Source: Bacillota bacterium (lineage in GTDB: Bacteria; Bacillota; SHA-98; UBA4971). From it: a stretch of 52,693 nucleotides of DNA. Both the position numbers and the translations under genes were made by a program. A model generated the notes under the pieces. The model worked only from the letters and a program-made list of their open reading frames with translations, searched no databases and had not been told where the DNA came from. Every line of letters begins with the position of its first letter. The stretch's first letter is position 1. Location of the stretch: NCBI GenBank assembly GCA_024653485.1, contig JANLFY010000019.1:1-52693 (forward strand), read 5' to 3'. Below are positions 1 to 52,693 of this stretch, piece after piece.

Positions 1-891
1 CTCCCGCGCGGAGGCGTGGGTTGAAACATCCTCCTCATGGAGGAGAACGCGAAGGAACAGCGTCGCCTCCCGCGCGGAGGCGTGGGTTGAAACTCGTGGA
101 CTCCGATTACTGCGGGCTCGACGCTCGTCGCCTCCCGCGCGGAGGCGTGGGTTGAAACCCTAGACCCTCGAAAAGCGCCCGCAGGTGCGCCAAGTCGCCT
201 CCCGCGCGGAGGCGTGGGTTGAAACGCCACGTACGCCCCGCACTCCACCACGACCGCCTGCGTCGCCTCCCGCGCGGAGGCGTGGGTTGAAACAAGTTGG
301 CGACGTCCTTTGCCAGGTTCCGCCCAAGTCGCCTCCCGCGCGGAGGCGTGGGTTGAAACCATAGCCGCTGCAACCGCCTCCCCACAGCTGCGTAGTCGCC
401 TCCCGCGCGGAGGCGTGGGTTGAAACAGCCCCGCATCAGCTCCTGGAGCTCGCGGGGCGCGTCGCCTCCCGCGCGGAGGCGTGGGTTGAAACTCTTGGTC
501 GTACCTTGCGAACGTTGATGCTCTCACGTCGCCTCCCGCGCGGAGGCGTGGGTTGAAACTGTTGTGATGACACGGACAGAGGACTCCGACGTCGTCGCCT
601 CCCGCGCGGAGGCGTGGGTTGAAACATCGCGACGGAGACCATCAAGACCGCCACGAGCGTCGCCTCCCGCGCGGAGGCGTGGGTTGAAACGCTCTATGCT
701 GGTCCAGTATGCCCGGACCAGCGCCTCGTCGCCTCCCGCGCGGAGGCGTGGGTTGAAACGTCGAAACGAAGAGAAGGACAAGATCAGCGTCCGGTCGCCT
801 CCCGCGCGGGGGCGTGGATTGAAACAGATTTGGGCGCAATCGCGGCGATGCCGCAGTCTGTCGCCCCTCGCGCGGGGGCGTGGATTGAATC
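1..891 (+). CRISPR. Type I-C-like CRISPR array, trailer end
   Basis: Thirteen complete 32-bp repeats start at 62, 127, 194, 262, 328, 395, 461, 528, 594, 659, 728, 794 and 860, preceded by a repeat cut by the window edge (1-27). The 13 intervening spacers are 33-37 bp. Each repeat has a GC-rich palindromic core and ends in GTTGAAAC, the 5' handle typical of type I-C crRNA, so transcription is to the right and the leader lies off the left edge. The last two repeats differ: both have GGATTGAA instead of GGGTTGAA and an extended G run, and the very last ends in ATC. Divergent terminal repeats mark the old, leader-distal end. No cas gene is visible, so the subtype rests on the repeat alone. Confidence 0.97.
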
Positions 892-1017
892 CAACCATGG
901 GTGCTACTTGGGGAGATCGCACTAGAGTCACCTTCCGCAGTGGGGCCGTGCACCGAAGAGTAGGATCGGCATTGTTGAGGCGAACAGCCAGAGCCTGCCT
1001 ACTTCATGATTGGACCC

Positions 1018-1431
1018 GAACGCTGACTCAAAGAGGTAGTTCTTGACCGGCACGTGGTTAGCCACGGAGTGCCCTGAGCCGAGAGCATACCGGCGGGGCA
1101 TGCAACCTTCGTTGATTCCCCTGACGTACGCTCATAGCTCGTCCTCGCCGAGCCGGCACAGTTTGTCCACGTGGACTCGGCCGAGAGCGGCTACTCGATC
1201 CTCGTGCGCGCACATGAACTAGGTCACGGGGATGATCTCTTCTTGGAACGAGTGCAGGTCGTCGATCTTGACGTCGCCAATGAGCACGCCCATGATCCCC
1301 TTGAGATTGCCGCAGGAATGCAGCCAACACTTGCCCGTGTTCGTACGCCAGCTCCACAAAGCGCTTGTGCCCGGGAAGCACGCACTTCCCTAAGTGGCGC
1401 GGCGATAGGACCGCGGAGGTCAATGTCCTTG
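1018..1431 (-). pseudogene. Uroporphyrinogen decarboxylase (URO-D/MtaA)-like gene remnant
   Basis: Reading the minus strand across frames recovers the C-terminal half of a URO-D superfamily protein: VLPGHKRFVELAYEHG, then after a frameshift CWLHSCGNLKGIMGVLIGDV and KIDDLHSFQEEIIPVT, an in-frame stop near 1220, HVDKLCRLGEDEL, another stop near 1137, and finally the family's usual ending GSGHSVANHVPVKNYLFES. At least one frameshift and two nonsense codons mean it cannot make a protein. The N-terminal half is not recognisable. URO-D relatives decarboxylate uroporphyrinogen or act as corrinoid methyltransferases, and which branch this came from cannot be decided. Confidence 0.72.
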
Positions 1432-1648
1432 AGACGCCGGGCCCCGGCTCGACCGCCGTGTGAATTGCGTTCGTAGGCGTGGCGTCGGCATTCGTCATCG
1501 ACGTGCAGGAACACTTGTCGCGCGACGCGAATATACAGCCGCGAGCGCTCCAGGCATGGCCGTCGACGGCCCCGTTGCTGTCGGCGTGTCAAGTTCGTAC
1601 ACGTCTTCGCAAGGCAACGGCTAGACCCGTATCCGGCCACTACACATC

Positions 1649-1673
1649 AAGGAGGGTATCAAAGGAGGGTATC
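1649..1673 (+). repeat. Tandem duplication containing the pgmB ribosome binding site
   Basis: The 12-bp word AAGGAGGGTATC occurs at 1649-1660 and again at 1662-1673. The downstream copy supplies the Shine-Dalgarno site for the GTG start at 1678. The upstream copy is a spare GGAGG too far away to be used. Confidence 0.8.
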
Positions 1674-1677
1674 AGTT

Positions 1678-2619
1678 GTGGCAATGGCGCCATCGTCATG
1701 GCCTTCGCTGTCAGGGCCTTCGCCGCCGTCAGTCATTTCACCAATTGAGCCAATTGAGGCCGCGATATTCGATCTCGACGGCGTAATAGTCGACACAGCT
1801 AAGTACCATTACATGGCATGGAAGCGTCTCGCGAACGAGCTGGGGTTCGATTTGACGCCCGCAGACAACGAGAGGCTGAAGGGCGTCAGCCGGATGAGGT
1901 CATTGGAGATAATCCTCGAACTCGCAGGACTCCGGATCGACGACGAGAGAAAGGCAGAGCTGGCCGATAAGAAGAACCGATGGTACGTCCAGTATATCAG
2001 CCAGCTTTCGCCATCAGAGATCCTGCCGGGAGTGCCTGGATTCATTGACGGCCTGAGAGCGATGGGAGTGAAGACCGGTCTTGCGTCGGCGAGCAAGAAC
2101 GCTCCCCTGATCCTTGAGAGGCTGCAAATCACCGCGCTCTTCGACGCGGTGGTCGATGGCAACACTGCCTCGAAAGCCAAGCCAGACCCGGAGGCGTTCC
2201 AGATCGCCATGGAGCGGCTCGGCGTGGACGCTCGCCGATGCGTAGTGTTCGAGGACGCAGCGGCGGGTATAGAGGCGGCCCATAGAGTCGGAATGTACGC
2301 GGTGGGAGTGGGCGACCCCGAGATCCTTCGCTACGCAGACTATGTCATCCCGGGGTTCGCGGGCCTGGACCCAGCCGCCGTCCTGCACGCTGTGATGCTA
2401 GCCAGGCGCATCGGCGGCTGCAGCGCAAAGCCGACAGCCCGGCGCGATGCCAGCGCCCCGAGCGACGCCGCTGCAGCACGCAATGCTGGCACTGCAAGCG
2501 ATGCTGACACAGCAATCGACGCCGGCGCAGCAGGCGACACCAACGCGTCGAGCGGTTCTGGCACAGCGAGCGACGCGGCGGCCACAAGGTACACAGGCAC
2601 CCGACCTACGCGCTCATGA
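1678..2619 (+). CDS. pgmB: Beta-phosphoglucomutase-type HAD phosphatase with low-complexity tail
   Basis: A HAD-superfamily enzyme expected to interconvert beta-glucose-1-phosphate and glucose-6-phosphate in the cytoplasm, using products of maltose- or trehalose-type phosphorylases. The nucleophile motif FDLDGVIVDTA (residues about 30-41), the cap signature AWKRLANELG and LKGVSRMRSL are those of beta-phosphoglucomutase. SASKN, KAKPDPEAF and VFEDAAAGIEAA supply HAD motifs II-IV. GTG 1678 is the only start with a well-placed site (AAGGAGGG at 1662-1669), leaving a Ser/Pro-rich N-terminus of about 25 residues. The family is about 220 aa, whereas this protein is 313. Its last 70 residues are an Ala/Asp/Ser/Thr repeat from simple DNA repeats, probably not part of the fold. 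Substrate specificity beyond the family is inferred. Confidence 0.88.
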   Translation: MAMAPSSWPSLSGPSPPSVISPIEPIEAAIFDLDGVIVDTAKYHYMAWKRLANELGFDLTPADNERLKGVSRMRSLEIILELAGLRIDDERKAELADKKNRWYVQYISQLSPSEILPGVPGFIDGLRAMGVKTGLASASKNAPLILERLQITALFDAVVDGNTASKAKPDPEAFQIAMERLGVDARRCVVFEDAAAGIEAAHRVGMYAVGVGDPEILRYADYVIPGFAGLDPAAVLHAVMLARRIGGCSAKPTARRDASAPSDAAAARNAGTASDADTAIDAGAAGDTNASSGSGTASDAAATRYTGTRPTRS

Positions 2620-3155
2620 GGGCACGTGTGCGCGCGGGAATGCGGGAACGTGCGTACGGAGGCATATCATGTACACAGACACCAGCACGCTCACGCGCTC
2701 ACGCGCGCAAGCACGCGAGTCCCAGCTGACGCTCTGACGCTCTGACGGTCGCCTCACTCGTCGAGCGCGGCCGCGGCGCGCGGCGCGCGCCCTCGGCCGG
2801 GCCCAGTCCCGCGTTCAAGGTTCTTCGACAGGAGGTGCTTTCGACAGGAGGCGCTATGGGGCATCATAATAGGACACACCTGAGCGCACCATGACAAGAT
2901 CAGACACAATGCGGCGAGATGGCTCGACGCCGATGCAGATCATCCATTGTGATGCTATACTGGATAGTGTAGGTACAGATGGAAGGCTAGCTAACGCAGT
3001 ACGCTCCCGTTCTTCCTGTCCGCCCGCGAGATGCGATGCAGCAGCCGATTTGCGGCCGACGGGGGTCGAAAAGCCCACCTGCGCTCGGGCGGTCTTTTCG
3101 CCGGGCATGCTCGCGGACCCGAACAGTCGGTGGAGCCCTTGGAGGCAGCAACGCC
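2620..3155. other. Intergenic region with 16-bp tandem duplication and mini-ORF
   Basis: No conventional gene is supported in these 536 bases. The first part is simple sequence rich in CGCG and GACGCTCT repeats. A perfect-length 16-bp tandem duplication (2824-2855) carries two GGAGG sites. The second lies four bases before an ATG that opens a 12-codon ORF (2856-2894, MGHHNRTHLSAP), which could be a leader peptide or chance. A TATACT hexamer at 2956-2961 could be a -10 element for the downstream c-di-GMP gene, but no convincing -35 precedes it. Confidence 0.5.
2824..2855 (+). repeat. 16-bp tandem duplication with two ribosome-binding-like sites
   Basis: Two adjacent copies of TTCGACAGGAGGYGCT (2824-2839 and 2840-2855) differ at one base. 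Each contains a strong AGGAGG. They stand in front of the 12-codon ORF at 2856, about 300 bp upstream of the next real gene. Confidence 0.8.
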
Positions 3156-5333
3156 ATGAGGCTGCGCAACAAGGTCTTGAGCATACTTGGTCCCACTATC
3201 CTGTGTCTGATAGTGGTGTTGTACGTCACTTCCCGAATCATTCTCCTTGGCGGATTCGCGAGGCTAGAGGAGCGCGAGGTGCGCAGGAACGTCGGACATG
3301 CCCTCAGTACCTTGAGCGACCGCCTCTCGTCCCTCGGTAACCTCGTCGAAGATTGGGCCCTTTGGGACGACACTTGCAGATTCATCGAGGACAAGAACCT
3401 AGCGTACATCGAGTCCAACCTGGGAGACCTCACCTTTTCCAACCTTGGGCTGAGCGTCATGCTCTACATGGACGCGTCTGGTGAGACTGTCTTTGGGAAG
3501 GGATTCGACCTCAGTAGGAACGAGGCGATTCCGGTCCCAGAAGGCTTGCGGGAGCAAGTCGACAGACTCGCGACGCATGGGCGCGCCGGTAAGGGCGTCG
3601 CGACGTCACCTTCAGAAAGCGTATCGGGCATACTGCTCCTGCCGGAGGGCCCCATGCTCGTCGCGGCCAGTCCCATCCTGACGAGTGAAGGAAAGGGTCC
3701 GGTCCGAGGAACGCTCATCATGGGACGCTACCTCGATTCTGCCGTGGTCCGGCAACTCACGGAGTCGGTCCATTTGCCGGTCTCCATCGAGAGGTTAGGC
3801 AGCCCGGAAGCCGGGCCGGACCTGAAGCGGGAGCTTGCATCTGGACTTGATCCAGACTCTGTCCACGTACGGGTATTGGGGACAGACCTTGTCGAAGGCT
3901 CCCAGGTGCTCGAGGATCTCACGGGGAACCCGTGTCTCCTCCTCAAAGTCCAAGTGCCCAGGGACATCTACAACCGCGGCCGCGCGAGCGTCCTGTATTT
4001 CCTTGCGTGGCTCATGGCTGCCGGCGGAGTGTTCGGCATTGTGACCATCGCATCCCTGGAGAAGATGGTGCTATCAAGGCTTAGTGTTCTGAGCAAGGGC
4101 GTGAATGCCATAGGCGCCACCGGAGACCTCTCCGCGAGGGTGCCAGCGACGGGGCATGACGAGATATCCGACCTGTCCCAGGAGATAAACCGGATGCTCG
4201 GGGCGCTCCAAACGTATCAGGACCAACTGCGAGCGAGCGAGGAACGCTATCGCCATCTTAGCGTCACAGACTCCCTTACGGGCCTCCGGAACCGCACTCA
4301 CTTCGAAGAGGAGATGCGCCGTCTGGAGGGACAAAGCCACGCCCCCATCGGGATCATCCTCTGTGACGTGGACGGCCTCAAACTGGTCAACGATACCTTT
4401 GGACACGACGCGGGCGACCAACTCCTCCTTGCGGCCTCCCGCGTGTTCAGAGAGGCGCTGCCCGGGGAAGGGACCGTAGCCAGGATCGGCGGCGACGAGT
4501 TCGCCATGTTGCTCCCGGACACCGACAGAACCGCAACCGAGAGCGTTTGCCGCAGGTTGCGCGACGCGATCGAGCTTTACAACGCAGCACATGCGGAGCT
4601 GCCTCTCAGCGCCTCCATGGGCTTCGCCGCTCGCAATGACGATGACGCCTCCAAGAGCATGGCCAGCCTGTTCAAAGAGGCGGACGACATGATGTACCGC
4701 GAGAAGCTGCACCGAAGCCGAACCACTCGCAGCGTCATCGTTCAAACCCTCATGAAGGCGATAGAGGCCAGGGATTTCGTCACGGAAGGTCGCTTGGACA
4801 GGCTGGAGAATCTGGTGGCGCGGGTTGCCAAAGCCATCGGCCTGTCGGAAGACAACGTAGCCGATCTGCGCATGCTCGCGAAGTTTCACAACATAGGCAA
4901 GGTAGGCGTTCCCGACCGCATCCTGGCGAAGCCGGGTTCGCTTACGCCCGAGGAGACTGAAGAGATGAGACTTCACTGCAAGATCGGCCTTCGCATCGCC
5001 CAGTCAGTTTCCGACCTCGTCCCGATATCAGACTGGATTCTCAAGCACCATGAATGGTGGAATGGCCAAGGGTACCCTCTCGGGTTGAGAGGCGAGGAGA
5101 TCCCCCTCGAGTGCCGGATCCTGTCTATCGTGGACGCCTACGATGCCATGACGAGCGACCGCCCGTACCGACGGGCGCTGACCCATGAGCAGGCCGTGCG
5201 TGAACTGGAACGCTGCGCGGGCACCCAGTTCGATCCAAGCCTGGTGGATAGGATTGTACAGATACTGGAGGCGGACGGCTCGAACCCCCCCGGAGCAAGC
5301 TCCGATCCCGGCCCCACCCCGCATGATTCCTGA
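3156..5333 (+). CDS. CHASE4-HAMP-GGDEF-HD-GYP c-di-GMP signalling protein
   Basis: A 725-aa membrane sensor. An N-terminal helix (about 6-29), a CHASE4-like extracytoplasmic domain with the WALWDDT signature, and a second helix near 285-310 lead into a HAMP linker, a GGDEF domain and an HD-GYP domain. The cyclase motif IGGDEF (GGDEF at 445-449) is intact and DGLKLVNDTFGHDAGD is standard, so synthesis of c-di-GMP is expected. No RxxD inhibitory site precedes it. The HD-GYP domain keeps HHEWWNGQGYP but is altered at two metal-site positions: EGRLDRL has Arg546 where GH(A/S)xRL is usual, and FHNIGKVGVPD has Asn579 for the HD aspartate. Phosphodiesterase activity is therefore doubtful. Start: ATG 3156, with GGAGGCAGCAACGCC just upstream. 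Confidence 0.93.
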   Translation: MRLRNKVLSILGPTILCLIVVLYVTSRIILLGGFARLEEREVRRNVGHALSTLSDRLSSLGNLVEDWALWDDTCRFIEDKNLAYIESNLGDLTFSNLGLSVMLYMDASGETVFGKGFDLSRNEAIPVPEGLREQVDRLATHGRAGKGVATSPSESVSGILLLPEGPMLVAASPILTSEGKGPVRGTLIMGRYLDSAVVRQLTESVHLPVSIERLGSPEAGPDLKRELASGLDPDSVHVRVLGTDLVEGSQVLEDLTGNPCLLLKVQVPRDIYNRGRASVLYFLAWLMAAGGVFGIVTIASLEKMVLSRLSVLSKGVNAIGATGDLSARVPATGHDEISDLSQEINRMLGALQTYQDQLRASEERYRHLSVTDSLTGLRNRTHFEEEMRRLEGQSHAPIGIILCDVDGLKLVNDTFGHDAGDQLLLAASRVFREALPGEGTVARIGGDEFAMLLPDTDRTATESVCRRLRDAIELYNAAHAELPLSASMGFAARNDDDASKSMASLFKEADDMMYREKLHRSRTTRSVIVQTLMKAIEARDFVTEGRLDRLENLVARVAKAIGLSEDNVADLRMLAKFHNIGKVGVPDRILAKPGSLTPEETEEMRLHCKIGLRIAQSVSDLVPISDWILKHHEWWNGQGYPLGLRGEEIPLECRILSIVDAYDAMTSDRPYRRALTHEQAVRELERCAGTQFDPSLVDRIVQILEADGSNPPGASSDPGPTPHDS

Positions 5334-5399
5334 GCTGACCCAGGAATCAGCTGAACTTGCGAACGGTCGTCAATTCAGTCATCTCTCCCTCCTCGCCCG

Positions 5400-5439
5400 T
5401 TCAGGCTTCTGATCACTCATTCGGGCTTCTGATCGGCGA
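5400..5439 (+). repeat. Imperfect 20-bp tandem repeat upstream of the deacetylase
   Basis: Two adjacent 20-bp units, 5400-5419 and 5420-5439, share the 11-base GGCTTCTGATC core and the leading TTC. They end just before the promoter-like TGCTACAAT and could be an operator or simple slippage. Confidence 0.6.
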
Positions 5440-5446
5440 TTCAAAA

Positions 5447-5455
5447 TGCTACAAT
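5447..5455 (+). promoter_or_regulatory. Extended -10 promoter candidate for the deacetylase gene
   Basis: TGCTACAAT matches an extended -10 element (TGnTATAAT with one mismatch). The upstream -35 region matches poorly. Transcription would begin around 5462, which makes the GTG at 5463 an unlikely start and favours TTG 5490. Confidence 0.4.
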
Positions 5456-5489
5456 TGAAAAGGTGCTGGGTACCTGGGGGAGGAGCAGC

Positions 5490-6383
5490 TTGCCGGACCT
5501 TACTCAATACATTCGTCTTCTCTCGTTGTTACTGAGCGGCGGCCTTGGCTACGTCTTCTTTCGCCGCCTGAGTCGAAAGGGTTTCCTTTGTTTCTTGCGG
5601 CGGGAACCTCGTTCTCGTGCCTCCCGCGCCTTTCTCGCCATCGTCAGTGTACTATGTACCGTGTTCGCATTGGCGGCTATACTGCATTTCTATGTATACT
5701 ACGGGTTCGACTACCAGCCCGACATATTCCGAGCAGGAAACCGGAACACGAACAAGGTTGCCATCACCTTCGACGATGGCCCAAGCCGCGAATTCACCCC
5801 GCTGATCTTGGATATCCTCAAGGAATACGAAGTGCCTGCCGCTTTCTTCCTCGTTGGAGTTCATGTTGAGAAGTATCCGGACGTCGCGGAGAGGATAGTC
5901 AGCGAGGGACACGAGATCGGCAACCATACCTACCGGCACATAAACATCCCCACTGCGTCCAACCGACTGCTCTATGAGGAAGTCATTCGGGCAACGAGGG
6001 TGATCGCGACGATCGCGGGCCGGTACCCGGACTACATTCGGCCACCACGCGGCATATACGATGCACGGTTTCGGAGGCTCGCCCACGCGCTCGGTCAGAG
6101 AATCGTCCTTTGGACCGTGTCCAGCCGTGACTGGCGATACGCCACCACGCACCAGGTGATTGTGAGGAGGGTGGTCGGCGCGGCCAGAGGAGGAGACATA
6201 ATCCTCTTTCACGACAGTGGCGCTCTCGTTCGGAATGAAGGCGGCGACCGCTCTGCCACTGTAAAGGCGCTGCCTTTGATTATAGAGGGTCTTAGGCAGA
6301 AAGGACTGGACATAGTCCCGCTCAGCGTCTTGTTGGCAGAAGAACAAGGCGAGGACTTCCCCCGCGTTGACATGCCTGAATGA
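5490..6383 (+). CDS. Membrane-anchored NodB-family polysaccharide deacetylase
   Basis: A CE4 carbohydrate esterase predicted to remove N-acetyl groups from peptidoglycan or another amino-sugar polymer outside the membrane. Two hydrophobic segments occupy about residues 4-24 and 45-65, and the catalytic domain follows from about 90. Motif 1 is TFDDGP (93-98, catalytic base and metal Asp), motif 2 NHTYRH (metal histidines), motif 3 RPPRG, motif 4 SSRDWR and motif 5 ILFHD, all in order, so activity is expected. TTG 5490 is chosen because GGGGGAGGAG ends two or three bases before it. An in-frame GTG at 5463 lacks such a site. Substrate is inferred from the family only. Confidence 0.9.
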   Translation: MPDLTQYIRLLSLLLSGGLGYVFFRRLSRKGFLCFLRREPRSRASRAFLAIVSVLCTVFALAAILHFYVYYGFDYQPDIFRAGNRNTNKVAITFDDGPSREFTPLILDILKEYEVPAAFFLVGVHVEKYPDVAERIVSEGHEIGNHTYRHINIPTASNRLLYEEVIRATRVIATIAGRYPDYIRPPRGIYDARFRRLAHALGQRIVLWTVSSRDWRYATTHQVIVRRVVGAARGGDIILFHDSGALVRNEGGDRSATVKALPLIIEGLRQKGLDIVPLSVLLAEEQGEDFPRVDMPE

Positions 6384-6547
6384 GGACGTTGGCCCGATCA
6401 GGTCCTCGCGGCGGGGATCATAATCCGCGTCACAATCACGGCAGGGAGCTCCCTCATGCGATCCATGGATCCATGAAAGACCGCAGCTATAGTGACCGCG
6501 CCCCCGAGTGTCTCGCGTGCGAAAAAGCTACAACTATCGGAACAATG

Positions 6548-6556
6548 TGGTATGAT
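6548..6556 (+). promoter_or_regulatory. Extended -10 promoter candidate for the LiaF-like gene
   Basis: TGGTATGAT is a TGn-extended -10 hexamer about 130 bases upstream of the LiaF-like start. No good -35 is seen. The rest of 6384-6685 holds no supported gene. Confidence 0.35.
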
Positions 6557-6685
6557 GATGGTGCGGCAGAAGCGAGGTGGCGACGGCGACTGGTGGCGGG
6601 AGCCTCCTCCGGGCTCAGGCGCGTTCACCCGCGTTCACCCGCATTCACCGAACGAAATGCCGACTAGAGTAAGGGGTTGATGACA

Positions 6686-7438
6686 GTGAGGCACGTTCGA
6701 GTCCACTCCATCCTCCTGGGTCTTCTCGTAATCGCGCTGGGCGCTGTGTGGCTCCTCAGAAACTTGGGTCTTGTCGAAGCGGACATCGGTCAGATCATAG
6801 GGACGTACTGGCCCGCCTTGCTCATAGTCTGGGGCTTGGACGCGATCTCCTCGGCATTCTCTCCTTCGCCCGGTCGCGAGGGCCGATCGCAGGGTCTATT
6901 GAGCACCTCGGGTGTCTTCGGTCTCCTCCTGCTCCTTCTTGGGATCGTCCTCATCGGTCGCAACCTTGGCCTGTACGATGTGGACCTCTCGATCATCTGG
7001 AGAGTCCTGTGGCCGATCATCCTCATCTTGGTCGGATGGAGCCTGATACGCGGAACTTCGGGCGCGGGCGGCACTCATTGGGCGTTCATGAGCGGAATCG
7101 ACCGCAAAGCACCCGGGTGGGACCTCAAGGACGGCAACTACGTAGCCATCATGGGCGGGATCGAGCTCGACCTCACCAAGGCCCGCATCCCAGAAGGCTC
7201 GACCAGACTGAATCTCACTGCGATCATGGGGGGCATAGTTATCAAGGTCCCCACAGACCTTGCTGTGGAGTGTCGGGGAACCGCGCTACTGGGCGGGGTG
7301 CATTTCATCGACGAGGAGGGCGGCGGCATAATAGCATCCCGCGCGTACAGTCGGTCCAGCCCTGAAGGCATCTCGAGGAAGATCGTCATCGACGCATGGA
7401 CGCTCATGGGAGGCGTCGACGTCAAGGATGTCAAGTAG
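6686..7438 (+). CDS. LiaF-like membrane protein (LiaI-type helices plus C-terminal LiaF domain)
   Basis: The N-terminal half carries two copies of a two-helix LiaI/DUF5668-type unit; compare GAVWLLRNLGLVEADIG with GIVLIGRNLGLYDVDLS, each followed by a WPxxLI helix. The C-terminal half is a beta-rich cytoplasmic LiaF-type domain with repeated IMGG turns (IMGGIELDL, IMGGIVIKVP, LMGGVDV). LiaF proteins inhibit cell-envelope-stress two-component systems, but no histidine kinase is adjacent here, so a regulatory role is only inferred. GTG 6686 is preferred because AAGGGG at 6671-6676 lies nine bases upstream. ATG 6680 and TTG 6677 are too close to it. The stop is six bases from the convergent methyltransferase gene. 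Confidence 0.8.
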   Translation: MRHVRVHSILLGLLVIALGAVWLLRNLGLVEADIGQIIGTYWPALLIVWGLDAISSAFSPSPGREGRSQGLLSTSGVFGLLLLLLGIVLIGRNLGLYDVDLSIIWRVLWPIILILVGWSLIRGTSGAGGTHWAFMSGIDRKAPGWDLKDGNYVAIMGGIELDLTKARIPEGSTRLNLTAIMGGIVIKVPTDLAVECRGTALLGGVHFIDEEGGGIIASRAYSRSSPEGISRKIVIDAWTLMGGVDVKDVK

Positions 7439-7444
7439 CCTGCG

Positions 7445-8098
7445 TCACTCGTCCATTGGTTTTTCTCCGACGGCATAAGCGTCCTCACAGTAGAAGAAGT
7501 GTCCAAGAATGCGGCCGACCTCGTGCCAGGCGGGAGTCTTCGCTTCTTCAGGGATCCCGCTCACCGTGTCTGTATCCCACCCCGCCTGGACGACGACAAA
7601 GCCGCAGTTCGTGAGGAGCAGCTTCAGCGCGTCAACGGGGTACGGGCGGACGTGTGATAGGTCCTTCCAGAAGTTCTCGGTTATCACGAAGAGATTCACC
7701 GGGTTTGGAGTGACTATCACTATCCGCCCCCCGGGAACGAGGGCTGCGTGACACAGCGACACGAGCGCCTCGGCATCGTCTGGAGCATAGTGCTCAATGA
7801 CGTGAGACATGAACACCCCATCATAGCACGCCCTGTGCTTTGGAAGGTGGACAAAGCCGTCATCGTTCACTACCTGAGTAAGCCCCTTCGCGGCGCAGTG
7901 TTCGACGGCGCGTGGGTCGATGTCGAGACCGAAACCCTGTTTGCCGTGTTCCTGAAGGATCTCCAGGAACTCCCCTCTTCCGCACCCAAGGTCGAGGATG
8001 CGCACGTGGGACGGGGCAAAGAAGTCGACGTACTTCCTCTGTATCGCCTTCACTCGTTGCTCGTCACCTCGAATCGTGCTGAGGTCCACGCGAGTCAC
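7445..8098 (-). CDS. Class I SAM-dependent methyltransferase
   Basis: A 217-aa Rossmann-fold methyltransferase. Motif I is ILDLGCGRGEFLEIL (about 34-48), followed by the acidic ribose-binding GLDIDPRAVE, and HVIEHY and LVPGGRIVIVTPNP supply motifs II-III. It resembles methyltransferases found beside glycosyltransferases in glycan clusters. It ends a four-gene operon: its GTG start at 8098 overlaps the stop of the glycosyltransferase fusion (GTGA), implying translational coupling. The acceptor is unknown; a sugar, lipid carrier or other product of the radical SAM and glycosyltransferase proteins is the contextual guess. Confidence 0.86.
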   Translation of the reverse strand: MTRVDLSTIRGDEQRVKAIQRKYVDFFAPSHVRILDLGCGRGEFLEILQEHGKQGFGLDIDPRAVEHCAAKGLTQVVNDDGFVHLPKHRACYDGVFMSHVIEHYAPDDAEALVSLCHAALVPGGRIVIVTPNPVNLFVITENFWKDLSHVRPYPVDALKLLLTNCGFVVVQAGWDTDTVSGIPEEAKTPAWHEVGRILGHFFYCEDAYAVGEKPMDE

Positions 8099-10050
8099 CC
8101 CTTCGAGTCCTTCCTTGTGTGGTCCAAGTCACCCAGACAGCAGCGCTTCTCGTTGCATGAAATGACGTCTTCGAGAGGTTCGAACCCTGGGTCGAACAAG
8201 TTTCCGATGGGTGGATCGCCGTTTCGCATTCTGGTCAGGCAGGCGTAAACCAGCCCCTCTCCGGTGACCACGAGATGCCGGCTGCCTGCGGTGCACGTGC
8301 AGGAGGTCGGTCCGTCCTCGAACGCGGATTGCCTATCCTGGGACACGACGCGTCTCATGAGTTCAACTTCGTCAGCTCTCGCGTCTTTGGGAGGGCCCTT
8401 GGCGTCGAAATCCCAGGGATCGATGTGTGCTCTCACGCCATGATCGCTGACAACGCGCGTTATGTCGTCGAGCACCCAAAGCACCGTGAGGTCCGCGACC
8501 AGGTTGACGACCACCGGAAAGCCACGCTTCTGAAGCAACAGGGCTTTTCCGAGAAGCCTATGCAGATTGACTGGAGTAGCCGGATCATAGCGCAGGGTGA
8601 CGCATTCACAACGGTGGGTCGCAATTGACTGGACGAACTCTATGACTTCGGATGACGCATCCGTGGTGAGAGCGATCTTCTTCCGAGGATCGAGAAGCTG
8701 AAGCGCGCGCACGAGTCCGGGCTCCGCGAGCGGGCTATGGCCGAGCACATCTACGATCCAGTCACCGCGAAGGCGCGACCACGCGTCGGCCCATTCCTCC
8801 GCGGAGAAGGGCGCCTTTCCGGCGCGCTCCTCAGGCAACCACAAGGCATGACACCAGCCACCTTCGCAGCTCCCGCACCTGCCATGGGTCCTGCACCCAT
8901 CCTCGTCGAACAGCCGCGTTTCGATCTCCTCCATGAACCTGGTCGCAAAACGTTCGATCGTGTATTCCTTTTCGATTCTGCGCCTTCCGGCCTCCCCGAA
9001 GTCCCTCGCGTCAGCCTCGTTTCCGAGGAGTCTGCCAAGCTGTTCCGCAATCTCCTCCGGTACGCAAGGATCGACGAGATAGCCCGTCATACCGTGTATC
9101 ACGGTCTCAGCTACTCCGCCGTGATTTGATCCCACCACCGGCACCCCATGGGCCATCGCCTCGAGTGGAACCAGGCCGAGTGGTTCATCTATCGGGACGT
9201 ACAAGACGATTCTCGCACCGTCGTAGAAGGAGCCAAGCTCGTCGTCAGTGAGGTAGCCCAGGAACTCAACGTTGTCCAATCGCAATTCCGAGACCAGTTG
9301 GCGCAATGCTCCCTCCATGTGCCCGGTGCCGACTACCTGAAGTGGGGTATCAGAGGGAGCCAAATTCCGATCCGCAAGCACTCTCATCGCCCGAATGGCG
9401 GCCCCGAGGTTCTTCTCTGGCGTTAGGCGGGACACCACTCTTATCGCGCTTCTTGCGCTTTCGGCGTTCATGGGCGGCCGTTTCTTCCTGGGGAGCGGCA
9501 CCCCGGGCGGACACGCGACAGCCTCTCGGCCGTAGACCAGCGACACGTTCCTGGCCGTGAACGCGCTGTTGGCGAGGATGAGATCCATGCCGGCGACGGC
9601 CTTCCTTTCCATCTCCTCAACCCGAGGATCCGGAGCGACCGTCGGGTACCTCCCGATGCCGTGCACGTCAGTTACCGCCCAGTGGATGTGCCTTGGGGGT
9701 TCCTCGCAGTACCACACCACCGGCGGGCACTTCTCTCCCAACCGGGACTTGGCCGCAGCTGCCCAGATGTATGACGGGTAGTTGTGCGGGTTCACGAGGT
9801 CATAGTCTTCCAACTCGGGGGCAAGGAGGTCCCCCACGCTTTGCCATACATCGACGTCGTAGATACCGTCGATCTCCATGTCCACGATATCAAACTCCTC
9901 GGGAGGGCTTCCCCAGAGGTCCCGCGAGTATCCTGCAGTGTATACGGACACTTGATGACCTCTTCTCGCGAGCTCCCGCGCGAGCCAGATCACTACGTTC
10001 TCGGCTCCGCCCTTCTGGTTCAGAGTCGGGTGCAAGATGCATATTCTCAT
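8095..10050 (-). CDS. GT4 glycosyltransferase fused to a degenerate radical-SAM/SPASM domain
   Basis: Residues 1 to about 380 are a GT-B glycosyltransferase family 4 domain: an N-terminal KGGAENVV nucleotide-sugar fold, RVVSRLTPEKN, and the EX7E catalytic motif in DEPLGLVPLEA (near 289-297). The last 270 residues align with both neighbouring radical SAM proteins: ADAWSRLRGDWIVDVLG matches ARAWNRIPGDLVIDITG, and CTAGSRHLVVTGEG and IGNLFDPGF match their SPASM region. The key radical SAM motifs are lost: CX3CX2C is replaced by CRTHGRCGSCEGGWC, GGEP by GHSP, and one SPASM cysteine by Gly. ATG 10050 is chosen for the GGGGAGG upstream. The tail may be a non-catalytic partner or peptide-binding domain. 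I know of no described protein with this architecture. Confidence 0.85.
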   Translation of the reverse strand: MRICILHPTLNQKGGAENVVIWLARELARRGHQVSVYTAGYSRDLWGSPPEEFDIVDMEIDGIYDVDVWQSVGDLLAPELEDYDLVNPHNYPSYIWAAAAKSRLGEKCPPVVWYCEEPPRHIHWAVTDVHGIGRYPTVAPDPRVEEMERKAVAGMDLILANSAFTARNVSLVYGREAVACPPGVPLPRKKRPPMNAESARSAIRVVSRLTPEKNLGAAIRAMRVLADRNLAPSDTPLQVVGTGHMEGALRQLVSELRLDNVEFLGYLTDDELGSFYDGARIVLYVPIDEPLGLVPLEAMAHGVPVVGSNHGGVAETVIHGMTGYLVDPCVPEEIAEQLGRLLGNEADARDFGEAGRRRIEKEYTIERFATRFMEEIETRLFDEDGCRTHGRCGSCEGGWCHALWLPEERAGKAPFSAEEWADAWSRLRGDWIVDVLGHSPLAEPGLVRALQLLDPRKKIALTTDASSEVIEFVQSIATHRCECVTLRYDPATPVNLHRLLGKALLLQKRGFPVVVNLVADLTVLWVLDDITRVVSDHGVRAHIDPWDFDAKGPPKDARADEVELMRRVVSQDRQSAFEDGPTSCTCTAGSRHLVVTGEGLVYACLTRMRNGDPPIGNLFDPGFEPLEDVISCNEKRCCLGDLDHTRKDSKG

Positions 10051-10093
10051 CGTCGCAGACCTCCCCACGTAGAGGCCTTCTCAGGGTCCTACA

Positions 10094-10125
10094 TGACTAC
10101 TTCAAGTCGTGACTACTTCAAGCCG
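10094..10125. repeat. 16-bp tandem duplication across the radical SAM stop codon
   Basis: Two copies of TGACTACTTCAAGYCG lie at 10094-10109 and 10110-10125. The second overlaps the end of the radical SAM gene (stop at 10118-10120 on the minus strand) and the first extends into the 67-bp spacer before the glycosyltransferase. Confidence 0.75.
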
Positions 10126-10933
10126 GGTGGCGGACCGTGTGATCCAAGTCGCAGTTCAGGCAGACCTTGGTCTCGCAGAAGATAGGCCGGTCAAGCAGGG
10201 CGAACTTCTCGTCGAAGATGTTGCCCAAGAAGTTTTCCAGCTCCCGCCCCTTGGAGAGACACGTGTACGCTTCGCCGTTTGGTATGACCACGAAGTACCC
10301 GCTGCCTGCGGTGCACATGTACCGGCCGGAAGCCTTCTCGTAGACACTCGTTCGGTCAGGGGCGACGTGTGCTGAGAGAAACACGTTTTCCGCCTCCGCG
10401 TACGTATAGAAGGGCTGGGGCCCTTGCCAGAACGGATCCACGTGGAACGGGATGCCTCGCTCCTGAAACGCCGCAGCGAGAGTGGGTATGAGCCACATCT
10501 GGCCGGGATGGGCCACGTAGTTCACTGACACCTTGAACCCTCTGTGCCTCAAGAGCAGAGCGTTGTTGAGAAACCGCTCGAAATTCCTTCCGGCAGAGGG
10601 ATGATAGGACATCGTCACGAGGACGCACTTGGATGGCTGGACGCGGTCAGAGAGCATCCGCGCGTCGAGGGTACCGTTCGTCGTGATGGCGCAACGTTTG
10701 TCTGACTCGAGCCTCTCAATCACCTCGATCAGGGAAGAGAACAGCCCGGGCTCCCCGCCGGTGATATCGATCACTAGATCGCCCGGAATCCTGTTCCATG
10801 CGCGCGCCCACTGCTCGGCGCTCGCCTCGGCCGCGGAGGGCCGGTCCAGCATCATCCTAGGGGGCGCCACCCCAAAGCAATAGGGGCACGCAAAGTTACA
10901 TTTCCACGTGACGTACCACACAGCGTGTCTCAT
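10118..10933 (-). CDS. Radical SAM/SPASM protein (second of two)
   Basis: A 271-aa radical SAM enzyme. The [4Fe-4S] motif CNFACPYC (near 12-19) binds SAM, GGEP follows in IDITGGEPGLF, and a C-terminal SPASM-like set of cysteines (CTAGS, YTCLS, IFCETKVCLNC) should hold an auxiliary cluster. The protein ends DLDHTVRHPA; the DxDH ending is shared with both neighbours. It is a close paralogue of the upstream gene (shared MRHAxW start, YHPS, GNIFD). ATG 10933 follows the upstream stop by 13 bases with a GGCGGTG site. Radical SAM/SPASM proteins modify peptides or small metabolites; no precursor peptide is recognised here and the substrate is unknown. Confidence 0.9.
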   Translation of the reverse strand: MRHAVWYVTWKCNFACPYCFGVAPPRMMLDRPSAAEASAEQWARAWNRIPGDLVIDITGGEPGLFSSLIEVIERLESDKRCAITTNGTLDARMLSDRVQPSKCVLVTMSYHPSAGRNFERFLNNALLLRHRGFKVSVNYVAHPGQMWLIPTLAAAFQERGIPFHVDPFWQGPQPFYTYAEAENVFLSAHVAPDRTSVYEKASGRYMCTAGSGYFVVIPNGEAYTCLSKGRELENFLGNIFDEKFALLDRPIFCETKVCLNCDLDHTVRHPA

Positions 10934-10946
10934 GAGAATTCACCGC

Positions 10947-11783
10947 CTACGCCTCGGCCACCCTCGAGGTGTGATCGTAGTCACAGGTAGCGCAGGCCAC
11001 GACCTCGCAGGCGACCCGTGACGTCGCGAGTCCGAAGTTGGGATCGAAGATGTTGCCGAAGCTGGGCATGCCATACAACCTTCTTGTAAGGCACTCGTAC
11101 GCCTCACCGTCAGGCATCACTACGAAGTGCCTGTCGCCCGCGTCGCACAAGAAGCGGCCGGCGCGCCGCTCCAAGATGTACCGGCGATCGTCAGGGACGT
11201 ACCGCCGCAGGAATTCCAGCTCCGCTTCGTTGTACGTGAAAGCGGGATTGCGGGGGTTCTGTCCGTATGGGTCTGCGTGAACGGGAACGCCGAAGTAACC
11301 AAAGATCTTCTCCAGCTTCGGGAAAAGCCACATCTGCTCAGGATACATGACGAAGTTCACGACGACTGGGTAACCCCTGTTCTTGAGACATAGGGCCTTG
11401 CCGACGAAATCATGCATGTTGTTCTGGTTTGATGGGTGATAGGATAGGGTGATGCTCACGCAGCGTTCCGGCGGCACAACTTGGATGAACTTGGCGATAT
11501 CGCCGGATGCGTTCGTGCTTATGGCTATCTTCTTGTCGGAGTCAAGGAGGGCGAAGAACTCGAACAGGCCTCTGTAGAGAAAGGGTTCTCCCCCGCTTAT
11601 GTCTATGAGTAGTTCCCCGGGGATCCTATTCCATGCAGCCGCACACTCTTGCGGCGACGGGAACTCCACGCCCTTGTAGAGGTCTTTGTACAAACGCTCC
11701 CAGCAGTATGGGCAGTCGAAATTGCACCTCACGGTCAGAAACCAGCTCGCGTGACGCATTTTCCCCATTGGACATCGAACCAC
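10947..11783 (-). CDS. Radical SAM/SPASM protein (first of two)
   Basis: The first gene of the radical SAM-glycosyltransferase-methyltransferase operon. CNFDCPYCWE gives the CX3CX2C motif, IDISGGEPFLY the SAM-binding GGEP, and CDAGDRHFVVMPDGEAYEC plus CEVVACATCDYDH the SPASM cysteines. All cluster ligands are present, so catalysis is expected. The start is uncertain: GTG 11783 follows GGAGGA at a longish distance, whereas ATG 11759 would give the same MRHAxW beginning as the paralogue. The gene is divergent from pgsB. Two tandem intact radical SAM enzymes plus a third degenerate copy in the next gene suggest a multi-component modification machine. Confidence 0.9.
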   Translation of the reverse strand: MVRCPMGKMRHASWFLTVRCNFDCPYCWERLYKDLYKGVEFPSPQECAAAWNRIPGELLIDISGGEPFLYRGLFEFFALLDSDKKIAISTNASGDIAKFIQVVPPERCVSITLSYHPSNQNNMHDFVGKALCLKNRGYPVVVNFVMYPEQMWLFPKLEKIFGYFGVPVHADPYGQNPRNPAFTYNEAELEFLRRYVPDDRRYILERRAGRFLCDAGDRHFVVMPDGEAYECLTRRLYGMPSFGNIFDPNFGLATSRVACEVVACATCDYDHTSRVAEA

Positions 11784-12059
11784 CCATTGCGATCATTCCT
11801 CCGGCGCACCTGCCTCGTGAGATCCGATTCGTCCCAGCCAGCGTCCGCCCTGGCAGGGTCGCGCCGCCTAGACCAAGACTATGCATGACCCGGCGGACTG
11901 GTGCACGTGGGTTTTCCGAAAGCCAATCGACGCGCGTCTCCCGCGACATCTCGTCGGAATCGGACGCGCACATCCGCCCCAAGTCCGCCCGCAGCCCCCC
12001 GGAAGGAGATCGAGAGCGCCATCGCGAAAGTCCCTGTCAAGGAGGGACACGGAGCTGCA

Positions 12060-13349
12060 ATGGCGTTTTTCGGGTTGTTGTGCGCGGGCATCGCGCTCGC
12101 GGGCATCTTCGAGAACCTCGTCCACGCAAGGAGGTTGCGCGCCATACCCGTGAGGATTCACGTCAACGGGACCCGCGGAAAGTCCACCACAACGCGCCTG
12201 ATAGCGGCGGGACTTCGCGCGGGGGGCCGGAGGGTGATAGCCAAGACGACGGGCACGGCAGCCAGCATCATCTGGGAGGACGGGTCCGAGGAGCCGCTGC
12301 GGAGAGAGAGGCGATTGGGCGGGCACGCGCAAGGGCAAGGGCCAGCGTCAACAGCGTGCGCTCAGGGATCAGGGCGAGAAGGGCGCGGACGTGGCCGAGG
12401 GCGGGCAAGCATTGCCGAGCAGATGAGGGTCGCCGCCCTCGCGGCGAGACGAGGTGTCGATGCGCTGGTGCTCGAGTGCATGGCGCTCGACCCCGAGAAC
12501 CAGTGGGTGTCGGAACACAAGATGATCCGCTCGACGATAGGGGTCATCACGAACGTCCGCGACGACCACCTTGACGTGATGGGACCGCGACTGAGAGACG
12601 CAGCTCGCGCTCTCTCGCTTACCATACCCCGCAGGGGGGTCCTCGTGACGGCGGAGCGAGCCTTTGCCGGCGTCCTCGAGGAGCGGGCGCGGGCGGTGGG
12701 GGCTTCGGTGCACGTTGTAGACGGGTCGGCCGTCCCGGACGAGGTGAACGAGGCCTTTCCGTACGTGAGTTTCAAGGAAAACGTCGCGTGCGCCCTGAAA
12801 GCATGCGAACTCGCCGGGGTCCCGCGCGACGTGGCCATCTCCGGTATGCTTGCGGCCCGCGGCGACCCAGGGGTGATGCGCATACTCTCAATCAAGCGAG
12901 CCCGTGCCTCATACATCCTGGTCAACGCGTTTGCCGCCAACGACTCTACGTCAACTTCTCTCATATGGAGCCTCGTTCGCGAGTCTCTCGTGGAGAAGGG
13001 AGCGTTGCGAGACTCGCCTAGCGGAGTTCCCATCGCGGTCGTCATGAACAACCGAGCCGACCGCGTCCCGAGGATTCGAGAGCTTGCCCTCCTGGTGGCA
13101 AGGGAGATCAGACCTCTGAAGGTGTTCCTCGTGGGCGAAGCCGCGAGATTCGCCAAGGCTCAATTGGCCAGGAATGGAGTCGCGCTAGACTGCGTAACCG
13201 ATCTTACGGCTTTGCGCGAGCCCGAGGCGGTGCTGGACGCGATCGGCGCCTCGCTCCCGGGAGGCGCGGTGCTTTTCGCGATAGGCAACACCAAGGGCAT
13301 GGGGCAAAGACTCGCGGAGTTCTTCCAACGGAACGGTGAGGTGCTGTGA
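12060..13349 (+). CDS. pgsB: Poly-gamma-glutamate synthase PgsB/CapB
   Basis: An ATP-dependent amide ligase of the Mur-ligase type that polymerises glutamate through gamma-linkages at the inner face of the membrane, with PgsC. It has an N-terminal helix (1-20), the P-loop HVNGTRGKSTTTRL (34-47), KTTGTAASIIWEDG, and Mur-like ECMALDPENQWVSEHKMI and GVITNVRDDHLDVMG. At residues about 84-116 the usual short RR(x)nNIxEQ link is replaced by a Gly/Arg/Gln-rich stretch (RGRGRGRASIAEQ at its end) from repetitive DNA at 12309-12407. ATG 12060 matches the N-terminus of family members. pgsC starts within its stop codon (GTGA), so the genes are translationally coupled. Confidence 0.93.
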   Translation: MAFFGLLCAGIALAGIFENLVHARRLRAIPVRIHVNGTRGKSTTTRLIAAGLRAGGRRVIAKTTGTAASIIWEDGSEEPLRRERRLGGHAQGQGPASTACAQGSGREGRGRGRGRASIAEQMRVAALAARRGVDALVLECMALDPENQWVSEHKMIRSTIGVITNVRDDHLDVMGPRLRDAARALSLTIPRRGVLVTAERAFAGVLEERARAVGASVHVVDGSAVPDEVNEAFPYVSFKENVACALKACELAGVPRDVAISGMLAARGDPGVMRILSIKRARASYILVNAFAANDSTSTSLIWSLVRESLVEKGALRDSPSGVPIAVVMNNRADRVPRIRELALLVAREIRPLKVFLVGEAARFAKAQLARNGVALDCVTDLTALREPEAVLDAIGASLPGGAVLFAIGNTKGMGQRLAEFFQRNGEVL

Positions 13350-13786
13350 CCCTTTCACTCTCGATCGGGATCGGGCTTGTAGCCAGCTTCTTCTTTACCG
13401 AGGTCACAGGGCTTTATGGTGGAGGATTGGTCGTGCCTGGTTACATAGCCCTCTACCTGGACCAGCCTGCACGTGTCGCGGCCACACTCGCCCTTGCCCT
13501 CACCACGTACGCGGTCGTGTGGGCCGCTTCACACTTCATCATCATGTACGGGCGGCGGAGGTTCATGGCCATGGTGCTCGTGGCATTCTGGCTCGGCTGG
13601 CTTTTCGGGAAGCTGGGCATCGGGATGTATAGGGCCGGGGACGTCGGGCAGGAGTTCCGTGCCATAGGGTACATCATCCCGGGCCTCATCGCGAACGACG
13701 TGGCCAGGCAGGGAGTTGTTCGGACGTTCGCCGCGGTAGTATTCCTCTCCGCAGTAGTCCGACTTGCGCTGGTCCTCGTGAGGTGA
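13346..13786 (+). CDS. pgsC: Poly-gamma-glutamate synthesis membrane protein PgsC/CapC
   Basis: A 146-aa integral membrane protein with about four or five helices, the partner of PgsB in poly-gamma-glutamate synthesis. The N-terminal GLVASFFFTEVTGLYGGGLV and PGYIALYLDQPARV segments are characteristic of PgsC. The C-terminal half (GYIIPGLIANDVARQG) is also conserved in the family. The GTG start overlaps the pgsB stop by four bases. Ten bases separate it from pgsW. Confidence 0.93.
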   Translation: MTLSLSIGIGLVASFFFTEVTGLYGGGLVVPGYIALYLDQPARVAATLALALTTYAVVWAASHFIIMYGRRRFMAMVLVAFWLGWLFGKLGIGMYRAGDVGQEFRAIGYIIPGLIANDVARQGVVRTFAAVVFLSAVVRLALVLVR

Positions 13787-13796
13787 CCATGACACG

Positions 13797-14903
13797 ATGT
13801 CTGGGTGGGGAATGAGATCGGGCCGAGTGCCACCGGCGTTCGTTCTGCTTGCGGCCGTGGTGGCTCTAGGAGGGTTCTGGGTGGCTCGAGTGTCCGCCCC
13901 GGATGAGGTTTCCCTGCTTCCCTACAACGACGCGCAGATCGAGGCGGCCGAGCTCATGAGACGGTGCACCGAGGTCATAAGGGACCACCGACTCCGTTTG
14001 GGGCTCCCAATCGATCGTGAACTAGACCCTAACGAAACCGGGCTCATCGGGGATGAGTTCACTGACATCACAACCTCCGTTGGCAATCTCGAGGCCAAGC
14101 GGACGGCGACCAACCCGGCGTTCGCCGCCTTGATGGTTCGCTACTTCGAGGAGGCCGGCCTTCGACCCGGGGACGTGATCGCGGTCGGTGCAAGCGGTTC
14201 GTTCCCTGCCCTGATCATCGCAACGCTCTCGGCCGCGCGTGCCCTAGATCTGGAGCCCATCACCATATACTCAATCGGCGCGTCCATGTATGGCGCGACT
14301 CTTCCGGACTTCACGTTCGTGGACATGCTGGCGCTCTTGAATCAGGAGAGAGTGTTGCCCTACGCGCTGGCTGCCGTGTCTTTGGGGGGCGACAGGGACG
14401 CCGGCGAAGGCACCCTGTTCGTCGATGGAAAGCGTGTCATGGAAGAAATCGCGCGACGTGCGGGCGTCCAGGTGATCCGAGAAGATACCGTAGAGGGAAG
14501 CATCCGTCGAAGGCTCGAGGTCTATGGAGCGCTCGCCGCGGGACGGCCCATAAGGTGCTTTGTGAACCTCGGAGGAGCGACACCAAACTACGGGAATACC
14601 TTGTCTTCTCTCGAATTCCCCAACGGACTCGTCATGCGGCCGCCCATCATGTCCGCAGCCCCGGACCGCGGCCTCATCTTCGAATTCTCGGCCGCCGGCG
14701 TCCCGGTGATCAACTTGCTTGACGTGCGCGGACTCGCGCTCAGACACGGGCTTCCCGTCGACCCGGTGCCGCTGCCTCCCATCGGCGAAGGCCGTGTGTA
14801 CGAGACTGCCGGATACTCCCCGGCCGCTGCCGCTGTAGCCTTGATCCTGGGGTGCGCCGTGCTTTGCATGGGGGCTGTCGTGGGCGCGTCTCGGGGACGG
14901 TAG
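13797..14903 (+). CDS. pgsW: Poly-gamma-glutamate system protein PgsW
   Basis: A 368-aa protein with a TM anchor at each end (about 11-28 and 342-362) and an extracytoplasmic body. Sequence features such as GLIGDEFTDITTSVGNLEAKRT, ALMVRYFEEAG, VGASGSFPAL and CFVNLGGATPNYG fit the PgsW family, which accompanies pgsB and pgsC in Bacillota and others that lack a typical pgsA. Its exact activity is not established. ATG 13797 is used; ATG 13812 is possible. It is the last gene of the pgs operon and converges on the C69 peptidase genes. No pgsA/capA-type gene or pgsE is present in the window. Confidence 0.85.
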   Translation: MSGWGMRSGRVPPAFVLLAAVVALGGFWVARVSAPDEVSLLPYNDAQIEAAELMRRCTEVIRDHRLRLGLPIDRELDPNETGLIGDEFTDITTSVGNLEAKRTATNPAFAALMVRYFEEAGLRPGDVIAVGASGSFPALIIATLSAARALDLEPITIYSIGASMYGATLPDFTFVDMLALLNQERVLPYALAAVSLGGDRDAGEGTLFVDGKRVMEEIARRAGVQVIREDTVEGSIRRRLEVYGALAAGRPIRCFVNLGGATPNYGNTLSSLEFPNGLVMRPPIMSAAPDRGLIFEFSAAGVPVINLLDVRGLALRHGLPVDPVPLPPIGEGRVYETAGYSPAAAAVALILGCAVLCMGAVVGASRGR

Positions 14904-15018
14904 ACTCCTAGATCTAGTTCCCGCGCGTGCAACCGGGTTCCTTAGCGCGCATCGGGGTTCCTCGGTGTGGAGCTGGGCTTCCCCGTCCACGGGACCGCGC
15001 CTTGCCCGTACAACACGA

Positions 15019-15045
15019 GAGGGACGGGCGCCAGGCCCGCCCCTC
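15019..15045. terminator. Hairpin between convergent pgsW and C69 genes
   Basis: GAGGG-A-CGGGC pairs with GCCCG-C-CCCTC around a five-base loop. It lies between the convergent pgsW and C69 genes (14904-15079). There is no strong T-run, so it may act as a weak bidirectional terminator. Confidence 0.5.
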
Positions 15046-15079
15046 ACTGGCGTGCTCTGAGTTCGCTCGCGCCTGCCGC

Positions 15080-16675
15080 CTACTTGCCTGCTGGAGGCAC
15101 GATCTTTCCGAAGCCAACCGCTTTGAGCCATTCCTCCGGGTAGCCAACGGTCTTTAAGTTCACGTACCCGTCCTGGTACTTCACTATGAGTTGGTCGGCG
15201 AGCTCCCAGTAAGCGCGGACCACCCTGTCAGCCAGGTCGTTGGAGTAATTGGTCAGGTACTTGACGGCCAACGCTGGGTCGGTCTTGTAGAGCTCGAGGG
15301 CGGCTTTCTCCACCGCTGGCTGAAGGGCGAACGCCTCAGCCTCGAAGGCACCGGCGACTTTCTTGATGTCCTCCATCATGTAGCTATACTTGAGATCCGC
15401 GAAGTTCGACACGAAGTTGAATGCCCACCACGCGGATTGCCTGTCGAACACGTCACGCCGCCCGATCTGGAACGAAAGCGGGACAGACGTGGCGCCGCAG
15501 TAGAACGGGACGTAGCACGTTGAATGCGGCGCGTCCTCGCCGAACCAGGTTACGCCGCCTATCGGGTTGGGGAGCCAGTTCCTGGACTGCGTCACGATGC
15601 TGTACGAGCAGCGGAACATGGATATCGCGCGCTCCCACTCGCCCAACGTGGCCGGAGTGGCGTACCTGTTGGGGTTGCCGAACGGCCCCGCCGCGAGGCC
15701 CTTGGTGAGGTCGAACTCGGTGCCCTCGTAGTGGTCGCGCTTGATGGCCATGAGGTCCGCGACAGACACCTTCTTGTCAGGCTTGATTGTGAACGGGTAG
15801 GTCTTCGCCCACGGATCTAGGTTCAGCGACGGCGCGAGGAGGCTCAACACTCGCCACTCACGGCGGCTGTTGTAGTAGGAGTCTTTAGGACCATAGGCCT
15901 CGCAGAACACGAAGGGACCCTTCGAGGGATCCCACCATCCCATCTCCTTCGCAAAGTCGAACACGTTCTTTGAGTACATATAGTTGTCCGGATCGTCAGT
16001 CTTTATCTCGCGGATGCGGCTGCGGTTCGCGCTCACGCCGATCTCGTCGTCGGGGATCCTCACCGCCGCCCAGATGGCCCCCTTCTGCAGAGGGCCAGCC
16101 CCGAATATCTCGAAGAACCAGGCTTCGTTCGGGTCGCACACCGTGAGGCACTCGCCCGCATCACCGTATCCGTATTCCTCGGCAAGCGACCCCATGATCT
16201 GTATGGCCTCTCTGGCAGTCCTCGCCCGCTCGAGGGCTACCCTCTGCAGCTCCCAGATGAGGAACCAGCCATCGGGATTCTGGAGCTCCCGCCGGCCCCC
16301 GATGGTCGTCTCGCCCATCATCACCTGGTTCTCGTTCATGAACGGGTAAGCGATGTCAAAGTACGTGTACGTCTTGGCAACCTGGGGAATCTCCCCGACC
16401 TTCTCCGCCTGGGGCATGTCCGCGCCCTGGCCGCCGCCCTTCATGACGGGGCGCATGGACCCGGGTTCATGCGTCTTCCCGGGAACCACGGTTATACGGA
16501 ACTCGTACCTCCCATCGCACGTGTGAGTGGTCATCACCGATCCGTCGACCGACGCGTTCTTCCCGACCACGATGGACGTGCATGCCAGAGCGGACGCCGC
16601 GAAGGCAGACACGGCCACGACCACGCCAAGGACTATGGCCGCTAGACGGATTCTCATCAGCTTCGCTCTCATCAT
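15080..16675 (-). CDS. Secreted family C69 dipeptidase (paralogue 1)
   Basis: A 531-aa Ntn-hydrolase of peptidase family C69, expected to release dipeptides or amino acids from short peptides. A signal peptide (1-31) ends in ALA directly before Cys32 of ACTSIVVGK; that Cys is the expected N-terminal nucleophile once exposed. Family signatures GSVMTTHTCDG, MGETTIGGRREL, GECLTVCDPNEAWFFEI and GVSANRSRI are intact. ATG 16675 has AGGGAGG seven bases upstream. It is the last gene of the first transport-hydrolase operon, 31 bp behind a second C69 gene. The substrate is unknown; poly-gamma-glutamate fragments or peptidoglycan peptides fit the context. Confidence 0.92.
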   Translation of the reverse strand: MMRAKLMRIRLAAIVLGVVVAVSAFAASALACTSIVVGKNASVDGSVMTTHTCDGRYEFRITVVPGKTHEPGSMRPVMKGGGQGADMPQAEKVGEIPQVAKTYTYFDIAYPFMNENQVMMGETTIGGRRELQNPDGWFLIWELQRVALERARTAREAIQIMGSLAEEYGYGDAGECLTVCDPNEAWFFEIFGAGPLQKGAIWAAVRIPDDEIGVSANRSRIREIKTDDPDNYMYSKNVFDFAKEMGWWDPSKGPFVFCEAYGPKDSYYNSRREWRVLSLLAPSLNLDPWAKTYPFTIKPDKKVSVADLMAIKRDHYEGTEFDLTKGLAAGPFGNPNRYATPATLGEWERAISMFRCSYSIVTQSRNWLPNPIGGVTWFGEDAPHSTCYVPFYCGATSVPLSFQIGRRDVFDRQSAWWAFNFVSNFADLKYSYMMEDIKKVAGAFEAEAFALQPAVEKAALELYKTDPALAVKYLTNYSNDLADRVVRAYWELADQLIVKYQDGYVNLKTVGYPEEWLKAVGFGKIVPPAGK

Positions 16676-16706
16676 GTCGTCGCCTCCCTGCTTCTAGGGT
16701 CTAGTG

Positions 16707-18404
16707 TCACTTCTTCGACGGTATGGTGCTGAGCCCGAAACCAACTTCCTTGAGCCACCACTCCGGATATCCGACACTCTGCATCTTAAAGGTGTCATCG
16801 CCATACACGTACCCGTCTGCATACCTCCCCACGAGTTGGCTTGCGAGTTTCCAATAGGCGTCTACCACCCGGTTCGCGCAACTGTTCGTGTAGTTGGTGA
16901 TGAAAGCACGCGCAAGTCCGGCATCCTGCCTGAACAGGTCGATCGCGGTCTTCTCTATCACCGGCTGCATCGCGAAGAACTCGGCTTCGAGAGGATCGCG
17001 CACCGCCTTTATGTCCTCAATCATGTAGGAGTACTTGAGGTCGGCCCAGTTCGAGACGAAGTTGAACGCCCACCATGCTGACTCCCTGCTGAACACGTCG
17101 TACGAGCCGCCCCTCATGCCTACGTCGAACGACTTCGGGAGCTTCGTCGCGCCGCAGTATATCGGGATGTAGCACGTGGAATGTGGCGCGTCGTACCCAA
17201 ACCACGTCATACCCCCTATCCAGTCGGGCATGTTCTTCCTGGCCACCACTATAGTCGAGTACACCGCGCGGAACATGGAAATGGCCCGCTCCCACCCGGA
17301 GCTTCCGGGCGGGTTGACCTTGCTCGGCGTTGGATAGCGGTTCGGCGTCCCAAACGGCCCGGCCGCCATCCCGACCGTGAGGTCGTACTCCGTCCCCTCG
17401 TAGTGATCCCTGTTTATCTTCATGATGTCCTGCGGTGTCACGGGCTTGTCGGGTTTCACCGAGAACGGATACCTCTCCGCGTTCGGATCGAGGTTGAGCG
17501 ACGGGGCCAGCATGCTCAAGACCCTCCACTCACGTCGAGCGTTATACGCGGAGTAATCCTTGTACCCGTACGTCTCGTACACCTTGAACTCCTTGCCGCT
17601 CTTGGGATCCCACCAGCCCATCTCCTCAGCCAGGGAGAAGATGTTCGGAGACGCCATGAAGTGGTCCGGGTCACTCAAGTCGATTGCCCCGATCCTGCTT
17701 CGGTTGGCGCTCACCCCGACGTGCCCGTCGGGTATGCGCGCCGCGGCCCACACGGCGCCCGGCTTTCCGCAGCCCGGCGTCCAGAAAGGCCCGGGTCCGA
17801 ATATCTCGAACATCCATGCCTCGTTGGGATCTATGACCGTGAGACACTCGCCCCCGATCGCGTACCCGTACGTCTCCGCGAGCTCTCCCATGATCTTGAT
17901 TGCCTCGCGCGCGCTAGACGCACGCTCGAGCGCGATCCTTTGCAGCTCGACGAGGTCAAACCACCCGCTCGGGTTGGTGAGCTCCCGCCGCCCTCCGATG
18001 GTAGTCTCGCCTATTCCCACCTGTTTTTCGTTCTGGAAGGAGTACGACGAGTTGATGTAGGCGAACGTGTGAGGTACCTGCGGGATCTGCCCCGGTGACT
18101 TGATCGGGTTTGCCAGCTGCCCGTACGGACCGAAATCCGTGTTGCGCAGAACCGGACGCATCGCTCCGGCGGGCCAGTCGGCGGCGGGCACAACCTTGAC
18201 GTGGAAGGTGTCCGTCCCCGAGTCATCGGTGTGCGTAGTCATGCAGGATCCATCGGCCGAAGCCCCCGGCGTGACCGGGATCGACGTGCAGGCAAGGGCC
18301 GTCCACGAGACCGTCGCCACCACCATGATTGCGGCTATGAAGATGGCGGCCAAAGGCAAAATCTGCAGACGAGCGTAAGCCCTTCTCCCTCCGAGCAACG
18401 ACAT
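16707..18404 (-). CDS. Secreted family C69 dipeptidase (paralogue 2)
   Basis: A 565-aa paralogue of the downstream gene. The signal peptide ends SWTALA, and Cys39 of CTSIPVTPGASADGS is the predicted nucleophile. MGE is replaced by GIGETTIGGRREL, and GECLTVIDPNEAWMFEIFGPG and GVSANRSRIG are conserved. Compared with paralogue 1 it has short insertions, for example around FWTPGCGKPG. ATG 18404 is set by GGGAGGGA five bases upstream; a longer in-frame reading back to 18455 lacks a site. It lies between the M14-like hydrolase gene (192 bp upstream) and C69 paralogue 1. Confidence 0.92.
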   Translation of the reverse strand: MSLLGGRRAYARLQILPLAAIFIAAIMVVATVSWTALACTSIPVTPGASADGSCMTTHTDDSGTDTFHVKVVPAADWPAGAMRPVLRNTDFGPYGQLANPIKSPGQIPQVPHTFAYINSSYSFQNEKQVGIGETTIGGRRELTNPSGWFDLVELQRIALERASSAREAIKIMGELAETYGYAIGGECLTVIDPNEAWMFEIFGPGPFWTPGCGKPGAVWAAARIPDGHVGVSANRSRIGAIDLSDPDHFMASPNIFSLAEEMGWWDPKSGKEFKVYETYGYKDYSAYNARREWRVLSMLAPSLNLDPNAERYPFSVKPDKPVTPQDIMKINRDHYEGTEYDLTVGMAAGPFGTPNRYPTPSKVNPPGSSGWERAISMFRAVYSTIVVARKNMPDWIGGMTWFGYDAPHSTCYIPIYCGATKLPKSFDVGMRGGSYDVFSRESAWWAFNFVSNWADLKYSYMIEDIKAVRDPLEAEFFAMQPVIEKTAIDLFRQDAGLARAFITNYTNSCANRVVDAYWKLASQLVGRYADGYVYGDDTFKMQSVGYPEWWLKEVGFGLSTIPSKK

Positions 18405-18596
18405 GTTTCTCCCTCCCGTGTCCTTCATTGTGCTGAGTGGGTTCGATTCGCACAAGTACGGGGCGCGTCGTGCCGCGCCATCCTCGTCATCTCAGCATAT
18501 CAGCTTAGTCCCATCGGCTCACTTGTGCACCTCAGTCACACGCCTCAACCATGAGCTTCAGGCGTGTATCTCAGTGGGGTGCCTCAGGCGTGCGCC

Positions 18597-19766
18597 TCAG
18601 TCGTACGCCACTCGTTCCGAGGGCACCGCCTCAGGGTCGGCCAGGTACTTCCCGACCCCGCTCGCCACGAGCTCTGAGTAAAGAGGCAAACCTTCGAGCA
18701 GAATCGGTCTTTCGGTATAGAAACTCGTGTACATCTCGGCTATCTTCGCTATGGTGGAATTGTGCCGACCTACCCTCACCTCGATCGGCCACCCGGACTC
18801 GTCGATCTTCTCGTACAAGAGCCCGCGCCTGCCCGCGGCCATCACGAACTCGTCCTTGCCCTCTAGGAGCAACCTCTCATCTGTTACGCCGCGGACCCTG
18901 TCGAGGAACGGCTCGGGCGTTTCGGGCTCGAACACCAGAGCGTCGGTGTAGTCACCCAACTCCCTGTGCGACAAGCCGTGCAGCTTCTCCGGAGAGTATT
19001 CCACCCCGATCTTGAACTCCATGGACGAGAGCATCATCGATACCATGGCGGCAACGTCCGCCGCCCTCTGGTGGGCCACAATGGTGCTTATCACCGAGTA
19101 CTCGAGTTCGGCCTCATGAAGGTCGATCACCACGTCGACCTTCTCCTTCTTGATGAGCTCCGTCAGGGCAAAGGTCGTCCGCTCCACGATGAGGCCCGAC
19201 TCGCGCCCGGGCCACGCACGGTTGAGGTTCCGGACGTCCATGTATGCAAGCATCTGTCTGCTGGGGTAGTGGACGTACACCTCCGGATCGGGCCACGAGT
19301 CCAGTGGGTTGGCCCATCTGTCACCCATCCTGAACCGGCGCTCACCCCACTCCGTCTCGATGGTGAAGAACTGGGGATAAGCGTCTCCCGGCCTCGTCAC
19401 CGTGGACGCGCTCCGGTTTGCCCTGGGAACTACGAGTATCCTTCCCGCCGTCGGGCGGGCTTGCTCAACTATCAAGATTGCTGAGAGAACCGCCCCAGGC
19501 TCCTCGGGATGACTGCTCCCGAGGACGAGCATGGTCCCGCCCGGCACTCCGCTGTCCAGGACGTATACGTTGCAGTCGTTCACGGTGCCCCGCACCGCGG
19601 GCGAATAGTCGCCCAGCTTCTTGACCTCCGTCACCCCGGGCCCGAGCACGACGGGCTCGCGGAAATGTCTGTGTTCATAGAGCTGCAGCGCTCCGGGGAC
19701 TACAACGGCCAGCCAGACTACCACGATCGCGAGCCTTGCCCGGGTCAGCCATGTCTTGTTTGACAT
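18597..19766 (-). CDS. Membrane-anchored M14/aspartoacylase-like zinc hydrolase (copy 1)
   Basis: A 389-aa protein with an N-terminal TM anchor (about 10-28) and a succinylglutamate desuccinylase/aspartoacylase-type zinc carboxypeptidase domain. Putative zinc ligands are His86 and Glu89 of LGSSHPEEPG and His217 of VIDLHEAE. NLNRAWPG (180-187) matches the substrate-binding NxxR region. Family members cleave amide bonds of N-acyl amino acids or C-terminal residues. Predicted to face outward, it could trim glutamyl or acyl-amino-acid products of the co-encoded C69 enzymes. ATG 19766 follows the tiny membrane gene by 29 bases. The same gene recurs at 28041-29213. Confidence 0.85.
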   Translation of the reverse strand: MSNKTWLTRARLAIVVVWLAVVVPGALQLYEHRHFREPVVLGPGVTEVKKLGDYSPAVRGTVNDCNVYVLDSGVPGGTMLVLGSSHPEEPGAVLSAILIVEQARPTAGRILVVPRANRSASTVTRPGDAYPQFFTIETEWGERRFRMGDRWANPLDSWPDPEVYVHYPSRQMLAYMDVRNLNRAWPGRESGLIVERTTFALTELIKKEKVDVVIDLHEAELEYSVISTIVAHQRAADVAAMVSMMLSSMEFKIGVEYSPEKLHGLSHRELGDYTDALVFEPETPEPFLDRVRGVTDERLLLEGKDEFVMAAGRRGLLYEKIDESGWPIEVRVGRHNSTIAKIAEMYTSFYTERPILLEGLPLYSELVASGVGKYLADPEAVPSERVAYD

Positions 19767-19795
19767 CTTGTCTTTGCCGCCTCCCCTTCAGGCCG

Positions 19796-19951
19796 TCACT
19801 TGATCCGGAGCACGCGCAGCATGAATGGCGTCAGCACCACGAGGTAAAGGACCATCTTCTGGACATCCTTCGTCTTGAGGAAGTTGCATGCCAGCAATGC
19901 TGCGATCGCGGCTGTCATCACGTAGTAAGCTACGGTCACGGCGATCTCCAT
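19796..19951 (-). CDS. Tiny membrane protein, possible transporter small subunit (copy 1)
   Basis: A 51-aa ORF with ATG 19951 and GGGGGA eight bases upstream, lying 20 bases behind the permease and 29 before the M14-like gene. One strong helix (VAYYVMTAAIAALLACNFL) is followed by a KTKDVQK linker and a second hydrophobic segment ending TPFMLRVLRIK. The counterpart in the other cassette (29227-29397) ends IPFVLRALHIK and has the same layout. Conservation of such a short reading frame at the same place in two diverged cassettes supports it as a real gene. By position it could play the part of a small membrane subunit. I know no named family for it. Confidence 0.78.
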   Translation of the reverse strand: MEIAVTVAYYVMTAAIAALLACNFLKTKDVQKMVLYLVVLTPFMLRVLRIK

Positions 19952-19971
19952 TGCACGTTCCCCCTTCCCTA

Positions 19972-21273
19972 TCATCCGCCCACGAGAAAGCCAAGGCTCT
20001 TGCTAAACACCAGGTACACGGTGCCTAGCGCCAAGATGAAGGCGGCCGGCACGAGGCAGGTGCGCAGGAACCCCTTGTAGTACAGGCCATCGTACCCGAC
20101 CGTCATCACGGCGGCCCTTCCGACGGGCGCGGTGGGAGGCAGAGCGTCCCCCAGCGGCCACATGGCTGCCATCCCGGCCAGAGCGATGATGGGGTCGTAG
20201 CCCTTCATGTTGAACAGGAACACCAGTGGAACCCCGAGGAGCGGAGCAACGGCATATTGGAACACGCCCTCGGATATCGGGAGCACCAGGAAGAGCACGG
20301 CAAAGAGCACGGATACCGGGAGGGTCACTACCGAGAGAGAGATGAGCCCCCTCACGCCCGAAAGCGCCATGATCTGGACGAGCACGCCGACCACCGTGAT
20401 GGTGCCGACCAGAGGCAGCAACGAGTCCACCGTCTGCAGCGCGATGGAGACTACCGGGATCCGCACCGGCGTGACCAGCAGCACTGTCACGCTCGCAACA
20501 ACAAACGCCAGAGGAAGCCCTACCACCGGCATGTGGAACGGCCAGATCCGTCCCGCAAGGATGATCGCGAGGAACACCACGAACGGGAGGGCCACTCTAT
20601 ACCAGCTCATCCCCTTGGGAGGCGCTGGGATCTCCTCTAGAACCCTCGCCACGTCCACGGACGTGCCCTTCCATCCGAGATAGAACATGGAGAAAAGCGC
20701 TCCCGCAACTGAGATGACGCCGAGCGGCACCGTGAACCCAACGTATGGCATGTTCGACCCAGCCGCCGCCATCATCGCCCACAGGTTGATGGGCGGCGCA
20801 GCCGCGCTCATCGCCGCGCACAGGAACACGATAGCCGCAACTCGTTCCCTCGATATGCCCATGTATACGAGGACCGTCCCAACCAACGCACCGACCACGA
20901 GGACCGTGACCGTTCCCGCTCCTGTCAGCGCCCCGGGTATCAGGAGGATGAGCGTGAGGAGCAGCAACAGCATGAACCTGCTCTTATGGAACCTCGAGAT
21001 GATCGCCCGCACCATGTAAGAGACTCCGCCGGCCTCCTTGAGCAGGTTCATGAAGAAGGTTGCGGTTATGAAGATCAGAATCACGTCGAAGTAAGTGAAA
21101 GCCCCTTCCACAAGGTGACGGACAGGCACTCCAGCGCCGTGCGCGACCGCTCCAGCGAACGCGGCAAGCAGCATGGATAGTTCGTTGGACACGCGGAACA
21201 CGCGCCCCAGAGCAAAGGCTGCGACCATCACCACGAGCACAAACGCCGCGTGGGCAAACACTGCTCCATTCAC
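19972..21273 (-). CDS. Ion-transporter/TRAP-DctM-like permease (copy 1)
   Basis: A 433-aa integral membrane protein with roughly 11-12 helices. GALTGAGTVTVLVVGALVG and AAPPINLWAMMAAAGSNMPY are repeated-fold motifs of the ion-transporter superfamily that includes TRAP large subunits and dicarboxylate or citrate carriers. A second PPTAPVGRAAV element near residue 395 fits the inverted half. It is probably the uptake channel for an acidic small molecule, but the substrate is inferred only. ATG 21273 abuts GAGGTGA closely; GTG 21261 is an alternative. It lies 25 bases behind the DUF6305 gene and is paralogous to 29585-30883. Confidence 0.85.
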   Translation of the reverse strand: MNGAVFAHAAFVLVVMVAAFALGRVFRVSNELSMLLAAFAGAVAHGAGVPVRHLVEGAFTYFDVILIFITATFFMNLLKEAGGVSYMVRAIISRFHKSRFMLLLLLTLILLIPGALTGAGTVTVLVVGALVGTVLVYMGISRERVAAIVFLCAAMSAAAPPINLWAMMAAAGSNMPYVGFTVPLGVISVAGALFSMFYLGWKGTSVDVARVLEEIPAPPKGMSWYRVALPFVVFLAIILAGRIWPFHMPVVGLPLAFVVASVTVLLVTPVRIPVVSIALQTVDSLLPLVGTITVVGVLVQIMALSGVRGLISLSVVTLPVSVLFAVLFLVLPISEGVFQYAVAPLLGVPLVFLFNMKGYDPIIALAGMAAMWPLGDALPPTAPVGRAAVMTVGYDGLYYKGFLRTCLVPAAFILALGTVYLVFSKSLGFLVGG

Positions 21274-21298
21274 CTCGCTCTACTTGAGTCCAGCCGCA

Positions 21299-21952
21299 TC
21301 ACGTGAGCGGAAGCGAGAAGAGGACCTTGAACACGTACCCGAAGTCAATAGCCTCCTTCGTGCGGATGATTGGAATGCTCTTCTGCTTGGCGACGTTCGT
21401 GAAGTACCCGTCATGATCTACCTCTTTCCTCACGATGAGGAGGTCCGACTGGGGACTCACGGCTCGGTTGGACTTCTCGTCGTACTCGTCCGTCCTCCTG
21501 GACGATCCCTCGATCTGGGCCCCGATCACGAATATCCCCAGTTTGCGAGCGGTCGCGATGAGAGCGTTGATCCTCGCCACCTCTTCGTCGACCTCCACGC
21601 CTGCCGCGCCCATTCCCTTGAGGCTCGTGCCCATCGTGATGATGAGAGTCTTGTAAGCCTTGTCCTTGCTCTTGCTCGCGGACTCGAGATCGCCCGCCTT
21701 GAGCATGTCGTTTTGGTCACACGCAAGGCCGATCTGCTTGCACAGCATCCTGACCATCATGGCGCCCGGGCTCTGCCCACATGTAGTCACGACGACCGGC
21801 CCCTGCAACTTCGGCAGTTTGTCAGGCATCTCCAAGCCCTCCGGCTTTGCCTGCGCTCCCAAACACACTCCGGATGTTAGACCGGCCCCCAGTGTCACGG
21901 CGATGACCCAGGCTAGAACGGTCCTGGCGCTTCCGCGCGAGACAGTAAACAT
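21299..21952 (-). CDS. Secreted DUF6305-family protein (copy 1)
   Basis: A 217-aa exported protein: signal peptide of about 33 residues, then a Rossmann-like alternating pattern. PVVVTTCGQSPGAMMVRML, KTLIITMGTSLKGMGAAG, VDEEVARINALIATARKLG and DLLIVRKEVDHDGYF are shared with the copy at 30944-31543 and look like DUF6305. It heads the operon that continues through the permease, tiny protein, M14-like and C69 genes. The fold pattern and context suggest an extracytoplasmic ligand-binding or chaperone-like component for the permease. No activity is established. Confidence 0.8.
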   Translation of the reverse strand: MFTVSRGSARTVLAWVIAVTLGAGLTSGVCLGAQAKPEGLEMPDKLPKLQGPVVVTTCGQSPGAMMVRMLCKQIGLACDQNDMLKAGDLESASKSKDKAYKTLIITMGTSLKGMGAAGVEVDEEVARINALIATARKLGIFVIGAQIEGSSRRTDEYDEKSNRAVSPQSDLLIVRKEVDHDGYFTNVAKQKSIPIIRTKEAIDFGYVFKVLFSLPLT

Positions 21953-22126
21953 GTGTACCCACCCCCAGAATCGATATCCGATATTCGTAGCTGTATGTCG
22001 CGAACCGCGCCCACGCCTCCACCGGCTGACACCTCTTCCGTGCCCGGCAGCATAGCGTGGCGGGAATCGACCTCGCGCTCACCCGGTGCCCACCCGGCGC
22101 ACGCAGTGGCCCGAGCGGTGCCCAAA

Positions 22127-22164
22127 GCCAGGGGCATGGGCATTGGGAAACCCCTGCCCCTGGC
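22127..22164 (-). terminator. Strong hairpin after C69 paralogue 3
   Basis: GCCAGGGGCA (22127-22136) pairs perfectly with TGCCCCTGGC (22155-22164), and an inner GGG/CCC can extend the stem. It lies 40 bases past the stop of the C69 gene at 22204 and is followed on the minus strand by TTTGGG. It separates that gene from the DUF6305 operon. Confidence 0.62.
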
Positions 22165-22203
22165 TCGCACACTTGCCACACTTGCGATCGAGTCCTCAGG
22201 TTC

Positions 22204-23763
22204 TCAGAACGTCTTCTCGTCGTACTTGGTGATCAGGGTCTCCGCGAGTCTCCAGAAGAGGTCGACTGCCTTTGCACAGCGGTCCGCCGTGTATTCGGTG
22301 AGGAACTTGACTGCCTCGGCCGGATCCTTCGCGTATAGCTCCACGGCCTGCTTCTCGATATCCGCCTGCTTTGCGAATTGCTCCGCCTCGAACGGGTCTC
22401 TTACAGCCCTGAGATCCACGATCATCTCCTGGTATCTTCGGTTCACGAGGTTGTCTACGAAGTTGAAGGCCCACCAAGCAGATTCCTTGTAGTTATCGAG
22501 ACTGAACTTGGTTCTGTCGTTGACCGCGTAGTTGGCCGGCAAGCTGCTCACGCCGGCGTAGATCGGCACGTACACGCTGGTGTCGGGGTTGTTCAGCCCG
22601 AACCAGCACAGCCCGCCCACGCCGTTGGGCAGCCATCCCCTCGCCTGAAGGATCGTGTGGTACGAGCACCGGGGGATGGCGATGTTCCTCTCGTTGGGCA
22701 GGTCCAAGAGAGCGATCATGTCCGTTCCGGCGTGCGGCGTCGCGAACGGGCTCTTCACCCAGTTGCCCTTGGAATCCCGGACGAACCAGTCGGGGTCGTT
22801 GGCCTTGTCGAATTCGGTGCCTTCCATAGTGTCACGGTAAATCTTCATCATGTCTTGTATGGTGATCTTCCGCTCAGCCTTCACCGTGAACGGGAAGCGC
22901 GAACCGTTTGGATCGAGCTTGAGGGACGGAGCAGCCCAGGACAGCACACGCCACTCGCGCCTTCTGGATCCAAGCGAGTCTTTGGGGTTGTATGCTTCGT
23001 AGAAAAGGAACTCCTGGCCGCTCTTGGGATCCCACCAACCGTTCTCCTCGGCGACTGCAAAAACGTTCTTGGAGAACATGTAGTTGTCCGGATCGTTCGG
23101 GTCTATCTTGCCGATCCGGGACCGGTTGGCCGAAACGCCCACGTGTCCCTCGGGGATGCGCACCGCCGCCCATATCGCGCCCTTCTTGAAGGCGCCGGGG
23201 GGCATGATCTCGAAGTGCCAGACCTCATTCGGGTCTCCGACGGTCAGGCACTCGCCTGCGTCTACGTACCCGTATTGTTCTGCCGCAGCACCCATGAGCT
23301 GGATGGCTTCCCGGGCCGTCTTTGCGCCTTGGAGGCCGATTATCTGAAGGGTCTCGATGTACATTATCCCTTCAGTGGACTGGAGCTCCGGCCTGTTCCC
23401 GATCGTGGTTTCGCCCATTATGACCTGGTGTTCGTTCATGTACGGATAGGCCGCATAGAACCAGGTATAGGTCGTCTCGGGATACGGGAACTCACCGATC
23501 TTCGTGGGCGGGGTTCTGTCGGAATGCAGGAGGCCTTTGTAGACAGGCATCATTTCGCCGGGTTTGTGCTTTGCACCTGGTACGACCCACGTGCGTGCGT
23601 CGTACCACCCGTCGCACGTGTGAGCGGTCATGACGGATCCATCGGCTGATGCTTCCTTGCTGACCGGAATGGAGGTACACGCATACGAAGGAAACGCGAA
23701 AGCAAACACGAGGAGCGGGACCACAATCATCAGTGGGCAGACCAACCTCGCACGCGATCTCAC
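22204..23763 (-). CDS. Secreted family C69 dipeptidase (paralogue 3)
   Basis: A 519-aa C69 Ntn-hydrolase. The signal peptide ends FPSYA before Cys29 of CTSIPVSKEASADGS. MGETTIGNRPEL, GECLTVGDPNEVWHFEI and GVSANRSRIG mark the family. It differs from its paralogues in a longer segment around DPDWFVRDSKGNWVKSPF and in ending soon after LFWRLAETLITKYDEKTF, so the usual C-terminal GYPEEWLKxVGF element is absent. GTG 23763 has GGAGGTG eight bases upstream. A hairpin terminator downstream makes it a separate transcription unit from the DUF6305 operon. Confidence 0.92.
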   Translation of the reverse strand: MRSRARLVCPLMIVVPLLVFAFAFPSYACTSIPVSKEASADGSVMTAHTCDGWYDARTWVVPGAKHKPGEMMPVYKGLLHSDRTPPTKIGEFPYPETTYTWFYAAYPYMNEHQVIMGETTIGNRPELQSTEGIMYIETLQIIGLQGAKTAREAIQLMGAAAEQYGYVDAGECLTVGDPNEVWHFEIMPPGAFKKGAIWAAVRIPEGHVGVSANRSRIGKIDPNDPDNYMFSKNVFAVAEENGWWDPKSGQEFLFYEAYNPKDSLGSRRREWRVLSWAAPSLKLDPNGSRFPFTVKAERKITIQDMMKIYRDTMEGTEFDKANDPDWFVRDSKGNWVKSPFATPHAGTDMIALLDLPNERNIAIPRCSYHTILQARGWLPNGVGGLCWFGLNNPDTSVYVPIYAGVSSLPANYAVNDRTKFSLDNYKESAWWAFNFVDNLVNRRYQEMIVDLRAVRDPFEAEQFAKQADIEKQAVELYAKDPAEAVKFLTEYTADRCAKAVDLFWRLAETLITKYDEKTF

Positions 23764-24066
23764 GAACGATCCACCTCCGTGCTACGTGCTAATTGTCGTG
23801 CTTCGTCTATCCCGGATTCGCAGCAACTCTCCTCGTCCTACCACGCTCGTGCCTCGCGACGCTCATGGCGTCCATCCGGTTTTGCCGACGCAGAGCTACA
23901 GCCATTCTCACCCCCCAACGTATCCGAGCCGCTCGTCCGGGAACCATTTGGTGCCCGCAAGCCTGCATCACATACCTGGTCATGCCAGTTCTTGCCTGCT
24001 AAACCGAGCAACCTGATCTACGACATAATCTTACCACGCGGTCTCCCCCCCGTCAACGCGAACGAC

Positions 24067-24072
24067 TATAAT
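24067..24072 (+). promoter_or_regulatory. TATAAT -10 candidate for the split-barrel gene
   Basis: A perfect TATAAT stands about 12 bases before the structured leader of the gene at 24239. The preceding 17-18 bases hold C-runs and no recognisable -35. 23764-24066 otherwise holds no supported gene and must contain the promoter of the divergent C69 gene. Confidence 0.4.
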
Positions 24073-24091
24073 TGAAATGGCGGTTTACCGG

Positions 24092-24215
24092 CTCTTTTGG
24101 CGCCGCGAAGCCAAAAGATACGGGTGGAGCCGCAAAGCGGGGCAAGAGGAGTCTATGAGCAACAATGATCTCACGGCCAGGTTGCTCTTGGAGGTTCGTC
24201 CATGCCCGCTGAATG
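24092..24215 (+). promoter_or_regulatory. Structured 5' leader, riboswitch candidate
   Basis: The untranslated leader can form nested stems: GGCTC-TTTTGGC with GCCAAAA and GAGCC, a CCGC-AAA-GCGG hairpin, and a late GAGCAAC/GTTGCTC helix that ends just before the ribosome binding site. CCGCAAAGC followed later by GCCAGGTTGC recalls two conserved blocks of the c-di-GMP-I (GEMM) riboswitch in the right order, but the GGCAAACC block is not evident. It starts directly behind a TATAAT. The fold was drawn by eye, so identity as any known class is uncertain. Confidence 0.35.
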
Positions 24216-24238
24216 ACTATAACGAGGAGGGATCGAGA

Positions 24239-24703
24239 GTGCCACGACAGATGAGGAGAGCGCAGTACCAGATGGACGACGGTGACGCCAAGCGAGTGCT
24301 GGCGGAGGGGGAGTACGGTTTCCTCGGAACCGTGGGAGAGGATGGCGTCCCGTATGTGGTTCCCGTCAATTACTGCTACCATAACGGGGACATCGTGTTC
24401 CACACCGCGCGCGAAGGCCACAAGATCGAGAACATCAGGCACAATCCGCAGGTCTGCTTCGCCGTCTGCGCCAATGTCCAGCTCGTCCCCGAGCGGTTCG
24501 CCACGAATTACGAGAGTGTGATCGTGTTCGGTCGGGCGCGGATAGTGGAAGACGTAGGGACAAAGCGAGAGCTCTTGTCCGCTCTCGTGCGCAGACTGAC
24601 ACCAGGGAGGGCGTTCCCTTGCCCGGACGGCGAGGTCGACGCGACAGGCGTGGTCTGCATCACACCAGAGCACATAACCGGCAAGAGGCGGGGCGGATCA
24701 TGA
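24239..24703 (+). CDS. Pyridoxamine 5'-phosphate oxidase-like FMN split-barrel protein
   Basis: A 154-aa cytoplasmic protein of the flavin-binding split-barrel family, close to the NimA-type nitroimidazole reductases. MRRAQYQM, GFLGTVGEDGVPYVVPVNYCY, IVFHTAREGHKIENI and NPQVCFAV are typical, as is the late YESVIVFGRARIVED. It should bind FMN or F420/haem as a dimer and reduce a small molecule; the substrate is unknown. GTG 24239 is chosen because AGGAGGGA ends about six bases before it. A possible structured leader precedes it. Confidence 0.88.
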   Translation: MPRQMRRAQYQMDDGDAKRVLAEGEYGFLGTVGEDGVPYVVPVNYCYHNGDIVFHTAREGHKIENIRHNPQVCFAVCANVQLVPERFATNYESVIVFGRARIVEDVGTKRELLSALVRRLTPGRAFPCPDGEVDATGVVCITPEHITGKRRGGS

Positions 24704-24857
24704 CAGCCCTCAAGGTCGGACGACCGAGTCACCAACCGGGGCCTTCCTCCATATCATGCAGTGCCGAGGTGCGTCCCGGCGCTCTCGTCAGGGTGCAGAA
24801 TTAAGATGATACCAGCCGGGGCGTCCCCGCCACTTCACGAGTAAAGGAGGACTCCTC

Positions 24858-24956
24858 ATGACACAGGAAGTCGAGTTCTGGTGGATCATAATCCTGCTCT
24901 TCGTGCTGCTGATCCCGTTGTTCCTGATATTCTTGGTCCCCTGCTTTGGTAAGTAA
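24858..24956 (+). CDS. 32-aa hydrophobic small membrane protein
   Basis: ATG 24858 has AAGGAGG seven bases upstream. The peptide starts MTQEVEFWW, continues with one long hydrophobic helix of Ile, Leu, Val and Phe, and ends LVPCFGK. The strong ribosome site and clean TM design make translation likely. It resembles the short sporulation-associated or toxin-like membrane peptides of Bacillota only in general form. A hairpin about 80 bases downstream could end its transcript. Function unknown. Confidence 0.55.
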   Translation: MTQEVEFWWIIILLFVLLIPLFLIFLVPCFGK

Positions 24957-25617
24957 GGACGTGCGGTGACAGCAGCCGCCGGACGCGTGACACAAGGCGA
25001 GACGCCGCGAGTCAGGCGATCTCCTGGATCGGACGGAGGCCCGGACTGAAACGCCCGGGCCTCTTCACACGGCCTCTCCAAACACGGCGCAGTTGGTCGG
25101 TGTCTGCGTCGATCCCTCGGCTCTTACCCCATCCCGTTTGCCTCCGATGCCTCCGTCACCGACGATCTGGGGCCGCCGTGGGCCGGCCGGGAGGCCCAAG
25201 GCACGTCTCGGCCGTCTCGGCCATCCGACCCGGTCTCCGAGATGCAAGGCAGCAGTGGCCGCGCCGGGCAACCGGCTCACGGATGTTGTACTTCACCCCG
25301 CTCATGCGTTCTTTGGGTACGGATGGCCGGCTCGGGGGATCCAGCAGCGCTGCCCACCCACGCCTGCCACGGCTGCGGGCGAGATTTCGGGGACAGTGTC
25401 GGGGGAAAACCTGTTTGAAGGCGGGTGATGGCACGCTCTCCAAGACAAGGAGAATTGCATCGAACAGCTCTAGGAACGTCTACCACCAAGGTTACTCCGG
25501 CGCGCAATACTTGCACGCGCCCTAGACGTAAGTATGTAAGTTGCGCAAGGGACTTCGGACAAGAGGACTTGACCGAGCGACCTGGCTATCCATCACTCGG
25601 GAGGGGGGTACCTGACG
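24957..25617. other. Intergenic region without a supported gene
   Basis: A GC-rich hairpin lies at 25036-25063. The rest shows no coding pattern, signal peptide or recognisable family on either strand. The last 60 bases include the GGAGGGGGG site of the secreted protein that follows. Confidence 0.5.
25036..25063 (+). terminator. GC-rich hairpin after the small peptide gene
   Basis: GAGGCCCGG (25036-25044) pairs with CCGGGCCTC (25055-25063) across a ten-base loop. Only TT follows, so a factor-independent terminator is possible but not certain. Confidence 0.45.
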
Positions 25618-26253
25618 TTGCGTGAACAAGCTGTGCTTGGGCTTCAGAGGAAGGGTCGGGTCTGGGCGTTCGGGCGGCTGATCAAGGCCTCCATGATTCT
25701 GCTCGGCTGCACGATCCTGCTGCTGGCGTTCTGTGCGCCCGGGACCCTCGCGACAGAAGTGTACAAGTCCGCGCACATCTCATGTTGGGAGAACTTCGGC
25801 TACTACTACGGCACTCTGGCAATCGGCGTGCGAGTGAATTACGGCACGACTTCCCAAGGGAAAGCGATCAACTGGGTCAAAGTCTCCGTCACTCCCTACT
25901 ACGAGATATATCCCACAACTGACAAGGTCAAGACGAGCGTCGTGGTCAAGGGACTGCAGTTCAAGAAATTCGACGGCTCGTACTACAGAGACAATACCGA
26001 GTGGAGAGCGGACGGGACCAAGGCGGAGTACACCTACAATGTGCCCTGGGGCGACTTCTATGGAATACCCGAAGTATGGGTGTTCTTCGAGGTGGACGAG
26101 GGGATTCCGGAGTCACAACACCGCTACAAGTGGAACGTGCAGTATGGGTTCGAGCAGGGTTACTTCTACGTGAACAACAATGAGCCAGGATACGCCACTT
26201 ACAAGCCTGGACCGTGCCCCTACTGCAAGCTGGGAAAGCCCCACCCCGGCTGA
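25618..26253 (+). CDS. Secreted protein of unknown function
   Basis: A 211-aa protein that I do not recognise. An N-terminal charged stretch and a hydrophobic core (about 25-42) ending PGTLATEV indicate a signal peptide. The mature part is rich in Tyr, Trp and alternating beta-strand patterns (HISCWENFGYYYGTLAIGVR, NWVKVSVTPYYEIYPTTDK, YKWNVQYGFEQGYFYVNN), consistent with a beta-sandwich. It ends in a CPYC motif followed by KLGKPHPG, a possible metal- or disulphide-forming tail. TTG 25618 has GGAGGGGGG seven bases upstream. It converges on C69 paralogue 4. Confidence 0.72.
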   Translation: MREQAVLGLQRKGRVWAFGRLIKASMILLGCTILLLAFCAPGTLATEVYKSAHISCWENFGYYYGTLAIGVRVNYGTTSQGKAINWVKVSVTPYYEIYPTTDKVKTSVVVKGLQFKKFDGSYYRDNTEWRADGTKAEYTYNVPWGDFYGIPEVWVFFEVDEGIPESQHRYKWNVQYGFEQGYFYVNNNEPGYATYKPGPCPYCKLGKPHPG

Positions 26254-26276
26254 TTCAGATTCAGCCGAAACGATAC

Positions 26277-26303
26277 GGGGGCGACGGGCTGACCGCCGCC
26301 CCC
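26277..26303. terminator. Hairpin between convergent secreted-protein and C69 genes
   Basis: GGGGGCG (26277-26283) pairs with CGCCCCC (26297-26303) in the gap between the stop at 26253 and the convergent stop at 26335. It has no clear T-run and may serve both directions. Confidence 0.45.
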
Positions 26304-26334
26304 GCACGCCCTTGCGTCGCTTCAAGAGCCTGCC

Positions 26335-27924
26335 TCACGGAACAGGTGTCTTGGTGAATCCGATGATGTCGTTCCACCACTGTGGGAACGGAGTCGTCTT
26401 CATGTAGATCGATCCGAACGCGTACTTGCCGAGCAGCCTGTCGCCGAGGGCCTTCCAGTCTTCGTGCCACGCCACCGCGTTGGTGTACGCAAACTGGTCG
26501 ATCAGGTTGATAGCCGCCGCGCGGTCAGACTTGTACAGCTCCGCAGCGGCCTCTTGGATCATCGGAACGACCTTGTAAAGCATCTCCATCCTGGGCTGCC
26601 GGAACTCATGGATGTCCTTCGCAGCCGCCTGATATCTCATGTGGGCTATCTCCTGCACGTAAGTGTTCACCCACCAACCCGAATCCCGTCTAAACTCCTC
26701 GTACCTGCTGCCAATCTCGTAGAACTTGGGCAGCGCCTTCATGATCGGCCAAAGCGGAGTCAGGTAAGTGGTATCAGGAGCGCCATAGCCGAACCAGCTG
26801 ACGCCCTTGATAGGATCAGGCAGCCAGCTCTTTACCTGGCCGATGTGGATGTAGCAAGTCCTGTGCATGTTGATGGACCGCTCGTAGGCGCCGCCGCGCG
26901 GGTCTGAGTTGGGGTAGCGAAGCGGACTGCCCCACGGCCCGGCCGCAGGCCCTTTGGAGAGATCGTACTCCGTTCCTTGATAGTAGTCGGCCTTGATGTC
27001 CCAGATGTCCTGGACCGTCAGCTTGCGCTCTGGCTTCACGGAAAGCGGGAACCTCGTATCATGAGGCGAGAGCTTGAGCGAAGGCGCCACCAAGTCGAAC
27101 GCTCGCCACTCGCGGCGCGTGGAGTACACGCCTTCGTAAGGAGCGTAGTTCTCATACACGAGGAAAGGCTTGCCGGACTTCGGATCGTACCAGCCCTTCT
27201 CGACGGCGAAGGACACGATGTTCGGGGAAGCCATCACGTTCTCTTTGTCGTCGAGGTTGATTTCGCCGATTCGAGCGCGGTTGGCAGCAACGAAGAAATG
27301 GTCGTCCGGGATTCGGACCGCGGCCCATATGTCCCGACCGTAGAACTCGGCGACCCAGACTTCGTTGCCATCGGTGATGTTCATGGTTTCGCCAGGCCCG
27401 GTCCATCCGTACTGCTCAACGAGGTCGCCCATTATGCGGACCGCCTCGCGAGCCGTCGAGGCGCGCTCGAGAGCGATGTCCTGTGCGAACCAGCAGTCTA
27501 TTAGGCCGTCGCTGTTCTTGACCATCGTATCGTAAATGTTCTGGTTGCGAGGCGTGCTGCGGTCGTAGCTGAAAGTGCTCTCCCCCATCGCGACGCCTTT
27601 CTCGTTCATGAAGGAATAACGAGAATGGAAATAGCGGTATGTGTGCTTCGCTTGGGGCATAGTTCCGACAACAGTGCCGCCCTCCGGCGTATGACCGTCG
27701 ACCACTATGTTCCGCGTCGATCCCTCGGGCCAGTCATTCTCCGGTATGATCCACAGGCGAAAGTCGGCGACGCTGGAGTCGTCGTTGTGAGTTATGATCG
27801 TGGATCCATCGGCCATCGCCTCTTTGCCGACGGCCACAATGGTACACGCGGAGGTGATGGACGCGAGGAACATTACGACAGCGACTACAACGGAGAGCGC
27901 AAACGTCACCTTCTGCCGCTTCAT
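26335..27924 (-). CDS. Secreted family C69 dipeptidase (paralogue 4)
   Basis: A 529-aa C69 Ntn-hydrolase and the most diverged of the four. The signal peptide ends SITSA before Cys27 of CTIVAVGKEAMADGS. MGESTFSYDRS replaces the usual METTIGGRRE-type element, GETMNITDGNEVWVAEF replaces the GECLTV segment, and FFVAANRARIGE keeps the A/S-NR-A/S-R core. The C-terminus differs, ending IIGFTKTPVP. ATG 27924 has GGGGAGGAG ten bases upstream. It closes the second DUF6305-permease-M14-C69 cassette, 116 bp behind the M14-like gene. Divergence suggests a different peptide specificity from the other three. Confidence 0.9.
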   Translation of the reverse strand: MKRQKVTFALSVVVAVVMFLASITSACTIVAVGKEAMADGSTIITHNDDSSVADFRLWIIPENDWPEGSTRNIVVDGHTPEGGTVVGTMPQAKHTYRYFHSRYSFMNEKGVAMGESTFSYDRSTPRNQNIYDTMVKNSDGLIDCWFAQDIALERASTAREAVRIMGDLVEQYGWTGPGETMNITDGNEVWVAEFYGRDIWAAVRIPDDHFFVAANRARIGEINLDDKENVMASPNIVSFAVEKGWYDPKSGKPFLVYENYAPYEGVYSTRREWRAFDLVAPSLKLSPHDTRFPLSVKPERKLTVQDIWDIKADYYQGTEYDLSKGPAAGPWGSPLRYPNSDPRGGAYERSINMHRTCYIHIGQVKSWLPDPIKGVSWFGYGAPDTTYLTPLWPIMKALPKFYEIGSRYEEFRRDSGWWVNTYVQEIAHMRYQAAAKDIHEFRQPRMEMLYKVVPMIQEAAAELYKSDRAAAINLIDQFAYTNAVAWHEDWKALGDRLLGKYAFGSIYMKTTPFPQWWNDIIGFTKTPVP

Positions 27925-28040
27925 GTATCCAACACTCCTCCCCATAGTTTGCGTTCAGGTCGTCATCCGAGCCACCGTAAAACCAGACGATGCCTTGCGT
28001 TCGTGCGTCAGTCCAGGCTTGATTTCGGTCATCACCCCTT

Positions 28041-29213
28041 TCAGTTCAGGAAAACCCTTGTGGGATCAGCCTGCGAGGGATCGTGCAAGAAGTGCCCGCA
28101 CCCGTTCTCCATGACATCCCCGTAACTCGGGAAGCTGACGAGGAGTTCCTTCTCTGGGAAGAAGGCGTTCATCTGCCTCACGGTCTCGAGCGTCCCGGAC
28201 AAATGGCGCCCAACCCGGTAATCCATCGTCGCTCCCGTGGAAACGTCATAGTCGCAGTAGAGCAAGCCCTTTTCCGCCGCCGTCTGGAGGAATTCATCCT
28301 TCCCGTCGAGCATGAGTTGTTCCGTCATTCGCCCGACTACACGGTCGATGAACGGCTCCGGCGTCTCCATGAGCACTGCTAGAGTGTCGCTATAGTCCCC
28401 CACTTCCCTGTGGGTAAGCCCACGAAGGTTCTTGGGAGACATCTCGCACTTCATGGGGAATTCCTGCGCGGTCAGCATCATCGCTGCCATCATGCAGACA
28501 TCCGCCGAGCGCTCGTGTGCCACGTACGTCGAGACAACGGGGTACATCAGTGAAGCCTCGTGAAGGTCTATCGTAAGGTCGATATCTTCCTTCCGGATCA
28601 GCTCCATGATAGCGAAAGCCATGCGCTCCGTGAGCGTGCCGTCCGGTCGTCCCGGGAAACACCTGTTCAGATTCCTGAGATCCTGGTAGGCCAAGTTCTG
28701 CCCGGACGGGTAGTGTACGTACGTAAATGGGTCCGGCCACTGGTCGAGGGGAGCGGTCTCCCGATCACCGATCCGGTACTTCTGGACTCCCCACGCCGTC
28801 TGTATGTGGTAGAACTGCGGGTACGCGTTACCGAGCATGCCTTGAGTCGATGCGCTCATGTTGGCGTGGGGGATGATGAATACCTTCCCCTTCTCGACCT
28901 TGATGTTCTCCATCATGATGTACGTCGCCAGGGTCGATGCAGGCTCATAGGGATGGGTCCCTCCTAGCACGAGCATCGAACCACCGGGCACGCCGGAATC
29001 GAAGACGTAGACTGGAGTGTCACCCCAGGTACCCTTAAGGCTGGACAGATAGTCGCTCAGCATGAATCTCCTTGTGAAAGCGTCTGAAACCACGACGGTC
29101 TCCTTGTAGCTGCGGAGGGTCCTGAAGTCACGCCCTGCCGATACCGCAAACAGGAGTGCCAGCGCGAGAATAGCCATCTTGCGGGTCACGCTGTCATGCG
29201 TCACTTGCTGCAT
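28041..29213 (-). CDS. Membrane-anchored M14/aspartoacylase-like zinc hydrolase (copy 2)
   Basis: A 390-aa paralogue of the gene at 18597. An N-terminal helix (about 13-25) anchors it. Zinc-site elements are LGGTHPYEPAS (His, Glu) and TIDLHEAS (His), with NLNRCFPG for substrate carboxylate binding. YPQFYHIQTAWG, HREVGDYSDTL and ETPEPFIDRV match copy 1 position by position. ATG 29213 has AGGGGAGA upstream that overlaps the tiny gene's stop, so the two are likely coupled. As in copy 1, it sits between the tiny membrane gene and a C69 dipeptidase. Confidence 0.85.
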   Translation of the reverse strand: MQQVTHDSVTRKMAILALALLFAVSAGRDFRTLRSYKETVVVSDAFTRRFMLSDYLSSLKGTWGDTPVYVFDSGVPGGSMLVLGGTHPYEPASTLATYIMMENIKVEKGKVFIIPHANMSASTQGMLGNAYPQFYHIQTAWGVQKYRIGDRETAPLDQWPDPFTYVHYPSGQNLAYQDLRNLNRCFPGRPDGTLTERMAFAIMELIRKEDIDLTIDLHEASLMYPVVSTYVAHERSADVCMMAAMMLTAQEFPMKCEMSPKNLRGLTHREVGDYSDTLAVLMETPEPFIDRVVGRMTEQLMLDGKDEFLQTAAEKGLLYCDYDVSTGATMDYRVGRHLSGTLETVRQMNAFFPEKELLVSFPSYGDVMENGCGHFLHDPSQADPTRVFLN

Positions 29214-29226
29214 GGTCAGATCTCCC

Positions 29227-29397
29227 CTATTTGATGTGAAGCGCTCTGAGCACGAAGGGGATAATGGTGTACGCGTACACGATGTCATAGACCAAACCCT
29301 TGCGGGTATTCCTCTTGAAGAACGCACGAATCAGAAGCAGAGCTACAAGGCCTGCCATTAGGAAATACAACTGGTGGATCAGCTCTTGAAGAAGCAC
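29227..29397 (-). CDS. Tiny membrane protein, possible transporter small subunit (copy 2)
   Basis: A 56-aa ORF read from GTG 29397 (TTG 29400 is equally possible), with GGAGGG six to nine bases upstream. The helix LYFLMAGLVALLLIRAFF, basic linker KRNTRKG and a second hydrophobic part end in YTIIPFVLRALHIK, matching the tail TPFMLRVLRIK of copy 1. It stops 13 bases before the M14-like gene. A 187-bp gap separates it from the permease, unlike the 20 bp in the first cassette. Confidence 0.76.
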   Translation of the reverse strand: MLLQELIHQLYFLMAGLVALLLIRAFFKRNTRKGLVYDIVYAYTIIPFVLRALHIK

Positions 29398-29584
29398 CAA
29401 CGCAATCCCTCCCAACCGGCATCATTCCGAGACCAATCCCGCATCTCTCCGCAACCACCCCCGGCCGCTCCTTCGAAGCACCTCAGTGCAAGCGCGGCCC
29501 ACTAAGCCAGAATGCCGCGGTTACTCCGGCATCGCTCGTGAGCCACGATCGGGGATCACAAGCGCATCACTTGCATCATTCGAG

Positions 29585-30883
29585 TCACTGCACAAGGAAC
29601 GCCAGTCTGTTCGGGAAGACGAACATCAAGAGCGCCACTGCCGCAAGGAACAACCATGGAACCGCGATGGCTTTGAGGAACGACGTGTAGGTCCCGTCGT
29701 AGCCGACCGTATCTATGGTAACCCTGCCCACCACGCGGGACGGCGGCAAGCAGTCTCCGAGAGGAAACATGAGTGACAGCGCCGCGGCGACGACGGTCAC
29801 GTTCGCTCCAATGGCGTTGAACCGGAAGATGAGCGGCGTTCCGAGGATGACTGCGCTTCCATAGCTCAGGGAGCCCTGGGCGGTCGGGCAGAAGAAAAGC
29901 GCCGTGATATAGATGGCCAATATCGGCAGTGTCACGAAAGTGATGGCGATTAGCCCGCGGACGCCCGTCCCGGCCAGGATGTTCACGAGCATTCCCACAC
30001 TGACGAGGGTCGCCACGAGCGGGAATACCTGCTCGACTGTTGTCGTGAGTACCTCGAACCACCGCCGCAGCTTCCTGCGGGCGGGATCGACGGCAATCGT
30101 CAGCAGCGTGCACATGACGAAAGTAAGCGGAAGCCCGATGACCGGGATGTGATGCGCCGCATACTTCGTGGCCAGGATAAGCGCCACCAGCGCGACCAGG
30201 GGTGCCGAGATCCTGAACCAATTCATCCCCTCGGGAATGGGGGGCAACGAAGCGAGGGCCTCGTCCTTGGAGCAAGCGACGGTCCCGCGCCCAAGGTAGA
30301 ACACGGTGAACGCTGCGACGATCAGCACCGGCACGAGGAGCACCAGGTCAAACCCTACGTAGGGCATGTTCGCCCCAGCCGCCATCAGCATGGCCCACAG
30401 GTTGATGGGAGGAGCGGCGGCGGAGAGAATAGCCATCATGAACACGAACGCAGCCCGTCGCGCAGGAGAGAAACCGAGAAACGTGAGCACCGTGCTGACA
30501 AGCCCACCGACCACTAGAATGGATACCGTGCCGGCCCCGGTGAGCGCTCCCGGAATCAACATCAGGACACCCAGCAAGGAAAGGAGCACCCACTTTCTCT
30601 CATAAAAGCGACCCACGAACAACCTCACCAACGTGTTGATCGCGCCGATCTCGGAGTAGAAGTTGATGAAGACCGAAGCCGTGATGAACATCAGCGCCAG
30701 ATCGATGTAGGTGAACATGCCTTCGCCGAGAAGGCGCACCGGGAAACCGAACCCTCCGACGAGCGCACCCGCAATGGCGGTGATGACCATCGAGATCTCA
30801 GGCGACCTCAGCTTCCAACTTGCCAGCGCGAAGACCGCAATCATTGCCACCAACGTACACGTCGTCTGTGTGTACATGCTCAT
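29585..30883 (-). CDS. Ion-transporter/TRAP-DctM-like permease (copy 2)
   Basis: A 432-aa multi-span membrane protein paralogous to the gene at 19972. It repeats the same signatures: PGALTGAGTVSILVVGGLVS, SAAAPPINLWAMLMAAGANM, and GDCLPPSRVVGRVTIDTVGY near the C-terminus. The GYDGTYTSFLK end corresponds to GYDGLYYKGFLR in copy 1. ATG 30883 has GGGGGA ten bases upstream and gives an N-terminus that aligns with copy 1. It lies 60 bp behind the DUF6305 gene. Substrate unknown. Confidence 0.85.
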   Translation of the reverse strand: MSMYTQTTCTLVAMIAVFALASWKLRSPEISMVITAIAGALVGGFGFPVRLLGEGMFTYIDLALMFITASVFINFYSEIGAINTLVRLFVGRFYERKWVLLSLLGVLMLIPGALTGAGTVSILVVGGLVSTVLTFLGFSPARRAAFVFMMAILSAAAPPINLWAMLMAAGANMPYVGFDLVLLVPVLIVAAFTVFYLGRGTVACSKDEALASLPPIPEGMNWFRISAPLVALVALILATKYAAHHIPVIGLPLTFVMCTLLTIAVDPARRKLRRWFEVLTTTVEQVFPLVATLVSVGMLVNILAGTGVRGLIAITFVTLPILAIYITALFFCPTAQGSLSYGSAVILGTPLIFRFNAIGANVTVVAAALSLMFPLGDCLPPSRVVGRVTIDTVGYDGTYTSFLKAIAVPWLFLAAVALLMFVFPNRLAFLVQ

Positions 30884-30943
30884 TCCACGGCCGTCCCCCT
30901 GTTCGCTCGTATAGACGCTTTGTGCAGAAGCCGAGGACAAACC

Positions 30944-31543
30944 CTATTTGGCGTACATTTCCTTGATTACCTGCGGGAAATCGATCTCCGCGTCGATGAA
31001 CGTAAGCGGCACCTTGTTCTTGTTGGCGATCGCTGTGAACTTGCCGTCTGCGTTTCCGTCCTTCTTGACGACTATGTAGTCGGCGTAGGGGGCGATGGCA
31101 TCGATGGACCGCTCGTCTGCGCTGCCAGGCTGGCCTCGCCTGATCTTGCCCTCGAGCAAGACCGCCACGATCTGCATCTTGAGGCGCTTCGCCTCCGCAA
31201 TCATCCTGTTGAGCCTGGCTATCTCCTGGTCGATGGTGATTCCGGAGGCGCCGAGGCCCTTCGCGGTGGAGCCGATGACCACGATGAGCGTCTTGTAAGG
31301 CCGCGCTTGTAAGTCTTTCTCCCAAGGTTCAGCGTTGTAATCGAAATCGGCGGGGTCAAGCGCTTTGGACGTGTTTATCAACAGCCTGGCCATCTTCCCG
31401 CCGGGTCCCTGCCCCGCGTTGGTTAGGAGCATCGGCAGACCACCCTTCGGCGGGGTAGCGCCTGAGACAGCGGCGAAGCCCACTCCGACGTTCGCTAGTA
31501 TGAGCAGCCCCAGGACAATGAACAGCAACGCCACTTTCTTCAC
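30944..31543 (-). CDS. Secreted DUF6305-family protein (copy 2)
   Basis: A 199-aa exported protein with a signal peptide (about 1-24). LPMLLTNAGQGPGGKMARLL, KTLIVVIGSTAKGLGASGI, DQEIARLNRMIAEAKRLKM and ADYIVVKKDGNADGKF correspond one to one with copy 1, including the KGLGASG/KGMGAAG turn that resembles a ligand loop. Start GTG 31543 with AAAGGTG ten bases upstream. First gene of the second cassette. Confidence 0.8.
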   Translation of the reverse strand: MKKVALLFIVLGLLILANVGVGFAAVSGATPPKGGLPMLLTNAGQGPGGKMARLLINTSKALDPADFDYNAEPWEKDLQARPYKTLIVVIGSTAKGLGASGITIDQEIARLNRMIAEAKRLKMQIVAVLLEGKIRRGQPGSADERSIDAIAPYADYIVVKKDGNADGKFTAIANKNKVPLTFIDAEIDFPQVIKEMYAK

Positions 31544-32028
31544 GACAGACTCACACCTTTCAGTGCTGGGATGTTGGGCGACAGACCCTCATGCGCTCCA
31601 CCTAATCTCATCATGAGTCCGATCGGTTGCCGGGATATTTCTATGGAATCCCTTCGAATCCTCCCTTCACCGGATGAAAAACTATGTTCAGGAAGAAAGT
31701 GTGCAGCGAGGCACGGGAATCCGGAGACCTGGCACACGGAGGTGTCCGGATCGGGCAAGTTCGCACTCTGGAGTTGATCCGGTTTCGTGGACACTCCGAC
31801 CTCGTCACTCGTAGGCGGACGTGTCGTCCACCCGCTCCGCCGACAGCCGCGCCGGAGGCGCTTTCGAGGCCACCGCAGGGTCGCGCGGCTGAACGATGCG
31901 TTCATAGCGATGCGTTCATAGGGATACTCCGCATGCCATACCAGCCCAGTTGAAACCGACAAGGGCATCACTGGGGTCGTGTGAATTAGCAAGTACTGGG
32001 AAAGCCCGGCGATCTCCTGGCGCCACAT
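31544..32028. mobile_element. Intergenic region with a possible insertion-sequence end
   Basis: No intact gene. On the minus strand a DEVGVSTKPDQL reading, from TGTCCACGAAACCGGATCAA (31776-31795), resembles the terminal-repeat region of a common insertion-sequence group. No second end or transposase is recognised, so this is at most a scar. The region also holds the promoter for the DUF6305 operon. GCGATGCGTTCATA is repeated at about 31904-31921. Confidence 0.3.
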
Positions 32029-32676
32029 CTAGATTCCGCTCAGGTAGAATACAGCCAGTTGTGTGCGGTCGCGCAGCCCGAGCTTCTCGAGTATCACACT
32101 GATGTAGTTGCGCACGGTGCCCTCGCTGAGATACAGCGTTTCAGCGATCTCACGGTTGCTCAGGCCTCGTGCCACGAGTTCAATGATGTCTCTCTCCCTG
32201 TCGTTGATGCCGTGAGCGGAGAGGCGGGCTGCAATAGCCTTTTTGTCCCCTTCGTCTCTCTCTACGCCTTGCAGGAGTCTGGGCAGCTTCGTGACGATCG
32301 CGTCGCCGAACACGCTTTGGCCGGTATGGACGGCCTTTAGCGCAGGGATTATGCTCTCGAAGTCCTGCTTTAGAATGTACCCTTTCGCCCCGAGGCGCAG
32401 CGCTTGGACGATGTACTCGTCGTCCAGGAACGTCGTGAGGAAGAGCACCCGCGCGTCCGGGAACTGGCTCAGCACCTGCCTGCACGCCTCGAGCCCGGTC
32501 ATGCCCTCCATGCGGATGTCCATGAGAAGCACATCGGGCTTGAGCTCGGCATACAACGCCACGGCCTCGCGCCCGCTATGCCCGGCTCCAACAACCTCAA
32601 CATCGCCGTGGGCCTGCAAGATGATCTTCAGCGATTCGCACACCAGCCTGTCATCGTCCACGACCAACACCCTCAC
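32029..32676 (-). CDS. NarL/LuxR-family response regulator
   Basis: A 215-aa regulator with a receiver domain (VLVVDDDRLV, phospho-acceptor Asp near 54 in LLMDIRMEGM, TTF switch, GYILK with the conserved Lys) and a LuxR-type helix-turn-helix (LSAHGINDRERDIIELVARG, LSNREIAETLYLSEGTVRNY). Its GTG start overlaps the kinase stop (GTGA), so they are coupled. It probably controls the divergent ABC exporter, as DesR- and LnrK-like regulators do. Confidence 0.95.
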   Translation of the reverse strand: MRVLVVDDDRLVCESLKIILQAHGDVEVVGAGHSGREAVALYAELKPDVLLMDIRMEGMTGLEACRQVLSQFPDARVLFLTTFLDDEYIVQALRLGAKGYILKQDFESIIPALKAVHTGQSVFGDAIVTKLPRLLQGVERDEGDKKAIAARLSAHGINDRERDIIELVARGLSNREIAETLYLSEGTVRNYISVILEKLGLRDRTQLAVFYLSGI

Positions 32677-33905
32677 GGTGCTGCCCCCCTTTGCGGCGCA
32701 CTCCTCCTCTTCGGAACTGACACGAAGAGCCTGAACCCTCCCCGGTGCTCTACCAGGAACTGCCCGCCCAGGGCCGTGACGCGGTCTTCCATGCTGCGCA
32801 AGCCGAGGCCGTGATCGATGGTCGCGACCCCCTCGTCCGACACCGCCCCGGCTCCGAAAGCCGAGCGCTCCCCCGCCTCGGAAGCCTCGGGGGCTGGGCC
32901 GAAGCGCGAAGCGGCTCCCGCTCCCGCCGCCTCTGCGTCAAACCGCTCCCCCCGGCCGGGTCTTGATGACAGACCCGTGCCGTTATCCCGCAGCACCAGC
33001 TGATAGAAGGCCGGGTGCTCCAGAAGCGCCAGGGTGACCAGGGTCGCGTCCGAGTGGCGGATGATGTTGTTCAGCCCCTCCTTGATGATCGCAATGAAGC
33101 AATACGCCGCCTCTCTGTATGGCTCGCTCTCAAGTCGGTAGTTGAGGTGGATCTCGCAGAACGAGAAGCCGCGCACAAGCTCCTCCACTTGTGTTCTCAG
33201 GTCGAAGGACTCGTCATAGAGGTCGTGGACGCTGGACCTGATGCTATCCATGGCCTGCGACAGAGTATCGCGGATCACTGACAGGCTCGTTCGCGTTTCA
33301 TCGTCCTTCTGAGTGACCATCAGGGCGCCCACCTGCAGGATGGACCGTGACAGGAGATGCCCGACGTGATCGTGGATCTCCCGGGCGATTCGGCCGCGCT
33401 CCTTGAGCGTCGCCAACCGGATCTCGTCGTCCTGCCTCTGGAGCAGCTCCTTGTTCTTCTGGGTCAGAAGCGTGGTCAGCTCCTGCGTGCTGTCACGCAA
33501 CTCTCTCAGTTCCACCTGCCTCAACCGGGCTGCTTCTGAGCGGACCCTGAGAGCCCAGGAAACTGCGATCAGTGCCGCAACGGTTGTGGCCGGAGCGACG
33601 GCGAGTCGCGTGAAGCATGCACCCAGCGCGCCTGCCGCGGCCACCGCGCTCCAGACGGAGAGGCCCTCGAAGGCATCGTAGTACACCAACGGCAGGCACA
33701 GGCAGAGGCTGGGACACGCCGCGCTTGCAGCGAGGTACGATCCGATGCTGACAGCGCGAAACTGCCTCGACGCGAGGTAGCCATTCAGGGCGCTAACAGT
33801 CACGGCCGCCAGGACCGCCGCGACAGTCATTGCGTCGACGGGTCCGGTGACGAGCTGCGTGACGCACAACGCCAGCAAGAGTAGCCTGTCCACGGTATTC
33901 GGCAT
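32673..33905 (-). CDS. DesK/LnrJ-type sensor histidine kinase
   Basis: A 410-aa kinase with an N-terminal membrane domain of about five helices and little extracytoplasmic sequence, suggesting it senses the membrane or a lipid-active ligand. A HisKA_3 domain follows (ERGRIAREIHDHVGHLLSRS, with the phospho-His), then a HATPase domain (EGLNNIIRHSDAT, RDNGTGLSS, GLGLRSMEDRV). Between the G1 and G2 boxes about 50 residues of Ala/Gly/Glu-rich low complexity (32815-32970) swell the ATP lid, which is unusual. ATG 33905 has AAGGAG eight bases upstream. Divergent from the ABC transporter genes. Confidence 0.93.
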   Translation of the reverse strand: MPNTVDRLLLLALCVTQLVTGPVDAMTVAAVLAAVTVSALNGYLASRQFRAVSIGSYLAASAACPSLCLCLPLVYYDAFEGLSVWSAVAAAGALGACFTRLAVAPATTVAALIAVSWALRVRSEAARLRQVELRELRDSTQELTTLLTQKNKELLQRQDDEIRLATLKERGRIAREIHDHVGHLLSRSILQVGALMVTQKDDETRTSLSVIRDTLSQAMDSIRSSVHDLYDESFDLRTQVEELVRGFSFCEIHLNYRLESEPYREAAYCFIAIIKEGLNNIIRHSDATLVTLALLEHPAFYQLVLRDNGTGLSSRPGRGERFDAEAAGAGAASRFGPAPEASEAGERSAFGAGAVSDEGVATIDHGLGLRSMEDRVTALGGQFLVEHRGGFRLFVSVPKRRSAPQRGAAP

Positions 33906-34047
33906 CGCCAAGACTCCTTCCAATCCAAGAATAGTCTACCACATCGATCACATTACTTCTGTCATATCAGGAACTGATTTCTCACACTTACGTGGGCGGG
34001 CTCCGCGACGGTAGGATGGAAGCGACAACGAGACGGGAGGCGGCAAC
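33906..34047. promoter_or_regulatory. Divergent regulatory region between kinase and ABC genes
   Basis: 142 bp, more AT-rich than its flanks in the middle. It holds the inverted repeat TCAG-GAA-CTGA, a candidate response-regulator site. A GGGAGG ribosome site precedes the ATPase start. No clear -35/-10 pair is seen. Confidence 0.4.
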
Positions 34048-34980
34048 ATGCTCATAAGGGTGAACAACCTCGTCAAGAGGTACGGCAACTTACTGGCCCT
34101 TGATCACTTCAACCTCGAGGTGAGAGAGGGCGAGATCCTGGGCCTTCTGGGCCCCAACGGGTCTGGAAAGACCACGACCATCAACTGCATCCTGGCGTTA
34201 CTGAAATACGACAAGGGAACCATCCAGGTGTTCGGTCGGCCGATGACTCCCGACGCGTACGAAAGCAAGCGCAACATAGGCGTAGTCATGCAGAACGTCG
34301 CGGTTTTCCCGGAGCTTTCCGTTGAGGAGAACGTCGACTACTTCTGCGGCATGTATGTTAAGGATGCCAAGGCTCGACGGGCACTGGTGCAGGAGGCCAT
34401 CGAGTTCGTGGGTCTCACCGGGTTTCGCAAGTTCCGTCCCAAGAAGCTCTCCGGTGGACTGCTTCGTCGGCTGAACATCGCGTGCGGCATCGCTCATAAG
34501 CCCAAGCTCATCATCCTCGACGAGCCTACGGTGGCTGTCGACCCCCAGAGCCGGAACAGCATCCTCGAGGGCATCCGAGACCTCAATCGGAACGGCGCGA
34601 CGGTGGTGTACACGTCGCACTACATGGAGGAGGTCGAGCAGCTGTGCAGCCGCATCGTGATCATGGACAAGGGGAAGGTCCTGGCTTCTGGCACGAAAGA
34701 AGAGCTCAAGTCAATGATCAACCGCGGCGAGACCATTACGGTCGAGTTGTATGCGCTTCAACCGGACGACTTGACGCACATTCGACAGCTGCCCCACGTA
34801 ACCCAGGCAGAATACGGGGACAATCGCCTCACGATCCGGTATGACAACGGCCAGCACAATCTGCTCGCGCTGTTGGACTACCTCAAATCGCGGGGCCTGT
34901 CATTCGAGAAAGTCTACTCCGAGCGGCCCACGTTGAACGACGTGTTTCTGGAGATCACCGGGAGGCAGCTGAGAGACTAA
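34048..34980 (+). CDS. ABC transporter ATP-binding protein
   Basis: A 310-aa ATPase with Walker A GPNGSGKTTT, Q-loop VVMQNVAVFPELS, signature LSGGLLRRLNIA, Walker B LIILDEPTVAVDP and H-loop YTSHYMEE. The C-terminal 90 residues are the substrate-modulating domain of drug- or lipopeptide-export ATPases. ATG 34048 has GGGAGG upstream. The order ATPase-permease-permease, divergent from a DesK/NarL-type pair, is that of LnrLMN and related antibiotic-sensing exporters. Confidence 0.95.
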   Translation: MLIRVNNLVKRYGNLLALDHFNLEVREGEILGLLGPNGSGKTTTINCILALLKYDKGTIQVFGRPMTPDAYESKRNIGVVMQNVAVFPELSVEENVDYFCGMYVKDAKARRALVQEAIEFVGLTGFRKFRPKKLSGGLLRRLNIACGIAHKPKLIILDEPTVAVDPQSRNSILEGIRDLNRNGATVVYTSHYMEEVEQLCSRIVIMDKGKVLASGTKEELKSMINRGETITVELYALQPDDLTHIRQLPHVTQAEYGDNRLTIRYDNGQHNLLALLDYLKSRGLSFEKVYSERPTLNDVFLEITGRQLRD

Positions 34981-34997
34981 AGGGGGTATCGACGAGC

Positions 34998-36170
34998 ATG
35001 GCTATGCATGTGTTCAGATACAGGTTGAAGTGCTTGTTGAGGGACACGGAGATGCTCTTCTGGACCATGGCGTTCCCGATTCTCTTGGCCACCATGTTCT
35101 ACGTCGGCTTCGGGAATCTCATCGGGGCCGACGCCTCCTTCGAACCTGTGAAGGTGGCCGTTGTAAACTCGCCTGCTTATCAGCGAAATCCCTACCTCAA
35201 GCAGATGCTGGCAGGGCTCTCGACGCCGGGCGCGGACCAGCTGCTCGACCTGACAGTGACCGATGAGGCCGGAGCCGAGAGGCTCTTGGACAAGGGGAGC
35301 GTCGCCGGGATCATCACCGTGGGCGATGTCGACGATACGGCCGATCCCGCGGCTGGCCCGATTCGTCTCACCGTGACCCAGTCTGGCCTTGGCCAGAGCA
35401 TACTCAAGGCGATCCTCGATGATTATCTCCATGCGTCCGCGACGGTTTCCAGCGTTCTCTCTCGGAACCCGGCTGCCATCGCGGAGCTCATCGACAGGCT
35501 CGGAAGCCGCGAGAGCTACACGCGGCAGATCTCCTACAGCAAGGCAATGCCCGACACCGCTCTGGCTTACTTCTACGCGCTGGTCGCAATGGCGTGCCTC
35601 TATACGGGCTTTTGGGGCATGCGTAACACCATAGACCTGCAGGCCGACCTGTCCGATCAGGGGGCGCGGCGCAGCGTCGCGCCAACCCACAAGCTCACTG
35701 TGGTGCTATGCGACTGGGCAGCGGCTTTCCTTATCTGCTTTGTCGAGATACTGGTCCTTCTTGCGTATCTAGCATTCGCCCTGAAGATCGATTTCGGCGA
35801 CCAGATCGGTTACATTCTGTTGACCTGCCTGGCGGGGTGCGTCGCGGGCGTGTCGTTCGGGACTCTATTGGGCACTCTGTTTCGAAAGTCAGAAGGCGCC
35901 AAGGTCGCTGCCTTGGTTGGAGCCACGAACGTCCTCAGCTTCCTGGCGGGGCTGATGTTCGTCAACATGAAGCACATCGTCGCACGGAGCGTGCCCATTC
36001 TCTCGTACATCAACCCGGCCGCCCTCACCTCCGATGCGCTCTACAGTCTCTACGTGTTTGACGACCATCGTCGGTTCTTCCTGAACATCGGCCTGTTGTG
36101 CGTCATCTCCGCGGTGATGTGCTTCGTGAGCTACCTAACGCTCAGGAGGGAAAGGTATGCAAGTCTTTAG
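34998..36170 (+). CDS. ABC-2 type permease (first)
   Basis: A 390-aa membrane protein of the ABC2_membrane_3 type: one N-terminal helix (MLFWTMAFPILLATMFYVGF), an extracytoplasmic domain of about 150 residues, then five C-terminal helices starting at MACLYTGFWGMRN. It forms the exporter with the ATPase and the next gene. ATG 34998 follows a GGGGGT site. Its end overlaps the next start by 14 bases. Confidence 0.92.
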   Translation: MAMHVFRYRLKCLLRDTEMLFWTMAFPILLATMFYVGFGNLIGADASFEPVKVAVVNSPAYQRNPYLKQMLAGLSTPGADQLLDLTVTDEAGAERLLDKGSVAGIITVGDVDDTADPAAGPIRLTVTQSGLGQSILKAILDDYLHASATVSSVLSRNPAAIAELIDRLGSRESYTRQISYSKAMPDTALAYFYALVAMACLYTGFWGMRNTIDLQADLSDQGARRSVAPTHKLTVVLCDWAAAFLICFVEILVLLAYLAFALKIDFGDQIGYILLTCLAGCVAGVSFGTLLGTLFRKSEGAKVAALVGATNVLSFLAGLMFVNMKHIVARSVPILSYINPAALTSDALYSLYVFDDHRRFFLNIGLLCVISAVMCFVSYLTLRRERYASL

Positions 36171-37566
36171 GACCTATTTCAGAGTGATGCGGGCGTCCGC
36201 GGGAGTAATATCCGTCTATCTCGTAGTCTTCGTCGGGATGGCGATGCTGGTGACGCTGACGCCCTCCCAGTCGGCGGTCCCGGAATTCAACGAAACAAGG
36301 ACTCGGGTCGCCGTCATCAACCGCGACGGCAACGCCCCGCTCGCGCAGGGTCTGGCCGACTACATCGCCGACACCTTTGCCGTGGTTCCGTACGAGGACG
36401 ATCCGGAGAAGCTGCAGGACGGTCTCTTCTATCGGGACGTGGAGTACGTGGCGATCATACCCCAAGGGTTCTCAGCAACGTTCATGGCGAGGGGCTCTGG
36501 CGGGCCTGAAGACGCGGGCCACGCCGGCGACCAGGGTCATGCCGACACTAAAGGCCTGGCAAGCGGACAGGGGCAGCCGGTGGAGGCCGCGGGCCCGGTC
36601 GACAGCTCGAGCCGCCGGACCGGGGCTTCGGACGAGACAGCCGTCACACAATCGGATGAGGCAGCCGTCATACAAAAGGTCATCGTGCCGGCGTCCGCGA
36701 CTAGTCACTACGTCGACATGCGTATAGACGAGTTCCTCAACGCGGCGAGCATCCATAGAGATCTCGGGGATCCCGGGGATGCCGGGGAACGCGGGGATCT
36801 CGGGGTGGCGGACGCGACGGGCGAGACTGCAGAAGACCGCCAGGCGCGGCTGGTGGCAGCGGTCAGGGCTGACCTTGCGGCCGAGACGCAGGTCAGTATC
36901 AGGATCCCGAAGGGGCGTTCGGGAACGTCGAGAGAATCCGACAGCAAGTACGCTACCTATTTCGCGTACCAGTCATATGCACTTGTAGCAATGGTGATGA
37001 TGGGCATCAGCTCGATAATGATCGCGTTCAACAGGCGGGACCTGCGCCTCCGCAACCTGTGCACGCCGGTTCGGCAGCGGAGCTTCGATCTGGCGCTCGC
37101 CGCCGGGCACGCCGTATTCGCCCTCGGGTGCTGGGTCATCATGGCGCTCTTTGCCATCATCTTGAACGGCACAGGCCCCCTTGCCTCGGGACACGGATGG
37201 CTGTACCTTGCCAACTCTCTCGTGCTTACCGCAGTGGCGGCTGCCATCGGGTTCGCGGTGGGTCACTTCGTGAAGACGAGCAGCGGCCAGTCGGGTGCCG
37301 TGAACGTCATCTCTCTGGGCATGAGCTTCCTGTGCGGCGTGTTTGTGCCTCAATCGATCATGAGAGAGTCGGTGCTCGCCGTCGCCAAATTCCTTCCGGT
37401 TTACTGGTACATCCGAGCCAACGACGCCATAGCGGCGCTCGCGGACTCTGCGTCGGGCAGCCCCTATCCAATCTACGGGTTTATGCTGGTCCAGTTCGGG
37501 TTCGCCGTCGCCATGTTGTCAGTGACGCTCCTGTTCAGCAAGGAGCGTCGTCTTGCTGAGCTGTAG
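36157..37566 (+). CDS. ABC-2 type permease with low-complexity extracytoplasmic insert
   Basis: A 469-aa partner permease of the same fold: N-terminal helix (about 16-35), outer domain, and C-terminal helices from YALVAMVMMGISSIM onward. The outer domain contains two repeat-derived stretches, near residues 112-165 (GHAGDQGHAD, ASDETAVTQSDEAAVIQ) and 203-225 (DPGDAGERGDLG), encoded by GGGGATCYC-type tandem repeats at 36490-36850. They make it about 80 residues longer than its partner. ATG 36157 has GGAGGG five bases upstream and lies inside the preceding gene. Confidence 0.9.
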   Translation: MQVFRTYFRVMRASAGVISVYLVVFVGMAMLVTLTPSQSAVPEFNETRTRVAVINRDGNAPLAQGLADYIADTFAVVPYEDDPEKLQDGLFYRDVEYVAIIPQGFSATFMARGSGGPEDAGHAGDQGHADTKGLASGQGQPVEAAGPVDSSSRRTGASDETAVTQSDEAAVIQKVIVPASATSHYVDMRIDEFLNAASIHRDLGDPGDAGERGDLGVADATGETAEDRQARLVAAVRADLAAETQVSIRIPKGRSGTSRESDSKYATYFAYQSYALVAMVMMGISSIMIAFNRRDLRLRNLCTPVRQRSFDLALAAGHAVFALGCWVIMALFAIILNGTGPLASGHGWLYLANSLVLTAVAAAIGFAVGHFVKTSSGQSGAVNVISLGMSFLCGVFVPQSIMRESVLAVAKFLPVYWYIRANDAIAALADSASGSPYPIYGFMLVQFGFAVAMLSVTLLFSKERRLAEL

Positions 37567-37699
37567 AGCTGCTGGCCGTAGAGCGTCTGCGACAGACTAT
37601 GCTGCAGCGGCGGCTGTCCGATAGGATGGCTGCCGCTGTTGGCGTCGGGGCGGGCACACCTACGCCCTGGTTTTGGATATTTGGCTCTAACAGATGGTA

Positions 37700-37934
37700 G
37701 TTTCATATTCCCACATTGAGTTGCTCGGTAACACTCCTCCGGTGTCATGAACTCAAGAGAGGGGTGCATCCGAGTCGTGTCGTAGGACTCCATGTAATCC
37801 GCTGCTTGCTCGCATCCATCGGCAAACGTATCCAACACATGCAGCGATAGGCATTCGTCTTCCAGCAACCTATGAAACGCCTCTATCTCATGCTCCACAC
37901 CGCAACGGCTGCAGGCCTCCTCAAGTACGTCCAC
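37700..37934 (-). pseudogene. IS3-family transposase (orfB) C-terminal remnant
   Basis: The minus strand encodes EACSRCGVEHEIEAFHRLLE and DECLSLHVLDTFADGCEQ, then YMESYDTTRMHPSLEFMTPEE, the end of an IS3-type integrase core. Upstream sequence has frame disruptions, and the stretch normally between GVEHE and IEAFH (containing the Asn-rich segment and part of the active site) is missing. It lies behind the ABC operon at the edge of the RHS toxin region, consistent with past insertion there. Confidence 0.7.
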
Positions 37935-38035
37935 CGCATCGCGGTTCTGGACGAGCCGCTCTGATGATCAGACTTGAGCTCCCGGGGGGCATTGCGTCTT
38001 TTTCATTAGGGATCCCATCGCAGCTTCAATCATAC

Positions 38036-38971
38036 TCAGCAGCTATCATCATGCGAGACCGAGCGTAGGTACTCGGAGGTTCGCGCCGCTGATTCAGTTA
38101 CCTTCTCAACGAACTCATCAGGAACCATGAACCTCAACAAGCCAGCCATTTGCTGGCGGATCTCGTGATAGCGCCGGCAGTCGTCGCGGTTCTCGATCTC
38201 GGACATCTCTATCGGCAGAATGAAGAACGCTTTGTCTTCTGATAGGCGAGACACGTTCCCCTCGCCTACGATTCTTCGGAGTTCCTCAAGGGTCTCATCA
38301 AAGGGTCGGAGGCAGTGTCTATCGGTGATCACATTCCCCCAGTAGAGGTTTCGCATTTCAGAGTCGTAGTTGTCGTGAAAGCGCGCCCAAAGGGCGTTGT
38401 CTTGGGCCTCCAAGGGAGTTGTCATCGAGCCTCCCACACCGCTCGCAAACATGCAAGGGATCTTACCTAGCGCCATAGGTTGCACAAACCCATACCTTAT
38501 GTCCACTGCGGTATTGGTCTGCCGCAGTACCTGGCGGTACAACTCTACAGCACCTACTCGATTCCTCTCTAGCAGGCCGGGTGCAATCTGGATGTAGATC
38601 TCCCCACTTGGCTTGTACGGCTTTTGTGTTCTCACCGACAGGTGCAGTATCCCGTGAACCAAATAATCATTTCCAGCATCCGCCAACGATATTAACTCAA
38701 GTCCAAGCAATTCTCCTTCCAGGATCGACTTCTCAAGCCTGGCGACGTTCCTTGCAATCCATCGATAACCATAGTCTCCCTTCAGCGAACCCTGCACGGG
38801 ATTCTTCGGTATTACGTCGAAATGTGTGAACTCGACCGCAAACTGACGCGACAGCCCACGCGCAATTTCCATCATCTGACTGGCCCATGTGTCACTTCGT
38901 ATGTGGTCGAAGTATGCGGCGGACGCTATGACCCACCGAGTGTCAGCAGGCCCTATCAACGTGACAGACAT
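38036..38971 (-). CDS. Candidate immunity protein for the RHS toxin
   Basis: A 311-aa soluble protein with no signal peptide, 47 bp behind the RHS toxin gene. I do not recognise it with confidence. The C-terminal pattern (LYWGNVITDRHCLRP, VSRLSEDKAFFILPIEM, EIENRDDCRRYHEIRQQMAG) recalls DUF3396/Imm52-like immunity proteins, but only loosely. Immediate position after a polymorphic toxin, same strand, and visibly lower GC than neighbouring genes are all typical of an immunity gene. Expected role: bind and block the C-terminal toxin in the cytoplasm. The start is ATG 38971 with AGGAGGTAGCGTTGG upstream. Confidence 0.6.
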   Translation of the reverse strand: MSVTLIGPADTRWVIASAAYFDHIRSDTWASQMMEIARGLSRQFAVEFTHFDVIPKNPVQGSLKGDYGYRWIARNVARLEKSILEGELLGLELISLADAGNDYLVHGILHLSVRTQKPYKPSGEIYIQIAPGLLERNRVGAVELYRQVLRQTNTAVDIRYGFVQPMALGKIPCMFASGVGGSMTTPLEAQDNALWARFHDNYDSEMRNLYWGNVITDRHCLRPFDETLEELRRIVGEGNVSRLSEDKAFFILPIEMSEIENRDDCRRYHEIRQQMAGLLRFMVPDEFVEKVTESAARTSEYLRSVSHDDSC

Positions 38972-39018
38972 CCAACGCTACCTCCTTTTACGCCATGAAA
39001 GGAGCCCTCACTTCTTCA

Positions 39019-42000
39019 CTAAGGACTATGAACCTCAACCTCGTGTGCGACCTTCAAGCCTGCTATTGCTACCTGCAACACGATGCGCTCGAGTTTGGCT
39101 TTCATCGTTGCGGGGATCTGGGTCTTGCTGACAACCTCCGCAAAACGCAACAAGCCGTCAACTGTGCTGTACACGATGTCGGGTCGCTTTGTGCACTTTA
39201 CTAGCCCCTCCGTCACGGTGGATACTGCCCTATTGACCCATATCTCTGTAACATCAGGTCTTGCCTTCAGGGCTGCCACAAGCGAAGTGATTTTCGCCCA
39301 GTGTTCCGGAGAGCCGTGTTGCTTGCCGCTATCGTGCACCATGACAGGTCCAGCCACGGCTGCAAGTAGGCCTAGATCCAGACCTGTCTGCTGGATTCGA
39401 ACGAACGGCTCCCACGTATTATCCCAGAACGACATGAAGTCTAGGTTCAGTGAACGTAACCAAGAGGAAACGCCGGTTTCTGATGCTTCAACCGCTGCGG
39501 TGGCATTCTCCCGAAGCGCGTCGAGGACCTGATTCCACTCCTCCTCTGGCCAGCCCCCGCCTCCCGCGCCTGCCTCTGCGGCCATACCTGACGGGTCTAC
39601 GTATCGTAAGGGATTAAGGGCACAATATGCATACGGATTCGGCCCCTCACCCAGGGGATCGGGGCTCATAAACCTTCCTACCTCGGGATCGTACAACCTT
39701 GCTCCGAAGTAGTACAGCCCAGTCTCCGCATCCTCGGGCTTCCCGGTGAACTTGTGCACATCCAGCCCCGCAAGCGTCCCCTCCGCCGTCACCGTGAGCC
39801 CAAACGGCTCGTATTCGTACCGCGCCACCACCTCGCCGGAGGAGTCCGTCACGGCACGTATGGAGCCCACAAGGTCGGTGTGGAAGTAGAATGTCCCGTA
39901 CTGCCCCTGCGGCAGCGGTGGGTCTCCGATGCCTGTGTGCGTCACCACCTTCGCAAGGTGCCGGCCGCTCGCCACGATGTACTTGGTGACCTTCACCCCG
40001 TCCGTCTCATACACTATGTCGTTGCCAAGGTACAGGCTGACTCGGGTTGTGCCTCCGGAGGTAGCCGAGATCCTCCTACCGAAGGCGTCGTAGACATAAC
40101 GCGCGGTTTCGGTCCCTCCGACTTTGACCTGCGCGAGTCTTCGGGCCCCATTATAGAGATACTCCGTCGTGGTACCCGATGCCTGCTTCCGTGTGAGCCG
40201 ACCGTACTTGCCGTACCCGTATGTGGCATTCCCTGCCGAGGCGAGGTAGTTGCCAGGACTGTAGGCGTAGCTCTTCGGCACCCCGCCATCCCAGGCCTCG
40301 GATAGCCTGTTGCCGACCTTGTCGATGGTCCGAGTAAGCCTTCCGAGAGCGTCATACCTGTACTGAGTGTAGAGGGCAGGGTCGCCTGCGTCCTCGGAAA
40401 TCCTCCTGCCCCTTGCGTCATAGGTGTAGGTATGGACTGGCTCCGTCGTCCCGGGTAGATCGGCCGATGTGGGGTTATCCCATAGATCGTAGCCGTAAGT
40501 AGTCACCTGCCCCACAGCGTCGGTGACCTGGACGAGCCTGTCGAGGAGATCGTACCGGTACCTTGTCGTCGCGACCGTCTCGGGGCTTTGCGCGACGAGC
40601 TCCTCCACCTTCACCAGCCTTCCTGCCGCGTCATACCCCCGCCTGGTCCAGTTCGCGTTGGAGTCTATCGCTTTTTCGTATCTTATGGCGCCGTCCGGGT
40701 CGCTCGCGAGGACGCCGTACTCGAAGGCGTGGACCGCCCCGTCGGCATAGGTGACCCCGGTCTTTCTCCGGAACGCGTCGTAATTGTAGCTCGTCCTGTG
40801 CCCTTCGGCATCCTCTACTGCGGAGAGCCCTCCGAGGGAGTTGTAGAACGCCTTCTCCACCGACTTCACTACGCCGCCAAGAGGGCGCCTGAGCTCGACG
40901 AATCTCCCCAGGGGATCGTACACCTCTGTCAAGGTGTTTTGGTTTTCGTCTCTTACCGTAACCGTTCGACTGACGTCATCGTATGCCCAGGTCTTGCTCG
41001 ACGTCACTCCTCCCACGGCGGGATAGGTGGCCTGGACTAGGCGCCCCACGGAGTCGTACGTGTACCGGTTCGATGAGCTTGTCGTCTGGTCGCGCGTGCC
41101 GTATTCTGTTGTCCTGCCGAAGAAGTCGTAGCTCGCGAAGGTGGTGATGGTGGATGTGGAGCCGTCGGCCTTCTGGACGGTGGTGCTGCTTGTGATCGGA
41201 TAGGCGTTGTACTGCGAATCGTAAGTGAACCCCGTGCTCTCGGTGCTTCCGTCAGGGTGGCGGAACGTCACCTGGGTCATGTTGCCGGGGTAGCTTGTGC
41301 TATAGCCATACTCGATAGTAGAAGTGATGCCTCTCGGCAGCCACATGAGCTCGCGCCCTGTGACCTGGGCGGAGCTTACCCGCACGCTCGACCCGAAAGC
41401 GCCGGTATAGCCCACATACACCCGGAACTCATAGTAGCCAGGAGAGAGCGAGATGTTGAACGTGCAGGTACCCGACGCTGACGAGAAGAGATATGACCCG
41501 TGGTGATGGTTGGCATAATATGTCCACGTAGTCGTCCCAACGGGTCTATAGTAGACCGTGTAGTCAACGGGCTGTCCGGGCCAGGCGGCAAACCAGCTCG
41601 TCTTGATCGTGGCGGAATGGATCCTCTTGCCCGGAGTCCAGACCCATTCCCTCCCGGTATACATCGAAGGGCTCGTCGGCCCGGTGTAGGTCACTGTAGG
41701 CCCCTCTCCGAGATATCCGACAAGGGCAGTCTCTTTCGTGACGTTTCGTTTGGCCTCATCGAGCGTATAGGATGTATGCCGGTAGTACTCTACTGAGTTC
41801 ACAGTCTCCAAGAATTCGCTCTTGTGAACCGGGAGGTGGTACGGCAATTCGTATTCAAACTCGGTGCGCCTTCCGAGAGAATCTCGCTCTTCCATCAGGT
41901 CTTTATACGAGTCCCACTTGTAGCTCACGGTGCTCGTCCGGACGGTGGTGCCCTTGATGAACTTGGTCGTTTCAGTGCTTGGGACCTTGTAGGCATAGTA

Positions 42001-44103
42001 CTCGTAAGATCGCTCGACGGCCTCGGCCATGTCAGAAGTCCCGATCCTATGCACTTTGAGCAGGTGGTCTCTCCCGTACACCCACTCCTCGCGGGCGGGA
42101 CTAGCCGAAGCGTCGGAGACGTGCTTGAGCTCCTCTCGCACCGTCCTGTAGGTCTGCGTGGCGCTGTCATAAGCAACATACGTAAAACGCGACCGGTTGG
42201 TTGCGGCGGCTGCGTCCAGATAGTCCGCTCGCTCCAAGACCCGGAAGTAAGTGAGGTCCGACCCGTCATTCACAGCCGGATCGTCCCTGTTGAAATCCTT
42301 GTGTGCTTCCCCGTACACGAACCTTGTCGTCCCTTGTGTGGGATGAGTGAGCTGCGTGAGGTTGACGTAGTAGTTGGTGGCGGGGTAGATCGTCTGATGA
42401 TCCGCCGAGTCGACAGAGCCATGAAAGCTTGCGCCTCTCACCTCATACGCATAGGCGGTCACCCGGTTCACGGGGTCCGTGACTGTTTCGAGCTTCCTTG
42501 AGTTGCCGATTCCAGTCGGCGAAAGCGAATAAAGCCACGTCTTGCCTCCCGTGGTCATGCGCACCTGTCCGGGCGTGCCGTAGTCGAACGACACGACTCT
42601 CCCGACGCTATCCTTGATGCTTTGCAGCCGCCAGTCAGAGCCTATCTGGACGTAGTTGAACCGGATCTCGTTGTTGTACCGGTCCTTGATCCCGATGGTC
42701 TGCCCGCTCGAGGCAAAGTACACACTCCTTCCGTCCTTGAACTTGAGCACGTACGCCGAGGACCACGAGCCGTTGGAGTAGGTACCCGAGTCGTTGTCGA
42801 ACACCATGTCCTGTAGGGGGTACTTGTCGAGGTGGGATAGGGTATTGAAATTCACCTTGTACACGGTTCCGTCTCCCATGTGGAGGTACTTCGAACCGCT
42901 TCCAGCAGCCTCGACGGACGGGAAGTTCCAGCTCCAGCCGCAGCCCATCCCGTGGATTCTCTCTAGGTGGGTGGGTGACGTAAGCGTGCTCTTCACCGTG
43001 GCATACGTGACCTCTGACCCATATTCCTCGCGTCGCGTTATCGTCACTTGTATGCCGGGGGTATATGCGTACGCCGTCTGGCTTATGTACACCCGTTCGA
43101 TCACGAGATCAAGCCCGTTCCTGCCCGGAAGCACGAGGTCCCTCTGCTTCACGATGAGACCGCCGCTGCTGGGGTCGATGGTTTCCACAATGCCCGAGAA
43201 ATGGTCCTTGAAGGGTAGTACGCGCTCTGAGTTGTACGCTGACGATGGGTCCACGATCGATGGGACGCCCTTCTCTCCCCCTTCGTCCCCCGGCTCCTCT
43301 TCAGCCGTCCGAGGGGTTATGCGCCTCACGCCTCCTGCGGGCGGTGTTCTCTCCGGCCCTCCCGAAAGAGGAGGCGTTATGGGCGAGCTCCATATTGCGT
43401 CTGCGGATTGACTACGCTCACCCACCATTGAGACGCTTGGGTCTTCGCGCGGCTCTATCCCCTTGGCCAGGCCTCTGAGCTGAAGAGCCTCGCACATCTG
43501 GGACAGCTGTCCCCTTATGTCTGGGACCCGTGCCTTCCCTAGCTCAGTCACCACGCATGACAGCACACGGCCTGCACTCTCTCGTGTCTCGACAGGCTTT
43601 GGAGCGCCAAGGAGAAACAGCAAGGTCAGGATCTCGTCTTCTGATAGCCCCGCCGTGCAGAGCACCCGCAAGTCGTTCGCCGACACCCCGTAGGCGGCCG
43701 ATGCAACTTCGGCGAGGCGCTCGAGCCGGGTCGGCGAACCTTGCGCGAACGCTCCGATGGCCCTACGCACTTCCTTGAGTTTGGCAAGGAACTCCTCCAC
43801 CTTGGTCCAGTCCACCGTCCCTCGGGCACGAAGGTGGATGACCGCCTCGACCCCAACGCCGTACCTCGCTCCAAGCCCGTACGCCTTCAGCACTTCCTGT
43901 GGGTCCACGTCCAGTTTGACCGCGAGGTCGACCACGTATTGCGTGTCAATAGTGAAAAGCCCAGACCCCTCTACCTCCCGGGATAGCGGGGTCGCAGGGC
44001 TAGCGAACTGGCCGCCTGAACTTGAGAAAGCCGCAGGAGACACGATGACACTCGCCAGCATCGCGATGCCAAGGACAAGACACGCACGCTTCGCAAGTGA
44101 CAT
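39019..44103 (-). CDS. Secreted RHS/YD-repeat polymorphic toxin with nuclease-like tip
   Basis: A 1,694-aa protein. The signal peptide (CLVLGIAMLASVIVSPAAFS) is followed by an alpha-helical N-terminal region, a FKDHFSGIVETIDPSSGGL-type RHS entry, a beta-sandwich insert (TWTYYANHHHGSYLFSSAS), many YD repeats (YTYDSVGRLVQATYP) and the RHS core (YYFGARLYDPEVGRFMSPDP through NPLRYVDPSGM, the self-cleavage boundary). The roughly 205-residue tip carries HGSPEHWAKI, KRPDIVYSTVDG and FAEVVSKTQ, the spaced D...ExxxK pattern of PD-(D/E)XK nucleases. ATG 44103 with GAGGAGGG seven bases upstream is preferred over ATG 44133. The tip has lower GC, as usual for exchangeable toxin ends. Confidence 0.9.
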   Translation of the reverse strand: MSLAKRACLVLGIAMLASVIVSPAAFSSSGGQFASPATPLSREVEGSGLFTIDTQYVVDLAVKLDVDPQEVLKAYGLGARYGVGVEAVIHLRARGTVDWTKVEEFLAKLKEVRRAIGAFAQGSPTRLERLAEVASAAYGVSANDLRVLCTAGLSEDEILTLLFLLGAPKPVETRESAGRVLSCVVTELGKARVPDIRGQLSQMCEALQLRGLAKGIEPREDPSVSMVGERSQSADAIWSSPITPPLSGGPERTPPAGGVRRITPRTAEEEPGDEGGEKGVPSIVDPSSAYNSERVLPFKDHFSGIVETIDPSSGGLIVKQRDLVLPGRNGLDLVIERVYISQTAYAYTPGIQVTITRREEYGSEVTYATVKSTLTSPTHLERIHGMGCGWSWNFPSVEAAGSGSKYLHMGDGTVYKVNFNTLSHLDKYPLQDMVFDNDSGTYSNGSWSSAYVLKFKDGRSVYFASSGQTIGIKDRYNNEIRFNYVQIGSDWRLQSIKDSVGRVVSFDYGTPGQVRMTTGGKTWLYSLSPTGIGNSRKLETVTDPVNRVTAYAYEVRGASFHGSVDSADHQTIYPATNYYVNLTQLTHPTQGTTRFVYGEAHKDFNRDDPAVNDGSDLTYFRVLERADYLDAAAATNRSRFTYVAYDSATQTYRTVREELKHVSDASASPAREEWVYGRDHLLKVHRIGTSDMAEAVERSYEYYAYKVPSTETTKFIKGTTVRTSTVSYKWDSYKDLMEERDSLGRRTEFEYELPYHLPVHKSEFLETVNSVEYYRHTSYTLDEAKRNVTKETALVGYLGEGPTVTYTGPTSPSMYTGREWVWTPGKRIHSATIKTSWFAAWPGQPVDYTVYYRPVGTTTWTYYANHHHGSYLFSSASGTCTFNISLSPGYYEFRVYVGYTGAFGSSVRVSSAQVTGRELMWLPRGITSTIEYGYSTSYPGNMTQVTFRHPDGSTESTGFTYDSQYNAYPITSSTTVQKADGSTSTITTFASYDFFGRTTEYGTRDQTTSSSNRYTYDSVGRLVQATYPAVGGVTSSKTWAYDDVSRTVTVRDENQNTLTEVYDPLGRFVELRRPLGGVVKSVEKAFYNSLGGLSAVEDAEGHRTSYNYDAFRRKTGVTYADGAVHAFEYGVLASDPDGAIRYEKAIDSNANWTRRGYDAAGRLVKVEELVAQSPETVATTRYRYDLLDRLVQVTDAVGQVTTYGYDLWDNPTSADLPGTTEPVHTYTYDARGRRISEDAGDPALYTQYRYDALGRLTRTIDKVGNRLSEAWDGGVPKSYAYSPGNYLASAGNATYGYGKYGRLTRKQASGTTTEYLYNGARRLAQVKVGGTETARYVYDAFGRRISATSGGTTRVSLYLGNDIVYETDGVKVTKYIVASGRHLAKVVTHTGIGDPPLPQGQYGTFYFHTDLVGSIRAVTDSSGEVVARYEYEPFGLTVTAEGTLAGLDVHKFTGKPEDAETGLYYFGARLYDPEVGRFMSPDPLGEGPNPYAYCALNPLRYVDPSGMAAEAGAGGGGWPEEEWNQVLDALRENATAAVEASETGVSSWLRSLNLDFMSFWDNTWEPFVRIQQTGLDLGLLAAVAGPVMVHDSGKQHGSPEHWAKITSLVAALKARPDVTEIWVNRAVSTVTEGLVKCTKRPDIVYSTVDGLLRFAEVVSKTQIPATMKAKLERIVLQVAIAGLKVAHEVEVHSP

Positions 44104-44129
44104 GGCAGGACCCTCCTCACATGTCTTTC

Positions 44130-45673
44130 TCATTCGAAGCCTCTTCGGCTATCCTCGCTACTCATGATCTTGAAAGTCACCAGGATGACAAGCTCCGTGG
44201 TCTCGCTAGAGTCCTTGGTGGTCGAGAAGAGCTTGCCGATGATGGGAATCTCGCTCAGGACGGGAAGACCATAGGTCCTCTGAATCTCGCGTGACTCGAT
44301 GAGGCCTCCTATTGCGATCGTCTCCCCGTTCTTGACTCTCACCGTGGTCTGCGCTTCCCTCGTCGAGATTCTGGGGTACCCTTCTTTCGTGAACCCGGTA
44401 ATCGCACTCACCTGGGGGTAAATCGTCGCGGTGATCTCTCCCTGGGAATCTACCCTGGGGGTGATCTCAAGCCTCACGCCCGTGTCTATGTACTGTATCT
44501 GCTGCCAGGTCGATGACCCTGTCCCTGGTTGAGTACCAGTATGTACCGGTCGCCTGTCATAATCGTCGCCTGCTTGTTCTCCAGCGTGGCTACGGATGGT
44601 CTCGCGAGCACCTTCGCCTTGCCTCTCTCGATCAGGAGGTTGATGTCCATAATGAGGCTAAGCGACGATCTTATCCAAGGACGGAGCTCAATCTGACCTA
44701 GGGATCCTCCGCCTGAGCCAGGCGTGCTGCGTGGTTCGGCTTCCTCCCACGACACCGTAAGCCCCGGCTCCCCCAGGGGGCCCTTCCAGCCCACCCCGAG
44801 GCGGGACAGGTCATCCTGAACGACTTCCACCACCTCGACCTCGATGCCCACGACCCTTGGGGGGATATCGATGGACTCTATTGCCGCCACTGTCCTCTCG
44901 ACATCAGCCGGCTTCCCTGAGACAACTACGAAGCTGGAGTCACGGATCGGTGTGATCCTCACCCCGGGGAACTGCACGAAAAATGACGATAGAGCCTCCT
45001 GTGGGTCGAGATGGTCAACTCGCACTACCTCCATTGCCTGCCCGTCCGTGCTCTGTGAAATCGCTGACAGCCAGGGCGTGAGTGCCGCTCTAGCAGAGTT
45101 CACCTCGGAGTAAGCGCCCGTCACTACGACTATCCCGAGATCGGGAAATGGGGTGGGAACCAGGCTTGTCCCCAACGTCCTTATCACATTGCAGAGGCTC
45201 TCGGGGCCAATGGAGCCTGTCTCCAGTACGAAAGATGAGGGGGCTTCGTGGGGAGCACCAGGCCATACTCCTTGAGCCGGGTAAGAAGCGTCTGAGGCTA
45301 GGGAGTGCACAAGGAACACTCCTGTGTCTTCCTTTACCTTGAACCCAGCGGATGATGACAAGATCCTAAGGGCGTCCTCAAAGGGAACCTCGTTGAGGCG
45401 GATAGTGATGCGATTCTGAATCGAGTCTTCTATCGCTATATTGACCCCGGCCTGCGCTGCAAGATCCCTGAGGACAGCTCTAATATCCTGGGACATGACG
45501 TCGCAGGAAACCGGTGTGCGGGCATCGCCGTAGGCTGGGGTGCGCGGCACAAGGACTAGACATACTGCACACAGGAGAGTAGTCACCAGGGGGCGAACTG
45601 ACGGCGCCCGTGAAATGCCGGGTTCCTTTGCTGTGTTACGCCTGTACCCGAGTCCCTTGCAAGACTCTAGCAT
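44130..45673 (-). pseudogene. Secretin (PilQ/GspD-like) interrupted by a frameshift
   Basis: A secretin with a signal peptide, an STN/N0 domain (ISQDIR-like DVMSQDIRAVLRDLAAQAGV), N1-type repeats and the conserved secretin core. The reading frame breaks near 44515: upstream ends ATIMTGDRYILVLNQGQG, and the missing link STWQQIQYIDTGVRLEITP appears in another frame and continues to the normal end through GLPVLSEIPIIGKLFSTT. Restoring one base rejoins them (514 codons in all). Secretins form outer-membrane rings for type IV pili or type II secretion. The break may be a true mutation or a sequencing error. The intact end overlaps the RHS reading frame, so the genes are likely cotranscribed. Confidence 0.85.
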
Positions 45674-46638
45674 CTCGCCTTACCTCTAACGCCTTGGGTG
45701 TCTTCCTGCTAGATGCGGCGCTGCAGAGGGTGATGCATATCATGACGGGATCTGGTATGACAACTCCTGTACTTTGCGAGTTTCTTATTCTACAGTGAAT
45801 TGGTATATCATTCTTAGCAAGTCAACCATAGGTAATACATTCTGTTATTAAAGGCGATCCCCCCTGAAAAGGATAGGAACTAGAGGTCGCTGACCGCGGT
45901 GCCGCATGCATGCGTTCATTGCCTCATGATAGCTGCGTCCCGTCTCAATCGCGGACCGCTACAGCGCCAGAGGTCGCTGTCATGGGGCACCTCATTGCGT
46001 AGAGCCGGGTCGGGACTGAAAACAGGACCAGGCGATCCGTCAGCGCCTCTTCTTGGTTCGTGACACGGGACTGTGCTCTCAAGAGCCGTGACCCCACAAG
46101 ACCATAGAGCTCGTCCTCAAGCTGCCGCCATGGGAAAGGCAACACGCGCCCCCGTGTGCGGCTTCTTGCGGCCGGCTGCAAGAGGAGGAATACGATTCTT
46201 GACGTCCATGAGGCGGCTCCGCTACATTACGCCCCTCCGCCGCAGCAACCACCATCCCATGATACTGCGGTGATATCGCAGCTGCCGACCGGAGCATTCC
46301 ACAATCGCCAGGCACACCAGGGATCACATGGTCATGATGACCGAAGAGTGCGAGGCTACCAATGCAACACGACGCCACGGATACAGCGTGCCAGCTGACA
46401 ACCGCGCGATGAGGCAGCGCGGACTTGCGTGTGGCAACCCGGGGCGCAGATTCGGTCGTGGGCCTCGCCAGAGCCTGCAAGTTCAGGCCTGGGGACCCAG
46501 GACCAGAGCGCACGTACCCGATTGGCGGTACTGTGCGCGGATCATGCAGGCCGAAAGACCGCAGCTCCAAAGGGTGTGTACATCGTCGATAGGGCATGTC
46601 CGTCGAGTAGGATACCATTCCAGCAGCAGTGAAGGCAC
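45674..46638. other. Intergenic region with AT-rich promoter segment
   Basis: About 45770-45870 is strikingly AT-rich for this window and probably holds the promoter of the secretin-RHS-immunity operon. A TTGACT is present on the minus strand but not well spaced from a -10. From 45880 to 46638 neither strand shows a recognisable domain or a ribosome site with a coherent frame. Open frames there look like chance. Confidence 0.45.
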
Positions 46639-47013
46639 ATGCCAGCAGACTTCGAGGAAACAAGTGGCGATGAAGGTGTTCAGTCTCCTGTGCCGAAGTG
46701 TGAACTTGAGGATGCATCTGTGGACCTGACAGGGATTGTGGTCTCCAGCCCGGCGAGTTACGCAAACTTCGCCGGGATCGAAGTGGGACCGTTCGATTTC
46801 AAGCTCGTTTTTGGGCTCCGTGTCGGCATGGATCCGCCGAGCAACGTACAGACGGTCATCATGAGTCCGGAACATGCAAAATCCCTGGCAGCGCTGCTCT
46901 CCGACTCCGTCGCTGATTTCGAGAGAGAGCACGGCGTCATTCCTCATACTGCCAAACCCACGAAAAGGCAGAGGCGGGTGGACAGGGATGTTCAGGACGA
47001 CCGATCCGTGTAA
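46639..47013 (+). CDS. DUF3467-family protein
   Basis: A 124-aa cytoplasmic protein. SYANFAGIEVGPFDFKLVFG and MSPEHAKSLAALLSDSV, followed by FEREHGVIP, match the small DUF3467 family, whose function is unknown. The first 30 residues are acidic and the last 25 basic. It overlaps the next gene by 26 bases and starts a three-gene cluster with a toxin-like gene and DUF2283. Confidence 0.75.
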   Translation: MPADFEETSGDEGVQSPVPKCELEDASVDLTGIVVSSPASYANFAGIEVGPFDFKLVFGLRVGMDPPSNVQTVIMSPEHAKSLAALLSDSVADFEREHGVIPHTAKPTKRQRRVDRDVQDDRSV

Positions 47014-47348
47014 GCGGGTTGTACTGCTCAGAGCTGACACGTGGGCCAACAAGATCACGAGAGACCATCCAGAAGCAGCCGGCCTTCTCCCGCAAGTGAG
47101 GCACTTGGTTGAGGACCCCTACTACATAATATACGATGAGACTGACGCACGACCTGATGTTCACAGAGAGGAATACCGGGATCTCGTGGAGTTGCCAGAC
47201 CGACAAGAGCTGCGCGCTCAAGGCTGTTGTGGAGTTCTACGACCGCGAGCTGGAAAGGCCTGGGGAGGTTGTCACCGCACACATTTCCAGTAAGGTGAAA
47301 GGCAGGATGAAGAGAGGGGTCATCTATGTCAGACCCACGAAGAGTTAG
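46988..47348 (+). pseudogene. Toxin-like gene with internal frameshift
   Basis: From ATG 46988 the frame reads VVLLRADTWANKITRDHPEA, AGLLPQVRHLVEDPYYIIYD, a start seen in small nuclease-like (PBECR-type) proteins. Near 47150 the sense passes to the next frame: DLMFTERNTGISWSCQ, LKAVVEFYDRELERPGEVVT, AHISSKVKGRMKRGVIYV. One extra base at about 47146-47155 explains it. It is either broken, a sequencing error, or subject to +1 frameshifting. It is flanked by DUF3467 and DUF2283 genes and overlaps both. Confidence 0.6.
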
Positions 47349-47610
47349 CGAAGGCATCACATTCGACTATGACGCCAATTACGATGTCCTATACCTTTCG
47401 ATAGGAAGGCCGGTTCCGTCTTACACTGACGACGAAATCGACGGTGTCCTAATCCGCCGAGATTTCGAGACAGACCGTCTGACTGGTGCCACGATCATTG
47501 GTTACAGGAGCAAGACGAAGCAATTCCTGAAGAAGACCATACCGTTCTACGTTGACTTCGCCTCCATCGATCGCCATATCCGCAATCGCCACGTGCGTTC
47601 TAGCGGATAG
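47326..47610 (+). CDS. DUF2283-family protein, possible antitoxin
   Basis: A 94-aa protein with the DUF2283 pattern FDYDANYDVLYLSIGRPVPS followed by DGVLIRRDFETDRLTGATII. DUF2283 proteins are small, often paired with toxin-like genes, which supports an antitoxin role here. ATG 47326 lies inside the preceding frame, with GAGGGGT upstream. Confidence 0.78.
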   Translation: MSDPRRVSEGITFDYDANYDVLYLSIGRPVPSYTDDEIDGVLIRRDFETDRLTGATIIGYRSKTKQFLKKTIPFYVDFASIDRHIRNRHVRSSG

Positions 47611-47865
47611 ACAGACTGCGGGAGGAACCGACCGATGGAAGGAGAAGCGTGGTGAAGCATCCTTGTGCTGCGCGCCTTACGTTAACGCCGCAACTCATGA
47701 AATGGAGGGACACGTGAAGGACACGTGAAATCGAGGACCACGCGGGGAGCCGGCTCTCGTCGGGAGGGCCCGGGAGGGTGTGTGTGCGTGTAAAGGCGCG
47801 GCTGCCGACATACCGCTTCCGGTGCCGCGCCTGCCAGCGCGCGTTCACGCAGACTTGCACGAGGC

Positions 47866-49275
47866 TCACGCGAGTTGCTCCACCAGCGCTCGAAGCCGCT
47901 CGACCTCCTCTTGCCACCCCCTCACGATGCCAAGCTGTTCATCTCGCTGAAGAGGGTCTTTCACGTACCCTTCGGCCATCTTGTGGAGATAGGCGTAGTA
48001 GGCCGCCAGCCGGTCCAGTGGCGCGGCGATCCTCGCCACGGCACTGGCATCCCGGTCCTGGAGAGCCAGCTCCAACTGCTCGAGCACTCGAAGCCACTCG
48101 TCCACGGACATCGAGGCGTGCCGGCGGAATGCACGAACGAGCCACTGTCGCTCGAAGACCGGACGGTCTCTCCAACCCGCTGACTGCTCGGCGAGAGTCT
48201 TGCGCACCGAGCGGCACAGAGCCGACGCCTCCTCGAACTGCTCCGGGCTCAACCCGCGCCCATAGGTCGTTTGCCCGAGAGTCGCACGCGCGACATCTTG
48301 ACGCTCAGAATCTACTTGTTGACGCTCAGAAGCTGGGTGCCCTCGGTGTGGATGCCAGGAAGGTGGGACCTCGGATGGCGGACGGCCGGACGTCTGATAC
48401 GCGGGATGTGGATGCTCGGGATGTGGATGCTCGGCAGATGTGAGCCCGCGGGGCGGGCACTCCACAGCATGCTTGGAGGACGGGAGGCTGATGCCGGCAT
48501 CAGCCAGCGCCTGCACCGAAGAGATCTCCTGCCCGCGATAGCGCGAAGCCATGGCCACTGCTGCGGCGAAGCCGGCCCCCGCAGCCTCCACCGGCAGTTC
48601 GTATGCGCTGACCACCGCCCGGAGCTCGCTTTCGGATTTCCCCATCAACGCCGCCAGCCTTGGGATCGAGGAGAGTGCGGTCTGGGTAGGGACAAAGCCC
48701 GGTCCAATCGCGAACACCGCGACCTCGGTCCCCTCAAGCTCTTCGCTGAGAGTCGTGGCGAGGTGGACTTGCGCCGCTTTGAGCGATTCGTACGCCCCCA
48801 TGTAGGCAAGCCCCGTGGAGGACACGCACGCGAACACGCCGCGATTACGGGCGATCATCCCCGGGATGAAGGCGCGCGCCAGCAGAACCGGCCCCCGCAG
48901 GTTCACGCGGTAGCTGGCGTCCCAGGCCCTGATATCCACGTCTTTCACGGCGCCTAGCGGAGCGACCGTAGCGTTGTTGACCACGACGTCCACCGGTCCG
49001 AACGCGCTCTCCGCGCGTCGTGCGAGATTCCTCACACTAGCCTCATCACCCACGTCGGTCCGCACAAACAGCGCGACACCTGGGCCGAACTCGCGATCGA
49101 GGCGTTCGGCAGCCTGGCGTCCGGTCTTCGGATCGATCTCAGCAACCACGACCTTGCAGCCCAGCCACACGAGCGAACGAGCAGCTTCATACCCGATTCC
49201 GCCGCCCGCCCCAGTGACGACGGCGACTCTGCCCGCAAGCGAATCCCGACGGAGACTCCCTGTCTCGATTACCAA
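47866..49275 (-). CDS. SDR-family oxidoreductase with helical C-terminal extension
   Basis: A 469-aa protein. Residues about 10-230 form a short-chain dehydrogenase: TGAGGGIGYEAA for NAD(P), an acidic VAEIDPKTG that favours NAD, NNATVAPLG, and catalytic Ser in CVSSTGLAYMG with YESLK as the Tyr-x3-Lys. After a linker rich in His, Pro and Ser (AEHPHPEHPHP, from a 15-bp DNA repeat at 48403-48432) comes a 140-residue helical domain (FEEASALCRSVRKTLAEQ, LRVLEQLELALQDRDAS, EEVERLRALVEQLA) that I do not recognise. TTG 49275 is preferred for the GAGGAGGG upstream. The substrate is unknown. Confidence 0.82.
   Translation of the reverse strand: MVIETGSLRRDSLAGRVAVVTGAGGGIGYEAARSLVWLGCKVVVAEIDPKTGRQAAERLDREFGPGVALFVRTDVGDEASVRNLARRAESAFGPVDVVVNNATVAPLGAVKDVDIRAWDASYRVNLRGPVLLARAFIPGMIARNRGVFACVSSTGLAYMGAYESLKAAQVHLATTLSEELEGTEVAVFAIGPGFVPTQTALSSIPRLAALMGKSESELRAVVSAYELPVEAAGAGFAAAVAMASRYRGQEISSVQALADAGISLPSSKHAVECPPRGLTSAEHPHPEHPHPAYQTSGRPPSEVPPSWHPHRGHPASERQQVDSERQDVARATLGQTTYGRGLSPEQFEEASALCRSVRKTLAEQSAGWRDRPVFERQWLVRAFRRHASMSVDEWLRVLEQLELALQDRDASAVARIAAPLDRLAAYYAYLHKMAEGYVKDPLQRDEQLGIVRGWQEEVERLRALVEQLA
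48403..48432. repeat. Perfect 15-bp tandem repeat in the SDR linker
   Basis: GGGATGTGGATGCTC is present twice (48403-48417, 48418-48432), encoding the EHPHP units of the linker on the minus strand. It keeps the reading frame. Confidence 0.85.
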
Positions 49276-49381
49276 GGGACCGCCCTCCTCATGGCCGTCA
49301 TTGTCCTCATGGTCCTGAATCGGCCGCTCCACCCACGTCCGCCCGACCGTCGCCACCCGCGCCGGCTCAACGACGCACTCT

Positions 49382-49825
49382 TCAGGACCGGCCAGCAGTC
49401 ATGCATTGGACCAGCATGAGCACGCCAAACATGCCGTGGACAAAGTGCCCCGTGAAGACGAATCTCCATTCGCCGGCTATATCATGGCTCAACATGTACT
49501 CATGGCCGATATCGTTGAGCATGACGACGTCGACCGCAAGGAGGAATAACGAAAGAACTCCCATCACAAGAGCGGTGCCTCTCAGTATGCTACCGCCTTT
49601 ACCGTACTTGGACTGCAGGGCCAGGTTGGTCAGGCCCAACAGATGAGCAAGCGAAATGCCAACCAGAAGAGCCGCCACCGCCGCCCCCATCCACTCCGGC
49701 CCTGCGGAGCCTGTCTTCTCAATCGCTGACTTGATACTGGACAGTATCAGAGTGTTCACCGCAATCAGGCCAAGCATGATAACGCTTGCCATCATTGTCA
49801 GGCGGTTCATCTTCTCCATACTCAT
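49382..49825 (-). CDS. Four-helix membrane protein of unknown function
   Basis: A 147-aa protein with four hydrophobic segments (about 10-28, 45-65, 83-103, 120-140). MEKMNRLTMMASVIMLGLIA leads in. The third and fourth helices frame a polar loop DIGHEYMLSHDIAGEWRF, and the last helix has GHFVHGMFGVLML with two His that could bind haem or metal. ATG 49825 has GAGGTG eight bases upstream. No family recognised. Confidence 0.7.
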   Translation of the reverse strand: MSMEKMNRLTMMASVIMLGLIAVNTLILSSIKSAIEKTGSAGPEWMGAAVAALLVGISLAHLLGLTNLALQSKYGKGGSILRGTALVMGVLSLFLLAVDVVMLNDIGHEYMLSHDIAGEWRFVFTGHFVHGMFGVLMLVQCMTAGRS

Positions 49826-50897
49826 ACGGCTCGCACCTCTAGCCCCCGGCTGTCCGGCGGTCGTCCAGCCACCTTCAAGCAAGCAAGTGCCTTCCGCAAC
49901 TTCTCGGCCGTACTCCGCCTCCACGAGCTTGAGCAGTATACACAGCATCAATTCGCCGGTCCCAAAGGACTTCCTTCGCGCACTTCCAAGCAGTCGAGAA
50001 TCTTCTGCCAGGCTCGATAATCCCGGTCAGCTCAGTCCCGAGCGAAGATGCTCAGGCCTCGGGTCCGTCGAGCGCGAGCGCTATCTTCTGGCCGAGCAAT
50101 CTGACACCGCCACACAGCCCCGCCTTGCCGGAACGCTCGCTTTCGAAAGACGCGAGCGACCTATCTTCGCCCGCCGTCCCACACCGGTTGGCACCGGTTG
50201 GAGGAGCGCCCGAATTCGGCGAGTCCGGCGAAGTTGAAGCCCTCGGAGCCACGCGAAACCGCGCGCCACCGCCACAGGCAACATGGCCAGCCGAGAGCAC
50301 GCTGTCAGAGCACGCTGTCCCAGCAACCCCAAAGGGCGGCACTGTCTAGGGCGTCGGCCCCTTCGCGGCCGAACCGCGACGCGAGTATCGGCCGCCTCCG
50401 CTCGCGCCAACTCAGCACGTAACCACGCACGGTGCAGACCGTACGAAGGAGACCCACGCCGCCAAAGCGAAGTTAACAGTGCTAAGGAAGAACCTCAGAG
50501 CGCTCCGGAGTGCCGGTCGCGCGCGGCGGGCGCACGCAGGCGGTGAGTCCGGCAGCCTTCATGAACAGCCCGGGTAGACCGAATGCCCAGGTAGAGAGAA
50601 TGCCCGGGTAGGCAGGGTGGACAGAATGGCCGCTCAAACAGAATGCGCGGGTAAACAGAATACACAGGTAGACAGAATGTCAATCTTGATGGCGTGGAGA
50701 AGTGGACGGGATGCGCGAGCGGACAGCGGGCACAGATAGACGGGGCGCGGTGGATGGCTAGGCACGCTGTTCGCGGCGTCAGACAAGCTCATGTCAGTGA
50801 TCGCCCTCGTGGGGCATAGGACGCACAACTGGAATCGCAGTCGACACCGTCTTCCTCGACGCCGCCTTTCTCGAGTGGCGTGTCTCGAGGGGTTTGA
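49826..50897. other. Long intergenic region with repeats, no supported gene
   Basis: About 1.07 kb of GC-rich sequence. Open frames are long but have skewed, Arg-rich, low-meaning composition in every frame and no matching ribosome site. It contains a degenerate 17-bp repeat array (50568-50679). It could be a decayed coding region, but no family shows through. Confidence 0.45.
50568..50679. repeat. Degenerate 17-bp tandem repeat array
   Basis: Six units of the form GCCCGGGTAGACAGAAT occur in a row, one carrying an extra seven bases. Unit identity falls from left to right. The array lies in a gene-free stretch. The repeats have no CRISPR-like spacers. Confidence 0.7.
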
Positions 50898-52193
50898 GTG
50901 GTCGGTGCAGACGGCCCATGCGTGGAAAGAGATGCAGGAGGCGTGTGTGGCGTGGGGAGACATGCAGCTCGCGTGTCGCTAGCTCAGGCGTCGGAAGATT
51001 GCTCGTCAGGGGCTTTCGCATCGGCAGCTCGCGCAGTTGACGCCCGCGTCGTGCGGTCGTATCTCGTCCGGCATCTTGCCTTGGACGTCCGCTCCGACCA
51101 ACCACCCCAAGCGCTGGTCAGGCGCTTGGAGGCGGTCCAGGTCGATCCGGTGAATCTCCTGGCCAAGAATCACGACTTGGTCCTCCACTGCCGGCTGAGC
51201 AGACGCCGAGCAGGGTGCGTAGACTACTACCAGGGACCGGACGCCCTCTTCGAATACATCGCCGGCAACCGCACGCTTTTGCCGCTTGAGGACTTCCCGC
51301 TCTTTTTCCCATTCATGCGTCTCCGCGAAGAAGCCAACAAGGAGACTCTGCGCTGCTTGGCCGGTCCCGTCCGTCAGGTGCTCGACGATATCGAGCGGGC
51401 CGGTCCCCTTACGTCACGGAAGATCGTCTGCGCGGCGAAAGTGTCCGGGTACTCGGATCCCGAAGCGACTCTGAGAACCAAAGCTACCAGCCTCGCCATA
51501 CAACTCCTCTGGGAAAGCGGGATTCTCACGGTCGTCGGCCGCAGCGGGGCGGAGAGCCTGTACGACTTGACCGAGCGCGCCGTCCCTGCCGGTCTAGTGG
51601 TGCAAGGGCGTGAGATGCCGCTCGAAGAAGCACGGCGTCTGTTGAGACATAAGTATTACCGCGCGATGGGCGTGTTCGACGCGGGGCACGTATTCTTTGG
51701 CTGGCAGCATCTTACCGCGCGCCAACGCCTCGAGGCGCTGGAAGAAGACGAGCGGAGCGGCGTGATTGAGCGACTGCCTATCGATGGCGTAAAGCGCACG
51801 TATTGGGCGGTCGCGGGCACAAGAGAAAGACTGGCCGCGCTTGGCGGCGAGGCGGACGCATGTCACGGCGTGCGGTTCCTGCCACCCTTGGACAACCTCC
51901 TTTGGCGAAGAGAGCGAATTGCGGACATCTTCGACTTCGACTACAAATGGGAGATGTACATGCCGGCAGCAAAGCGAAAGGGCGGGCCCTACACCATGCC
52001 CATGCTGCGCGGGACGGACTTGGTGGGCCGGCTCGACGCTCACCTTGACCGCGCGTCATCAACCTTGGTGGTCGACGCGCTTCGCTACGAACCAGGGGTC
52101 AAGGCGACGAAAGAGCTGGAAGCGCAGGTCGAGGAGGAGATAGATCGACTGAGAGTTTTCTGCGGAGCAGAGCGGGTCGTTCGCAAACCGTGA
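50898..52193 (+). CDS. YcaQ/AlkX-like winged-helix DNA-binding protein
   Basis: A 431-aa protein of the HTH_42 (YcaQ, AlkZ-like) family of DNA glycosylases that repair alkylated or cross-linked DNA. The catalytic QxD-type motif is seen in LEAVQVDPVNLLAKNHDLVL, followed by YDALFEYI-like GPDALFEYIAGNRTLLP, a TSRKI winged-helix region, KYYRAMG, and the C-terminal FLPPLDNLLWRRERIADIF and FDYKWEMYMPAAKRKGGPYT signature. The homology begins at about residue 45; the start at GTG 50898 is uncertain, and GTG 50976 is an alternative. It is monocistronic as far as can be seen. Confidence 0.85.
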   Translation: MVGADGPCVERDAGGVCGVGRHAARVSLAQASEDCSSGAFASAARAVDARVVRSYLVRHLALDVRSDQPPQALVRRLEAVQVDPVNLLAKNHDLVLHCRLSRRRAGCVDYYQGPDALFEYIAGNRTLLPLEDFPLFFPFMRLREEANKETLRCLAGPVRQVLDDIERAGPLTSRKIVCAAKVSGYSDPEATLRTKATSLAIQLLWESGILTVVGRSGAESLYDLTERAVPAGLVVQGREMPLEEARRLLRHKYYRAMGVFDAGHVFFGWQHLTARQRLEALEEDERSGVIERLPIDGVKRTYWAVAGTRERLAALGGEADACHGVRFLPPLDNLLWRRERIADIFDFDYKWEMYMPAAKRKGGPYTMPMLRGTDLVGRLDAHLDRASSTLVVDALRYEPGVKATKELEAQVEEEIDRLRVFCGAERVVRKP

Positions 52194-52693
52194 CGACCGG
52201 CATGGAACCTGTGCAGGACCACTGCCGCAGGCCGGCGGCGTGGGCGGCGCGGGCGAGGCGGCCAGCGGGCGGCACGCGGCAGCGCAACAGCCGCACGGAG
52301 ACGAAGACCCCTGGTCGTATGCAAGGTGCTTTGTCTGCTGTTCCGGTGAGCGCTCAGGATATCAAGGTGAAAGGCAAGGATTGGGACGAAACCTTCACGC
52401 CCTTCATCTCGACATCCCCTTCCTTACCGCACCGCCCTGTGCATTCCTGGAGCCATTGCAGCCGCAATGACCCGTTCGCTGTGTCTTGGCCTCCAGGTCT
52501 TCTCTCAATACGCCATCCTCATGCCGTTACGCCTCGGACTAGCGTCGGCATGGCACACTCTGCGTGGCATCGATCACTGTACCCTGCGCATGACCCTGCA
52601 CATGCCCTACCTCCTGCTACCAGTCGCCGGGCCATTTGACCCGAGTTCGACAAGGCCTGGGCACACAAAGGGGCTGAAGTGCAGTAATGACGG
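52194..52693. other. Right-edge region without a supported gene
   Basis: Five hundred bases past the YcaQ-like gene. Neither strand shows a recognisable domain, ribosome site with a coherent frame, or hairpin terminator of note. Confidence 0.45.

Follow-up and report, generated by a model that had tools for sequence, protein, structure and literature searches.

The third gene of a four-gene operon in a Bacillota genome encodes a fusion protein in which an active-looking GT4 glycosyltransferase is followed by a degenerate radical SAM domain. With moderate confidence, we regard this domain as a catalytically inactive paralogue of the radical SAM proteins encoded by the two genes directly upstream, most likely serving as a docking or substrate-holding module. 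The window, that is, the whole stretch of DNA that was analysed, comprises 52,693 nucleotides (contig JANLFY010000019.1 of assembly GCA_024653485.1), and all positions refer to it. The degenerate domain is called the tail below, and the two upstream proteins are designated rSAM-A and rSAM-B.

Organization of the operon

The genes of the operon follow each other on the minus strand in the order rSAM, rSAM, GT4-pseudo-rSAM, methyltransferase, with the following features:

10950..11783, minus strand: rSAM-A, 278 aa, intact twitch-type radical SAM protein with CNFDCPYC, GGEP and five C-terminal Cys (PF04055, E 5.1e-07)
10121..10933, minus strand: rSAM-B, 271 aa, intact twitch-type radical SAM protein with CNFACPYC, GGEP and five C-terminal Cys (PF04055, E 5.9e-11)
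8914..10068, minus strand: GT4 glycosyltransferase domain (PF00534, E 3.2e-33; PF13439, E 9.4e-16), EX7E kept (E295...E303)
8851..8895, minus strand: Cys-rich junction C392-X5-C398-X2-C401-X4-C406, located where beta-1 and the SAM-cluster loop would be expected
8098..8895, minus strand: degenerate radical SAM/twitch domain (the tail), residues 392-657, assigned by homology, profile and models
8731..8742, minus strand: GHSP (443-446), where alignment leads one to expect the SAM-binding GGEP
8113..8295, minus strand: twitch-like end with C592, C610, C638, C643 and C644; the counterpart of rSAM-A C267 is missing
7445..8098, minus strand: class I SAM-dependent methyltransferase, 217 aa (PF13489, E 5.4e-18)

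Both rSAM-A and rSAM-B carry the CX3CX2C motif, GGEP and the five C-terminal cysteines of an intact twitch radical SAM protein. The fusion gene is one open frame on the minus strand from 8095 to 10068, in which the last codon before the stop ends at 8098, and encodes 657 aa. The GTG at 10068 is probably too early as its initiation codon, and translation may instead begin with the ATG at 10050, which follows GGGGAGG. Residues 1-385 make up the GT4 domain, which on sequence grounds belongs to this family by its EX7E motif (E295-X7-E303) and by two Pfam domains above their cut-offs (PF00534 with 115 bits against 26.4, PF13439 with 58.7 bits against 28.5). As far as its sequence can tell, this is an active-looking glycosyltransferase.

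The sequence CTTGAAGTAGTCA forms a direct repeat of two copies at window 10094-10122, spanning the rSAM-B stop codon and the gap upstream of the GT4 gene. A set of Mur-ligase-like/CapB, CapC, and PgsW-like genes (11901-14903) adjoins the operon in divergent orientation and lies near several Peptidase_C69-type paralogues (15080-18455, 22204-23763, and 26335-27945). Elsewhere in the window, positions 100-950 hold spacer-separated repeats resembling a CRISPR array (translated as FNPRLRAGGD etc. in several frames), and positions 39019-44133 encode an RHS-repeat protein of 1704 aa. PADLOC returned no confident anti-phage defence system, and a non-systematic look at the small ORFs made no precursor-like gene of a RiPP system evident.

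Common descent of the tail with rSAM-A and rSAM-B

The original prediction placed a pseudo-radical-SAM domain at 8095-8890, and the domain was indeed found there in frame, running from C392 (8895) to the stop codon (8095). Its identity is 38% to rSAM-A (E 9e-51) and 34% to rSAM-B (E 1.2e-41), and residues 405-652 score 179 bits against a profile built from 14 intact members of the family. Two of these members come from the window and the other 12 from viral contigs, and the set was used for both the alignment and the profile. The motifs in which a resemblance to the neighbours had been noticed do correspond, with AWSRLRGD facing AWNRIPGD and IGNLFDP facing LGNIFDE.

A lack of structural similarity to a radical SAM barrel had been named as the finding that would speak against this assignment. 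Structure prediction of the tail alone gave the radical SAM barrel fold in two AlphaFold models, m6be2f2556aeb (pLDDT 73.8, pTM 0.76) and m1203e8cdd720 (pLDDT 79.7, pTM 0.79). The models aligned with SkfB (Z 15.3, 3.6 A, 233 residues) and BlsE (Z 15.0, 3.4 A, 246 residues); SuiB, PqqE, MoaA, and viperin also aligned, the matches in this set lying at about Z 12-15 over about 200-250 residues, and BtrN gave Z 10-11. Since the top rows were tied, no single enzyme was singled out as the structural match of the tail. Sequence and models thus agree in giving the tail the partial beta/alpha barrel and the ancestry of the radical SAM proteins.

In a tree built without outgroups (a version with distant outgroups was uninformative), the tail, rSAM-A, and rSAM-B were split from the phage clade with SH-aLRT 98.7 and UFBoot 99. 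Because the three split together from the phage members, they look like copies that arose in one lineage. The branching order among them was weak (80/73), and the tail had the longest branch (1.30, vs. 0.58 for rSAM-A and 0.96 for rSAM-B).

Catalytic residues lost and retained in the tail

The proposed losses were all confirmed by the alignment: CX3CX2C is missing, GGEP is replaced by GHSP (443-446), and one of the five twitch cysteines, corresponding to rSAM-A C267, is gone. The pattern C...C..C occurs nowhere in the fusion protein, which leaves the tail without the radical SAM cluster motif. The SAM contacts, formed by GGE on strand 2 and by residues of strands 3-4, are also absent, with GHSP, TTD, and RYDPA in the tail vs. 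GGEP, TTN, and S[YF]HP[ST] in the intact members. In terms of substitutions, GGEP became GHSP, TTN became TTD, S-x-H-P became R-x-D-P, and PEQ became LTV.

The tail departs from the intact members at 13 of the 37 columns that are invariant across all 14, while each intact member compared with the other 13 shows 0-3 departures; this invariant set is partly inflated because some of the scans selected intact motifs, which affects the losses on strands 3-5 little. The losses are clustered before rSAM-A residue 162, in the half that lies toward the N-terminus and binds SAM (Fisher p = 0.014, or p = 0.0007 with the three cluster cysteines counted as lost). What the tail retains, judged from the aligned residues, is the HxDP of strand 6, N143 and V145 of strand 5 (rSAM-A numbers), the lower barrel, and most of the twitch end. 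Residues on the substrate side are kept only in part, the PEQ after strand 5 being gone, which counts against the reading that we prefer below. A hidden frameshift restoring CX3CX2C was considered and rejected, as reading the junction in another frame gives stop codons and does not bring back the motif, and the downstream homology stays in one frame.

The cysteine string CRTHGRCGSCEGGWC had been proposed as a remaining site for an auxiliary cluster. This part of the prediction did not hold, since the alignment puts the string at the junction between GT4 and barrel, at the position of the SAM-cluster loop, and its role as a leftover twitch site was rejected on the same grounds. Two alignments of the junction were obtained. 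In the first, which is gapless, WC is matched with YC and C406 falls on the third cluster Cys, based on a 15-residue spacing to SAEEW that agrees with rSAM-A and the viral relative L024. In the second, CHALW is matched with RHAVW of strand 1, and a 22-residue deletion removes the whole cluster loop. Model residues 1-32 are below pLDDT 50 in both AlphaFold models, and strand 1 is placed differently in each.

The first alignment, with C406 as the third cluster Cys, would favour a tail that is still an active radical SAM enzyme using a non-canonical junction motif (CX5CX2C or CX2CX4C). Rare radical SAM enzymes with other cysteine spacings exist, such as HmdB and ThiC. We nevertheless consider such activity very improbable in view of the four substitutions at GGEP, SxHP, TTN, and PEQ and of strand 1, which is unrecognisable in a region of low confidence in both models.

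The tail might also be an iron-sulphur module, whose twitch cysteines (with C644 replacing the lost one) and/or four-Cys junction hold a cluster that exchanges electrons with the neighbouring radical enzymes. The auxiliary-type cysteines C592, C610, C638, and C643 are retained, with the extra C644 beside C643, and in C592-X12-G605-X4-C610 the spacing between the outer cysteines equals that of C213-C231 in the family. Twitch clusters have four Cys ligands in BtrN and three visible ones in SkfB (PMC6231123), which also counts for this explanation. However, the second Cys of the final CX2C pair (rSAM-A C264/C267) has been lost, and the Pfam SPASM model scores 14.6 bits on the tail, under the cut-off of 21.5. 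Overall, we hold an iron-sulphur module to be fairly unlikely.

Evidence for selection on the tail

The prediction that the domain has been kept for a non-catalytic job agrees with several signs of selection, namely the open frame, the codon pattern, the translational coupling, and the retained core. The differences between the tail and rSAM-A at the three codon positions were 0.50/0.36/0.67, the second positions being the most conserved. When drift without selection was simulated, the frame remained free of stops in 0.6% of the runs (P = 0.006) at 43% amino-acid identity, and in 0/1000 runs at 30% identity. The TGA stop of the tail overlaps the GTG start of the methyltransferase gene (GTGA), and loss of frame in the tail could therefore also affect the methyltransferase gene. 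This overlap could be a partial alternative reason for the open frame, but not for the conservation of residues. Taken together, the open frame, the codon pattern, and the GTGA overlap argue against simple decay of the tail.

The competing explanation by decay is that a duplicated radical SAM gene was fused to the GT4 gene by chance and has since drifted without a function. The faster evolution of the tail, visible in its long branch, its occurrence in one genome only, and the overlapping methyltransferase start, which could partly hold the frame open, are all in its favour. On the other hand, 266 codons are stop-free, the second codon positions are the most conserved, and the core is retained, while drift reaching 38% identity would almost surely break the frame. 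We thus consider a functionless relic unlikely.

Search for further fusions

In this analysis, a single genome yielded the fusion. Of the 17 class genomes searched, the 16 others contained neither a relative of the tail nor the four-gene operon. The LiaF and CapB flanks were non-adjacent in the sister genomes examined. When rSAM-A or the family profile was run against 398 genomes from the phylum, one weak, motif-intact relative and no fusion came up, and plasmids yielded neither a fusion nor a relative of the tail. Pattern scans of 84,980 genomes, which are insensitive at 30-40% identity, revealed neither a fusion nor a relative of the tail, and those of viral contigs no GT4-tail fusion; degenerate viral relatives would escape, because several of the viral scans used motif-bearing patterns. 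GT4 homologues carrying a tail with an intact CX3CX2C, the second finding that would have counted against the prediction, did not turn up, and neither did a second GT4 with this tail. In the open literature, we found no report of a pseudo-radical SAM protein and no radical SAM/GT fusion.

Since the genome is a draft of 41 contigs and no second fusion was found, a misjoin of the GT4 gene to an unrelated gene during assembly has to be weighed. This is extremely unlikely, as the tail is most closely related to its two upstream neighbours within the operon, there is no break in composition, and the junction is internal to one contig.

Phage-borne relatives and their cassettes

The other members of the family come from uncultured viral contigs, with viral status taken from the IMG/VR classification, and occur with glycosyltransferase genes, in many cases flanked by the major capsid gene on one side and a separate GT4 on the other. 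In L024-L029, L039, L040, and L138-L140, the radical SAM gene adjoins a separate GT4-like gene, whose product was above the Pfam cut-offs in all five cases tested (L024, L025, L026, L029, and L040). The family profile scores for L024-L029, L039, and L040 were 236-312 bits. A major capsid protein gene precedes the radical SAM gene in L024 (PF05065, E 1.8e-47), and a head-tail connector gene (PF05135) comes after the GT4 gene in L026. Further cassette genes encode LicD, a cytidylyltransferase, and an acetyltransferase in L025, as well as methyltransferases in L026 (weak) and L027. In L010-L018, the radical SAM gene is accompanied either by genes for GT25 enzymes and methyltransferases or by one that fuses a Mannosyl_trans3 glycosyltransferase to an FkbM methyltransferase; this fusion, of 570-590 aa, lies upstream of the radical SAM gene at L011:2198-3913 and L018:2653-4410.

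The GT4 cassettes are located at L024:4635-8303, L025:4627-8299, L026:1863-6512, L040:4164-8559, and L138:818-4602, with the conserved order major capsid, (LicD, cytidylyltransferase, methyltransferase or GT2-like), twitch radical SAM, GT4, head-tail connector. Such a cassette suggests radical-modified glycans on virions. Among cultured phages, no full-length family member was found, and distant radical SAM proteins were seen in Campylobacter phages. As in the window, the phage cassettes place the same radical SAM family beside a GT4, but they carry a single, intact radical SAM gene, their GT4 is a gene of its own from a distant subfamily, and they lie among structural genes. The window GT4 is related to the phage GT4 only distantly (best E 5e-11), and the phage loci are therefore an analogy rather than orthologous synteny.

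Comparison with known systems

Like the twitch/SPASM enzymes BtrN, MoaA, SkfB, BlsE, PqqE, and SuiB, the tail has a partial barrel and a twitch-like C-terminal end (Z 10-15, about 195-250 residues). Unlike them, it has neither the SAM-cluster motif nor GGE, is short of one auxiliary Cys, and is fused to a GT4; the identity is about 13-16%. Twitch domains and their cluster ligation have been described (PMC6231123; PMC9012708), and BtrN, which dehydrogenates an aminocyclitol, comes closest in the type of substrate (PMC9012708).

The pseudo-SAM/SPASM proteins of NCBIfam (TIGR04347) are, like the tail, radical-SAM-like and named as being without the catalytic motif, whereas they stand alone with no GT4 attached. 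Given this family, a dead radical SAM protein has a precedent. Pseudo-SAM/SPASM proteins occur in systems with active radical SAM proteins; TIGR04150 belongs to the GG-Bacteroidales peptide system, which also has a glycosyltransferase, TIGR04157. TIGR04347 matches rSAM-B weakly, with 23 bits (cut-off 525), and is not among the best 25 of 48 families for the fusion protein, and TIGR04157 gives the window GT4 a score of 56.5 (cut-off 400). The top NCBIfam match of rSAM-A and rSAM-B is the STM4011 family (NF038073), with 41.7 and 52.5 bits, far under the cut-off of 200. The two proteins do not qualify as prokaryotic viperins (pVip), which they match only within residues 5-115 (36-39 bits), and NF038283 gives 29-35 bits on them (cut-off 180).

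Proposed role of the tail

In the reading that we prefer, a dead docking or substrate-holding module, the tail arose in one lineage with rSAM-A and rSAM-B and no longer has the loop for the SAM cluster or the residues of strands 2 to 4 that bind SAM. It may pair with rSAM-A/B, or bind the same glycan or glycoconjugate, and one substrate would thus receive glycosyl transfer by the GT4, radical modification by rSAM-A/B, and downstream methylation. The two activities that the phage relatives hold as adjacent separate genes would here be joined via a dead copy of the radical enzyme. Judged by the neighbours, oxidation or a similar change on a sugar would fit as the radical SAM chemistry.

A broader proposal is offered tentatively. 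In it, a radical SAM domain that is no longer active has taken on protein docking or substrate channelling and physically couples the GT4 to the two working radical SAM enzymes, within an operon for glycan modification; the enzyme family is carried mainly by phages, which pair radical SAM and glycosyltransferase beside the capsid gene, perhaps for radical-modified virion glycans.

Kinases and proteases provide familiar examples of pseudoenzymes; for radical SAM enzymes, such descriptions are, to our knowledge, scarce. With an inactive domain of this type attached to another class of enzyme and two live copies encoded next to it, the fusion would be a clean test case for the role of such domains. 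It also connects glycosyl transfer with a radical SAM family that is uncharacterised and carried largely by phages, and the production of radical-modified glycans by phages and bacteria thereby becomes a testable question.
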